The notes beneath the pieces were generated by a model that saw only the letters and a program-made list of their open reading frames with translations, did not search any database and was not told the origin of the DNA. Positions 1 through 64,000 of a DNA stretch of 64,000 bases are shown one piece after another. The stretch is taken from contig CM077599.1 of NCBI GenBank assembly GCA_039654915.1, forward strand, positions 67,012,501 to 67,076,500. Reading direction: 5' to 3'. The DNA comes from Aquilaria yunnanensis. Its lineage: Eukaryota; Streptophyta; Magnoliopsida; Malvales; Thymelaeaceae. Made by a program: the position numbers and the translations under genes. The first letter of the stretch is position 1. Each line of letters starts with the position of its first letter.

Positions 1-2900
1 TTATGGTTACTTATGCCATAAGCAAGGAAACTAGTTGCAAATGATCATAACTAAGTACTACTAGCTTGGGTGAGAGGTTTAGAACCCTTGGCGACCTAGC
101 CGTGCCGTTAGCCACAAGGTTGCAAGGTGAAACCTTGGTTCACCTAGTCTACAAGGTCTTTATGGCCTAGTCTACAATAGTCCCACCATAATTCCCCTGT
201 ACAACATAAATGGGAGAGGCTCAACTAGTGATTTATCACTAGTTAGGCTGGCAAGCTATGCTTGCTAGAGGACAAGGCAATGCCTTGTAGTTCAAGGACT
301 AGGATAAGGAGAGGTCTTAAGGGACCTAGTTATATGTGCATATATCGGACCTTCAAGCTGTATGAGCTCACAGCAAGCTACATATGTTATCATATGTGGA
401 GTCCTTAGTAATTTTCTTGCAGGTACAATGAAGACTCTTACTGAGAATGTTATGTTCTCACTCCCTAGTTATGTTGTGCAGATTCTGAAGTTGTTGGACT
501 GGGTAACCACTGAGGGTTATCGCGGTAGTAGCTTTTTGTACAGGTATTGTACTTGAGAATCCCTATGATTCTAGTCTACTTGGGTACTTATTGGTCAAGT
601 AACAGTACTAACTAGAGTCTTCCTTTAGCTGCAGAGCCTAGTAGCACTTGGACAAGGACTTTTGAGACTGGCCACTGGGACTTGCACCCAAGGTGGGAGT
701 TAGTTCAAGAAGATCTTAGTTGAGGCTTGTATATACAGTACTCTTAGTTGCCTCCATAGTCTATGTTTTGAGGAGTCCTAGACTTTAGGGTTGCTCTTGG
801 GTGAGGGCATTAGTCTACTTTATGTATGAATGCTCGCACATAGTTGTTATATGTAATAAACTCACATAAATATTGATTTTGTATGCTTTGGCTGTTTGAA
901 CTTATTTTCTATAGAAATCTCTTGGCCAAGTTAATGTTTTATAGGTTTTGTTAATCCAAGTCAAAGCATAAAGAGCATACATCCTGCATATTCTAGGTTA
1001 ATCAACTAGTATCATAAAGTTTCAATTCGTACACATATACAGCTAGCCAATTGCAACCACCGTGAGACTAGCTCTCATAGGCTTCTTGGGCATGGGGCAA
1101 TGACGGCCATGTTACTAGTCCTCTCACCGGCATCATTCTTCGTATAGTGAGTTTTGACATCTAACTTGCTCTTAATAAGCCTTAGCTTACTAACACAGTG
1201 AGCTTAACTCACCCTGTAGTGTTTCTTTGTTGTTGTACAAGTGAACATGGGAGATGCACATCACTTTAAGTCCTTAGACTTGCCAAGATCACTTGTGTAC
1301 CAAGCTTCCACCTTAAAGCCTTACCAAGAGTGTACTAGGTTCTCACTTGAACCTCAAGTAACCTTGCCTAGGCTATAAGTGCACTAAACCATCACTCAAA
1401 GCACATACCTATCCACCATTACTTGGTTCACCCTAGTGAAGTAGCAATGACCATGGTTGGACTCATACACTAGGTTCTTGGGAACCCACAAAGGTGCACT
1501 AAGGTTCCTGCATTAGAACATCAAACTTGAAAGCCTGGCTAGGCCCCTGATGGTACTAAACCTTACACCAGACCCATGGTGCTCTATTATGGCCAATTAA
1601 CCTAGTTTTCCCCTCACTTGAAATGAAAATATAGTCAAACCTAGGCTAATCCAGGCTTAGGGATAGCATGGAAGTTTTAGCTCTTTCCATTAGTTTCATG
1701 TAGAATCTTGAATAGCCTCGATCAGACACTCGAGTAAAAAGTTATGTCTGAAATACTATAGGAGTGTTGAAGCTAGTGAATAGACCATTGAGGTTGTAGA
1801 GCCACAGGCCATCTATTCTAGCATGCTTTGGGCACTGCAGACCTAACCGGTGACAGGGCACTAGAGCCCTATGCCCAAAACTTGCAAGTGGTGCACAAAG
1901 TACCTTAAAGGACTCCAAAGGCTCCCAAACAAGTTGGGGATGCCTCCCCTTTTGAAAAATGCAAAACAAACTTCCTAGGCTATAATTCACCGTTCCTACC
2001 AAGCTTGAATTGCACACATACAACACACCAAGCTAGGCAAACATACTAGTCCACAAACTAACACCATTCACAAAATCACACAGATTCCACCATAAGCAAG
2101 CTATGAATGACATTAAATATGCATGAATCATAAATTGCTTACCTTAATTAACCTTTAATTAGTTCCATCAAGCAACCAGAAACCAAGAACATCACAATCC
2201 AAGACCCACTAAGATTTACTAGGTTGCAAGCAAAATACAAGGTTTTTGGTACCAAATTAACACTAAACCAATAAGACCCAAACTTGAAACAACTCAACAA
2301 ACAAGAAAATTTCATGAATGAAAGCTTACCACACACACATCCCTTGCCCCAAGTTAGAAAAATACCACCAAGAGCTCAAATCATGCGAAACCAACATAAA
2401 GCAAGCTACCTTTTGCTTGGTTATGCCAAACGTCGCAAAATTTCAACATGAAATCATGATTTTGGTGGAATTTGGGCAAGAGATTGAGAGGGCTGAAGGG
2501 AGATACGAAAATAAGAAGAGGGGAACTGTGAATAGTGCCTAAAAATCTCCTCCCAAACAAGTTTTAAACCAACAAAGCCCCTCCCCCTCAAATGTTTTTA
2601 AAACTAACAAAAATACCCTTTCCCTAAATAGTAACCAAGGGTTTAAATACTTAATCAAATCTTGATTAACTTGGGTTTTAGTTTTTAAAAAGATCATTTT
2701 TACTCCCAAGAATCTTCCTGAACCTCTAAGATGCAAAATGACCATTTTGTCCCCTGAGTTAACCTAGTGCCATAAACCACTCAAAATCAACCAACCCTTG
2801 AGTAACTTACTTGATTTAGCTAATTTACTTCTAATTAAGGTATTTAAACTAAATATTTATGAACTTACCTCGTTCACCAAGCTTCCCGCTAGGAGATCTA
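1..2900. other. Non-coding stretch, possibly old LTR-retrotransposon LTR/leader
   Basis: No credible reading frame is present. An AATAAA-type signal near 857 is followed by T-rich DNA. Near 1190-1260 there is a 'taagcttagcttactaac' style stretch followed by a TTGTTGTTGT run, of the kind seen in LTR and leader regions of plant Ty3/gypsy elements. No matching second LTR, primer site or target duplication was found, so the assignment is weak. Confidence 0.25.
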
Positions 2901-3870
2901 TAACAATAATTTGAGCAAGAGTACAATGTATCATGCTCACACTAACAAATTGAGGTGAAGTATTATTAGTTTCATTTGATGATTAAAAAGAATCTTTTGA
3001 AGCTTCAAAAAAATTCACACAGATGATAAATGCATCTGATATGTTCATAAAGATGATTCCTAAGATGCCCCATATAGAGAGTGGGGACATATTTCCTTCT
3101 AATGGGATCCGTGGGGGGTTGTTGTATAGTTCTCCAATCCCAATTTCTCTACTCTTTCGGTTGGCTACTTGGCTTGGGAAACTCAAGTCCACTGTGGACT
3201 TGGAATGGCTTTAAAAGCCACCTGATGTGGCTTGTTGAGAAAAGTCTATTTGGATTTGGCATAAAAGTCCACGTCGGACTTGTGTCATAAAAAGGGCTCA
3301 TTAAAAGCCATATAACTGGCTTTGGTTATTTCGGTATGAGAGAGACGAGTACGCACAGAAACAGAGGCGACTAAGAAATTCGCTTAGGTTTCGTCCGCAT
3401 ACAAAGTCGACCCTGCTGTGGAATTTGGTAGTAGTTTTTAATTTTCTTGATTGTTTAATTTATGAGTGTCATTCTCTTAAGTGCGTGGAGCATGAATTGA
3501 GGAGTATCAGTGCTTTGAGTCTTTGTAGTATGGAATTTTTATAAGAATATTAAAGTGTTGAATTTCATATTTTTCTCAAATTACTGTGATAGGATTTAAG
3601 TTTGGGTAATAATTTGGATCTTAGAAGTTGCATTATTTTCTCTTGATAATGGATTTTGCTGTCAATTTGTCCTGTGGTTTTTTCCCTTTATATTATAGAG
3701 TTTTTCACGTATATCATGTATCTCTCAATATATTTTTGTTTGGTGCTGCTTATCTGATTGTTTATATTTGTTTGTCATTTATTTGATTGAATGTTTGTTA
3801 ATTTTATCTTGTAGGTTTGACGTGATCATTTCGGGTCCATCCTAACAAGATTGTTGAAAACTTGAGCCAA
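2901..3870. other. Intergenic; promoter/leader-like DNA with hairpins
   Basis: Contains the hairpin cluster at 3184-3323. This is followed by a purine-rich GAGAGAGACGAG stretch and then T-rich DNA ending in a TTGTAG acceptor-like site near 3814. It could be a promoter plus 5'-UTR intron of a dead gene or an LTR fragment. No protein can be supported. Confidence 0.25.
3184..3323. other. Cluster of short perfect palindromes
   Basis: Consecutive inverted repeats lie within 140 bp: CAAGTCCAC-T-GTGGACTTG at 3184-3202; TGGCTTT-A-AAAGCCA overlapping AAGCCAC...GTGGCTT at about 3207-3233; AAGTCC...GGACTT at 3266-3282; AAAGCCA...TGGCTTT at about 3304-3323. The motifs alternate between AAGTCC and AAGCC types. 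Function unknown; transcript hairpins or tandem transcription-factor sites are both possible. Confidence 0.6.
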
Positions 3871-3874
3871 AAGA

Positions 3875-4093
3875 TTACAAATCATAGGAAGGGAAACCAT
3901 AAGGCGTGCGAACACTACCATTAAGGATTATAGTTTGTAACTTCCCAATAATGTAGGAGAACATGTATTTCCCAGGATTAAACGGATACTTACAAGCAAC
4001 CAAGATAATCAACAAAAACAACAAAACCATCAGTGACAGAGAGCATAATTGTTTTGAGGGAGAAAGAGAGCTCAGTTGTGGATAAAAAAACAT
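3875..4093 (-). CDS. Hypothetical small secreted-type protein, 72 aa
   Basis: I do not recognise this protein. It has a short N-terminal segment, then a strongly hydrophobic stretch at about residues 22-34 (LMVLLFLLIILVA) followed by Cys, resembling a signal peptide. The tail is about 38 residues, rich in Gly, Pro and Tyr, and ends TPYGFPSYDL. A TATA-like AATAAATAG lies just upstream on the minus strand near 4111-4119. It sits alone in repeat-rich DNA with no supporting neighbour. It could be a secreted peptide precursor, a first exon, or a chance frame. Confidence 0.25.
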   Translation of the reverse strand: MFFYPQLSSLSPSKQLCSLSLMVLLFLLIILVACKYPFNPGKYMFSYIIGKLQTIILNGSVRTPYGFPSYDL

Positions 4094-4222
4094 GTGAAGT
4101 CAAGGTCTCTATTTATTGGAAGTGAATAAGGATATATGTTCTTTTGTAAGTAATGTAGGATAAAGAACCATTTTCAATTTTTTGTTACACTAGTTAAACA
4201 TGACCATGCAATGCATGAGGCT

Positions 4223-5560
4223 AGTAGTTTTTTAATGTTTTAAGAGTTTATATTTATTTAACTATAACGTCTATCTAGCTAATTAATTACTATAAAAATT
4301 TTAAAAATTAGGATAAAGTGAGGTTATTTTGGAGTAAAATAAATTTATGTTTTCAAAAACCAGCAGATATATAGGAGAAGCTAACTATTTTAAATACTAA
4401 TACATTCTATAAAGGGTGGTAAAGACGGGCTTTTTTGTGTGAAAAAATAAGAAGTGAATATGGGCTGTTGTGGAAAAAATATGAAAAAAAAAAACACAAC
4501 TTTGAAGCTATTGAATAACTGTGGGACTTGAGTTAATAGGTTTTTTTTTTTTCAAAATCACCTTCTTCATAACATCCACTGATTATTAATTTATAAATTG
4601 AAAAAGTAGAGATAAAAAAAAATCTTTACATTGTATTCACAATATAAGGGTTAAAACCAAGGGAGGAATAAGCGAAGAATACTCTTAGCAAAACTAAAAG
4701 AAATGGCATCAAATTAAAATAAGGTTTATTATTGATATTAAATGTGTCTCTGTTGATGGGGAAGATATAAATTTAAATACTATTCCCAACTTGATTAAAT
4801 CAAGAGTAATTGTCAATACTCAGATTCTTTGTGGTTAAAAAGGAGAGAGTATATGATGTTTGAAGAAATTTAAATTTTTTGTTTCTTTGAATTTTGTTTT
4901 GTGATAAAATAATTTCAGGGCATTTTGTTTGGGATGAAAAAAAATCTTGCAAGCAAATTTTTAATGAAGAAGCATTGTGAAAGGAGTCAAAAGTGTTCAA
5001 CTCTCTTTAATTGGAATGATATGATGATTAATGGTTTTTATATTACTTTACAAATAAGATAAATTAGCTGGATAAGAGCAAAACTTCTATACTTTAGGCA
5101 TAAAATTTTATTGCTTGTTATGCATATGCATGCATTTGGGGATTTGTAAATTGCATTTAAATTATCTACCTCACTATTCATGGAATAAGAGGATGACCTT
5201 CATGGTTTGACTTTTACTTTTATTTTTCTATTATATATATATATATGTAACATCATATATTTTATTTATCTTTAAAATTTAAATCAACTCTAGAAATTTA
5301 ATTAACATTTATAGAGTCTAACATGCAATTGAGGAAATGATTTTTAGGGAAATATACGTTAGAATAAATATTTCATAGATGTATAATAAACGATTCCATT
5401 TGGCAAGGGACCAAAGTGAAATATTTTTAATGAGTTTAGGACTACAATAGAATGATTAATAGGCTAGAAACTATAACAGTACGATATTTACAATTAGGGA
5501 ATTGTCCATGAAATTCACATACCTAGTATGTAATAACTTTAAAATTTCAATTAACATTTA
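4223..5560. repeat. Unclassified dispersed repeat, copy A
   Basis: Collinear with 10172-10283 plus 17126-18569 (copy B), with many small differences. Shared landmarks include AGGATAAAGTG near 4312, a poly-A-rich block near 4480, TTCAACTCTCTTTAA near 4998, and a minus-strand TATAAAAA at 5035-5042 that is also kept in copy B. The right part carries a 'ggaccaaagtgaaat' module that recurs near 7045, 7280, 18440 and 19085. The family is unknown. No protein longer than about 66 residues is open. It is useful as the empty-site reference for insertions into copy B. Confidence 0.7.
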
Positions 5561-6179
5561 TAGAATATAATAATACTTCCTCCATCCTGCTTTGTTTGCA
5601 CCATTCCATTTTGCATTAACTTTTAGGTATTTTTATCTTTTACAATTTTTTCAGTTTTACACCTTGATTTCCTCTGTCAATCTTTCCTAAATCCCACCAT
5701 CACCGCCTTTCACCTCTCAGCCTCCAAGCGTCTCCACTTCCTACCCTGCATTTTTTGCTCTTCCTTTACCAATGCCCCTTATTTGTCTCAGCTTTCCCCT
5801 TTCTTCTCCATCTCAACCTTCTGCCCCAACTTTGTCTCGGTCGTCTTCCGCCGTCTTCATTTTGCCTTCCGCCTCTATCTCCATCTCAATCATTCGTCTT
5901 CATCGTTGTGTCTAATACTCTTGATTTGTGTCACTATTTTCCCTTTAAATATTTGAGACATAGATCCCCTGGTTTGGTCAAGATTTGTCAGCCATTTTGA
6001 TTGATCCTTTTCTTTCTCAAGTTCACCGTTGATGACCATTGCGCTGATCAACGATTCCGTCTGGAAGCACGAATCCAACTAGCATTCCAATGATGCGCTC
6101 TGCCTAATCCAGGCATCTCATGTCTAGTCGTGAATGTTGAAGGTTCCAGAATAGGTTTCTCCTCAGTGGCCATGTGAGC

Positions 6180-6694
6180 CTTGACGGTGATGGGATGTCA
6201 CTAGAGCGACCTTATATAGATACATAGGCTCAAGTTCCAGAACATTAGCAGCTAGCCCTTATCCTTTTTACAAAAGATAGTCCATGTTGTGTGGGCAGGT
6301 ATTCTGTTGACCAGTTCTGGACTTGTATCGTTACAGATAGTATCAAAGCCGACCTGGGACTACGATGATGAGGCATACTGAATTTGTACATGCATCGTCT
6401 ACCAGGCTGATCCTAGATTAGATATGTTATTTGGCCATGGGTTAAATTATCCGATTAGGAGGTTACTAAGAGGACCAAATAATCTAAGTGACCCCAACAA
6501 AGATGTTGGATATATAAGGGGGAAAGTTTATAACACCCCTATATCCTATATGGGAGAAATGTGGAAAACCTTATGTAGATACATAGGCTCAAGTTCCAAA
6601 ATATCTGTACCTAATGTTTTTCCTTTTCACAAAAGATACCCTATGTGATGTAAGCAGGTGTTCCGTTCGCCGGTTCTAAACTTGGGTCATTATA
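6180..6694 (+). mobile_element. TRIM-like miniature LTR retrotransposon
   Basis: A direct repeat of about 125-170 bp shares GATACATAGGCTCAAGTTCC (near 6218 and 6580), ACAAAAGATA and GCAGGT blocks. A degenerate initiator-Met-tRNA primer site (TAGTATCAAAGCC) follows the first copy directly. A polypurine AAGGGGGAAAG precedes the second copy, which begins near TATAACACCCC. The internal part is only about 190 bp and has no coding capacity. The start of the 5' LTR is diverged, so the left boundary is approximate and no target duplication was established. Confidence 0.5.
6337..6350 (+). other. Primer binding site of the TRIM (tRNA-Met type, degenerate)
   Basis: Reads ATAGTATCAAAGCC, two mismatches from the plant consensus TGGTATCAGAGC. 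It starts within two bases of the inferred 5' LTR end. Confidence 0.5.
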
Positions 6695-6980
6695 GACCTA
6701 GAATACGAGATCCCAAAATTTCAATGATTAAGCCCGAATTAGAAAATGGGTAGAATTCAAAAAAGGAAATACAAATCTTGGTACCTTTTGGAGCAAAAAC
6801 TGGGCGAGGGCAAGAGAGAAAAGGTCAAAGGATTATTAGGGTTTAAGGATAGGGTACAATAAGCATTTTGGTAGTTAAATTTATCAAAATAGGAAATAAT
6901 GCAAAAAATTTGGGACGTCTTAAAAAGAAAAATAATGCAAAGAATATATGGCAGAATGAGTATGTCACTAAGAAAATGAT

Positions 6981-7448
6981 ATTTATGGTGTAAACATTAG
7001 AATGAAGATTTTGTGGAAGTATAATTATGTTATTCCATTTAGCGAGGAACTAAAGTAAAATGTTTTTAATAGGTTTTGAACCAAAATAGCATGGTTAATA
7101 AATTATGGACTAAAATAGTATGATATTTAAAGTTGATGGACTGTTTATAAAACTTACTCAACTAGTATATTTATTGCTAGCATTTGTTGTTAGAACCCAA
7201 TTTTTATATGGCTTAATTTATGGTGTAAAAATTAGAATGAAGATTTTGTGGAAGTATAATTGTGTTATTCCATTTATCTAGGAACCAAAGTAAAATGTTT
7301 TTAATAGATTTTGAACCAAAATAGCATAGTTAATAAATTATGAACTAAAATAGTATGATATTTAAAGTTGATGGACTGTATAAAACTTACTCAACTAGTA
7401 TATTTATTGCTAGTATTTGTTGTTAGAACCCAATTTTTATATGGCCTA
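6981..7448. repeat. 235-bp tandem duplication
   Basis: Unit 6981-7215 is followed head-to-tail by 7216-7448. Both begin ATTTATGGTGTAAA and end CCCAATTTTTATATGGC. Each unit contains the 'gaaccaaaatagcat' module found in the unclassified repeats. The few differences suggest a fairly recent duplication. Confidence 0.85.
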
Positions 7449-7496
7449 AAGAGCCAAATGACTCATGTATCGTAGTGACTTGGCCAATAACTCCCT

Positions 7497-8969
7497 TAGG
7501 GATGGCAAAATCGGACCCGACCCGATGACCTGGACCAACCCACCCGAACCCAAGCCCGACCTGACCCGATTTGACTAAAAAAGTCAACGACCTGAACCCG
7601 ACTGTGCCTAACCCGATCTGAACCCGAACCCGATTAAAGGGAAACCCGAGAAAACCCGAACCCAAATGACCCAAACCCGAAATGACCCAGGCCTGAATTG
7701 ACCCGAACCCGAAATGACCCAAACCCGAGACTGACCTGACCTGAACCCGAGATGACCCGATAACTAAACCTGATAATACCTGATTTTAACGCTCACCCTA
7801 AACCTTAACTTTCCTCTTTCATTATTTTCCATATTAAGTCAGTAGTAAATATGAAGGTTTTCATATTTAGTAACTTCCAGTTTTTGAGTCTTTTATATTC
7901 AATATGTTTTACATTTAAGAATGGTGACTTCCATTATTAGTAACTTCCATTTTTTTGTACTTCCATATTTAGTAAGTCTCATATTTGGAGATGAGACTTT
8001 CATATTTAGTAGTTTCATTTCTTTTTTTAAGATATTCATGTTTAATAATTTTCATATTTTGAGAAAGGATGTCCATATTTAGTAACTTCTATTTTTTTAG
8101 GACTTCTATATATTATAAGTATCTTATTTGGGGAAAAAACATCCATATTTAGTAAATCCCAAATTTAGATTTTTCCAACAAAAGTAATTTTTATATTTAG
8201 TAAGTTTAATGATCTTAATAGACAATTATTAAAATTACAACATTCATCCTTAAACTTTTAAATATAATGCAATAAGGTACCTAAATTTTAAAAAATTTTA
8301 TTTTAGTCACCCATAATAATTACATCATGGATCCTAAAATTTTTAAAATCTTTGCACTTTCACCCAAAATTTTTTAAAATTTACAATTTAGTCACTAATA
8401 ATGAACTTGATTTGCATTTTGTTGTAATTTCAAAGAAAATTCATTGAAACATAAGTATAACAAAATTGTCATTGTGTATATCTGAGTGATAGTTGGGTGA
8501 AGATCTGAATAATCTGTACAACGATAGTTAAAGGGTATGGGTTTAGAAAAATAATCAAATATTTTATGAATATTTTAATTAAATATACTAAAAAATGAAA
8601 ATTTAATTTAAATTAAATCATACAAAAAATTGAATTCTTTGATTTAAATTTAAAAAAAAATTTGAATAGATTTAATCGTTTTGACTTCACACCAGTAACC
8701 CACATGAACACCAAGGTTGACCCAAATTTGACCCGAAAGTTAGCCTGAAGTTACCCGAGACTAAAATTACCTGACCTGAAGTGAACCCGAACCCAAATAA
8801 ACCCGGTCCAACCCAACCCAAACCCGAAATCAACTCAACCTGAAATCAACCCGAACCCAAATGACCTGACCTAAACCTGACCTGGACCCGAATTCATGCT
8901 ATCCCAAGTAGACCCGAACCTGAATGACCTAACCCAAACCTGACCTGACCCACCCAATTGCCATCCCTA
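7497..8969. mobile_element. hAT-type non-autonomous element, 1.47 kb
   Basis: The termini are inverted: TAGGGATGGCAAAATCGG on the left, TAGGGATGGCAATTGGG on the right read inward. The 8-bp flanks AACTCCCT and CGCTCCCC share a CTCCC core, consistent with an old hAT target duplication. Both subterminal zones (7508-7760 and 8700-8955) are dense in ACCCGA/ACCTGA hexamers on the same strand. The centre (about 7850-8200) holds a degenerate array of 'catatttagtaacttcc' units. No transposase frame is visible. Confidence 0.6.
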
Positions 8970-9201
8970 CGCTCCCCTGGATATTTTTCGGTATACATAA
9001 AACCCGGAACTTTGATGAGTTGGACACTTTACCTATCAAACTTAGTAATTTAGATGTTTTCCATCAATTATGTAACAGAATTACATCTGATTGCATAATT
9101 TAAAATTTCAGACCTCTAATTATACAAACCATAAACTTTGAAACTTAAATTACAATTAAATATAATCATCTAAATTTTTTCAATCATTTACACCCAAAAC
9201 C

Positions 9202-9246
9202 TGAAAATTATTCTAATTTTCTCCGATACCCATCTAAAATTTGTAC
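9202..9246 (+). repeat. Left direct repeat flanking the WRKY fragment
   Basis: TGAAAATTATTCTAATTTTC followed by TCC and a CATCTAAAAT-type tail. It is repeated at 9828-9872 with a few substitutions. Confidence 0.75.
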
Positions 9247-9827
9247 GAAGATCTGAAAGAGGCCACAGCCGCCGCGCTATAAGGGGTCGAGGAAGTCCTT
9301 CGGCTGCCTTTTAGCAGCCAACTCAGGGACTCCGACCCCGGTCCCGAAATCCAGGTTATGACGGACGCAACGGTTAGTCAGAGCCAGAGCTAGCGCCGCC
9401 GTCTGGTCAGCCCAAAGAACAGAGCGGCGGTTGAGCTTTCCGGGTTTATTGCCCGTCGACGCCGATTCATCGGCTTCCTTCTCTTCCCCACTCTACCAAA
9501 ACCACCGTTTCTAGAAATGGGTTCCTGGAGCTGAACAAAGAAGCACTTCCGCCTCCTCCACCACCGCGGCCGTCAATGACCATTAGTTTCTCTGTCGCTG
9601 CTCCAATTTCCGGCGTGAGTTCCTTCATTTCTTCGATGACTGCTAGCGACACGGAGAGTGTCCTGGGATCGTTCTCCTCATCTGGTTTCCAATTCACAAG
9701 CCCATCTCACGTTTATTGTTCTAGTAAACCTCCAATTTCGGCTTCGTCACTGAAGAGGAAGTGTAACTCCTTGGATAATGCTGCAGAGATGCCATTGCTT
9801 CAAGAAAAGTTGGTTTTTGTTTTTCCG
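9247..9827 (+). pseudogene. WRKY group IId transcription-factor fragment (no WRKY domain)
   Basis: The GC-rich block resembles the N-terminal half of a WRKY group IId factor in several frames. One frame near 9255-9380 reads EATAAAL-stop-GVEEVLRL and later IQVMTDATVS, like the IId N-terminal region. After frameshifts another reads FLELNKEALPPPPPPRPS, then SSFISSMTASDTESV, then KPPISASSLKRKCNSLDN (about 9520-9780), the Ser-rich linker typical of this group. A further shifted frame gives RCHC-F-KK at about 9787-9807, the start of the zinc-cluster segment. Sequence similarity then ends abruptly, before any WRKYGQK. Stops and shifts rule out function. Flanking direct repeats suggest the fragment was inserted. 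Confidence 0.6.
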
Positions 9828-9872
9828 TGAAAATTATTCTAATTTTCTCCAAAACCAAATCTAAAAATTTTC
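9828..9872 (+). repeat. Right direct repeat flanking the WRKY fragment
   Basis: Matches 9202-9246 over about 42 bp. It begins exactly where the WRKY-like sequence stops. Confidence 0.75.
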
Positions 9873-10283
9873 AACTTACCTTTTAACTTTGACAATCAAA
9901 TTATAAATTGTAGAATTTAACTTTGAAGTGTTTTTTAAAAATTTTTTTCAAATAATTTACATTTTTCTATTATGATAAAATAAAATTCAAAAATTTTGAT
10001 CTTAAAATTAATTACAATTTATATGATATACATTTTAAAATGATGGCAAATAACTCAAGAATGGAGTTTGTCTCCGTGGTAGCAGAGGTGGCGGACAGAG
10101 AAGGCGACAGTCTTGAAGGAGGTAGAGGTTAGGATCAAAGAAAGTAGCCTGAGTAAAGGAGATGGGTAATTAGGATAGGGCTAGTATTTTTTTTAATCTT
10201 TTAAGAGTTTATGTTTATTTGATTGTAAAATTTATCTTGATAATTAGTTATTGTAAAATGTTTGGAAAATAGGATAAAGTGGG

Positions 10284-11670
10284 TGTAGGGTTTTAGGAGT
10301 CAAACAAGCGCAGCAGAATTTACCCGAAATCCTTCAGGATCCAAGTGAAACGGGGTAAACTAGGTATTTGAAAATTTTCATGTCTAATTTCGGTTGATAT
10401 CTCTCACTTAACTGTAAAGTCAAATCACAAAACCTAAACAGTTGACGTATTTAAGCTTTTTATGGTGTCCACACGAGCCTCTCGAGATTACCACTCTACA
10501 GATGCGTTTCTCTTGCGCTCGCAATGCTATCTTGTGTCCTCCAAGGAATAGCAAGAGAAGAGTGCAGCTGTCTCTTTTGGGATGCTAGGGCAAGACTACG
10601 AATTTCTCACTAAAAGTTATATTTATAGTGAGACTCAACTTCTATGCTTAATGGGTTTCAAAGCCCTAACCCAATTATGCTTTAATTTTTAGCTTAATAA
10701 TGACTCAACTTTTGGGCCAATTATTAACACAAAATTATCATGAAACCATAACTTAAATAATTAGCCCATGCACTCTAATAATCTAAATAGCTCTATGTGT
10801 GCGACCCAATAGACTCTTACTACGTTGGCAATCACATTTATAAACATAAGCAATGAACAATGTTTAGCAACATATCATTGCTGCCCAAGTGACAAGATTG
10901 TCGGTGGTTCGACTAAACCTTTATGATTATTACCCATATATGGCATTGTCCCTTTGTCCAAGATATTAAGACTAGGCACGAGACATGGAATGTGTCACTC
11001 TCGTATAGCCCAATCTTTGGTTTCTTAATTACCAAGTAGACTAACTTAAATTGATGACATTGATATCGTATATCAACTCATCCGAGCATAGCCATAATTT
11101 TTCTAAGTCTCACTCTATTCAGGGGCCCGAAGATATCACTTCCTTTACATAGGAGGGATAAATCTCATCTTGATTATACAAATCTCTCCGCATAATATAT
11201 GGCATACCTAATGACCTCCTTCAAATTCACTCAGTTACGAGCAATAAAAAGAAGTATCAAAGTATGTAACTCATATGTAGGGAACCTTGATGACCTTAGG
11301 TCAAAGGACTACATATACCATAATCACTATGAGAATCACTTATGATATTTATATAACGATTCATATAGCGTTCTCATGGTGGGCCGGTCCAATACACAAG
11401 TTCTCCAACTTGTACCCATATGTAGACTACATATCTCATATTAGTCTCCACATATGCTAGCCGTTATGCATTATTGTAACCCGGCTACAATAATACTAGA
11501 CCACGGATATTTGAGAATATCATTATTTTAAGGTTATAATTATGTTTATTACATTACGCAAAAACAAAACAATAAACATAGTTGCTGGATTAATGCCTTA
11601 ATAAAATATCATTGCTCAATATGCTAAAATACAATCATCTCATGATTGGCTTACGGGTACAACACTAACA
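10284..11670 (-). repeat. 3' LTR of the 10.3-kb copia element
   Basis: Read on the minus strand it starts TGTTAGTGTTGTACCC directly after the polypurine tract and ends AAAACCCTACA at the target duplication, giving canonical TG...CA ends and a length of 1387 bp. No full-length partner LTR remains at the other end. Confidence 0.75.
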
Positions 11671-11680
11671 ATCTCCTACT
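11671..11680 (-). other. Polypurine tract
   Basis: Minus strand AGTAGGAGAT abuts the TGTTAG start of the 3' LTR, close to the AGTGGGAGAT of many plant copia elements. Confidence 0.75.
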
Positions 11681-11806
11681 TGCACTAAAGCCAATCATTT
11701 ATGTATCTAATATCGATGGACCTAGAATGGCTAACATGCTTCTGCAACGTAAAGGGCTTTGTCAGCAAATCAGCAATGTTACTGTCTGTCAAAGTCATGC
11801 ATATCC

Positions 11807-14800
11807 TCATATCACCTTTCTCGATGATCTCCCTGATGAGATGATAGCGTCGAAGTATGTGTTTGAATCACTGGTGAGATTGAGGTTCATTAGCCTGTGC
11901 GATTGCTCCATTGTTGTCACAATAGGCTCTATAGGGTCGGTAATGCTTGGAACCACTCCAAGTTCAGTGATAAACTTCTTGATCCAAATTGCCTCATTCA
12001 AAGCATCAGAGCAATGTACTCAGATTGCGTTATAAAGTCGGCTACTGTCACTTACTTTGAACTACTTTGAACTCTTCTAGTTCACAGCACCACCACCAAT
12101 ACAAAACACATAACCAGATTGTGATATAAAATCATCCTTATCAAATTGGAAACTAGCATCGGTGTAATCCCTTATAACGAGCTCATTTTCATCTCCAAAG
12201 ACCAAGAATGCATCCTTAGTCCTTTGTAAGTGCTTAAGGATGTTTTTAACCGCCATCCAGTGACTCTCACCGGGGTTTGATTAGTACCTGCTCGTCAAGT
12301 TTAAGGCATATGAGACATCGGGATGAGTACATATCATAGCATATATGATAGATCTAATTGCTGAGGTATATGGAATCTTACTCATGCGCTCTCTCTCCTT
12401 GGGTGTACTCGAACACTGAGATCTAGAAAGAGTTATACCATGTGACATGGGCAAGAATCCTTTCTTGGAATCTTGCATGCTAAACCTCTTTAACACCTTG
12501 TCAATGTATGTACTTTGACTTAGGCCGAGAAGCTTTCTAGATCTATTTCTATAGATCTTTATGCCTAACACATAAGCTGCTTTACCCAAGTCCTTCATAG
12601 AGAAACATTTCCCTAGCCAAGTCTTTACAGACTGTAGCTAGGGAACGCCATTCCCGATGAGTAGTACGTCATCTACATACAACACTAAAAAGACAATAAC
12701 GCTTCCACTAACCTTTGATTGCTTCATCAAAATGAAGATTCCAACTTTGAAAAGCTTGCTTCAGTCCATAAATTGACATTTGCAACTTGCACACTTTATT
12801 GGCATTCTCAGGAGTGACAAAACCTTTAGGTTGTGTCATGTACACATCCTCAAGTAACTTTCCATTTAGAAATGCAGTTTTGACATCCATTTGCCATATT
12901 TCATAATCATAGTATGCAGCAATAGCCAACAAAATTTGGATGGATTTAAGCATGGCAACTGGTGAAAAAGTTTCATCATAGTCAATACCATGAATTTGCT
13001 TAAAACATTTTGCAACCAATCTTCCCTTAAAGGTAATCACATTACCATCCATGTCAGTTTTCTTCTTGAAAACCCATTTACACCCTATAGGTTTGACCCC
13101 CTCAGGTAGATCAACCAAAGTCCATACTTGGTTTTCATACATGGATTCCAACTCAGATTTCATGGCCACTAGCCACTTCTCAGAGTTAGGCCCCGATATA
13201 GGTTATTGGTAGGTTGTGGGCTCATATTGATCCATGAGCATCGCAACGCCAGTGTGAGTCACGAGAAATCCATATCTCTGAGCTCACGCTGAATCTTACC
13301 AGACTTACGTGGGCTCTGTGCTATAGGAACAGACTCTTAAACCACAACATCTTATGGTGTTTGTTCAGGTTCGAAATCCCCTTTTTGTTCTTGAATTTTT
13401 TTCAAATTCTACTTTCCTCTCACTGGTTACTTTAGAGATAAACTATTTCTCTAGAAAGATACCAGTTCTAACAACAAACACTTTTTGCTCAGAATGATTG
13501 TAGAAATAGTAACCCTTTGTTTCTTTGGGATACCTAACAAAAAGGCATTTATGAGATTTGAGCCCTAGTTTGTCAAAGGATTGACGTTTCACATAAGCGT
13601 CATAGCCTCAAATCTTCATAAAGGACAAACTGGGATGTCTCTTACTCCATATCTCATATGATGTCTTTTGAACCAATTTAGATGGAACTCGGTTTAGTGT
13701 AAAAGCGGCTGTCTCTAGAGCATGTCCCCCAAAAGAGTTTGGAAGGTCAGCTTGACTCATCATAGATCGAACCATATCTAGCAGAGTTCGATTTCTCATT
13801 TCAGATACATCATTCCATTAAGGTGTACCAGGTAGAGTGAGTTGTGATACTATACCACACTCCTTTAGATAGTCCAGGAATTCTCGATCCAAGAACTCTC
13901 CACCTCGATCTAATTGAAGTACTTTGATACTCTTCCCGAGTTGATTCTCTACTTCATTAATGAATTATTTGAACTTTTTAAAGGATTCTGACTTGTGTCT
14001 CATGAGATACATATAGCCTTATCTACTGAAGTCATCAGTAAAGGTAATAAAGTATTTGAAGCCTCCTCTAGCATGTGTAGACATAGGGCCACGTACATCA
14101 CTATGTATGAGTCCTAGTAAGTCATTAGCCCATTCACTTTGCCCTGTTAATGGGGCTTTGGTCATCTTGCTCAACAAATATGACTCACTTGTCTCATATA
14201 ATTCAAAATCAAATGAGTCCAAGAGTCCATCCTTATAGAGCTTGGATATGCGGGCCTCATTTATATGACCCAAGCAACAGTGCCAAAGATAAGTCGGGTT
14301 CGAATCATTCAATCTAACATTCTTAGTATTCACATTATAGATTGGATTTTTGAGTTCTATAACATACAAGCCATTGCTAAGTTGAGCATTATCGTAAAAG
14401 ATTTCATTCAAATAAATAGAATAACATTTGTCCTTTATTATAAATGAAAAACCTTTCTTGTCCAAACAATAAACAGAAAACAAATTTCTACTAATATTAG
14501 GCACAAAGTAGCAGTTGTCTAATTCTAAAACTAATCCACTAGGTAAAGTGAGAACATAAGTCCTTATGGCTAAGGCAGCAACCCTTGCTCCATTTCCAAC
14601 ATGTAGGTCTACTTCACCTTAGGCTAATCTTCTACTCCTACTTAGATCCTGCACATTTGCACAAATGTGATATCCACATCCAGTATCCAATACCCAAGAT
14701 GAGGAAGTAGAAAAGTTAGCCTCTATAACAAGAATACTTGAAGTAGAAGTCTTACTTCCCTTATCTTTAGCAAGTTCTTCAAGATAAAGCTTGCAGTTGT

Positions 14801-15575
14801 GCTTCCAGTGTCCAGGTTGCTTACAATGGAAACACTCCCCTTCCTTTGCCACATCACCCTTTGGTTTTAGTGCAGCTGAAAAAGAATTAGCATTGGACTT
14901 TCCTTTAGCTTTATCCTTCTTCTTGTTGGCTTTTCCATTTCCCTTGCCCTTTTGAACCATCAAAATTGGATTAGCCTTCTTAAGGTTTTGCTCAATAGTT
15001 TTGAACATGGTGAGCAATTCAATGAGGGACTTGTCAAGGTTGTTCATGTTATAGTTCATGACGAATTAACTATAACTTTCAGGCAACGATTGCAAGACTA
15101 CATCAACAGTCAATTCTTTCTGAAGAGCAAATCCCAAACTCTCAAGATTCTCAATGTACCCAATCATCTTGAGTGCATGAGGACCCATGGGACTTCTTTC
15201 AGACATTTTTCACTGAAACAATGCCTTAGAGGTTTCAAACCTCTCATGCCTAGCTTACTCTTGGAAGAGCATTTTGAGATGTTTGATCATATTAAATGCC
15301 CCCATGTTTTCATTTTGCTTCTGAAGCTCAAATTCCACGGTAATAAGCATAAGGCAAGCAACATCCAAAGCATCATCAGAATGCCTCTTGTGAGCATCCC
15401 TTTCAGCTTTTGGAGCAGTGGAGGTAGGCTCATTCGAAATGGGCTGCTCTGGGACATAAGCCTTTCGCTTGAGGACTATCCTCAAGTTTTGGTACCATTT
15501 GAAAAAGTTGGTCCTATTCAATTTTTCTTTTTCAAGGATTGATTGCAACAAAAGTGTCGATGTGTTTTGTGCCAT
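11807..15575 (-). pseudogene. Copia gag-pol polyprotein, decayed
   Basis: Gag begins at 15575 (N-terminal region with NRTNFFKWYQNLR). The knuckle CFHCKQPGHWKHNC and the protease motif WVLDTGCGYHIC lie in 15059-14619. Integrase pieces are at 14504-14019 (HCCLGHINEARISKL, HSDVRGPM, FTDDFSR) and 13799-13608. Reverse transcriptase is at 13169-12708 (QMDVKTAFLNGKL, YGLKQA) and 12598-12281 (DLGKAAYVLGIKI). An RNase H remnant lies near 12000-11807. The order PR-IN-RT-RH is diagnostic of Ty1/copia. Several frameshifts and stops break the frame, so the copy cannot encode a working polyprotein. Confidence 0.9.
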
Positions 15576-17059
15576 GGTTATCTACAACAATAAATATGCA
15601 ATGTAAAATTCATGTATTTTAATTCATTTAATAAGGACTTTTATTAAACGATACTCGCCCTATTTTCCTCAAAATAATAACCCTCAATATTATTTCAGAA
15701 CACCTCAGCGCTAAGGTATTCTAGTGGGCCAAGATCCATATTTCATCACAACATGAGTCAGCTTTGGCTTTTCTCTTAAATTACAGTTATTTAGGTAGGC
15801 AACTCATTGCCAATTACATCTCATGAAACTCTTGGATAGTTGGGTGAACAACACTTGTCCAAGCTCATCTCATGAACTTAAGCCTAACTCTATGCCTCTA
15901 AGTCCCAAATCTTATTAGGATGACTTAGTTAAGTCAGACCCAAAGTTAGCAATTTAGATATCACTATTATCTCATTGCGCCTTACCAAGATGAACATAGG
16001 TGCTTTGATTTTGCAAACCCATCCAATGTTGATCAAAGTCTTGACGAGAGCCAACATTTGGCAGACATCACATTTAATGACTTAATATTTGTTTAAGGGA
16101 TTTTTTCTTTTGATTTCAGCAATTTGTTATCTTCGGTTGTCTTATACATGCATCACATACAAATATAAAACATGCAAATCATGCTAACAAGAAAGCAAAT
16201 GTGACATAGTTATAGCCCCAAACTATGCGATATTCTCAAGCCAATGAGAATATCATAAAAGCTTAAGAAAAGAAAAGGGTCTTCACAAGCTCTTTCTCCT
16301 CCTTTCTTGGTTGCCCTTTTGTTGTCACCTCCTTGGGCATACCACCTTGGACGTTCCCATAATGTACCATTGCATCAATAATAGAAACATCGAGTTACAT
16401 TCGAGGGGAGTAAGGTGAGAAGAAAATGTACAATAAGAGTAACAAGAAAAGGCACGACTCACAGACTGTATTTATAAGTACAATCAATCAAAGGCTATGA
16501 CCATGCACCATGCTTTAAATACCAATCAGCATAACATGTCAAATCTCATTTAACAAAAATGCATGCCAATTAATGCGCGTTGATTAACCAGTTTTTATTA
16601 ATGTAGCGCTTTGCATACGGTGGTCCCGTGGGGTGAAGGGGAGTCGCCCTTGTGGGGGGTTGCGAAGGGGCACACCCTCCCCCCCCCCCCCGGTGCAAAA
16701 AAATTATCTTACAATTGTGTTGATCAAGATATTATATTTCGAGCAAGTAGGCACTCAAGACATCTCTATTCGAGCCACCAAAAGTACTCTACTTTCGGTG
16801 CCCGAATAGGCTGAATTCGATCTATGCTAGGGTTTTGCAACTATTGCAAGAGTCTTAATCCATATAGGTATCTCATACCAATCAATTTCGGGTCAATCTC
16901 ATTAACCAATTTTTGTCATTTCTTCATATATCTCATATATTCATTACGATTTCCGGTTTCATGCATCATGAATCAATCTAATTAATCATGGCCGAAAGCA
17001 ACCGAACACACAATATCATGCGATTGTACATTCAATCTTGATTTAGGGTTTCACCAGTA

Positions 17060-17071
17060 GCTCTGATACCA
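17060..17071 (-). other. Primer binding site, tRNA-Met
   Basis: Minus strand TGGTATCAGAGC, a perfect match to the plant initiator-Met-tRNA primer consensus. It is one base inside the terminal segment. Confidence 0.9.
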
Positions 17072-17072
17072 C

Positions 17073-17125
17073 TGTAGGGTTTCAGTTAAATTCCGTTGTG
17101 CTTGTTTGGCTCCCGTAACCCTACA
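17073..17125 (-). repeat. 53-bp 5' terminal segment replacing the 5' LTR
   Basis: Minus strand TGTAGGGTT...GAAACCCTACA. The first 39 bases are a reverse-complement match (about 7 mismatches) to the last 39 bases of the 3' LTR. The last 10 (AAACCCTACA) match the same LTR end in normal orientation. It directly abuts the GTGGG duplication. Confidence 0.75.
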
Positions 17126-18578
17126 GTGGGATGATTCTCTAGTAACATAAATTTTATATTTTCAAAAATCAACATATATGAAAAGAAGGTAACTATTTTA
17201 TATACTAACACATTTTACAAAGAAATGATAAAGATGTACATTGTTTGTGAAAAAATAAAAAGTGAAAATGGGTTGTTGTGGAAAAATATGAAATAAAAAA
17301 ACACATGTATTTAAACTATTGAATTAATTGTAGGACTTTAGTTAGTGAGTTTTTTTTAAATAACTTTCTGCATAGCATCTGCTGATTACTAATTTATAAA
17401 CCTACACATTAGAGATAGAAAAACATCTTTACACTATATTTACGATAAAATAGCTAAAATCAAGTGATGAAGAAATAAAGAATAACGGTTGCAAAAGTGC
17501 AATAGCTGACATCGGATTAAAATAAAGGCTATTGTTGACATAAAAATTGTCTTTGGGCGAAATATAAATTTAGGGACTCCTCTTAGCTTAGTTAGCTTAT
17601 GAGCAATTGTTAATAGTTATGTTGTTTGTGGTTGAACACGAGAGTGAATAGGTTGCTTTAAAGAAATATAAGTTTCTTATTTATTTAAATTTATTTTTAG
17701 AGTAAAATGATTTTAGGGCACTCTATTTAGGAGAAAAATCTTGAAAAGAAATTGGTGATGAAGAATGTTGTAAGAGGAGACAAAAGTGTTCAACTCTCTT
17801 TAAATGGAAGGATAATTAATGGCTTTTATACTACTTTAAAAATAAGATAAATTGGTTGGATAATAGCAAATTTTTATACTTTCGCCATAAAATTCTATTG
17901 CTTATTATGCATATGCATGAATTTGTGGATTTATAAGTATCATCTAAACGCATTTGGGGATTTATGAATAGCATTTAAATTATTCTTCTCGGTATTCATG
18001 AAATAGTAAGATAATCTTTGTAGTTTGACTATCAAGTTCATGTTACTATTCATGGAATATTATTAGGATGATCTTTATAGTTTGACTTTCACTTTACTTT
18101 GTTCATTAAATATATATAGATATACATTATTGAGGATTCCTAAATAAAATTATATTTTCATTATTTTCATACATACGTGATGTGTGGAAATAAAAAAAAT
18201 ATATTTAACCTATACTCCATGGATATGAAATATTATTGATTATATATCATAGAATAAATACAAATAAGATTATAATTGTAACATCAAATACTTTGTTTAT
18301 TATTGAACCTTAATGACTTTAAAAATTTAATTAACATTTATATAGTATAATATGTGATTGGAGAATTGATCTTTAGAAAAGTAAAAAATAGAATGGATAT
18401 TTTGTAGAATTATAATTTGTGATTTCATTTCCCAAAGGACCAAAGTGAAATATTTTTATGACTTTAGGACCAACATAGAATGGTTAATACGTTAGAAACT
18501 AAAATAGTATTATATTTGAAGTTAGGAGACTGTTCGATAAAATTTACTTAGCTTGTATATAATACCTCTATAAATTTA

Positions 18579-19031
18579 GGCAAAATTACAAAAACCACCT
18601 TATGGTTTGGTTTAACCTACACTTTGCTCCTTCTATTTTAAAAAACCTACATTTTACCTCTTATTTCCTTTACAGTGTTCGACAACAACTTTTGAAATCC
18701 TAATCTAAACTGTTTAATAGCCATATTCCAGTAATTTTAATATTTTTTATATTTTTTCCAGAGCCAACAGACCTTTAAAAGATGCTGATATTAATTTACC
18801 AAAAGGAAAATATATTTACAGAAAGAAAAAATTAATAATTTAAAATATCTATTAATTATAAAAAATATTTGAGAGATTGAAATTACTGTAAGAAGACTAT
18901 CATATAGTTTAAATATAGTTTCAAGAGTTGTTATTATAAAAAATATAGGGGGTAAAGTGTAGGTTTTTAAAAATAGATAAGCCAAACTATTTGTTATGGC
19001 ATACCTCAAGGGGGGCAATTGTAAGTTTCCC
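18579..19031. mobile_element. Mutator-type MITE, 453 bp, copy 1
   Basis: Flanked by a perfect 9-bp duplication ATAAATTTA (18570-18578 and 19032-19040). The termini are long imperfect inverted repeats (GGCAAAATTAC... and GGGAAACTTACAATTGCCC read inward), followed by 'aacctacactttgc' type text. It is collinear with, and the same length as, 22450-22902. Non-coding. Confidence 0.8.
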
Positions 19032-19231
19032 ATAAATTTAATCAACATTATAGAAGTATAATATGTGATCCCCTTTAGAGAGTAACCAAAGCGAAACATT
19101 TTTAATATGTTTGAAATCAAAACAGAGTGGCTAATAAGTTATATACTAAAACAATACAACATTTAAAATTAAGGGGCCATCTACTAAACTTATTCAATTA
19201 GTATATTTATTGCTAGAGCCTAACTTATCAA

Positions 19232-19243
19232 TACATACATACA

Positions 19244-19279
<36 letters not shown>

Positions 19280-19281
19280 TC
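19232..19281. repeat. (ATAC)n then (AT)n microsatellite
   Basis: About ten ATAC units followed by a short TA run. Confidence 0.95.
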
Positions 19282-19284
19282 AAG

Positions 19285-20265
19285 GAGAAACCTACACATT
19301 CCCCAAGACCACTTTCTTTAACATTAATTTCATAGTATATTTGTAACATTAATTTTAAAATTTATTTGTAATAGTTAATACTTAAGTCCTTATATAACTC
19401 TCACTTCAAAATTCACTAATTCCCCAAAACTATTTGTTTTACCATTAATTGCATAGTGTTTTTGTAAGATTTAATAACTTATGCCCTCATACAATCATGA
19501 GTCCAAAATTTAGAATTTGAATTGTAATTCTTGATGAGCTCTTTCTATCATAGTAAAGAGTCATTGAAATTCTATTTTTCATATATTTTAGTAATTGAAT
19601 TTTTATATATATGTGTAAATGAAAAACTAACCCACTTCCCAATGCTGCTACCTTTAGCATTAACCTCATAGTATATTTATAACATTAATTTCAGAATTCA
19701 TTTACAATAATTAATACTTAGGTACTTCTATAGCTCTCATTCTAAAATTCATCCATTTCCTCAAGACTATTTCTTTTATCATTAATTGTATAGTATATTG
19801 TATTGTTTAATAACTTAGCCCATCATATAATCATGACTCTAAAATTTAGATTTTAAAATATAATTTTTAGTGAGCTCTTTGTGCTATAGTAAATAGCCCT
19901 TAAAATTATACTTTTTATACATTTTAGTAATTGAATTTAAATTTTTATCATCTTGGCATAATAAAACACCATTAGCTTTTGTTTCCTTCTTAATGGCTCA
20001 CTAATAATATTGTCTCTTAATAAGTTATTTTAAATAGATTCAATCTCTTTGTTGCCATTTAGTAGCTTTAATTTCCATTAAAGTGGTCTAACTACAATTT
20101 TATTAGGTTTCAATGGTATTAATATTGTCTATCCAAGTTCTTCAAGACCACTTCCTTTAGTATTAACTTTATAGTACATTTATAGCATTAATTTAAGAAT
20201 TTATTTACAATAATTAATAGTTAGGTCCATTAGATTGCTTTCATTAAAAATGTATTTGGTTTCAA
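19285..20265. repeat. Degenerate tandem array, about 340-bp unit
   Basis: Units start near 19290, 19627 and 20132 (the third partial, separated by unrelated DNA). Each has a 'cattaa...catagtatattt' core followed by 'aattcatttacaataattaat', and the first two share 'gagctcttt' and 'attttagtaattgaatt'. Half-units are also related to each other. No coding potential. Confidence 0.7.
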
Positions 20266-20283
20266 TAATATTGTCCAACCAAC

Positions 20284-20285
<2 letters not shown>

Positions 20286-20333
<48 letters not shown>
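20286..20333. repeat. (TA)n microsatellite
   Basis: About 24 uninterrupted TA repeats. Confidence 0.95.
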
Positions 20334-20335
<2 letters not shown>

Positions 20336-20599
20336 TCACACTTGCTTTTAGCACACACTCAATATTATCATTCATTCCTTTCATTTTTTCCTATCATCTC
20401 TTGCTACCTTTCTTCATTTCTTCACTAATATATATTTTTAGATTCTTTCCAATGTTAAAGATGAAGTAGTTATTTAAAGAACTGATAGATTTTATTATTA
20501 TTTTTTATTTCCTAGTATTTGAATTTATAAAATGGACAAATATATTCATTTATGAATCTTTTCTTACTTTTATAGTCTCTCGACATAATGTGTTGCATT

Positions 20600-21281
20600 G
20601 GAGAAATTGTCTCCTGATATGGCTAATTAGATTATTCAAGTAAGAGTGTATCATTTATAAGATGTTTTAAATTTTTGAAAAGGTGATTAATTTATCATTA
20701 CCAAATTTGTTCTTATGGATGATAAAGAATTTTTTTTTCCCTCCATTCTATTAAATTTTACAATTTATTCTTTTCTTCCCACTATAAATATATTTCATGA
20801 TTTTTTATTGGCTACTATGTCTTTAGTTTACATATGCAAGGTGTGACAATTCATGGGACTATCAAAAACTTTTGGTACATAAGTTTAAAGGAAAGCTTCG
20901 TGAAAGAAGTATATATATTTTCAAGAATTTCTAAATAAGAAGGTTTGCTAGGTCATAAATATACACCCATTTATGATCCACCTTACTCAAAATACACAAA
21001 TCTACGGCATGGACCATGAACCTCATGATTTTCCCATGCATAAATTTGAGTTTGCTGCTTTTGACTAATGTAGCACACGTGTTGACTAAGAAGAATTCCT
21101 TACAAGTTTTTCTAAAATTTTTCCAAAATATAGTCGAATGCTGTATGTACTATCTATATATCATTATTTCAATTCATTTTTGCAAGGAAAATGTTATGGA
21201 AGTTGTTGTGGAGGTTGGTACAATAGAGAAACAAATTGTTAAGAGTGATTCAATTGACACTTTAACCATAAAATTATAGGA
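20600..21281 (+). pseudogene. RPA70-like (Helitron-type) single-stranded-DNA-binding protein remnant
   Basis: Fragments in several frames resemble the first OB folds of plant replication protein A large subunits, including those carried by Helitrons. Near 20602 the text reads LEKLSPDMAN-stop-IIQVRVYHL. At 20845-20930 it reads CDNSWDYQKLLVHKFKGKL then REGS-like RERSIYIFKNF. Near 21020 it reads HDFPMHKFEFAAFD. At 21190-21280 it reads VMEVVVEVGTIEKQIV...TIKL. The order matches the OB-A to OB-B layout. Stops lie between pieces, so it is dead. No Helitron helicase or CTRR end was found nearby, so the source is open. Confidence 0.5.
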
Positions 21282-22089
21282 TTTAAGGTATTTTCTACAT
21301 TATGATATTCAATGTTTTTCCTTGAACCGTTTGTATATATTTTTCACTAATTTCCATCTTCTTTTTTTTTTTTTTTACATCAGGAACATGGTTAGAGTTC
21401 TCCAAATTTTTTTTAGCGAAAAAGGAAGAAAATAAATTATCTTGTGTTATAGGAGTTTTCAGTTCTTTGATCGTCAAAACTTTTCAAGGTTTCTAATATA
21501 TTATACGTTCTCTCAACCAATTTAGCTTTACTTTTCATTATACTATAATGTAAACTTTTTAATTAACTTATTTTTGTATATAGGTCGACCAAGCTTAAGA
21601 ACTTCAAAATTGAGTAAAATTTATTTAAATCTTTAAAATCCTAAGGTTGATATTATAAGGGATAATTTTAATTAATAACTTGAATTAATATGTCTTACCT
21701 TAATTAATAACTTACCAGCCATGATTTTATATTATATAGTTAAATACATATAATGGTTAAAACACTACAAGATTATGTAGATGAAATTATAAAAGATTTG
21801 TAATCTTAACAACTAAGATCTATTTCATTATAATTACAGGTTCTATAAGGAGTAATGCCTCACATTGAATAATATTATTAATAAAAAATAAAAATTTGGA
21901 TAATTTTTGTATTATAGAGTTAGACTATATATACAAACAATGAAAACATAACTTACATTTTAACATATAAACCCAATTTCAATTCAATGAATAATTTTCA
22001 TGTGTCACATGGGCTGCTCAACTAATATACATACATATATACAACAAGATTTTGGCCAATAAATGTGGGACAAAAAAATCTTTTAAAAT

Positions 22090-22440
22090 ACACATTATAT
22101 CCAACATTTATAGCGGTCGTTGATGACATTGGCACGCTGTATGAGTTGGTTCTCGGAACATCGTGGTGGAACATGCAGAGAATTCCGGATTTTCAGGTTC
22201 CGCCCCAGTCTCCGCTCAGATTCGGGTCTATCTTTCAACCCCGAAAAGGCTTTGCAATTAGTGGTCTACTCTACGCTGGGCCGAATTCAATCAGTGCCGA
22301 AGTTGGTTTTTTGGACCGTACTGGGCCTCCATTTGAATCTCTTCCAGGACTAAAGACGGGCTTTCTGGCGTCTAAGACATGCCAGCCCATAACAATAAGG
22401 TTATTATTTATGGCCGGTTAGCATTATATAATAGTGCCTT
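22090..22440. other. GC-rich island with TGGGC-type motifs, unknown
   Basis: About 330 bp with clearly higher GC than the flanks. A 118-codon frame is open at 22065-22421 (+), but the protein is not recognised. Several TGGGCC/GGCCCA-type motifs occur (near 22278, 22323 and 22384), as in plant site-II promoters. It could be a promoter relic, a captured exon or a transposon end. Confidence 0.3.
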
Positions 22441-22449
22441 TTTAATTTA

Positions 22450-22902
22450 GGGTAAATTGCAAAAGCACCCCTGTCATTTAATCTAACCTACAGTTGGCCT
22501 CTCTAATTTAAAAAACTTACACTTTACCCCCTACTTCTTTTATAGTGCCCTACAATAACGTCTGAAACACTAAATTAAACTATCTAATAACCATATTCTA
22601 GTAATTTGAAGATTTTTAATATTTTTTTATAGCTAATTGACCTTTAAAAAATACTAATATGCATTTACAAAAAATGTATTTATAGAAAGGAAAAACTGAT
22701 AATTCAAAATATTTATTAACTATAAAAAAAATATTAGACAGAGTGGAATTACTAGAAGATGATTATCATAAAGTTTAAATTATAGTTTTAGAAGTTGTTA
22801 TCAGATAGTATAAAAGAACTAGGGGCAAATTATAGGTCTTCAAAAATAAAGGGGCAGACTGTAGGTTAGGGTAAACCTCAATGGGTTAATTCTAACTTTC
22901 CC
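22450..22902. mobile_element. Mutator-type MITE, 453 bp, copy 2
   Basis: Flanked by a perfect 9-bp duplication TTTAATTTA (22441-22449 and 22903-22911). Inverted ends GGGTAAATTGCAAAAGC and GGGAAAGTTAGAATTAACCC are followed by a shared CTAACCTACAG. Same length and order as 18579-19031. Non-coding. Confidence 0.85.
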
Positions 22903-22911
22903 TTTAATTTA

Positions 22912-25240
22912 TGCTAATTCATATTCGGTTGCTTTATTATTTATAGGAAATGAAACTTTTTGGTCAATCGATTATGTAAAAATTACATTATCCATCACTG
23001 CAAATGAATGTTATTCGCATTATGATTCTACAACATTTCCTGATTGCAGTGCATCGAAAAGATAATCCTTTTTTATAAAAAGTTGATCATGGTCTTCGAA
23101 TTCATCACAAGGAGCAAGACATTGTGAATATTGTCATAAGGGTATTTCTAATCCATACTTCATTCTCATTGTTTCAGCTAAAACATATATTTTTTTTATT
23201 TACTTGCTATTTTCTGCATTTTTTTGTTTTTTTTATAGGAACTGCTTCCACATTATCTTTTTTTTTTTATACTAAAAATCAGGTAGACAAATGTAAAAGG
23301 TTTGAAGCAGTTCGTTTATAGCATTTAATGAGGGGGATGCTAGCTTGTTTCAGGGAACAAAAAACAACCGAAATAGACCATATGAAATTTTATAGAGTTG
23401 GAGAAGGGCGAAGGAGAGTGGAGCCCCAGCTGTGGCTAAGAAAGATGTCCACATCGGGCTACTTTGCCGGCGCTTAGGGACTGTTTCTGCATTTTAGTCT
23501 GATAGGTTTAGTTTAAATTTAAACTTACGGATTCAAAATGGACTTCAATATATTGAGGTTAGCGGCTAACTGGGTTACTTGTATGCCCTGTTCGACAATT
23601 TGGATGGTTTATAGACCGATCTGAATGATGGTTTGATTGAGTAAAGTGTCGACTTCGGTTACAATCAAGAACAAGAAAATAGAAGTGTGTTTATTAGGTG
23701 TGAGCGGTCTCAATCTCCACAGTCCTTTTAGGCTTGGATGCAATTATCGGAGTTCCTTCATGCTATGATATAAGAAAATAGATCCCCACCTTAGTTTTAG
23801 AAAACAAGTAAAATCGAAGCAAAATTAGCCAATTTGACTATAAAATAATGAAAAAGAAATTTACATAAAACCAAAAATTTTAGAATCAACAATTGGGTAC
23901 GGGAATGTGTTAAACACCCAACTCGTCTGAAACTAGAGAAAACCAAAGTTAGTGGTAAAAAAAAAAAAAGAACATACATGTGCTAAAAATATCATACAAG
24001 AGAGAGGATTGTTTTTAATTAGAACTATGCACTTGGGGGTTAGCTCCCTAGCTACCTATGTACTTGAATTTGAATTAGGATAAAAACCTATGTAGTTTGC
24101 TCCTTTATGAATTAGAGGGTTAGGTAACTACATGCTTACCTATTTGGTCGATGTATTGATTGCAACACTCACGGTTGGCTTGGCTTGCTCTATATCGAGG
24201 ATACTTGGGGTTGCCTTGCTATAATGTTCCTGAAAGTGAATTTTTGGAATGGTTGAAAAAAACCCAACAAAGACTCTAAAAAGAAAACAAAGAGGAAACT
24301 AAATTAGACAAATAAGGATGAAAATATAAGTGAAATGTGATATAAAATCAAAATTAGTTTAACAAAATCCTAAAAACTCAACTGAATCATATACTAAACT
24401 TGCAGGAAAAGTGTTAATGAAATACATAGCTAGGAAAGGGAACCAAATCTCTTTTAGTCATGGTTATGAAAGTCCTGACTTGAGTCCAAGAATTTACATT
24501 TCTACGATCCTGTAAACAGAAAACATTTCAAGTTTTAGTAAAAATTTATATGTAGGTAGAAACGGGGTACAGTCCATATTTTAGTTTTAGAAGCTTAGAA
24601 ACTTTGACTTAACGTTTCTATGTTATTAGGTCAGATTTGCTGAAACTGGTTAAAAAATAATAGCAAATAAAAAAATTTGTAAGTATATTATCCAACTCAA
24701 TAATTGTACAATCAAACCCAACCTATTTAGAGGTATAACCAAAAAAATAAAGATAATCAACAAAACAAACACACAAATAATCTCATGTTTTTGTTCCTTA
24801 GGCTCTCTATGTTGCTTGATTGTTTTTCTTCACTATGACTTTGATAATCTTTGATTATAAAATTTATGTAAATGAAAATATAGATGAAGAAAATGCTAAT
24901 GATGGTGTAAGTGTTTATATAAATAAGTTTTACTTGTAAAATGATAAGATGATAAGAAAAGAAGACAAAGATATAAATAATAATATTGATACTGTCATTG
25001 ATCACAATATTTCATGTGTTTCATATTTTCAACTTCTCATTATGAATTGTGGATTTTAGAACTTGTCTTTTTTTATTATGTGTTTATATATGGATTGACA
25101 CTTTGGTATTAGAAAATTAGTAAGTGAAAAAATTATGCAAGATGAAATTTTTGAGATAATTTAGACGATTATATTTTTTTATCTTTTTGTAATTTTTTTT
25201 AATAATGTTATAACTTTTTTACAACTTTACGACCATAGAA
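22912..25240. other. AT-rich intergenic DNA, nothing recognised
   Basis: No protein, RNA or transposon end could be supported. Short open frames are rich in Phe, Ile and Lys codons, as expected by chance in AT-rich DNA. Confidence 0.5.
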
Positions 25241-25249
25241 AAACCAAAA

Positions 25250-25850
25250 TGATTTTAGGTAGAAAGCTCAACCTTGATAACCTAGCTTGTAATGGACTTC
25301 ATTGCAAGATGAAATATAAAGTAATCCAAATGCTTTCCTACTAACAGATGGTGACTATTGGAGAAGGTTTATAAAATCCAAGTGCCTCACTATCTATTGA
25401 GATAAGTTGATATCAAATGGTTACACGAAGGGTTTATCAGCTGAAAGAAAGCTCCCGATGAACTTAAACAAGCTCCTTAAGCATAGTTCAATCAGTTTCT
25501 ACTGAGTTAGGGCCTTTTTTTGCAACTTGTCCAAATCATCAATATTATTCGTGTCTCACTCTTCAAAAGGTACAATACTTCTATATGTAAATGACATGAT
25601 TATTTTGCCATTGAATTGAGGAAAGCAGTCTCTATTAAAGATCTTGGATCAATGCATTATTTTTTGGGAAATATTGAAGTCAAGCAACATAGTTCTGTGG
25701 CTTGTTTCTTTGCCAAAGCAACATATTTTCTGGGAATTGAGGCTGAATAACGAAGTATTGGCCTCAGCAGCAGTAGAATTACTTACTTGGCTCTATATTT
25801 TTTATTCTCAAGGAAGCACAAATCAACAAGAAATTTAGTATTGGATTTAT
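25250..25850 (+). pseudogene. Ty1/copia reverse transcriptase fragment
   Basis: The catalytic-site region reads TILLYVNDMIILP near 25571-25610 (YVDD-type motif with Asp changed to Asn at the third position). It is followed by IKDLGSMHYFLGNIEVKQ at about 25637-25690, the standard copia RT motif. An upstream LKQAP-like piece lies near 25470. Stops and frameshifts abound and no LTR is seen. It is a short old relic. Confidence 0.75.
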
Positions 25851-25859
25851 TGTATTATT

Positions 25860-26344
25860 TTGTGGGTTATGAGAAAGGGATAGTTACAATTTATCGCTTG
25901 AGATTTAGGTGATAGTCAATATATAAGATGCTCTTAGTTGAGAATTAATTGTTCTAGACAAGGCAATGGAAACAATGTCTTATCTGCAGTAGATATTTCA
26001 ATTCTTGTTTCCGCCGATGAAGACATTTGCTATAGCTTTTATGATAAATCTCTTATTTCTTCTGAGTATAAAAAAATAAAATAAAAATACTCTTAGTTCT
26101 CTTATAAACAAGTGAGAAACCAATTGCCACCAACTAGCGTGTCTTTCAACCCCATGGTACAAGGAAATAAAGAGAGAAAAAAGGGAAAAGACAACTAGCC
26201 AACCAAAACATAACCACAAGAATACCCAAAACAGTTAGGTTACAACATTTATTAGCTCCATAAGTTAGGTAAGCAGTAATAAATATGCTAGATGGAAAAT
26301 TTTCATCAACAATCTCTAAATTTTAATTGTGATTTTGTTTTAGG
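25860..26344. other. AT-rich intergenic DNA
   Basis: No supported feature. Confidence 0.4.
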
Positions 26345-26695
26345 GCCAATTCGTTTGAGCTAAAGTTAACTAATTTTTTTTAAATTTTACATTTATTTTA
26401 CCTGAAATCAATTTTATTTGAAAGTCAATGGTATGTAGATATAATAATCAATTTGAAAGTAAATTTTTAGGATGTTGTTAATTTTTTTATGAATTTTTCT
26501 TTTTTAAGGCTTGAAACTAGAAAAATTCATAAAAATTTAGTAAGATTATAAAAATTGTATTTTCAATTGATTATTGTAACTACATAATATTGGCTTTTAA
26601 TTAAAATTAGTTTCAAGTAAAAAAGATGTAAAAATAAAAATAAGTCATTTTGTAGTCAATTGACTAAAGTTAAAACGAATTGGGTTTATGCATGT
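26345..26695. mobile_element. MITE with CCAATTCGTTT ends, copy 1
   Basis: Inverted termini: CCAATTCGTTTGAGCTAAAG on the left, CCCAATTCGTTTTAACTTTA read inward on the right. The interior is related to 58715-59065 (opposite orientation), including a 'ttattg.aactacataatattggc' block. Flanks are only loosely alike, so no target duplication is claimed. Non-coding. Confidence 0.5.
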
Positions 26696-27017
26696 ATGGT
26701 ATTCAAATTCATTTGTAAATTAAGTCATAAATAAAAGTGTAATTGAATCGAACCTCAAATTAGTGTATATAATAATATATAAATTGAGTTTTGTAAATAA
26801 AGTTTTTCGATTTTTAATTTTTTCATATAAATTTTTTCATGATCATCTTTACCTCTTGAGCACATGCTCATGGTTAGGTAATTGGGTTCATTATATCCAT
26901 TGCATTTATTCTTCTTCTTCTTTTTTTCTTTGGTTTATATTTTTATTTATAAAATCATATGTGCTCAAACAATTAAGGAGAAATCATGACACCTTCTAAA
27001 TGAAGATAAAATAAATA

Positions 27018-27310
27018 CCCCCTCCGTCCCAATTTAATTGAAACGTATTCTTTTTTGGGAAGTCCCAAAAAGGTTGAAACGTTTCCTCTTTTGGAAAGTT
27101 CAAACAATTAAATAATCCTTTTACACGAAGCCCAATAAAGACTCTTTTTTTTAATCTCCACTCAACCTCTCACAGCACAAAACCCAAAAAAGAATCTTTC
27201 CTTTTTTAATCATTATTTAAACTTTTACTACATAAAAAATTAACACAAATTACATACACTTTAATCTCCGTGCCCAGCCAAATGTTTCAATTAAAACGGG
27301 ACGGAGGGAG
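27018..27310. mobile_element. Stowaway MITE, 293 bp
   Basis: Termini CCCCCTCCGTCCCAATTTAA and CTCCCTCCGTCCCGTTTTAA (read inward) both continue into ATTGAAAC and are flanked by TA on both sides (27016-27017 and 27311-27312). This is the classic plant Tc1/mariner-derived structure. No transposase. Confidence 0.9.
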
Positions 27311-27465
27311 TATATTATTTTTTTCAAATTTTTGAGATATAAAAAATAGATTTAGAAAATGTTTCAAAGATATTTTTTTGAAGGGGCGGAACCAGCGCTC
27401 ATGTTGCTGGTGTCACCGTGCGTTACTTTAGGAGTCATGAGAGTTCAGCATAATTATAATATCCT

Positions 27466-30096
27466 TGTGGCAACGTCGGATTTTCGGGAGTCGCCACCAA
27501 TCTGTTTACCTAGGTCGATTGGACACCTTAAAATTGGTCTGCGAGAGTTCGGGAGTTCGGGAGTACGGTTACGCTAAAACAACTTTGTTATAGCGCCCAA
27601 AATTGGCACCTTAGTTGATTTTAATTTTGTTTTACTTTGCTTTAAAAAAATTCAGTTAATTTTCAAACTAAAAATTTTAACTGAATTAGTCGAAATGTGG
27701 ATTTTTTAAGTTAAGTTGATATTTCCGAACCATGGACTCTGCCGAGTCATTTGGACACGGAAGATTTTGATTCCGAACCATGGACTCTGCCGAGTCATTT
27801 GGACACGGAATTTGGTGAAATTTTAAACAATTTTATCCATATTGTAAAAATATGAATTTTTATCTTTTTATTTAATTTATATAGTTTTTTTTAAAAAAAA
27901 AATGTTGATATTTCCAAACCGTAGATCCTGCCGGATCATCCGGATATGGAAATTAATTTAAATTTAATTTATTATTAGTTATTTAATTAATTACTAAATG
28001 GCCCATGCAGACTGAAATTTTCAATGTGTGATTTTCGATTATGTCAAACTAATTTTAGATTAATCATTAAAGAATCTATCTAATTTAATCATGCTTAAGC
28101 TTAACATCAATTTCTAAACTAATTCATAACTTTAATAATCCAAACAACACTAAAAAAAATAAGTAAAACAGTGGCTAATTTGTAAATCAGATCAATATTA
28201 GAGTCTCGAATAGACAAATCAAATAAGACCAGGGGCAAATTATTTATTAAAAATATTTATCTAACCGATTCGCACAATTATCCTTAATATTAATTCTTTA
28301 AGTTTATTCCTGCTCTTAATCAAATGAACAAAAAAAAGACATAAAAGAAAATAAACATTAATGGCCAAATTATAAATCAAAACAACCTTAAAGTCTCAGA
28401 TGAACAAATCAACTAAATCCGAGGACAAATTATTTATTAAAAATATTTATATAACCTAATCACATAATTAAACTTGATGTTAATTCCTAAGTTAATTTAT
28501 ACCTTTAATTAGCTGAACAAACAAAAATATGATAGAAAATAAATGAATTTAAGGAGTTAATAGCAAATTAAAAAAAAACAAAATTAAAGTCTCAAATTGA
28601 CAAATTAAATGAATCCAGGAGCAAGAATTAGGCTAAAATTATGGACTTTCAAATTAGATCCGGGTCGACACGGGTCGGTTTGAGATCTGAGTTTCGTTAT
28701 TTAATTTTAATTTTTATTTTGTTTGCTTTAAATAATATCCATTAATATCAAAACCATGGATTCTAACCGAACCACCTGGATATGGATTTTGTAATTTACT
28801 ACCGTCCTAAATTCATCCTTAAATTTTCATTAAAACCCGCTCAGAGTTGAATTTCGTAAATATGATCTTTTAGATGCGTTACGTAAACATGAGTTTTAAA
28901 CTTATGCTAACTGTGGAAAGTTAAAATCAATACATAAGTAAAAATCTGATCTAACCTAGACATACTATTTTATATTAACTATCCAACAAATTCATGGTCC
29001 AAAATAATAAAACGAGCAATTAAAAAAGAAAAGCAAACTATAAACAAAAACAATGCTGTAAGTGATTGATCTGCAAGAGAAAATGAAGTTAGTAACTTGT
29101 ATGGATAAAATAAAGATAACCAAGGACTAAATGCGAATTTTTACCCAAAAAATAAAAACTTTGACTCAGTCAAAACGTAAAAACGCGTTTGTTTCATCTT
29201 CAATCTTCACTTCCTGATTTTCTCCGACGTCGGAGGAAGAAAGCAGCTGGGCAAGGGAGCTGGCGCGGCGGAGCACGTACGGAGGGAGACTGGAGGCGAG
29301 AACGAGGTACGACGGCAGGGGGCGGTGCTGGAGGAGAGACCGACGGCGTACGAGCGCGGCAGAGGACGACGGCTAGGGGGCGCTGGAGCTGGGTGGCTGG
29401 TGGCGCAACGCGAGGGTGATCCGGCTGGCGGGTGACTGTGCGGTTGGCAGCAGGGCAGGTGTGCGAGCCGGAGGGAGAGAGATTCTGGAGCGAGAGCCGG
29501 TGAGAGGTGAGAGAGGGAGAGAGTTGTTGCGAGAGGGAGAGAGAGAAAGACGAGAGAATGGAGAATTATGTTGTGAGCTCTGAGCCCTGTAGGAGTTCGA
29601 GCTAAGTTTTTTTTTATTTTTCTTGATCGGAAAGGCTGGACGGACAAGGGAAGAGAAGAAAAACAGAACTTGATTAAGAGTAAGAGAAAGTATTGTTGAG
29701 GGAGGTCGAGCTCTGAGCCCAGGAGAGCTCTGATTGCTGGTTAAGTAGAAAGAAAAGAAGAAGCGAGAAGGCTCTGGAGAAAGACAAAGAGGGGAGAAGT
29801 CTCTGGAGAGAGCCAGATTTTTCTCTCTTTTTTTTTTTCTTTTAATAATAACAAATAATAATTAACAATTAATTTAACTTTCTAATACACACACAGATAT
29901 ATATATTATTTTAAAGCTAATTCTATAAAATAAAAATGCCCCCCATAAGCTAAAAAATTAATTAATTAAATTTTTTTATTTAAATTTTTTTAATTTTTGG
30001 TAATAATAATAATAATAATAATAATAAATTAATTTTTTTATTTAATTTTTTCTTAAAATTTTTTTTTTAATAGCCGGACGAAATTGGGTGTCAACA
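27466..30096 (-). repeat. 3' LTR of the cargo retrotransposon
   Basis: Minus strand TGTTGACACC...GTTGCCACA. It contains a 44-bp internal duplication (two 'ccgaaccatggactctgcc' units near 27725-27810) and a GC-rich, CT-repeat zone at 29200-29830 that is probably the transcript leader. Frames in that zone are compositional and not taken as genes. Near-identical to 40637-43263. Confidence 0.95.
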
Positions 30097-30109
30097 GCTG
30101 CCCCCCTTT
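30097..30109 (-). other. Polypurine tract of the cargo retrotransposon
   Basis: Minus strand AAAGGGGGGCAGC immediately precedes the TGTTGACACC start of the 3' LTR. Confidence 0.85.
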
Positions 30110-30189
30110 ACATGCTTCATGTGACATGATGTATGCAAAGTCGTTACCAAATTTCGTCCGGCTTAGCTAGGCATTGAGAACCTTCTCGT

Positions 30190-31445
30190 CGCCTAAATTA
30201 TGAGGTTAAGGAACTCTCCTTAAAACCTCGGCGATAGGAGCATTCCTACCGTTGATTGTTTTCGAGACAAAGGTTCCATCCTTAAAATCCCGACGATAGG
30301 AAATTGATTGAATAAAAATTGATTAATTTCGAGGCAAAGGTTCCATCCTTAAAACCCCGGCGATAGGAGCAGTCCTACCGTTGAAGGAAAATTGATTGTT
30401 TCCGAGGCAAAGGTTTCATCCTTAAAACCCCGGCGATAGGAGCAGTCCTACCGTTGAAGGAAAATTGATTGTTTTCGAGGGAAATGTTCCATCCTTAAAA
30501 CCCCGACGATAGGAGCAGTCCTACCGTTGAAGGAAAATTGATTGTTTTCGAGGCAAAGGTTCTATCCTTAAAACCCCGACGATAGGACCAGTCCTACCGT
30601 TGAATGAAAATTGATTGATTTCGAGGCAAAGGTTCCATCCTTAAAACCTCGGCGATAGGAGCAGTCCTACCATTGATTTGTTTTCGAGACAAAGGTTCCA
30701 TCCTTAAAATCCCGACGATGAAAATTGATTGTTTTCGAGGCAAAGGTTCCATCCTTAAAACCCCGACGATAGGAGCAGTCCTACCGTTGAAGGAAAATTG
30801 ATTGTTTCCGAGGCAAAGGTTTCATCCTTAAAACCCCGGCGATAGGAGCAGTCCTACCGTTGAAGGAAAATTGATTGTTTTCGAGGCAAAGGTTCCATCC
30901 TTAAAACCCCGACGATAGGAGCAGTCCTACCGTTGAAGGAAAATTGATTGTTTTCGAGGCAAAGGTTCCATCCTTAAAACCCCGATGATGAAAATTGATT
31001 CTTTTCGAGGCAAAGGATCCATTCTTAAAACCCCGATGATGAAAATTGATTGTTTTCGAGGCAAAGGTTCCATCCTTAAAACCCCGATGATGAAAATTGA
31101 TTGTTTTCGAGGCAAAGGTTCCATCATTAAAACCCCGATGATGAAAATTGATTGTTTTCGAGGCAAAGGTTCCATCCTTAAAACCCTGATGATGAAAATT
31201 GATTGTTTTCGAGGCAAAGGTTCCGTCCTTAAAACCCCGACGATGAAAATTGATTATTGTCGAGGCAAAGGTTCCATCCTTAAAACCCCGATGATGAAAA
31301 TTGATTGTTTTCGAGGCAAAGGTTCCATCCTTAAAACCCCGACGATGAAAATTGATTGTTTTCGAGGCAAAGGTTCCATCCTTAAAACCCTGATGATGAA
31401 AATTGATTGTTTTCGAGGCAAAGGTTCCATCCTTAGAACCTCGTT
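30190..31445. repeat. Minisatellite, about 20 units of 51 or 73 bp
   Basis: The core is 'gattgttttcgaggcaaagg' plus 'ttccatccttaaaaccccga'. The first half mostly has 73-bp units with an extra 'ggagcagtcctaccgttga' segment. The half nearer LOG has 51-bp units. As 51 is 17 codons, long frames stay open on both strands (about 30901-31503 minus with a 17-residue repeat, about 30985-31545 plus). It sits between the last cargo gene and the polypurine tract, the position of hypervariable 3' repeats in Tat/Ogre elements. A coding role is not supported. Confidence 0.9.
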
Positions 31446-31995
31446 GAAATTGAAATTGATTGTGGAGAAAAACTCTTTCCTCCTTTTTAAGTACCTCAGA
31501 CAATCGAAGTTGAAATGTTCTATTCGGAAGTGTGAATTTTCATAATAGGTGAGTGCAGAAATTTAGACTTCGATAAGATGCGTGAATCTTGATGATGACA
31601 ATAACACTAACAAATTATGTAAAGGGAACGGATGTTTGGAATCAATATCCAAGGTTCATCTAATATTTTCTTCAGTAAATATAGATTCCCTTGTGAGATA
31701 TGTCATCCAAATAAGGTTGAAGCTTAACTACCCCAAAATGTCATGCCTAGTAAACCTAATAGGATGCGTCTCAAGAGTAACAAAAATTACTCTTTACTCA
31801 GCCATTCCAACCTAAAGGCATTGTCCTATGGTTTTAATATCAGCATGGACGAAACTATATTATAAAAAAAGAAATTCCCTGAAAAGAAAAACTGAAACGC
31901 GAAAGAAAATGCTGATAATAAAACTAAAGGACAAGAAAAACGGATCAGATCGCTTCTTTCTTCTACAATACTTCAACAGGGTGAGTAGAGGACCA
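31446..31995 (-). other. 3' flank of LOG inside the retrotransposon
   Basis: About 550 bp between the LOG stop and the minisatellite, with no supported gene. Probably 3'-UTR. Confidence 0.4.
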
Positions 31996-32625
31996 TTATG
32001 GGAGTGAACTGGTCGGGAAAGACTGTCGTGTCCAGTCTATCTGAATCATTGCTGGATCTGGTTCAGGAACAAAAGCTTGTATTTTATCTAGCAATTCTTC
32101 AGCAGTTGTTGCGGATATTATGATTCGCCGTGCCACTCTTGATATGAAATTCTTCTGCATAGCATAATCCATAAAAGCTATCAGACCTGTAAAGAAATTG
32201 TTAACATTTAAAAGCCCAATGGGTTTCTTATGCAAATTAAGTTGGGTCATGGAAGCAATTTGAAAGACTTCTCCCAATGTGCCAAAACCACCTGGTAGAG
32301 CGATAAAAGCATCAGCATTTAAAAGCATTTGTAACACACGCTCTTGCAAATTTTTAACCACTAATTCTTCTCCAATCGTGCCCCCAGAAACAAATTTCAG
32401 AGGTCCAGGGATAATACCCAGAACTTGACTTCCTCCTAGAGATGCTGCTGATGCTACACCTCCCATTAATCCGACACTACCTCCTCCATAAACTAAATGT
32501 ATTTTTCGCTCAGCTAATACTCTACCCAAATGGTTGGCTGCTTTTAAATACTCTTCATCTTTTCCAGGAAAAGCCCCAGAAAATACACAAATACTTCGGG
32601 ATTTACGAGTTGGGGTTTTCTCCAT
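31996..32625 (-). CDS. LOG-type cytokinin riboside 5'-monophosphate phosphoribohydrolase, intronless, 209 aa
   Basis: LOG enzymes release active cytokinin bases from their nucleotides in one step, in the cytosol or nucleus. The frame runs the usual LOG length. Seen: ICVFSGAFPGK at 12-22, the nucleotide-binding VYGGGSVGLMGG at 45-56, LGIIPGPL at 69-76, QERV at 94-97 where the family usually has HERK (Arg kept, Lys changed to Val), ADAFIALPGGFGTLGE at 104-119 with the conserved Glu, and KKPIGLLNVN. Host LOG genes contain several introns; this copy has none, which suggests capture through RNA. An in-frame ATG 60 bp upstream is rejected because a TATA box falls inside that extension. It lies in the sense strand of the retrotransposon, downstream of the NABP-like genes. 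Activity is plausible but unproven given the Lys change. Confidence 0.88.
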   Translation of the reverse strand: MEKTPTRKSRSICVFSGAFPGKDEEYLKAANHLGRVLAERKIHLVYGGGSVGLMGGVASAASLGGSQVLGIIPGPLKFVSGGTIGEELVVKNLQERVLQMLLNADAFIALPGGFGTLGEVFQIASMTQLNLHKKPIGLLNVNNFFTGLIAFMDYAMQKNFISRVARRIIISATTAEELLDKIQAFVPEPDPAMIQIDWTRQSFPTSSLP

Positions 32626-32654
32626 TCTTATCCTTATCCTTGTGAGAAAAGAGG

Positions 32655-32664
32655 ATATATTTAT
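32655..32664 (-). promoter_or_regulatory. TATA box of the LOG gene
   Basis: Minus strand CTATAAATATA, about 30-40 bp before the chosen ATG. The implied leader is very short, so the real start site may differ slightly. Confidence 0.5.
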
Positions 32665-32689
32665 AGAGATGAAGAGATAAGGCAATAAT

Positions 32690-33345
32690 TTTATTTTTCA
32701 AGAATGGATACATTATTGCCAGCTATTCATAGTAGTCACGGGTATGACTGTGGTCAGGTATGGGTACACTATCATTAAAAGAGGAGGAAAATTTTCAAAA
32801 TAGCTACTAGCATGTACAGTAGGCACTATTGTAGCTTACGTCAGGAGTAGGTACGTGATTGTTGGAAGAGAATGAAAATTTTAAAAGTGGCAACTATTTA
32901 CAGTAGTCATAACTGTATCTCATGTCAGGAGTGGGTACATTATTGTCAAAAGAGGAGGAAAATTTCAAAAGCAACTAAAATATACAGTAGTCGCGATTGT
33001 AGCTTATGTCAGGAGTAGGTACGTGATTGTCGGAAGTGAAGGAAAATTTCAAAAGTGACAGCTATATACAGTAGTCCGTGTCAGGAGTGGGTACATTATT
33101 GCCAAAGGAGGAGGAAAATTTCAAAAGCGACAGCTAGCATGTACAGTATCGTGACTATGGCTCATGTCAGGAGTGGATACATTATCGCCGAAAGGGGAGG
33201 AAAATTTCAAAAGCGACAGCTAGCACGTACAGTAATCGTGACTTTGGTTCACGTCAGGAGTGGATACATTATTACCAAAAGGGGAGGAAAATTTCAAAAG
33301 CGACAACTAGCACGTACAGTAATTGTGACTTTGATCCTCGTCTTC
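32690..33345. repeat. Tandem upstream repeats of LOG with TGACGT motifs, about 84-bp unit
   Basis: Seven degenerate units each contain 'tacagta', a 'gtcaggagtgg' core and 'gaggaaaatttcaaaag'. On the minus strand the core reads CCACTCCTGAC followed by GTAAG, GTGAA or decayed ATGAG/ATAAG. Two units (near 32838 and 33253) keep TGACGT; others show TGACAT, a CG-to-TG type change. TGACGTAAG matches the as-1 element bound by TGA-class bZIP factors. The unit is related to the 3' flank of the NABP-like genes. Confidence 0.75.
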
Positions 33346-33381
33346 CACTGGCTTTGCGTCCAGTAATGGCTTCAATGCTTT

Positions 33382-33930
33382 CTATGAATCGGTGATTTGC
33401 ATCTCATCTAACTTTCTCACAAACTGGCAAACAGGGTCGTTTAGGGTCAGATTCCCAAGACTGTAACGATCTCGTTCTTTTTGGAAAATTATCCATAATC
33501 CAACAACCTCAAATTGCACTATTCCGCAAGAATGCGCTTCAAGAACCTCTCGGATATCTTCCAGAGATTCCTTACGCAAGCCATTCTTGATGAATTTTAT
33601 TCTATCTTCACGATTTCTGGTAATCACTCCTGGAGAACGACATTTAGCACCGCAAATCCACCATCCACAATTATGACAGACGCCTAGCCTCTTTGCTCTT
33701 CTCTTTTTGGCATAAGCGCTTTTTCCAAAGCCGGGCATACGGGGAAAGAACACATCTGGAACTTCACCAGCCGAACGAACCTTAGCTTCGATTAGCCATC
33801 GCACATTATCAGGAATGCCTTTGTGCATAAATACTCTGAATCGTTCACATCTAGCTTGATAAATCTTTTTAAGAACATTTATTGGGAAGGAAGGAAAATA
33901 CTTTCGTAGGGCGGAAAGAGAAGACTCCAT
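33382..33930 (-). CDS. NABP-like zinc-knuckle protein C, 182 aa
   Basis: Intact 182-codon frame. Layout: N-terminal helical part with LRKYFPSFPINVLKKIY; a conserved GIPDNVRWLIEAKV block at 38-51; a basic patch GKSAYAKKRRAKR at 69-81; a C-x2-C-x4-C-x3-C knuckle (Cys 85, 88, 93, 97); NREDRIKFIKNGL at 106-118; and an acidic/hydrophobic tail. The order Gly-x-Ser-x-Tyr-Ala-basic cluster, knuckle, then F-I-x-x-G is what I know from the cysteine-rich nucleic-acid-binding proteins of carla- and vitiviruses, several of which suppress RNA silencing. That link is by motif only. Start chosen by alignment with copy A; an ATG 15 bp earlier is not shared. About 70% identical to copy A with no gaps. A TATA box lies about 60 bp upstream. 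Confidence 0.8.
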   Translation of the reverse strand: MESSLSALRKYFPSFPINVLKKIYQARCERFRVFMHKGIPDNVRWLIEAKVRSAGEVPDVFFPRMPGFGKSAYAKKRRAKRLGVCHNCGWWICGAKCRSPGVITRNREDRIKFIKNGLRKESLEDIREVLEAHSCGIVQFEVVGLWIIFQKERDRYSLGNLTLNDPVCQFVRKLDEMQITDS

Positions 33931-33988
33931 TGATGAATGAGGCAAAGAAAGAAATTAGTGATTGTAGGAAACGGAAATAACTAACACA

Positions 33989-33996
33989 TATTTATA
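33989..33996 (-). promoter_or_regulatory. TATA box of NABP-like gene C
   Basis: Minus strand TATAAATA about 60 bp before the ATG, in a block also present before copy B (CATCACTATAAAT). Confidence 0.55.
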
Positions 33997-34146
33997 GTGA
34001 TGAAAAGGATAATGCGTTAATTACACTTGCAGAAGCAAGTACATTATTATCAAAAGAAAAGACAAATGACAGCTTATATGTACAGCAATCATGACTGTGG
34101 CTCTCATCTTCCACTGATTTATGTCCAGTAATGGCTTCAATGCCTT

Positions 34147-34694
34147 CTATAAGTCGGGGATTTGCTTCCCATCCAGTTTTCTTACAAACTAACAAATAGG
34201 GTCGTTTAAAGTCACATTCCCAAGACTGTAACGGTTTCGTTCTTTATGGTAAGTCCTCCATAAACCGATAATTTCACCTTGCACTTTTCCACAAGAATGC
34301 GTTTCAAGAATCTCTCGGATATCTTCCAGAGATTCCTTACGCAGGCCATTCTTAATGAATTTTCTTTTATCTTCACGATTTATGGAGATGTATCCTAAAG
34401 AGCGACATTTAGTATTACAATTCCATCGCCCACATTTATAACACACGCCTAGTCTCTTTGCTCTTCGCCTTTTGGCATAACGGCTTTTACCTAAACCGGG
34501 CATGCGAGGCATAAATGCATCTGGAACTTCACCCGCCAGACGGACCTTAGCTTCAATTATCTACTGCACATTATCGGGAATGCCTTTGCGTGTAAAAACT
34601 CTGATTCTTTCACATCTAGCAAGGTAGATCTTTTAAGGACTTTTATTGGAAGGGAAGGAAAGTATTTTCGCAGTGCAGAAAGAGTATAATCCAT
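34147..34694 (-). pseudogene. NABP-like zinc-knuckle gene B, broken
   Basis: Full-length counterpart of copies A and C, starting with MDYTLSALRKYF. It has a one-base loss near codon 20, a nonsense codon where the others have the Trp of DVRW, and another near the C-terminus after DPIC. The middle, from about 34512, stays open through the basic patch GKSRYAKRRRAKR, the CYKCGRWNCNTKC knuckle and FIKNGL. It lies tandemly between the intact copies with similar 5' and 3' flanks, so the gene plus control region was duplicated as a module. Confidence 0.8.
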
Positions 34695-34813
34695 TGATGA
34701 GAGAAGAATTTGAGAGGAGAGGGAATGAATCAGTTATTGTAGGAGACTGGAATAACCGACTTTAGAAGTCACGGGGTATCTTATCCGCTGCTTAATCAGA
34801 AGGAAGAACACGC

Positions 34814-34821
34814 ATTTATAG
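34814..34821 (-). promoter_or_regulatory. TATA box of NABP-like gene B
   Basis: Minus strand CTATAAAT about 120 bp before the ATG, in the same sequence context as the copy C box. Confidence 0.5.
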
Positions 34822-34982
34822 TGATGAAAAGGGATAACGTGTCGATTACACTTAGGGGAGCATGTACATCTGTCAAAAGAAAATGCAAACTTTTCCAAAT
34901 ATAACAAATTGTATGTACAGTAATTGTGACTGTGGCTCACATCTTCCACTGGCTTTACGTCCAGTAACGGCATTAACGACTT

Positions 34983-35531
34983 CTATGAGTCGAGGATTTG
35001 CTTGCCATCCAGTTTTCTTACAAGCTGGCAAACAGGGTCGTTTACAGTCAGATTCCCGGGACTGTATCGTTCTCGTTTTTCATGAAAAATGCTCCATAAA
35101 CCAAGAAGTTCACGTTGCACAGATCCACAAGAATGCGTCTCAAGAGTCAATTGGATATCATCCAACGAATCCTTACTCAGGCCATTCTTAATGAATCGTA
35201 TTTTATCTTCTCGATTATCAGAGATCATCCCTAAAGAACCACATTTAGTATTACAAGTCCACCGTCCACATTTATGGCAGACTTGTAACCTTTTCGCTCT
35301 TCGCTTTTTGGCATAAGAGCTTTTGCCTATACCAGGCATGTGAGACACAAATGCGTCTGGGATTTCACCTGCCAGACGAACCTTGGCTTCGATTAACCAC
35401 CGCACATCTTCAGGGATTCCTTTGTGCATCAGAACTCTTAATCGTTCACAGCGAACTTGGTAGATCTTTTTGAGAATGTTCATTGGGAGAGAAGGAAAAT
35501 ATTTTCGTAAGACAGAAAGAGTAGGATCCAT
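34983..35531 (-). CDS. NABP-like zinc-knuckle protein A, 182 aa
   Basis: Intact frame of the same length as copy C; 127 of 182 residues agree by hand count, with no gap. Key parts: LRKYFPSLPMNILKKIY at 8-24, GIPEDVRWLIEAKV at 38-51, GKSSYAKKRRAKR at 69-81, Cys 85/88/93/97 in a C-x2-C-x4-C-x3-C knuckle, NREDKIRFIKNGL at 106-118, and a conserved ETHSCG at 131-136. The knuckle spacing differs from the retroviral Gag knuckle (C-x2-C-x4-H-x4-C). The basic patch could bind nucleic acid or act as a nuclear signal. It is first of three tandem modules in transcription order. Upstream lie three 140-bp repeats with TGACGTCA sites. Best guess: a gene related to plant flexuous-virus nucleic-acid-binding proteins. 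Confidence 0.8.
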   Translation of the reverse strand: MDPTLSVLRKYFPSLPMNILKKIYQVRCERLRVLMHKGIPEDVRWLIEAKVRLAGEIPDAFVSHMPGIGKSSYAKKRRAKRLQVCHKCGRWTCNTKCGSLGMISDNREDKIRFIKNGLSKDSLDDIQLTLETHSCGSVQRELLGLWSIFHEKRERYSPGNLTVNDPVCQLVRKLDGKQILDS

Positions 35532-35659
35532 TTTTTAGAGGGAAATAAAAGAAAGAAGAGAGGAAAGAATTAGTTATTATGGGCAACTGAGAGAACCGAC
35601 TTGAGAATCACGGAGTACCGTATCCGCCGCTTAACCGGAAAAGTAGATCCTACTTCATT

Positions 35660-36060
35660 TTGATGTGATAGATATTTTTTTTATCCTGGATATTCTATCG
35701 AGCTAACGTCGATCCAGTCCTCGATTATTGAATCCATTGTCCGCTTTTGACAAATTTTCAACGACAATATTTCTTGATGTCTACCTTATCTTTGACCACA
35801 GCTATCTCTTATCTTGGATACTACTAGCTGACGTCAATCCTGTCCTTCCAGGTGTAGTCTCGATTATTAAATCGATTGCCAGGCTTTTGACAATATTGTC
35901 TACTTTATATTTTTTGATATCTGCCTTATCCTAGGCTATAGCTATCTCTTATCTTGGATACTACTAGCTGACGTCAATCCTGTCCTTCCAGGTGTAGTCT
36001 CGATTATTGAATCAATTGCCAGGCTTTTGACATATTGTCTACCTTATCATTGAATTCCTG
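35660..36060. repeat. Three 140-bp repeats with TGACGTCA sites upstream of NABP-like gene A
   Basis: Units start near 35660 (diverged), 35801 and 35941; the last two are nearly identical over about 115 bp. Each of the last two has the palindrome TGACGTCA (35829-35836 and 35969-35976), a strong plant bZIP site; the first has the changed CTAACGTCG. They lie 130-530 bp before gene A in its transcription direction. Confidence 0.8.
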
Positions 36061-36827
36061 ATGCGGGTTGGTCCCTCATATTAGCTGTGTATCCAGTGAT
36101 AGATTGGTAAGAGCTGATGACATTGAGATCTCAGCTTATACTGCTGTAACTGTGCTGTGAATGTGATTCCTGTTTGGTCCTTGTCATGTAAAAGCCATGC
36201 ATGCATGATGTGAAATGCATGAATGCAGAGCATGCGTAGCTGATGTTTTTTTTTGTATGGATCTAGTTCTTTATGTCTTTGTTTTACTGGATCCTCTTTG
36301 TGATGGCCTTCTTGGACTATCATTGAATCTCTTTATGCTTCCCAGCTCTTGTCCATTGCCTCAAAAGCCCGGCTCTTTTCAAAATCCCATTTTCTTGACT
36401 TGTTCTTGAATTTTGGCTTCAATTTCTTTAATGTTTGCCCGTCTCATACTTTATGTCTCTTTGGGTACTCATCCTTTGTCATGGATTTCATAGCATCAAA
36501 GGCTTTACTTTCAATGTCTGTCCTTTTTCTGGTGTCCGGGCTGACACATACTTATCCCCATGTTATAATCTGAATGATTGCTCTTCTTTGAGCTCAAGTT
36601 TTGATCCATAAGACTTGCCCCCTTGTCTATTGAACTTCTTTGTTGGCAGTACTCCTCTTACGCTTCGTAGAGACTACTTTGCCCCCCTGAATATGGTATT
36701 TATGTGGATAAAAGGTATCATCTCGCCTTTGATTTAACAGAAGGTCGAGCATTTCTAGACCTTTGTGCTGGCACTTGATCGTAAATTTCTCTTACAAGAA
36801 CCACATCTTATTAAAGAAAGACTCAAG
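36061..36827. other. Retrotransposon internal region, no recognised gene
   Basis: Contains short minus-strand frames (36323-36081, 80 codons; Lys-rich text near 36600-36330) and two TTGCCCCC stretches near 36616 and 36680. Nothing like protease, RT or integrase is seen. Confidence 0.4.
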
Positions 36828-37019
36828 CTATCTCCTCACTTTTAAGTCTACATACATTAATGAATAATGGTTTGGCCTTAAAGAAAAACTTTCATCAATT
36901 TGCAAAGCTTGACAAAGTAATTTACGGTCTTTGTTTTTAATTAAAATATCCTGCCATTCTTCCATTTCCAACTCGAAGACATAAACTGTGCAAGGCAATA
37001 AGGTATAAACATGATTCAT
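36828..37019 (-). CDS. Hypothetical 63-aa protein in the retrotransposon
   Basis: I do not recognise it. The composition looks protein-like (VYVFELEMEEWQDIL, then a Lys/Arg-rich part, then a C-terminal HYSLMYVDLKVRR). It lies in the element's sense strand between gag and the NABP-like genes. A minus-strand TATATAAAG at about 37315-37323 is 300 bp upstream. It may be a degraded fourth cargo gene or chance. Confidence 0.3.
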   Translation of the reverse strand: MNHVYTLLPCTVYVFELEMEEWQDILIKNKDRKLLCQALQIDESFSLRPNHYSLMYVDLKVRR

Positions 37020-37160
37020 AAGGATAGCCTTTTAGCTGAATGAGGATGATATCGAGAGGTAACTGTTAGGCGTGAGGAAAATTAAGTTTGAATGTTTTTT
37101 TTTTGTTGCAGTCTTTTAGCTGAATGAGAATGATATTAAGAGGTAAATATTAGGCCTGAG
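37020..37160. repeat. Short duplication upstream of the 63-aa frame
   Basis: 'cttttagctgaatgagga' and 'gagaggtaactgttaggc' near 37030 recur near 37110 in changed form, a roughly 80-bp offset. Confidence 0.5.
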
Positions 37161-37489
37161 TAAAGTTAAGTTTGAGTGGTGTGAAAGAAGGGTCTTTTAA
37201 TACTACTCGTGAGCAGATCTGATTATGGTAAAAAACTTAATAGTGATGACCTCAAACTTGCCACGTTTTCTAGAAAGTTGGACCTCATCTGTTGCCCCCC
37301 AACTATCGTAATCTTTATATACGCTTGTCTTGAGGGTTGCTTTTGTCTTCTAAACCGCCTTTGCAGGTTTTTAGTCTAGAATCCATAGCTTACTTTTTTC
37401 TTTTTCTTTCTTTGGCTCTAACTTGAGCTTCGTTTCTTTTCTTTTCTTGTTTTTTTTTTATTTCCCTTTTTTTTTTTTGTGAGCTATGG

Positions 37490-37820
37490 TGATAACATAC
37501 TTGATAACTCTCTTGAAGTGAGATGACTCAAGTGGCCTTGCTTGCTCGTGCTTGTTCTCAGTCCTTTTTGTTTTGGATTTTCCCTTGTTGCTTTTTTTTT
37601 TATGGAAGGGATGAACTTCTCTTTTCGGAGTTTGTGTTGCAAAGAACTGAGATCATAGCCCTCTTGAAGTGAAATGATTCAAGTGGCCTTAGTTGCTTGT
37701 GTTTGCTCTCAGTCTCTTTTTTTTTGTTTTGGATTTTCCCTTTAATGGCTTTTGATGGAATGGATGAACTTCTTTCCTTTGTTGGAATTTGTGTTGTGGA
37801 AAACTGAGAATTTTTTTTTT
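37490..37820. repeat. Two-copy tandem repeat, about 150 bp
   Basis: 'ctcttgaagtgagatgactc' followed by 'aagtggcctt' near 37510 recurs near 37660, followed in both by 'tttggattttccctt' and 'gatgaacttct'. Poly-T runs make the length vary. Non-coding. Confidence 0.7.
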
Positions 37821-38059
37821 TTGTATTGAGCATTTGTGAGAATTGGGAGGCCACTGAAGTCATTTAATATGAGAGCTAACTTCTTTGGAAGCTAATCCCG
37901 GACTTCTTGCAAGGATGTTGATAACCACTGTGAATTCTTTTTTTTAAGAGTTGGGGTGCAACATATGAAATCATTCTTGCTAGATTTAGTAGTACTTTCA
38001 AGATCACCACTATCAAATCTCCCTTAACTTTTTATTTTCACCCACGAGTAGTATCATTT

Positions 38060-38330
38060 AGAAAGCAAAGTATGATGGCAATAATAGTTAGTGCAATGGC
38101 GAAGATTGAGAGATAGAGGTAAAAATGAAATTTTTGGTAAAAAGTGGTAGAATGCCCACATAATATCTTTTTGTTGGAGAACAAAAAGAATTACCGGTTG
38201 TCAAAAAGTAAAGTGTGATGGCAATAATGGATAGTATAATGGCAAAGAGTGTAAAAATGGAAAGTAGTAGAATGCACGCATTACATCTTTTTGTTGTACC
38301 AGAAAAAGAATACCAGGTGTCCATCTAACA
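38060..38330 (-). repeat. Two-copy repeat of about 130 bp with a 78-codon hydrophobic frame
   Basis: 'gtatgatggcaataat' and 'atctttttgttg' blocks occur twice at about 130-bp spacing. A minus-strand frame (38324-38088) spans both, with one membrane-type segment (CILLLSIFTLFAIILSIIAI). The repeat structure argues against a real gene. Confidence 0.45.
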
Positions 38331-38877
38331 AAGACTACACCCTAGATTCTGGACTAAATCTAGGAGATTTTTACTATTAGATTACTTTTGCAAGCTTTCA
38401 AAGATACAAGTTTATTCAAAGGATTCCCTGTCATTCAAAAGTGTGTGTGGACTATTAGGTCAGATCTGACTTGGAGCCCTTCCAAAATTAATGTAATTCC
38501 AGCTCAAAATCTTCACTTTCAATTACCAATCACATCGGGCCTAGCAACTTGAACTCGGCCAACTGTTGGACCTTGAGTTTCAGTGCCACACAATTTTTTA
38601 GTTATATTTGGCATTTGGGTCATTCCAACTTGGAAGAAGATGCTACTTGATTTTTGCTACCATTGGTATGGGTGATAGTAGGTTTGTAGCTTGTAGAAAT
38701 TGAATCGACTTGAGTAGCTTTCTTCCCATAAGTGGTATGTGGTGCTGATGAGGGAGCCTTGAAGATTACAGTCTCAATAGAATATCTTTTCACTTGTATC
38801 GTGAATGGTATTGTACCATAGAACCAGGAGATGATGTCATGGACAACTCCACTTCTTTTATTGAAATATCCTCCAAT

Positions 38878-39800
38878 TCACGAATCGACCAGCTTTCCTG
38901 TTTTAATTCCAAATTCGATCTTTTCTCCAGATAATACCATATTTGAAAAGCTACTTGAAGTGTTCCCAATTAGTTTTTCATAAAATGGTCTATTTAGTGT
39001 TTGGATAAACAGGGTGATCAGTTCCCTTTCTATCATAAGTGGTTGAACTTGTGCGACTAAGTCTCTCCACCTTTGGGCGTACTCCTTAAAGGTCTATTGT
39101 TCTTTCCTTTCCATATTCCGGAGAGTTTGGCGATTCGGGGCCAAGTCCATAACATGCTTGTAATTATTGATGAAATCCTGAGCGAGGTCATTCCATGTTT
39201 TGATGTTCTTTGGACCTTGACTTATATACCAATGTAGTGCTGACTTTATAAGACTTTTTTGAAAAAGTGTTATCCACACTTTCTCGTCTTTTGTGAGTGG
39301 TTGTAGTCTTCTTAAAAACAACGTGATGTGAGTGATAAAGCAACTTGTTCTAACGTATTTCACAAAGTCTGGCATCTTAAAGTCTGAAGGAATCACAACG
39401 TCTGGCATCAAACAAAGATCGTTCACCGAAAGAGATCCAAATACAGTGCCTCATTTAATGGCCCGAAGTCTCTTTTCTATGGTCTCGATTTTTTGAGTAT
39501 CCTTTTCTTCTTTAAGCAAGGGTTTCTTTTCTTCAAAAATTGGATTTACCTTAGATGAATGTTATCAGATGGGCCTGAATCATGAAAGAGTTTCTCTTGA
39601 ACTGAGATCCATTGTTGAGTGAATTCAGGAGGATAGGTGAGATCTTGTGGTTCTTTGACGAGGACTTGGGTTGCTTTCCCGTTGATTAACTCCATTAATT
39701 ATTTTATTTGCTCGGCCATGTTTTCTATCTTGGACTCTATCTCTATGAGACGTCCTTCGATTTGTTCTGCGATTAATCTTGTTTGGAGCAGAGTTGAATA
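38878..39800 (-). pseudogene. Ty3/gypsy gag, decayed
   Basis: Gag packages the element RNA into particles. Seen: a coiled-coil N-terminus (RLIEIESKIENMAEQIK, stop), a Pro-rich linker, then the capsid core at 39426-39094 (LQPLTKDEKVWITLFQKSL, ALHWY, KTWNDLAQDFINNYKHVMDL). After a stop the same frame continues FKEYAQRWRDLVAQVQP and TLNRPFYEKLIG, ending GIKTGKLVDS at 38878. This is the standard plant gypsy/Tat Gag domain. At least three stops break it. No zinc knuckle, protease or RT follows. The primer site and 5' LTR lie about 0.8-0.9 kb upstream. Confidence 0.85.
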
Positions 39801-40615
39801 TCGGTGTTGATGTCCAATTTTATCCTTTTTAAAAGTTAGATTTATTTTTTTAGATTCTATGTGTATGTGATTGATGCAATGGATGCAATGGATGCATGCA
39901 TGCAATAAGTGAGTCTGATTATCCAATATCATGGAACTTCAAGACTTTTAGTTGTCATTATAAAGACCAAAAAGTTAGCATAATTTGATACGTGGTTTTG
40001 ATGCATGAAGAATAATTGCACAAGAAAGATAAGGTTATTAATAAGTTAAATAGTAATTAACAACTCATGAAGTATTATGGATAAACAAGTTAAAACCATA
40101 CGAAGAAAAGTGTAGAGTAACAACATAGCATAACAAGGATATGCTTATGGCGTTGGTAAAATGGTAGAAATTCTATGGTCAGTTCTATGGTTAAGTGGGG
40201 AGTTCTATATGCATAAGGTGGTTTATCAAAAAGGCAAGGGATAGTCCCCGAATCCCGTCACTAAATCATAGTGACGGCCCGATTCCTTACCCTCTAGGGT
40301 TAATGTAAGGAATGGATTAATTCGAGTCGTAGCTTTTCGTGGGCCCATGCAGAGACTAACCGTCTCAGGAGGCAATACACTACTTTGCTACTTTGAAACC
40401 GGTGAAGGCTTGGAGACCATGGCCTCACAAGGACAACAACACCAATTCCGCTTAGAAAGAATTGTGTTCGATTTGAGGAAGCTCGGGTATAGAGCTTCAT
40501 ATTGTGAATGCATTATGCATGTTTAGAATAAGTAAATATAACATATAAATCCACATAAAAATAAACAAAACAGAACAAAATAAATCAACTTTTAGACTTG
40601 ACTCACTAACCAGGA
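39801..40615 (-). other. Leader between primer site and gag
   Basis: About 0.8 kb of non-coding DNA, the normal place for a packaging leader. No ORF1-type extra gene, as found in true Ogre elements, could be recognised. Confidence 0.4.
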
Positions 40616-40633
40616 TCCCCAGCGGAGTCGCCA
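40616..40633 (-). other. Primer binding site of the cargo retrotransposon
   Basis: Minus strand TGGCGACTCCGCTGGGGA, three bases inside the 5' LTR. Of the type (tRNA-Arg, from memory) used by Ogre/Tat elements. Confidence 0.8.
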
Positions 40634-40636
40634 AGC

Positions 40637-43263
40637 TGTGGCAACGTCGGGTTTTCGGGAGTCGCCACCAATCTGTTTACCTAGGTCGATTGGACACCTT
40701 AAAATTGGTCTGCGAGAGTTCGGGGGTTCGGGAGTACGGTTACGCTAAAACAACTTTGTTATAGCGCCCAAAATTGGCACCTTAGTTGATTTTAATTTTG
40801 TTTTACTTTGCTTTAAAAAAATTCAGTTAATTTTCAAACTAAAAATTTTAACTGAATTAGTCGAAATGTGGATTTTTTAAGTTAAAGTTGATATTTCCGA
40901 ACCATGGACTCTGCCGAGTCATTTGGACACGGAAGATTTTGATTCCGAACCATGGACTCTGCCGAGTCATTTGGACACGGAATTTGGTGAAATTTTAAAC
41001 AATTTTATCCATATTGTAAAAATATGAATTTTTATCTTTTTATTTAATTTATATAGTTTTTTTTTTAAAAAAAAAGGTTGATATTTCCAAACCGTAGATC
41101 CTGCCGGATCATTCGGATATGGAAATTAATTTAAATTTAATTTATTATTAGTTATTTAATTAATTACTAAATGGCCCATGCAGACTGAAATTTTTAATGT
41201 GTGATTTTCGATTATGTCAAACTAATTTTAGATTAATCATTAAAGAATCTATCTAATTTAATCATGCTTAAGCTTAACATCAATTTCTAAACTAATTCAT
41301 AACTTTAATAATCCAAACAACACTAAAAAAAATAAGTAAAACAGTGGCTAATTTGTAAATCAGATCAATATTAGAGTCTCGAATAGACAAATCAAATAAG
41401 ACCAGGGCAAATTATTTATTAAAAATATTTATCTAACCAATTCGCACAATTATCCTTAATATTAATTCTTTAAGTTTATTCCTGCTCTTAATCAAATGAA
41501 CAAAACAAAGACATAAAAGAAAATAAACATTAATGGCCAAATTATAAATCAAAACAACCTTAAAGTCTCAGATGAACAAATCAACTAAATCCGAGGACAA
41601 ATTATTTATTAAAAATATTTATATAACCTAATCACATAATTAAACTTGATGTTAATTCCTAAGTTAATTTATACCTTTAATTAGCTGAACAAACAAAAAT
41701 ATGATAGAAAATAAATGAATTTAAGGAGTTAATAGCAAATTAAAAAAAAACAAAATTAAAGTCTCAAATTGACAAATTAAATGAATCCAGGAGCAAAAAT
41801 TAGGCTAAAATTATGGACTTTCAAATTAGATCCGGGTCGACACGGGTCGGTTTGAGATCTGAGTTTCGTTATTTAATTTTAATTTTTATTTTGTTTGCTT
41901 TAAATAATATCCATTAATATCAAAACCATGGATTCTAACCGAACCACCTGGATATGGATTTTGTAATTTACTGCCGTCCTAAATTCATCCTTAAATTTTC
42001 ATTAAAACCCGCTCAGAGTTGAATTTCGTAAATATGATCTTTTAGATGCGTTACGTAAACATGAGTTTTAAACTTATGCTAACTGTGGAAAGTTAAAATC
42101 AATACATAAGTAAAAATCTGATCTAACCTAGACATACTATTTTATATTAACTATCCAACAAATTCATGGTCCAAAATAATAAAACGAGCAATTAAAAAAG
42201 AAAAGCAAACTATAAACAAAAACAATGCTGTCAGTGATTGATCTGCAAGAGAAAATGAAGTTAGTAACTTGTATGGATAAAATAAAGATAACCAAGGACT
42301 TAATGCGAATTTTTACCCAAAAAATAAAAACTTTGACTCAGTCAAAACGTAAAAACGCGTTTGTTTCATCTTCAATCTTCACTTCCTGATTTTCTCCGAC
42401 GTCGGAGGAAGAAAGCAACTGGGCAAGGGAGCTGGCGCGGCGGAGCACGTACGGAGGGAGACTGGAGGCGAGAACGAGGTGCGACGGCAGGGGGCGGTGC
42501 TGAAGGAGAGACCGACGGCGTGCGAGCGCGGCAGAGGACGACGGCTAGGGGGCGCTGGAGCTGGGTGGCTGGTGGCGCGACGCGAGGGTGATCCGGCTGG
42601 CGGGTGACTGTGAGGCTGGCAGCAGGGGAGGTGTGCGAGCCGGAGGGAGAGAGATTCCGGAGCAAGAGCCGGTGAGAGGTGAGAGAGGGAAAGAGTTGTT
42701 GTGAGAGGGAGAGAGAGAAAGACGAGAGAATGGAGAATTATGTTGTGAGCTCTGAGCCCTGTAGGAGTTCGAGCTAAGTTTTTTTTTTTTCTTGATCGGA
42801 AAGGCTGGACGGACGAGGGAAGAGAAAAAAAAAAGAACTTGATTAAGAGTAAGAGAAAGTATTGTTGAGGGAGGTCGAGCTCTGAGCCCAGGAGAGCTCT
42901 GATTGCTGGTTAAGTAGAAAGAAAAGAAGAAGTGAGAAGGCTCTGGAGAAAGACAAAGAGGGAAGAAGTCTCTGGAGAGAGCCAGATTTTTCTCTCTCTT
43001 TTTTTTTTTTTCTTTTAATAATAACAAATAATAATTAACAATTAATTTAACTTTCTAATACACACACAGATATATATATTATTTTAAAGCTAATTCTATA
43101 AAATAAAAATGCCCCCCATAAGCTAAAAAATTAATTAATTAATTTTTTTTATTTAAATTTTTTTAATTTTTGGTAATAATAATAATAATAATAAATTAAT
43201 TTTTTTATTTAATTTTTTCTTAAAATTTTTTTTTTAAGATCCGGACGAAATTGGGTGTCAACA
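40637..43263 (-). repeat. 5' LTR of the cargo retrotransposon
   Basis: Counterpart of 27466-30096. It differs by scattered substitutions and by poly-T/AAT length changes. Ends next to ATCCT. Confidence 0.95.
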
Positions 43264-43268
43264 ATCCT

Positions 43269-44130
43269 TTTATGTCTTTTACTCAATTTCATTGACTTTA
43301 TTTTATGTTGTTTTATGTTTTCTATTTATCAAGTTCTAATTTTATTATTACGAACAAAGCTACTACAAATGACAAAAATAATAGTTTATCCCAACATATA
43401 AACTGAAAGATATCTTCGTTATAGCTCCTTAAAACCATAAAATCTCTGTTCTAAGTTTCATTTCTTTGAAAATCATTTCTTCTTTCAAATATTGCATTCT
43501 ATTAATGTTCATTAAAAAAAATTTAGAATTATTAACTCAGTTTTCTTTTCCTATTCATTTTTATTTTAAGGTCTAATTATGTTGAAAATGATCTCATGCT
43601 CTGCATCTTTTTTTTTTTTTACATAGAATTATCTACACTATAAGTTTAAGGGTTTGAGAGTAAGGGAAAGAAAAGAGGTGTCTCAAACAGGGCTCTAAGA
43701 TATGGAAGAGCAAATCCCTATCCACCCTGCCAATTATTCATAGATTGCATCAAATTTTGAATATGAATCTTATGAAATAATAATGTCGTAGTTTGATAAG
43801 AACAATTAACTTGCCATATACATCTCACAGGCATGCGTAGTTAACTAGCTTAATCTTAACCGGCATAACAACACGCAATATGTATTATTTTAAAAATATT
43901 ACTTTTAGTAATTTAAAAAATCATAAAATTTTAATTACATCATAAAAATATTATTTTATATAATAGCTTATTGTATTTATATAGTATTAACTTCCAAATA
44001 AAATTGATTTTATATTAAAAAGTAAAACATTTCAAATTAATATAACTTATAATATCAACAGCCAATTTATGTTTGTTTTAATTTTACGCAGCAAAGACCA
44101 AGGAATACTTTTTCATAAAACAATTGATCG
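43269..44130. other. AT-rich intergenic DNA, nothing recognised
   Basis: No supported feature between the two retrotransposons. Confidence 0.5.
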
Positions 44131-44329
44131 ATTGATGAAAGACTAGGTTTTGGTAATGATTTTCTCCGCCTTCTCATTCAAGGGAAAACCAGTACATATA
44201 GGAGATTATAACCCGATAAAAATGGAAAAGAGATATATACACGGAGATTTACTTGCTAATATTTACACTTCCGAATATTCCAATATCCTAATACCGAATA
44301 TTCAAATATCTTAATACCCTTAAGTTGGA

Positions 44330-47300
44330 ACATGCAAGTTCTGAATGCCCAACTTGTGAAGAATATACTCAAACTGTCGTCCTTAGTGAAGATATCAACC
44401 AGGTGAGCATTGGTTGGGACATAAGTTGGTTGAATATTATCACGTTGAACTTCATCACGAACAAAATGGCAGTATATCTCAATATGTTTCATTCGCTCAC
44501 GTAACAATGGATTTGTTGCTATGTGTAAAGCTACCTGAAATATTCTCATTGGGTTTGAATGTTCCACACCAAAAGCCAATAGAAGCCCTTTTAACCACTT
44601 TAGTTCACAAGTGGTTGTAACCATAAACCGATATTCTTTATCAACTGACGATCGTGACACTGTTTTGTGCTCTTTTGTCTTCTAGGAAATTGGTGAATTA
44701 CCTAGCAGTATGTACCATCCAATTAGAGAACAGCAGGTCAATGGGCAACTTGCCTAGTTTGAATCACACCAAGCATACAGTTGTAAGTCATAATCCTACC
44801 ATAGCATTATCCCTTGGCCAGGATTTCTTTTCAAGAACCATACAACATGTAGTGTAGCCTCCCAATGCTCTTCACGCGATTGTTGCATGAATTGAGCTAG
44901 TACATGCACACAAGTAGGATAACTTAGGACGTGTGACAAAGAGATAAATAAGTGGGAAGGTTGAAGATTTGGCTCTAAGCAAACCGACCTCAGAAACAAT
45001 ATCAAGTGTATATTTGCGTTGGCAAAAGAAAATCCCTTTAGGACTTTGTGCTACTTCAATACCCAGGAAATTCTTTAACACTCCCAAATCCTTTCTATGG
45101 AACCAATTGCTCAAATACTTCTTGAATATCTGAATGGCTACATGATCATTACCTGAAATAATAATGTCACTGGCATACACCAGCACATTGATTCGTACAT
45201 TCTCTTGATGTAATGTGAAACGAGAGTAGTCTAAGTATGACTGCTTGAACCAATAACTTTTCAAGGCACTAACCAGTTTTGTAAACCAACATCAGGGGGC
45301 TTGCCTCAATCCATACAATGATTTCTTCAGATAACATACCATCCCTAGTTGTTCTAAATGAAATCCAAGAGGCATTCGCATCTATACCTTTTCTTCAAAA
45401 CCCCCATGTAAGAATATGTTATGCACATCCATTTGATGGAGTTCCCAACTCCTTGTTGTTGCTACTGCCAAGAAAGTACGAACCATAACCATATTTGCTA
45501 TTGAGGAAAAAGTTTCATTATAATTGCTTCCCTCAACTTACCTGTTCCTAAGAATCATTACTTAAGCCTTGTGATGCTCTAATGTTCCATCAGGATTATA
45601 TTTGATCTTGTACACCTATTTGAAACCTATAGCTTGTTTACCTAGTGGATAAGGCTCTATAGTCCATGTTTTATTATCTTTCAGTGCTTTTATCTCCTTA
45701 TTCATTGCATCTATCCATTTTTCATCCTTATTGGCTTTAGTAAAAGAACTGGGCTCAACACCTGCAATAATTGCTGCCAAGAAAATACGCTGTTGCATAG
45801 AAATTTTGTTACAATTCACATGAAGTGTTATAGGATAATGACTACATGAGGAATGTTGATGATCAAATGAGCTTGCAGAAGGGCTTGATGAGGGGCTTAA
45901 CTGCTGTACTGTGTGCCAAACATAATTCCACAGCCTAGAGGACTGTTATCACTGCCTATGGACATATTCCAATTGTTCTTCAATTTCCATGATCTTATAT
46001 ATACCCCCGTGTTGCAATTACTCCTTGATTTTGGTTATCATATGCAAGTAACTCATTTTTATTTCCTTTATTGACAATCTCTACTCCTGCCTATTCCTTT
46101 CCTTCATGAGGTAGTACTTGTTCACTATTCTTTGTTTTGTCTATACTCACTTTAGCCCCTAAAATTAATTCCACTTTGATAACCCATCCATCAACTCTCT
46201 TGTCTTCTGTCATGTCTAATACATCAATGGATTCGTTCATGGAAGAGAACTCATGTTCCATGAACACTGCATCCCATGAGACAAAAAGTTATCCCGAGTT
46301 CAGATCATATAAACTCTATCCCTTCTTCCCAAATGGGTACCCTATAAAAACACACTTCTAATTCTTGCTAGCAAATTTATCACCTCAACGTCTTTGATTG
46401 TAAGCATAAGCAAAATAGCCAAATACTCTAATAATTTTATATGAAGTACTTCAACTAAACAAAGTTTCATACGTTGTTTTCCCTCATAAAAAATTAGTTG
46501 GAGTTTGATTGATCAAGTATGCAGTTGTTAATATACATTCCCTTTAGAATTCAATAGGCAAAATTTTCCTAGAAGTGTAGTGCCTGCGCCACATTAAGTA
46601 TGTGACGATGTTTTCATTTCACTCTCCTATTTTGTTGGGGAGTCCCAACACACGAGGTCTGGCGAATTATGCCATACACATGAGGTCTGGTGAATTATGT
46701 CATTCTCCATAAAATAGTCACCTAAGCAGGTGAACTCAGGTCCATTATCATTGCGCACTATCTTCACAAGCTGATTAAATTGTTTGTTAACCATAGCAGA
46801 GAAATTCAAGGAAGCCTGCAACATTGTTTTTTTATCCTTGAATAAATAAACCATTCACTTTTAGAATAATCATCAACAATAGTAAAAAATTTATATACAT
46901 ATATATGTGGGGGGGGTTCCTATAAGAACCCCATAAGTCACAGTGTATCATTTCAAAAATACTCGATGCTTTATTATCACTAGACACAAACTTCACATCC
47001 TTCAGTGCACTTCTTACTACTTTTATCAACTGTTGGCAACAGCTTATTACTTTGTGAGAAGGATGATCCAAACTTTGATGCGAAAGTTTAGTAGTGTCAT
47101 TTCCCATTATTTTCATAGCTCTCATTGAAGCCATGCCCCAAAAGTAGTAAAGCCCCTCGCATTGCTCACCTGAACCAATTTGCATCCCCGTATTGGGTTC
47201 CTGTATAACACAAAATTTATCAGTGAACTAAACTATGCAATTTTACTCCACAATCAATTATGAGACTGAAAATTAATTTGCACTTCAAATCAAGCAAATA

Positions 47301-48621
47301 TAACACATTTTTTAATCTCAAGTGTTAGTTCAACACTATAGTTCCCTTTTTCTCCGCAAGCATTTCCTTCCCTGCTAGTAATCCAATAGGACATGTGACA
47401 ACTTCCTTTATATTGCTCATCAACTCAGGACATCTTGTCATATGGTGAAAAGCCCTAGTATCGATAATCCATTCTATTTTATGCTTACCATTTACTCTTC
47501 TTTCATTTTGTTCCTTCTGTGTGTTTAAAAGATTAAACAATAAGCCTCACTACTTACTGCTCAACCTACTTAAACTACCTTGATCTGTTTCAATAGTTCC
47601 TTGACCATTGTTTCTTTATGTTGTCAATTGTGCTACATTAGTGGATCTATCCGACATGTCCTATTCCCTCTAATGCAATAGGTTGTTTCTGTCCACCTTG
47701 TCCACACCGTATTTCGCGTCCATTTCCATGAGGTTAATCACCTCACCATTCGGGGTATCCAATTAGCCATAAACAAGAGTCTACATCATGACCTATCCTC
47801 TTGCAGTTTGTGCATACCACAGTTTAATCCTTGTTCTCAGTTTATCCCTTTGAACTAGTTGAGGTTTGTACCACAAAGGCCATTGCCTCACTTCATTGTT
47901 CCATATAGCTAGTTGTGGTACAAATTAGTTCCTCTTGAACGACCATCACATACGCTCGATTGAGATTCGACAATGGTTTTGTGCTCAAGATATTGGACTA
48001 TACCATCCCATCGTCGAGTCATCCAAACCCATAAAAAACTAATGCTCTTTCTTCTTCATGCCTCTTATCCAATTCTTTGATAATATCACATGTGCACCCT
48101 CCGCAACAACATGTTGGGTACTACTAGAATTTCCTAACTCTTCCCAGCTCATCTTCAATTTGCCATAGTAGTTCACCAAGGGCATGTCTTTCTACTTGCA
48201 CTTAGCCAACTCAGATTTAAGTTGTTAGACATATGGTCCATTTCTAACCAAGAACCACTCCTTGATGTCATCCTAAAGTTTCATGGCAATCTCCATATAG
48301 GTTATTGTTGAGCCCAACAGTGGCTTGATGGTGTTTAGAATCCATGACCCTAGCATGGAGTTAACCGTCCACCAATCTTCTTGACTCACAGCATCATCCG
48401 AAGGTTGTTTTACTGAACCATCGATAAAGCCATATTTTTTTCTTAGCCCTTAGTGCTGTTCTTTTTGCACGTGCCCATTCTTCGTAGTCATCTCCTTTTA
48501 ATTGCACTTGTGTGATAATGTTTCCAGGATTGTCATTAGTTGAGAGAAAATACGGCAATGCTGTGCTCCTTGTCGATCCTTCGGCATTATCCTTCTTATC
48601 ATCACTACTTTTACCAGTCAT
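44330..48621 (-). pseudogene. Copia gag-pol polyprotein, decayed (second element)
   Basis: Gag starts at 48621 (MTGKSSDDKKD, then VQLKGDDYEEWARAKRTAL). A CTNCKRIGHDVDSC knuckle lies at about 47820-47780. Protease at 47540-47325 has DTRAFHHM, where DTGA is needed, so the active site is mutated. Integrase pieces are at 47185-46627 (FEMIHCDLWGSYRNP, KIVRNDNGPEF). RT pieces are at 45819-45616 and 45264-44872 (LVYASDIIISGND, KDLGVLKNFLGIEV). RNase H at 44660-44330 includes DKEYRFM and THIATNPLLRERMKHIEI-like text. Many frameshifts; non-functional. Confidence 0.85.
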
Positions 48622-48630
48622 GGCTGAGCG

Positions 48631-48642
48631 GCTCTAATACCA
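48631..48642 (-). other. Primer binding site (tRNA-Met, one change)
   Basis: Minus strand TGGTATTAGAGC, one C-to-T change from the consensus, directly next to the 5' LTR. Confidence 0.8.
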
Positions 48643-48814
48643 TAAAAGACTAGGTTTCAAAAATGATTTTCTTTGCCTTCTCATTCAAGGAAAAACTAGT
48701 AATATTAAAGATTACAACCTGATAAAAATGGAAAAGAGATATGTTGATATACATATAGATTTACTTGTTAATATTTACACCTAATATTGAGTATTCTAAT
48801 ATCCCAATAATTGA

Positions 48815-50200
48815 TGAAGTTGGCTCTCATTTACTGAGGAAATCTATAAATTTCCCTTTGAATTTTCATCGAACATTTCGAGCATAGGTCCTAAGTCCTA
48901 AGTTTTAATCAGTGACGGTCTGATATGTGAAGTTTATATATCTCCCTCATTTAAACCCAATAATAATCCCAATTTTGGCCCATGAAATTTTTATTTTAGG
49001 CTAAATCCATATTACACTATACAACTTCTTTAACTTAGTTATTTGTCCATGGACTGTGACTTGGACAATTTGGTACCAGTGTCTTAGAACCTAGACCGTT
49101 TCCCAAACTATTAAGGGTTTCATGTTACAGTTCAATTGGTTTAATCTGTTGAGCCTCAAAGCTAAAAATACTTTTGTATTTGTATTCTAAATACTAGGAG
49201 TGCCTTTATTTTAAAAATTTAAATGATATGACCTTCAAAGAAAAGATGATACAATACAAGAACTAAGTTATACTTCACCTAATATAAAATACTACCAAAT
49301 TATCCTCCACAAACTTAAATCCTAATAAGTGCTGCACACTTTTCCCCACTCTTTTATTCATAGTAAACCATCATTTTCACTTATTTTTCTATCTAGTCAT
49401 TTTCTTCCATTCTTATTTTTTTATCTGCTATATCTACCCTTTTTCCCAAGGTTTGCTTGTTTTTGTTGTTTTTCCCATATATGGATCTCATCTAAAGCTT
49501 AGAAAAAGATGTTAAATGGAGTTGATCTCTTTAACCAAAGGGGTTTACTGCACAAAAACAACTAGCACGCATGCTCCAGAAAGGGGGAAGCCCAACAAAT
49601 GTCAAATGCAAAATCCCCACACCTTATTAATATCATATTGGCATACTCTTCAAAAAAAAAAAAAAGACCTGATTAAACAATATGTCTACATATCTTATGA
49701 ATCAATTTTCCCAAACAATGAGCTCATCATTCTTCCCGCTTCAAATATATCAATTTTTTCTTGAGTTTTTATGATTCTTAAATAATTATTTTAGAATGCC
49801 AATTTGTTTCAGTTTGACAGTTTTAAGTGATTCTTTTTTATTTTAACATGTTTTAGCTAAATACAAAATGAGCCAATAACTGGACTAACATTGGACCAAT
49901 TCACAGCTAAACTAATCCAGTCTAGCTTTGACAACATTATTCAACCCTCAGATTATGAAAAAATGAGACATTTTACTCTTTAACTTACTAATTAGATTAT
50001 TGGTCAAATGGATAAAGTATCCCATTTAAAGAGGCAAACTCTCAATTTTTATAGTTCGAGGGGTGACTTCATGCTACTCATAATTCATAAGGGACAGAGC
50101 ATCCCATTTAAAGAGCCAAACTCTTGATTTCCATAGTTCAGGGGGTTATTCCATCCAACTCATTTTTTTTTTGTAGACAGAATACAATAGATAAATAGGG
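48815..50200. other. Intergenic, nothing recognised
   Basis: AT-rich; an 82-codon frame near 49516-49764 looks like chance. No transposon end established. Confidence 0.45.
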
Positions 50201-50214
50201 TTAAGAAAGAAAAG

Positions 50215-50640
50215 AAAGGATAAATGTCACAACATCATAAGTTGGAGTGACACACTACTGAGGCACAATAACCAATGAACCACGATCAAGAGACTCCTTT
50301 AGAGAGAATACACCATAAGCTAGCCTAACTATCTTAATGCTAAACTTTGATTTGTGTCTCTAACCTGCTAATTCCTGTGAGTGATTAGTTAAAATAGCAA
50401 TATTAGAAAAAGAGAGTGTTAGGGCGGATTTTACTGTTCCCTAGACAACAACATGCCCAGCTTCTAGTGCTGAATTATAATTTTCCTATGTAATGACCTT
50501 CTAAAGTCTTTGAGAGGCATCAATACCCATCCAAAACCAGGCAGCAGCCCCTTCAGCAAATGACTGGCACCAAGCTCTATCCACAACCAAAATTTGGGTT
50601 TTATTCATGGAATATGACCATTTATCTAAAAATGCCATAG
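50215..50640 (-). pseudogene. LINE-type RNase H-like (RVT_3) fragment
   Basis: The minus-strand text LVVDRAWCQSFAEGAAAWFW is followed, after a shift, by SALEAGHVVV, VKSALTLSFSNIAILTNHSQ and HKSKFSIKIV, ending near FILSFL. These match the order of the RNase H-like domain at the end of plant LINE polyproteins (Asp strand, LEAE helix, SDS-type motif). Four or more stops. No A-tail or flanking duplication was found. Confidence 0.55.
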
Positions 50641-50649
50641 AGGATTGGG

Positions 50650-51585
50650 AGAATTAACATGTAAAAAAGAAGAGTGTAATAGAAAACTCTGAGATTGAGC
50701 AAGCTAATGCACGAGATTGTCCCTTCTTGGGATGAGAGAGGGAATATTAAATTGCAAATTCTGAAAGCTCCATCCAACTCATAATTTAGGGGATAAAGTG
50801 TCTAAGTGCTTTTAAGCACTAAAATTTGAATTAATGTTCAGCTAAGCCACAATATTTTCCAAATTTTAGGAATACAACCAGCTATATATACTTCTATAGT
50901 TATATTTCCTATATTAAACCATTAAAAAGTTTAGCACTTCTATTTGTTTCTTTTTTTTTATTTGTAAACTTTATAAGGATACATTTATGTGATTGTAGGA
51001 ACTCTGGTTTGAGGGAAGCGAAAAAATTTTTAGACATTGATTTTTTGAAAAGGAAATAGATTATAGGTCAAATAGTTGCAACTATTTTGTCAATGATTTC
51101 TGTGGCTTCCTTTGACGATAACGTCTAAAATAATGTTATAGATTAGAATAAATTGTCAGTGACAGTGATAACTTTTCCAAACCTTTAAACTTTGAAAGCT
51201 ATAGTTGAATACTTTTACAACCTCCAAAACTAAACACTGACTTTGTTTTCAAACAGAACGTAAGTTTTTGGGAGGAAGCAAAACATATCGATTTCAAAAG
51301 TGTTGCTACTAAAGGCAATTCTTTGGCTTCAAAAACAACACAAAAGATCAAAAAATTGTTTTCATGCATCCTTAATCTTTAATCCATAATTATTTCATAT
51401 TTAGCTTATTAGCTATTTTCATTTGATCATAAATCTTTTTAGAACATCTTATATTGGTCTTATATTTGATGAAATTCATTAATCTAGTTTAATTATATGA
51501 TACAAATTTTTCAATCCCAACTTTTTCCATTATTTGCCCTTCAATAAATTTTAGACTTAAATATCTCTTATGCCCCTAAACTATC
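50650..51585. other. Intergenic, nothing recognised
   Basis: No supported feature. Confidence 0.45.
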
Positions 51586-51589
51586 ACCA

Positions 51590-52150
51590 CTCGGATAGAT
51601 AACCCTGATAGAGGTTTAGACAGCACTGCTCGAGACCCCTTGAAGATCACACTAGGGTCTATCTCAAGATGGCAAGCTAAAGAGCTAAAGAAGGCTTTGT
51701 AGGCACTTGTGGAAGGACATTTGGATGATGAAAGGTTAAGCAAGGAAGAACCAACAAGGTTTGTGAACGTAGTGGAGGTCGAGTCCCTCATGCACCCTAG
51801 CAGAGGGCCCTTGTGCACCCTCAAGGCACATGCTCCAGCCATGCCTAGGCATATGCTCAAGACATGCCTAGGATACTTTAAGATGTGCCCAAGACATATG
51901 GCGTAGACATGTCCAGGACACATGCCCGAGTTATACACTAATGCATCCACCATAGTGCACCTGGGAAGCACCCTACCAGCCTGAGACTTATTTCAGGACC
52001 TTTACATGTAAACAGTCTTATTTTGTTAAGTTAAGAGTACGGACATGCCCTAGATACAGTTTGGGGCTCTTTTGTGAAAAGTCCATAAATGTAAACCGAG
52101 GTGCCCTAGTAATACACCAATGTCCTTGTACAACTAGGTTTAACTCTGTT
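51590..52150 (+). other. Possible Ty3/gypsy remnant
   Basis: A plus-strand frame near 51625-51790 reads RDPLKITLGSISRWQAKELKK then VEGHLDDERLSKEEP, reminiscent of the GP-[IL]-TR-x-RAK-x-LKEAL text in plant gypsy polyproteins. It is followed by a low-complexity zone rich in ACATG. No LTR or pol motif; weak. Confidence 0.3.
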
Positions 52151-54095
52151 AAGGTTTAGGTAACTAAACCGGTAGTCACTAAGGTGAATGACTGAACCTT
52201 CAGTAGTGTTCCAAGCTCAAGGTTACACTTCAGTCACTTAGTTTTATCACCCTTCAGTTACAACTAGCATTTTTGTCACTGAATGAGCGAGGTTTCGGTA
52301 GCCTGCTGTAACTAACATGCAATTAGAATCTCAGTCACTTTTTTGCTTTAGTCTTATAGTGTTATAAATTAAGATAAAATTAGTAAGAAATAAATAATAA
52401 TTCAATAATTATGTTTGTAAATTTTAGTATAATTCAATATTCATATACTCATATATAGTAAAATAATACTATGAATTAAGTAAAAAATTAAATTTATTCT
52501 TTTATTTAAGTTTCTTTTGTAGGAGATGCCAAGGTCAAATATAATAAAATAAATAAATATAATTTTATACATAATTAAAGGAGACATCTGTCCAAGTGGT
52601 GATAGTCAAGGAGTCATCTACCTATGAAGGCTAACAACTAGGCAGTATTATAACTAATGGTTGGGTGACCAACGTGACATCACGTGACTGCATCAGAGGG
52701 TCATTTGTTTGATTTTTAATAGTTTGGGGACTGAGCCGTAATGAGTCATAGTTGAATGGGTCATCCATCTGAGTTATGATAATTCAAGGGGTGGTAGGCA
52801 TTTAAGCTTGAATTTAAAAATGTAATAATTTTTTGATAGTTAATAAATAACTTTAAATTATATGTGTCATGTATTCAATTATGAGTGAAATAGAAAAAAA
52901 AAATAGCATTATTGGCAAAGTGGTGGTAAACATTTAAATTAGAGTTAGGAGCCTTGTGGAGGAAAGTAATTGTCTCTTTGTATGGGGAAGAAGGTGATTC
53001 GGGGAATAGTTTTCTAAATTCAGTTTGTGGGGTATTGTTGGTGTGGGTTGGAGTTTGTTTGAAAAAGGTTTAGATTTGGGTGAGTGTTTCTCTTGGAGTT
53101 TAGAAAATTATGACAAGTGAGGTTCTGAAGGGATACTTGGGCAGGAAGGGAGAAGCTTTCTGATAAATTTCCAAGGGTTTTTTTTTATTATCTTTAGACA
53201 AGGATTGCAAAGTTTCAGTCACTCTTCAATCACTAGTTGGCGAAGCTCACATTTTGAGCAACTGAAATTTTCAGTCATCATTCAATTGCTACAATTTCCA
53301 CTTAAGTTGTTATTCAATTGCTACAGTTTCCATGTTTGTTACTCCTCAGTGACTATCTTTAACTCAGTCACTCCTACCACAAAATAACACTACTTCATCC
53401 CCTTCTTCCTCATTCTCCTATTTGCAATCTTTTCCCTTCAGAAGTACTTCTCCCTCTAGTAAGGAAGAGAGTCAAGTAGATCAGGATGGTCTTGTACTTA
53501 AAACAGACAAGATAGAGTCTTCCAACCCAAGATCACTGTCGGTTCGTCCTTGCACCATATCTGCCTCAATAGCTCCACCCTTGCACCATCCTTCTTCCTT
53601 GACTGATGTGTTATCGTCTTTCTTTAGCAACTCTTATGCCGATAGCCCTATTGCTAGCTTTTTGTCGCACTACGTTGCATTGTCTCTATCCCTATATGTA
53701 CACCTAGGCAGAAGTTCAAATAGCCCCTGCCTCCCTTGTCACCTGTGAAGCCCATCATGACCATGATCATTTATTGAAACCTCATAACAAATTAATTAGA
53801 ATAATTAATTTTATCTTAATTTTCAATTTGTCAATTAATAAAGAAACTTGAAAATGGAGCGATTGAAAGATTCAATCGCTATGCAAGAGTCGCAAGCTCA
53901 TTTAACGAGGTCTCATAATAGCAGTAACTGTTTATTTCAATTCTTAATTTTAGTCACCCCTTTAGTTGTTCTTAAAGAGCAACTAGGCTTCTTGCACATG
54001 ACTTTTTCAGTCATTTTTTTTATCAGTTGCTCTAAGGGACTAACAATGACTGTGAACTCAGTCATTTTTCTACTTTTATCTTATGGTGAAATCCC
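52151..54095. other. Intergenic with internal short repeats
   Basis: 'cagtcact'/'caattgctac' words recur at 52200-52340, 53205-53380 and 53930-54070. A Ser-rich 108-codon frame (53422-53748, plus) is not recognised and may be part of the LINE whose tail follows. Confidence 0.35.
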
Positions 54096-54345
54096 TTAAA
54101 TTTTCTGGATCTGGTCTTGTCCATCAAGTCTATCTCATTCTTCTCGCTTCCAAATAGGTTGGATAGGCTACTATCTCTTTCGATGATTGGTGGCTAGACC
54201 AAATGCTTTGAGGATGATCATCTAGGATTACATGTTATGAGTTGGGATTGCTTCGGCCTCTTTGTTCTTTGTAAACTTTTCCAGCCTCTTGCTGCTTTTG
54301 AATAAATTATTTCTTGCCGATAAAAAAACAAAAAAAAAACTGGAA
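54096..54345 (+). mobile_element. Probable LINE/retroposon 3' end
   Basis: GGATTGCTTCGGCC..., TTGTTCTTTGTAAACTTTTC and GAATAAATTATTTCTTGCCG text followed by an A-rich tail at about 54325-54340 resembles plant L1 3' ends. 5' extent unknown. Confidence 0.4.
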
Positions 54346-55880
54346 TGAAAATGAAACACAAACCAATTGCGTAATTTGACCAATTATCAGGTGAAGGGTG
54401 TCAAATGAAAGTGACAAAAATGAACATATTATATTGGACCGTTGTAATAGTTAAAAAGAAAAAAGCCAAGTAAGAAGGCATGAAGGGTAAACCACTGGAT
54501 TTGTTGTGGCACCAACCACAACCGACTCAAATTTCTCAAAATTTTCCAACTCTCACGTCTCAATCTGAATTCTTATAATGATTGATGATAAAGGCTAAGT
54601 TCGGTACTATTGCTTTTACAATGATACAAGAATAATTTCAAAGTGGGGTGGTTGTCTCCCATGCATTTAAATCAGTATTTAATCACATTTCTAGGCGCAG
54701 TCCTTTTTAATCCCCTCGTGTAGGGTTCAGCTATCAATATGGTTAACCAAACTCTCTAATTTGTCTCACAAAGCTTTCATTAGGTTATGAAGTCAAAGGA
54801 TTTTACTTTTCATTGAAAAATGTAACGACAAGGAGGTCATTATTTTTACGGTTTTAAACATTGCCTTCCCTAATGAAAACGTAATTCGATTTTCAAACAC
54901 AGCTGTGAATTCTATATCATTCTAGATATCACGGGATTTCCCTTACCTTGAATGTAGGTTATATAAGAGTTAAATCATTTTATATCTGTGTGTGATGGTT
55001 AATTATAGTTTTGCCCGTATCTTTGGTGTAGTGCTGTGACATTGGACCTTTCACCCTCTTAATCAAAGTTCGAACAATTGCTCTCCATTTTCATCCTAGC
55101 TCCTAAATATTATTTTGAGCACGAAAAACTATAGTTTTGATAATAAAAAAAAATGGCTCCATTGTCCCCGACTTTTAATTATCATCTTTTATTGGCCCCA
55201 ACCTTCAAATCTTCGTATCTTAGTTCTTTTATGGATTAACAAAAAGTCTCATTTTTTGTTATTTTCCTAAGGTAAAGTTATAAAAACCCCCTTGACCTAT
55301 AGCTTAGCCTACACTTATTCACTTCTATTTTTAAAACCTATACTTACGCCCCCAAATAGTAAGCTCCGACACTCTGTTAAACCACAAATGGAAAAACGTA
55401 GCTTTTATGCTTGCCTTATCCGTCTATAAATTATGACCCCAAAATTTGAACATTTCACGAATTAGCCCTTGAATCCAACTAGTCAATTTCATAGGATAAC
55501 TTCAAAAATGGTAGAAAGAAAACCGGTAACTTCGAAATCAGAATTTTTTTCCTGTTTATTTCAGTTTTAAACTTTGTTTTCAACCCCAAAAAACATGTGC
55601 TCATACTTAATACTAAATTCACATCTCATCTCTTATCACATTATAGTCGTACTTTCCTCACAACAAACAACAATTAAAACCATACATAGAAATAAACATT
55701 TCAAACCAGATAAGCAAAACTACAATATGTTTTCCTCTACTTTCTAAGAATCCAGTCAAAACCCCAAGACACACTTGCTGGAAATTTACACTTACCTTAG
55801 TAATTTTGGTCCAGGTCTAAGTAAGTTGTAACATTGCATGTGTCAAAGGGAAAGCATATTCAATTTTAGGCATCATTTAG
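54346..55880. other. Intergenic with one eroded MITE end
   Basis: At about 55268-55400 the text GGTAAAGTTATAAAAACCCC followed by 'agcctacacttattcac' resembles one terminus of the 453-bp Mutator-type MITEs. No opposite end was found. Otherwise nothing. Confidence 0.4.
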
Positions 55881-55886
55881 GCCTCA

Positions 55887-56631
55887 TGATAGGAACCTGG
55901 AGATCAAACCTATGAATGTAAGCCAACTTACATGCCCTTTAGGTAAAACTCATCCCTAAAAGCTAGCTAGTAGAGGTGAGAGTGTCTAAGAACATATAAG
56001 CACCTACACAACTCTTTTGTTAAGTCATATAGGATTTATGACTCATATCATTAACCATCTTCTATCGGCCCTTCAACCCGGATTAGACACAGGTACCAGC
56101 AATCTCGATCAATCACCTATTGATACCACAAGTTTCACCAACCTACTATGACTATGTGGATTCACATCGCCTGGATTCACCTCGCCGAACTCAACATATG
56201 TCTTCCTAGATTTGGGACCTGTCATTCCCTTTCTTTTTGTGAAAAGGTTATCCTTGAACCTATTTCTCAGAAATAGGGCTCGAATATGTGACCAAGCTTT
56301 GAGACCAAACTGATAAAAACCTCGGGTTCAAGCCTTTGAATACAAGCCAACTTACACACCCTTTGGGTAAAACTCATCCCCAAAAACTAGCTTGTTGATG
56401 TGAGGGTTTCGATGAACACATAAGCACCTAAACAACTCCATTTATAAGCCAAATGAGATTTGTGGCTCATATCTTAACCCTCTTTTATCGGCTATTCAAT
56501 TTAGATTATACATGGGTACTACCAATCTTAGTCAATTACCTACTAGTGCCACAGGTTCCACCTATCTACTTCAACTGTGTGGATCCATGTGGCCTAACTC
56601 GACCTACGCCTTCCCAACTCAGGACTTATCA
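55887..56631 (-). mobile_element. TRIM-type miniature LTR retrotransposon, 745 bp
   Basis: LTRs 55887-56224 and 56311-56631 share long blocks ('aagccaactta', 'actcatcccaaaa', 'gaacacataagcacct'). The whole inner part is 86 bp. On the minus strand it has a degenerate primer site TGGTCTCAAAGC (56296-56307) three bases after the 5' LTR and a purine tract AAAAAGAAAGGGAA directly before the 3' LTR start TGACAGG. Flanks CCTCA and ACTCA match at 4 of 5. Non-coding; must be mobilised by another element. Confidence 0.7.
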
Positions 56632-56639
56632 ACTCAGTT

Positions 56640-57325
56640 ATAGTTTATAATATTGTTATTTTCAAAAAAAATTTCTATCTAGAACAAATTTCATTCAAAA
56701 CCCAATATTATATCTAAATAATAGCCATTCAATCATTTTAATCATACTTTTTCCAAGTAAATGACTTTTATGGTTTTTTTCTTTATGCAGCTTTCAAAAA
56801 AAAATTGTTTCTTTTCCAAAATTATTTTAAAAGTTGTTTCCAAGTTTCTTAAAGTGCAAAATTAATTTATATATAGATTGAGTATATAATCACTATATAA
56901 AAAAATATACAAATTGACTATAAAATCACTTATAATTACTTTTTTAAAAAATATTTATATAAAAATAATCAGTTATAAAAAATAATGTCAACCAACATAC
57001 AAGTTCTTTCCAGATTTTTAAAAAGTAATTATAAAAATCAAACACTCCACTATTACAACATATTCTATTTTGGCAATCCTAAATTTTTACAACATTTTCA
57101 TATTTACTAAATTATTTTACCATACTAGCCTTGCAACTATCATTTTAATATTCATTTTTTCCAACTTTCTCAATTTATGTTTAAAAGATTAAAAAAAGTT
57201 AAAAATAATACATAAACTTTCTGTACCTTTTTAATTTGTTTTCTAAATCAAATAATTCATAACATGAGAGGGAGGCAATATCAACTTATATCAAGCTCTG
57301 TGATTATTAACAATTAAAAAGGCAT
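56640..57325. other. AT-rich intergenic DNA
   Basis: No supported feature. Confidence 0.45.
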
Positions 57326-57699
57326 AAAAAAGTTGGCCTCAATACATAATTAGCCTCTACACTTGGCTAACTCGAGCAAATTGGTCCAAAACTCAACACT
57401 CACTTAAACTTGACATTTGAGCTTTGAAAAGTTATACAAGTTAGTCGATTATCTACAACATTAAACGGATGGCATTAGGGGGAGGATGAGGTGGCTTTTG
57501 GTTAGCTAATGTGGAGTTAGCTCTTCCATTTGTGCTATGCTCCGAAGTTGTTTTCCATTTCTTCCTCATCGAGCGATCTCCTCAGTGCGGAAATTAGTTC
57601 AGATACCAAAACATCTGGCTTTGGCTCGGCGTCAGGGTTGAGTTTTGTTCCTCTTCTCTGTTCCTGGTTTTGGAGCGATTCTCTAAACGCTGAAATTAG

Positions 57700-57920
57700 G
57701 TCTGTAGCTGATCATCGAGGCTAGCCATCGTCACAAAAAATGACAAACTCCGATGTCGTCTCGGCGAACGAAAGGGGTTGATTACATCTTTCAGTCCCTC
57801 TATCAATTCCCACATGTTGGTAGTCTCTGGCTCATCAGGCAGTGTCCGAGTGGGCATTCTTGGCATGACCTTTGGAATATTTTCTTCTATCATTTTAGAC
57901 CATATTTTTTGTTCCATTGC
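57700..57920 (-). pseudogene. Captured fragment resembling a plant glutaredoxin-like protein N-terminal region
   Basis: A minus-strand frame of 73 codons reads ENIPKVMPRMPTRT, then DEPETTNMWELIEGLKDV, then RSPRRHRSLSF. The PKTPT...EPE-INTWELMEGL...RSFSF pattern is what I remember upstream of the glutaredoxin domain in plant CC-type glutaredoxin-like proteins. The catalytic domain itself is absent. Identity is by pattern only; no activity expected. Confidence 0.4.
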
Positions 57921-57979
57921 TCTAGCAGGGAACTTTGTCTTCTTCTCCCCTGACTCATCAAGTTTCCAATTCCCGTTGA

Positions 57980-58290
57980 ATTTGTAGCCAATTTTGTTCC
58001 GATTGTTACCAGTAACAGTGAGGACGTCGTAGCCATCTCCAATTCACCATCGCCATTTTCGTCAGCTTGTCTCCGATTCGCCATCCTCCAATCGCCGTCA
58101 TCGTCGCCGTCTCTAATTCGCCGTCCTCTAATGCTGTCGTCATTCCCGTTGCCATCCTCCCATTGCTGATTCGTTGTCCTCCAATCTCCGATTCGTCATC
58201 CTCCAATCGCCGTCGCCATCTACGATTCACCATCCTCCAATCGCCGTCGCTGGCGCGTTGTCTCTGATTTGGTGAGTTGCTTCGTCGTCG
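57980..58290. repeat. Low-complexity 'ccatcctccaatcgccgtc' array in the Pack-MULE
   Basis: About 30-40-bp degenerate units of 'ctccgattcgccatcctcc'. They create open frames on both strands that should not be read as genes. Confidence 0.65.
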
Positions 58291-58714
58291 CCTGTCTTCG
58301 GTTCGCCCCTTTCTTTCGCTGTCTCGGATTTCGTTCGCCTGTTCCACATCAGCTAACAAGGAAGCCACCTCATCTTCCCCCTAACGCCCTCCGTTTAATA
58401 CTGCAGCTTATGGGCAAACTTGCATAGCTTTTCAAAGTTCAGGGGCCAAGTTTCAGTGAGTACTAAGTTTTAGACCATCTCGCTCGAGTTAGATAAGTTT
58501 GGGGGCTAATTCTGTAGTTACGCAAAACAAAGTTACATTTAAATTGGTTTGAGGTGTCAGATTGTCAGCACGTACCACACCTTTGACCTTTACACTTCAC
58601 TAGAAAAGACATTCTTAGAAACATACTTTGCCCCTCCGATCAGAAACTAATCATAATCTAAATAAACAAAAAGTCCTCTATCTGGCATTGATCCCAGTTA
58701 ATCCAGTGCTTTAA

Positions 58715-59065
58715 TTACACTCAATTCATTTTAATTTAAATTAATTGAATTTAAAATAATTTATTTTTATTCTTACATCTTTTTAACCTAAAAATAATTT
58801 TAATTAAAAGCTAATATTATATAGCTACAATAATCTATTGAAAATACCTTTTTTGTAACCTTACTAAATTTTTATAAATTTTTTTAATTTAAAATATTAA
58901 AAAATAAAAATTCAAAAGAATTTAACAACATTGTGAAAATTTACTTTCAAATAAATTATTGCATCTACATAATACTGGCTTGCAAATTAAATTGATTTCA
59001 GATAAAAAATATAAAAATAAAAATAAAATAAATTGACTTAAGATAAAATGAATTGGTTTAGTCCT
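58715..59065. mobile_element. MITE with CAATTCATTTT ends, copy 2
   Basis: Related to 26345-26695 in inverted orientation. Inverted ends CTCAATTCATTTTAATTTAA and CCAATTCATTTTATCTTAAG. Non-coding. Confidence 0.5.
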
Positions 59066-59625
59066 TAGTGGGAGATTAACAAGATTACTCACATAGCAAT
59101 AAGTAATTAATGTATAAGTATTCTATACGACATACTTACTTGAAATTGGGGATCTCGTGGAACTACGTCCCTGACAGAGATCTTGTGATCAAGAAATTTG
59201 GAGCCCCTTTGGACTGTTTCCAATGGAGATTCCTTGTTTCTTATACGATCTTAATTATACTACTATTTATGTGCCAAATTAATTGAAAAGTTTATTCTTT
59301 TTTACACAAGGTCATTCTAACCTTTTCTTTTGCATTGAAATATATTATTTATCATTTCAAATTTGTATAAAATGCTTCATTTTGATTTTATATCTTAATT
59401 AGTCCATGATATTCTTCCTCCAAAAACAAGTTTAGTCCATGATATTATTTAATATTGATATTTTGAGACATCCATAACTGAAAAAAAATGCAATAATGAA
59501 TTTGGGACAAATAAAATGGAATTTATCATATAGAGCCAGCAGAAAGAGGAAGCAATCAATCATCACTATCTATTTTCTTTAAATAGTTATATACGTCCAC
59601 TCAATATCAATCTCTTCAATTTTGG
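59066..59625. other. AT-rich intergenic DNA
   Basis: No supported feature. Confidence 0.4.
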
Positions 59626-59634
59626 GCTCTTGGG

Positions 59635-60135
59635 GGTAAACTACATTATTATCCCCAACTTATGACTGATTTGTTGTTTTAGTACCTTAAAGTCGTCTTA
59701 GTCTAGTCCTGGATGATCAGAAATTTTCCATTTTGGCTTTTTTCCTTGACGAAATTTGTGAGAAATGATGAAACTATGATGGCTTCGTTTTAGTGTTTGA
59801 GGTTGTTTTGACGTTGGAAAAAAATTATCTTCATATAACTTTTGGTGTTAGAGGTTTGGAAAAAGTTATCACAACCTTTGATAAATTATTGTAACCTTTT
59901 ACACTAATCCTAATTATTGTTCTCAAACGAAGCCAAGCTTAGCTTTGGTTTTGAGGCATAATTAGAATTTCCCTATCACATAAAAGCTTTTGAAAAAAAA
60001 TACAAAAACGGAAAAGAATAGAAAAAGCCAAATAAGACATTTTTAAAATGTCAATATTGACCGAATTAAGACGATTCGAACATCAAGGACCAAAGGAAGA
60101 GAACAATTGTAGATTGGGGACCACAAACATAATTT
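59635..60135. mobile_element. Inverted-repeat element of about 0.5 kb (MITE-like)
   Basis: The left side 'tatccccaacttatgactga', then 'gtcgtcttagtc', then 'ccattttggct' is mirrored on the right by 'attggggaccac', 'aagacgattcg', and 'gccaaataagac'. The imperfect inverted repeats cover about 80-100 bp. No target duplication was resolved. Non-coding. Confidence 0.4.
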
Positions 60136-60139
60136 ATAA

Positions 60140-61895
60140 CAGCATGTGGTTGCAGAGTTACAATCAGACCATATATTTAAACTTTTGATTAGTTCTAAAT
60201 TTTTATTTTATTTTCTGGGTTTTATAATTAAGTACGTGAAGCTCTCATTTCAAGCCATGGGTACTGCCAACTGCCAAACGATTAAACTAACTTGCATGAG
60301 AACACAAAAAATATTGGCAATAATTAGCGACGCACATCATGCATGCAGAGGAGACAGCTCCCAGGCGTATACACATAATTAATCAATTAATTCTAGTAAT
60401 ATACTATGATTTTTTTTCACTACTTTATTTATCGTATCTTTCTACCAACTTGTTCCTCATATTCGAATTGAACTCTTATCTTCCAACGAAAGAAAAAATT
60501 TCCCCCAGGTAAGTATAGTTCAGATTATCTAAAGATTGTATCGTCTGGATGGATAAGACCTTTTTTAATGTTCCTTCATAGATATATAGATGTATTTTGG
60601 CTAAGAACCAAGTTCAAACTTCAAAGTTGAAGCTTTTTCCTTTAATTTTTTCTTTTTAATTCTAGCCCTATCAGATTTTATAATTTTAGGTTAGATGTTT
60701 TAATATGATATTAGAATTCAAGTTTTTGTAGGTTCTAATTTTTTTTTCTTTTTGTACTTAAAAGCATCATATGAATGTACAGAGGATAGATATACTGGTA
60801 TTACAAGTTAGGGGAAGGGGTATGCAATTTTTCCAGGACAACATGATTATCATGATTGGATTTGTGTATATATTAAGAAAACTAAAGCATGACAAGGCGT
60901 TCCCGTCCCGGGTTATTTTATCACATTTCACTTTTTTTATTTAATTTTGAGTAGAATTTATTTTTGTTACTATTATTTAGTGAACAAATTTCAAAATCTT
61001 ATATTTAGAAACTATAAGTTTTCATTCATTATTCATATATAAAAATTTTACATTTGTATATGCTAAAATATTAAATCTAAAAAAATCATAAATTAATTGA
61101 TATAGCTAGTGACTATTGTAAAGAACGTATATATCTTAAGTTGCCTATTTATAATTAATTAGCTAGCCGTAGACTTGATGACTTTCTAATAGCAACAGAT
61201 ATTTAAATGATCATGAGTAGCCATTATTTAAAATATGATTCTGTTGGAAAACTGAGATTATGATTACTGGTTTGCCATTTTTTTAAGGGCTTGGCTCCAC
61301 AAAATTACAAAAACTTCCACGGTCATGTCTCCCTGATTTTTTTTTATAAATATTTTTCGTTGGCAAAACAAGTTTCCACCTTCGTCTCTGGCCTAGTTCA
61401 AAGAAACACATGCAACCTTAGGTTTTTTGGGGGGACCATTTCTTAATTTAATTTTTAATTGCAATTTGCAAGCACTTAGCCTCCTAGTGGAAATGACCAT
61501 TTTACCCTTGGTTTGAACAAAAAATAGACATCTTTTTTGGATTGTCTTGCCATCTTATAAAATCACTTTTCTTGATCTTCGTTTTCGTTCGACAAACCAA
61601 TTTTACTGTTTAAAAATCAAAATCTTGATCTAGTTTTCTTTTAAACAGTGAAAATAGTTATTATTAAAAATAAATAGAATATGAAAGCTACTAGTTCCAG
61701 AAAAATATAGAACAAGTCACTCCAACACTCATCCAACAAAAATAAAAAACTGCATCTAGCTCCCGAGTCCAAAATCTTAAATAAAACTCCCCTACAGACA
61801 CAAATAAATTACAAACTTTAATCCCAAGAGTTACAACACTCAACACCCAAAGAAGAGAAATAAAATAGAAATCTAGTCCTTAAGTTCACATTCTA
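60140..61895. other. AT-rich intergenic DNA, nothing recognised
   Basis: A 78-codon frame at 60146-60382 shows no recognisable motif. No transposon ends established. Confidence 0.45.
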
Positions 61896-61899
61896 ATTT

Positions 61900-62700
61900 T
61901 TTCATTCAAGTGATGTCTCTATCTGTTGGAAATATATTTTAAAGGTTAGAGATTATTTCATTACTTGTGTGCATGATCAAGTTTGGGACTGTGTTAAAAA
62001 TGATAAATTTGTTATGAAACTTGCTTATTTACATGAGTTGGAAAATTTTGATCAAGTTAATTGGGGTCCAATGGTTTGGAACTCTATTCCCAAATTTTTG
62101 TTTGTTTGCTGGCTGGCTATGATAAATAGGTTACCTACTTTAGATAGATTAAATAGTGATATGGACTTGAGATTCCTTTTTATGTCCTTTTTGTGTTCGA
62201 GTTGATGAGTCCAGAAATCATCTCTTCTTTGAATGTTTCTTTTCTCTTTCACTTTGGCGTCAAACTATGTGCAAGCTGAGATTGTGGGATGCTCCAAGGC
62301 AGTGGAACAGGTTTTGTGATTGGTTTGCTCGTGTGGTAAAAGGCAAATTAGTTAAGTCTACTTGTCGTATAGCTTTTGTAGCTACTTTGGTTTATGTTAT
62401 CTGACAGGAATGCAACAAGAGAATTTACTAGCATAAGTGTCGAACGCCGACAGACTTGATGAGGATTATTGAATCTGATATCTTTATTAGATTTGGTTAC
62501 TCTTTGGATACTATATTCTAGTTTTGTACTACTTGATTATGCTATAAACCACATGTATAGGCTCTCTGTTTCTATTTTCTTTTAGGTCAAGCTTTGCCAT
62601 TTCTCTTGTAAGCCCATGACCTTCTTATTTTGTAAGCATCATTTGGAGTTTTTTATGAAATGAAAATGTGCGCCTGCCGAGGTGTTTCTGGAAAAAAAAA
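61900..62700 (+). mobile_element. 5'-truncated L1-type LINE with zf-RVT domain and A-tail
   Basis: The frame from 61919 reads CWKYILKVRDYF, WGPMVWNSIPKFLFVCWLAM and NRLPTLDRL. After a frameshift near 62180 it continues with CPFCVRVDES and HLFFECFFSLSLW, the C-x2-C...H-x4-C zinc-binding region at the end of plant LINE reverse transcriptases. It continues to IFIRFGY near 62500. A 3'-UTR and an A-run at 62690-62700 follow. Stops show it is dead. The usual short flanking duplication was not found. Confidence 0.75.
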
Positions 62701-62704
62701 TTAC

Positions 62705-64000
62705 ATTTTATCGTTTTGTTATCTTAACTAAAGTGGTTGAGGTTTAGAATACCAAGATAGAAGTCAGGGGTTCAAACTCTATCTCCACAAAACTTCCTAG
62801 AAAATGTCAATTATGTTATTTCAATAGCTTTCGACCTTAATACTTTTACATATGCTTCTAATTACAAAAGAAAAAAAAATTCAGATCGTCTATCCTCTTG
62901 ACCCGGATCTAGTCTTCTTTCTCTCTTTCTTCTGTTCGTTAGCTTTGTCGCAATTCTCTAAAATTAAACATGGGATTCAATGAACAACAAATTTAAAAAC
63001 TAGGGCCAATGAATATATAAATATTATAATTTTAAAATTTTCATATTTTATCAAGTACTCCAATCAGAAAATAGTGGACGTCTGTGGATCAGTCTTTATA
63101 TACAATAAATCTGTTACTTTTGTTCCTACGAGATCCAATATTCAATCTCCCAATATTCTTTAACCTTCCACCTATGTACAAAAAGAAAAAAAAAACCATC
63201 TTTAATGTTTCGTATAGCAAAAATAAAGTGAAATTGAATCCAAACTTTGGGAAAGAGAAGATGAATGAATGAAAAGGATTATAACACCCTAATGTTTCTC
63301 TTCTCCTCTTCAAGGTGTTAAATACCATTACCGCTAGATATATAACACCTCATACTTTTAAAGTATATCTCATGGTATACCGAGTCACATACCGTTATCA
63401 TTTTTACAAAAAAATATGTTAGAATATTATTTTAAGATAAAATAAATTAAATAAATTTATTTTATACATTTTTATATGTATTTTAATTTTTCTCATTGTA
63501 ATTTATCAAACATAAATAAAATATATATGATATAATATATTTTTATACAAAAAATATAAAAAATGTTATATATATAGAGAAAAATAAATATTACTCAGAA
63601 AAAAAATAATTATTGATACAAGAGAAAAAAAAAGCCACAATATTTCAATAATAACAATATATTTTCTAATACACAAAAAAAAGAAAGCAAAAAGTAAAAG
63701 AAAAAGTAACCAAAAAATAAAAGTAAATATTTATGTTAAAATATGTATATTAATTATATTTTACTATTTTATATATTTATGTATGATATTTTGATGTAAA
63801 ATGACTAGAAAAATATCTCACATATATTCACAAAAAATAGAATATCACGGTATATATCTCATGATATTTGCAGTATATCATAAATGTTTTTATGAAATAT
63901 ATATAAAAAATTATCCGTATGTTAAATACAGTAAAATATTAAGATTTATGCAAAAAAATAAAATAAAATATTAAAACATCATGTATCACTGATCTACAGT
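62705..64000. other. AT-rich intergenic DNA, nothing recognised
   Basis: Very AT-rich with A-runs; no gene or transposon end could be supported. Confidence 0.5.

What the first reader, a model, noticed from the sequence alone, without database searches (positions are those of the whole stretch)
27466..43263. Gag-only LTR retrotransposon carrying a cytokinin-activation gene and three virus-like NABP genes
Seen: LTR pair, perfect ATCCT duplication, primer site, polypurine tract, decayed gag, no recognisable pol, and four cargo genes in the sense strand between gag and the 3' LTR. Known: TR-GAG elements lack pol, and Tat/Ogre elements may carry extra frames. Inference: the element gained a toolkit combining a cytokinin activator (cell division, delayed senescence) with possible silencing-suppressor-like proteins, which could favour its spread in the germ line. 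I know of no described family with this pairing.
Basis: partly seen in the sequence, partly recalled or inferred. Interest (0 to 1): 0.95.

Follow-up and report, generated by a model that had tools for sequence, protein, structure and literature searches.

The report
Retrotransposon carrying LOG and virus-like genes
This stretch of a plant genome is one worn copy of a very abundant jumping element whose relatives, with and without their copying enzymes, carry the same extra genes, one resembling a plant hormone enzyme and a small array resembling a plant-virus RNA-binding protein, and most of these genes bear the mark of natural selection.

Summary
In detail: two 2.63-kb LTRs (98.8% identical), a perfect ATCCT duplication, primer site, broken gag, no detectable pol, three NABP genes (middle one broken) and one LOG gene, all in sense. 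It is not a one-off. LOG and NABP genes lie at the same place in 8 of 8 copies picked by gag; NABPs accompany LOG in 20 of 21 copies picked by LOG. The genome also holds pol-bearing relatives: an old, decayed one (gag-pol-NABPx2-LOG) and an abundant one with open 1144-aa pol frames, followed by three or four NABPs and, where the fetched DNA reached, LOG. RT-RNaseH-second RNaseH-integrase order places them in the Tat clade. NABP1, NABP3 and LOG show purifying selection (dN/dS about 0.15-0.3 between diverged copies); NABP2 more weakly. LOG keeps its catalytic residues, but residues that hold the cytokinin base and side chain are replaced, so 'cytokinin activator' is doubtful. LOG in Ty3/gypsy elements is in print (Citrus, poplar); my searches found no report of NABP in LTR retrotransposons or of the pairing. 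Best reading: a conserved accessory-gene module of Tat elements, perhaps acting against silencing or on host regulation.

The parts
27461..27465 (.). target-site duplication ATCCT (left)
27466..30096 (-). 3' LTR (2631 bp)
30097..30109 (-). polypurine tract next to the 3' LTR
   Evidence: sequence; boundary
30252..31463 (-). 73-bp and 51-bp tandem-repeat arrays between LOG and the 3' LTR
31996..32625 (-). LOG-like gene, one exon, 209 aa; TATAAATA 40 bp before the ATG
32735..33333 (-). 84-87-bp repeats between NABP3 and LOG, promoter-like by position only
   Evidence: function inferred
33382..33930 (-). NABP3, intact, 182 aa; TATAAA 66 bp before the ATG
34147..34694 (-). NABP2, broken by a 1-base deletion and stops; TATAAA 126 bp before the ATG
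34983..35531 (-). NABP1, intact, 182 aa; no TATAAA within 150 bp
35600..39000 (-). stretch without recognised genes standing where pol would be; its 3' part also lies between integrase and NABP1 in pol-bearing copies (the last bases overlap the gag remnant)
38881..39827 (-). gag remnant, broken; open frames of about 640-700 aa occur in other copies
40616..40633 (-). primer-binding site TGGCGACTCCGCTGGGGA (primer tRNA not tested)
40637..43263 (-). 5' LTR (2627 bp)
43264..43268 (.). target-site duplication ATCCT (right)

Best explanation
The window holds one fairly young but already broken copy of a high-copy Ty3/gypsy family of the Tat clade. Elements of two forms occur in this plant: pol-bearing (gag-pol-NABPn-LOG, n = 2 to 4) and pol-less (gag, filler, NABPx3, LOG). 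Both carry the same accessory module in the same order in the sense strand (shown). NABP1, NABP3 and LOG, and more weakly NABP2, are under purifying selection while lineages transpose (shown). LOG, NABP2 and NABP3 each have a TATA word upstream (shown), so they are probably transcribed on their own (inferred). The pol-less form presumably moves with enzymes of a pol-bearing one (inferred from related gag and shared cargo; LTRs and primer sites of pol-bearing copies were not fetched). Most likely role, inferred only: the NABPs are nucleic-acid-binding regulators that blunt silencing or alter host transcription, as carlavirus p12 does. The LOG-like protein is a phosphoribohydrolase with a rebuilt base pocket, so its substrate is probably not the usual cytokinin nucleotide. 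I put about 0.35 on this specific role.
For: Seven LOG-picked copies fetched over much of their length: NABP1-NABP2-NABP3-LOG in that order in 7 of 7, gag sequence in 6 of 7 (the seventh lacks its 5' part), no pol of their own matched. Ten further LOG-picked copies: NABPs in 9 of 10. Eight gag-picked copies: LOG 8 of 8, NABP1 8 of 8, NABP3 8 of 8, a separate NABP2 in 7 of 8; LOG intact in 6 of 8, with 1 broken and 1 cut by the fetched end. Pol-bearing L038/L005 has gag, RT, RNaseH, second RNaseH, integrase, two NABPs and LOG. Two pol-picked copies have 3 and 4 NABP frames after integrase; LOG follows in the one read further. dN/dS. TATAAA: LOG 21 of 21, NABP2 19 of 19, NABP3 21 of 21, NABP1 0 of 17. 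LOG residues: against PMC4979012 passages. Viral parallel: PMC7588395 abstract and passages.
Against: NABP2 shows weaker constraint (0.37; 0.56). dN/dS used intact frames only, which lowers it; some close pairs are not significant alone (window against copy A, p 0.15 and 0.18). Copy L035 has LOG but no NABP. The cargo of the old pol-bearing copy is itself broken: two stops in its first NABP and an early stop in its LOG (L005). LOG of the one pol-picked copy read there stops about ten residues early. In intact gag-picked copy L042 the PGGFGT word was not found. No expression or small-RNA data. Pfam similarity to viral NABP covers about 31-88 residues with modest E-values. Nothing here shows silencing suppression; that carlavirus p12 belongs to these Pfam families is recalled.
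Confidence: 0.8

Rival explanations
1. The LOG-like gene is a genuine cytokinin activator: the element raises active cytokinin locally, prolongs division in meristem or germ-line precursors, and so gains copies that are inherited; the NABPs add to this by pushing cell proliferation.
For: Catalytic Arg99 and Glu122 equivalents and PGGxGTxxE are kept in 16 of 16 own copies; the best solved relative is Arabidopsis At2g37210, 4.5e-51; other relatives mostly keep E121 (110 of 115), W129 (113 of 115) and M96 (87 of 115); [quoted passage not shown]
Against: Residues forming the adenine/prenyl pocket in CgLOG are changed in the own family: K100, H97, E125 and W129 in 16 of 16, M96 and E121 in 15 of 16 intact copies. 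In other relatives K100 is M, I or L in 113 of 115 and E125 is Q or H in 108 of 115.
Confidence: 0.25
2. The NABPs serve the element's own life cycle (RNA packaging, chaperoning or nuclear entry) rather than acting on the host, and their gene number varies by tandem duplication.
For: Basic zinc-finger-like proteins encoded downstream of gag or pol in nearly every copy read; a NABP follows an integrase frame also in contig L037; gene number 2 to 4.
Against: Gag already has its own CxYHxGxxGHxxxxC knuckle (read by eye); TATA words before NABP2 and NABP3 suggest separate expression.
Confidence: 0.3
3. Passenger genes: a host LOG and a viral gene were captured by chance and hitchhike without function.
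For: Many single copies are broken, as expected of dead retroelements; NABP2 constraint is weak.
Against: pN/pS 0.17-0.30 in the most diverged pair of each gene, Fisher p from 2e-7 to 1e-11; related LOGs in one clade come from plants that I recall as rosids and an asterid.
Confidence: 0.04
4. Assembly join or chimera.
For: None found.
Against: Perfect duplication at the ends and the same structure at many places on several chromosomes.
Confidence: 0.01

Closest known systems
Tat-clade Ty3/gypsy retrotransposons (Ogre/Retand)
   Same: The pol of related copy L038 runs RT, RNaseH, second RNaseH (RVT_3), integrase, the order given for Ogre and Retand in PMC6317226 (passages); long LTRs, tandem repeats and extra ORFs.
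   Different: Extra ORFs named for these lineages in passages of PMC6317226 (plant mobile domain, Transposase_28) and PMC11963269 (antisense TRP28) are other genes; here the cargo is NABP and LOG in sense. PMC6317226 set a 250-codon cut-off, above both genes.
YgdH/LOG-bearing LTR retrotransposons of Citrus and Populus (PMC9289625; Steinbauerova 2011, not held)
   Same: A LOG-type domain as an extra gene in Ty3/gypsy elements.
   Different: The PMC9289625 passages mention no NABP partner, pol-less form, selection or active-site change for it; the 2011 paper could not be read.
TR-GAG non-autonomous elements
   Same: LTRs, primer site, purine tract and gag without pol.
   Different: Here four conserved accessory genes remain and pol-bearing relatives carry the same kinds of genes (definition of TR-GAG recalled).
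Carlavirus/betaflexivirus NABP (PF05515, PF01623), e.g. chrysanthemum virus B p12 (membership recalled)
   Same: Basic stretch plus Cys-rich finger; Pfam cut-offs passed.
   Different: 182 aa with long N- and C-terminal regions; carried by a retroelement; no other betaflexivirus gene recognised among the ORFs scanned.
LONELY GUY phosphoribohydrolases
   Same: Protein family, catalytic Arg/Glu, PGGxGTxxE.
   Different: Single exon, separate clade from the two host LOGs compared, pocket residues replaced.

Membership tests
LTR retrotransposon | two direct LTRs, target duplication, PBS, PPT | tested here: met
Tat clade (Ogre/Retand) | second RNaseH between RNaseH and integrase | tested here: met
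   met in the pol-bearing relative L038; the window copy has no pol, so its membership rests on related gag and shared cargo
TR-GAG | gag present, pol absent, amplified | tested here: met
   0 of 5 pol pieces match the window or fetched stretches of copies A-G, apart from a separate element beside copy B. In 8 of 69 scored gag places the cargo begins within about 5.5 kb of the gag start, which leaves little room for pol; the other 61 were not checked
TR-GAG | no other genes (recalled) | tested here: not met
   NABP and LOG present
Cytokinin-activating LOG | PGGxGTxxE with catalytic Arg and Glu | tested here: met
   16 of 16 intact LOG-picked or window copies; among 12 in a second set, one (L042) lacks the PGGFGT word
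Cytokinin-activating LOG | adenine/prenyl pocket residues as listed for CgLOG, AtLOG3, CpLOG | tested here: not met
   against PMC4979012 passages
Cytokinin-activating LOG | phosphoribohydrolase activity on cytokinin nucleotides | not testable with these tools
   needs an enzyme assay
Viral NABP | score above Pfam gathering cut-off | tested here: met
   3 of 3 window NABP frames or pieces; at E 0.001, 31 of 35 aligned members match PF05515 and 28 of 35 match PF01623
Viral NABP | silencing suppression or transcription activation | not testable with these tools
   bench assay needed
Endogenous RNA-virus insertion | other viral genes adjacent | tested here: inconclusive
   of the element's ORFs only LOG, the NABPs, the gag piece and one further small ORF were scanned; none but the NABPs matched a viral family

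The most novel reading that the evidence does not exclude
Plant Tat-type and other OTA-type retrotransposons share an ancient accessory module, virus-type NABP zinc-finger genes in an array plus a LOG-derived nucleotide hydrolase with a new substrate, that works as a counter-silencing or host-reprogramming kit. NABP genes have moved between positive-strand RNA viruses and retroelements, in a direction still unknown.
Probability: 0.3. Interest if true: 0.9.

Novelty: new variant of a known kind. Interest (0 to 1): 0.72.

Why it matters
Most extra ORFs of plant retrotransposons lack known domains (PMC6317226 passages). Here is a module with recognisable relatives, high copy number, pol-bearing and pol-less carriers, and measurable purifying selection. 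It makes two questions directly testable: do plant retroelements encode virus-like silencing suppressors, and has an enzyme of hormone metabolism been turned to a new substrate by an element? It also suggests that many LOG-like gene models, such as the numerous Reevesia entries, may belong to retroelements (not tested for those).

Tried and rejected
Rejected: assembly artefact (recurrence at many places); one-off capture (same calls); cargo without function. A canonical endogenous virus insertion is disfavoured, but only part of the ORFs was scanned.

Led nowhere: the AlphaFold model of NABP had mean pLDDT 54.8, too poor for a fold search; a LOG model could not be queued. NABP in viral contigs: no relative with one sequence (6 stretches matched a pattern) or an alignment (44 stretches); in plasmid records: no match. 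Copy counts by exact word did not complete, so copy numbers rest on first-look candidates only. The NCBIfam cytokinin equivalog model does not separate the cases: the Arabidopsis LOG stretch also fails its cut-off. Paper searches; two were swamped by common terms.
Full report
Setting. The window is C7:67012501-67076500 of an unnamed 842-Mb assembly of 345 contigs. Its nearest named relatives are flowering plants. The species was not identified.

Observation. The element runs on the minus strand from 43263 to 27466. The LTRs are 2627 and 2631 bp, 98.78% identical, K2P 0.0123, with ATCCT on both sides. TGGCGACTCCGCTGGGGA follows the 5' LTR and a purine tract precedes the 3' LTR. In sense order it has a broken gag (38881-39827), about 3.4 kb without recognised genes, NABP1, a broken NABP2, NABP3, 84-87-bp repeats, LOG, and 73/51-bp tandem repeats. 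Five pol pieces from a related copy found no match in the window.

Recurrence. The LOG family search of the own genome returned 3310 first-look candidates. The best 150 were scored: 150 of 150 over the cut-off, 145 of 150 without a stop in the match, open frames 157-267 codons. This set is chosen for good LOGs, so it says nothing about how often LOG is intact. Seven of these copies were fetched over much of their length: NABP1-NABP2-NABP3-repeats-LOG in the same order in 7 of 7, gag sequence in 6 of 7; the seventh lacks its 5' part. None matched pol, apart from a separate Tat-like element beside copy B (RT 46% identical). Ten more LOG-picked copies: NABPs in 9 of 10. Copy L035 has gag and filler but no NABP. 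Four short loci (L003, L005, L006, L007) each show LOG with at least one NABP. So NABPs go with LOG in 20 of 21. For a sample not chosen by cargo I took eight of the 69 scored gag places (14395 candidates) and read 4.2 kb downstream. LOG is present in 8 of 8 (6 intact, 1 broken, 1 cut by the fetched end), NABP1 in 8 of 8 (5 intact), NABP3 in 8 of 8 (6 intact), and a separate NABP2 in 7 of 8 (4 intact).

Gag. Copy E has a 644-aa gag frame with Retrotrans_gag at 1.7e-11. All 69 scored gag places match over at least 622 of 644 residues, 51 of 69 without stops (chosen as best matches, and one is the query). In the other copies compared gag was broken or partial.

Relatives with pol. Copy L038/L005 (C1, 34.07-34.08 Mb) has gag, RVT_1, RT_RNaseH, RVT_3, Integrase_H2C2, then a NABP1-like gene, a second NABP and LOG. 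Its pol, its first NABP (two stops) and its LOG (early stop) are decayed. A search with its RNaseH piece gave 21833 first-look candidates; of 144 scored, all but the query are 92-93% identical to it, 138 share the score 559.3, and most lie in 1144-codon open frames. So an abundant and probably young pol-bearing family exists. Two of these were read downstream; they are 99.4% identical over their first 1.95 kb. L049 has three intact NABPs, the repeats and LOG, which L051 extends to a stop about ten residues early. L050 has three intact NABPs and a fourth running off the stretch; LOG would lie beyond the fetched DNA. Upstream parts of these two were not fetched. RVT_3 between RNaseH and integrase matches Ogre/Retand as described in PMC6317226 (passages). 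A 3.3-kb contig filed under a bacterial record, L037, carries a gypsy integrase frame followed by a NABP 71% identical to NABP1. I take it for plant contamination. Its integrase looks Athila-like from memory; its start holds the end of an RNaseH, and no second RNaseH was recognised there by Pfam. So NABP may not be confined to Tat.

Selection. NABP1, NABP2, NABP3 and LOG were intact in 13 of 18, 14 of 18, 12 of 18 and 16 of 22 copies, the window included. Broken or absent copies were dropped before dN/dS, which biases it down. Ratios of means were 0.17, 0.37, 0.28 and 0.32. For pairs with dS under 0.03 they were 0.28, 0.62, 0.56 and 0.76; for pairs with dS over 0.15 they were 0.16, 0.29, 0.29 and 0.29. 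That is the pattern of genes constrained while lineages transpose and then decaying after insertion. Most diverged pair of each gene: Fisher p 9.6e-12, 1.1e-8, 1.2e-7 and 1.9e-7; some close pairs are not significant alone. A second set (window, up to five LOG-picked copies, gag-picked copies and, for the NABPs, pol-picked copies; intact frames only) gave LOG 0.19 (12 sequences), NABP1 0.16 (12), NABP3 0.22 (10) and NABP2 0.56 (11), so NABP2 is the weak case. L037 NABP against window NABP1: dN 0.185, dS 0.935.

Own promoters. TATAAA lies within 130-150 bp of the start in 21 of 21 LOG, 19 of 19 NABP2 and 21 of 21 NABP3 upstream stretches, and in 0 of 17 for NABP1. The distance is 40-48 bp for LOG, mostly 66 bp for NABP3, and 87-127 bp for NABP2. 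Counts include short loci assigned to more than one NABP, and the copies are related, so these are not independent. Separate transcription is inferred.

LOG. In a 26-row tree the 22 element-type LOGs form one clade (100/99), apart from two Arabidopsis LOGs, which are also one clade, and two bacterial LOGs. With only two host LOGs the exact point of origin is open. Rows include Paulownia, Populus, Reevesia, Diplodiscus and Parasponia; that each is element-borne was not tested. Using the residue roles in PMC4979012 (passages): catalytic Arg99 and Glu122 are kept in 16 of 16 own intact copies and in 111 and 113 of 115 other relatives. Lys100 is replaced in 16 of 16 own copies and is M, I or L in 113 of 115 others. 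Glu125 is replaced in 16 of 16 and is Q or H in 108 of 115 others. The own family also has His97 to Gln 16 of 16, Trp129 to Met 16 of 16, Met96 to Leu 15 of 16 and Glu121 to Gly 15 of 16, whereas the others mostly keep Trp129 (113 of 115) and Glu121 (110 of 115) (the 115 are those of 195-235 aa among the 120 listed, less the near-identical P0121). In the second set 11 of 12 LOGs have the PGGFGT word; L042 does not. A kept catalytic centre with a rebuilt base pocket suggests a new substrate.

NABP. A protein search gave 259 relatives at E up to 0.01 among 301 candidates, 120 listed: one at 96% and the rest at 57-75% identity, many of 182 aa. Named sources are Populus, Xanthoceras and Orobanche. 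Of 35 aligned members, three of them from this genome, 31 match PF05515 and 28 match PF01623 at E 0.001. Two database LOGs (P0139, P0170) have contig lengths equal to those of two NABPs (P0009 8723, P0013 4511), which hints at the same contigs but was not verified.

Print. A LOG-type YgdH domain in LTR-retrotransposon consensus sequences of two Citrus species and poplar is stated in PMC9289625, citing a 2011 paper that I could not read. PMC6317226 counted extra ORFs of at least 250 codons (passages), so 182- and 209-aa genes would be missed. PMC11963269 (term search and passages), PMC7264820 (part 1 of 3, and a term search) and PMC3136472 (passages) do not mention the pairing in what I saw. 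The listings of searches showed no report of NABP in LTR retrotransposons; the library is partial and no supplement could be read.

Mechanism. Shown: a conserved, largely selected, sense-strand module in pol-bearing and pol-less Tat elements. Inferred: independent transcription, helper-dependent movement of the pol-less form, NABP action on silencing or transcription by analogy to chrysanthemum virus B p12 (PMC7588395 abstract and passages; its membership in these Pfam families is recalled), and a changed LOG substrate.

Noticed in passing
L037 1-3330 (DAIEQH010000041.1): A contig filed under a Nomurabacteria MAG carries a plant-type gypsy integrase frame and a NABP: apparent plant contamination in a bacterial record.
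   Followed up: partly
window 12708-15059 and 44256-45264: Ty1/copia polyprotein remnants on the minus strand on both sides of the element; only the right-hand one was scanned (RVT_2), the left one is judged by eye.
   Followed up: no
G000, e.g. C6:9403810 and C4:97091940: An abundant, probably young pol-bearing Tat family: 138 of 144 scored places share one score, mostly in 1144-codon open frames.
   Followed up: partly
window 27466-30096 against L009-L026 and L040: LTR ends of the window copy match other copies (about 0.1 kb at one end, 0.5 kb at the other) while the middle matches only in patches of about 70-84%, although internal regions are mostly 80-98% alike: perhaps LTR exchange between subfamilies.
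   Followed up: no
L035/L040 (C7:23857043-23869143): A copy with gag, filler and LOG but no NABP gene: the cargo can be lost in part.
   Followed up: partly
L044, L049, L050, L038/L005: NABP number varies from 2 to 4 per element, and upstream stretches differ between copies as if shuffled between NABP genes, suggesting tandem duplication and gene conversion.
   Followed up: partly
P0122, P0123 (Xanthoceras sorbifolium): Annotated proteins of 336-359 aa related to the element LOG; P0122 seems to hold two LOG parts in tandem (by eye).
   Followed up: no
window 32735-33333: 84-87-bp repeats between NABP3 and LOG contain TGACGT-like words, as in some plant and pararetrovirus promoters (recalled).
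   Followed up: no
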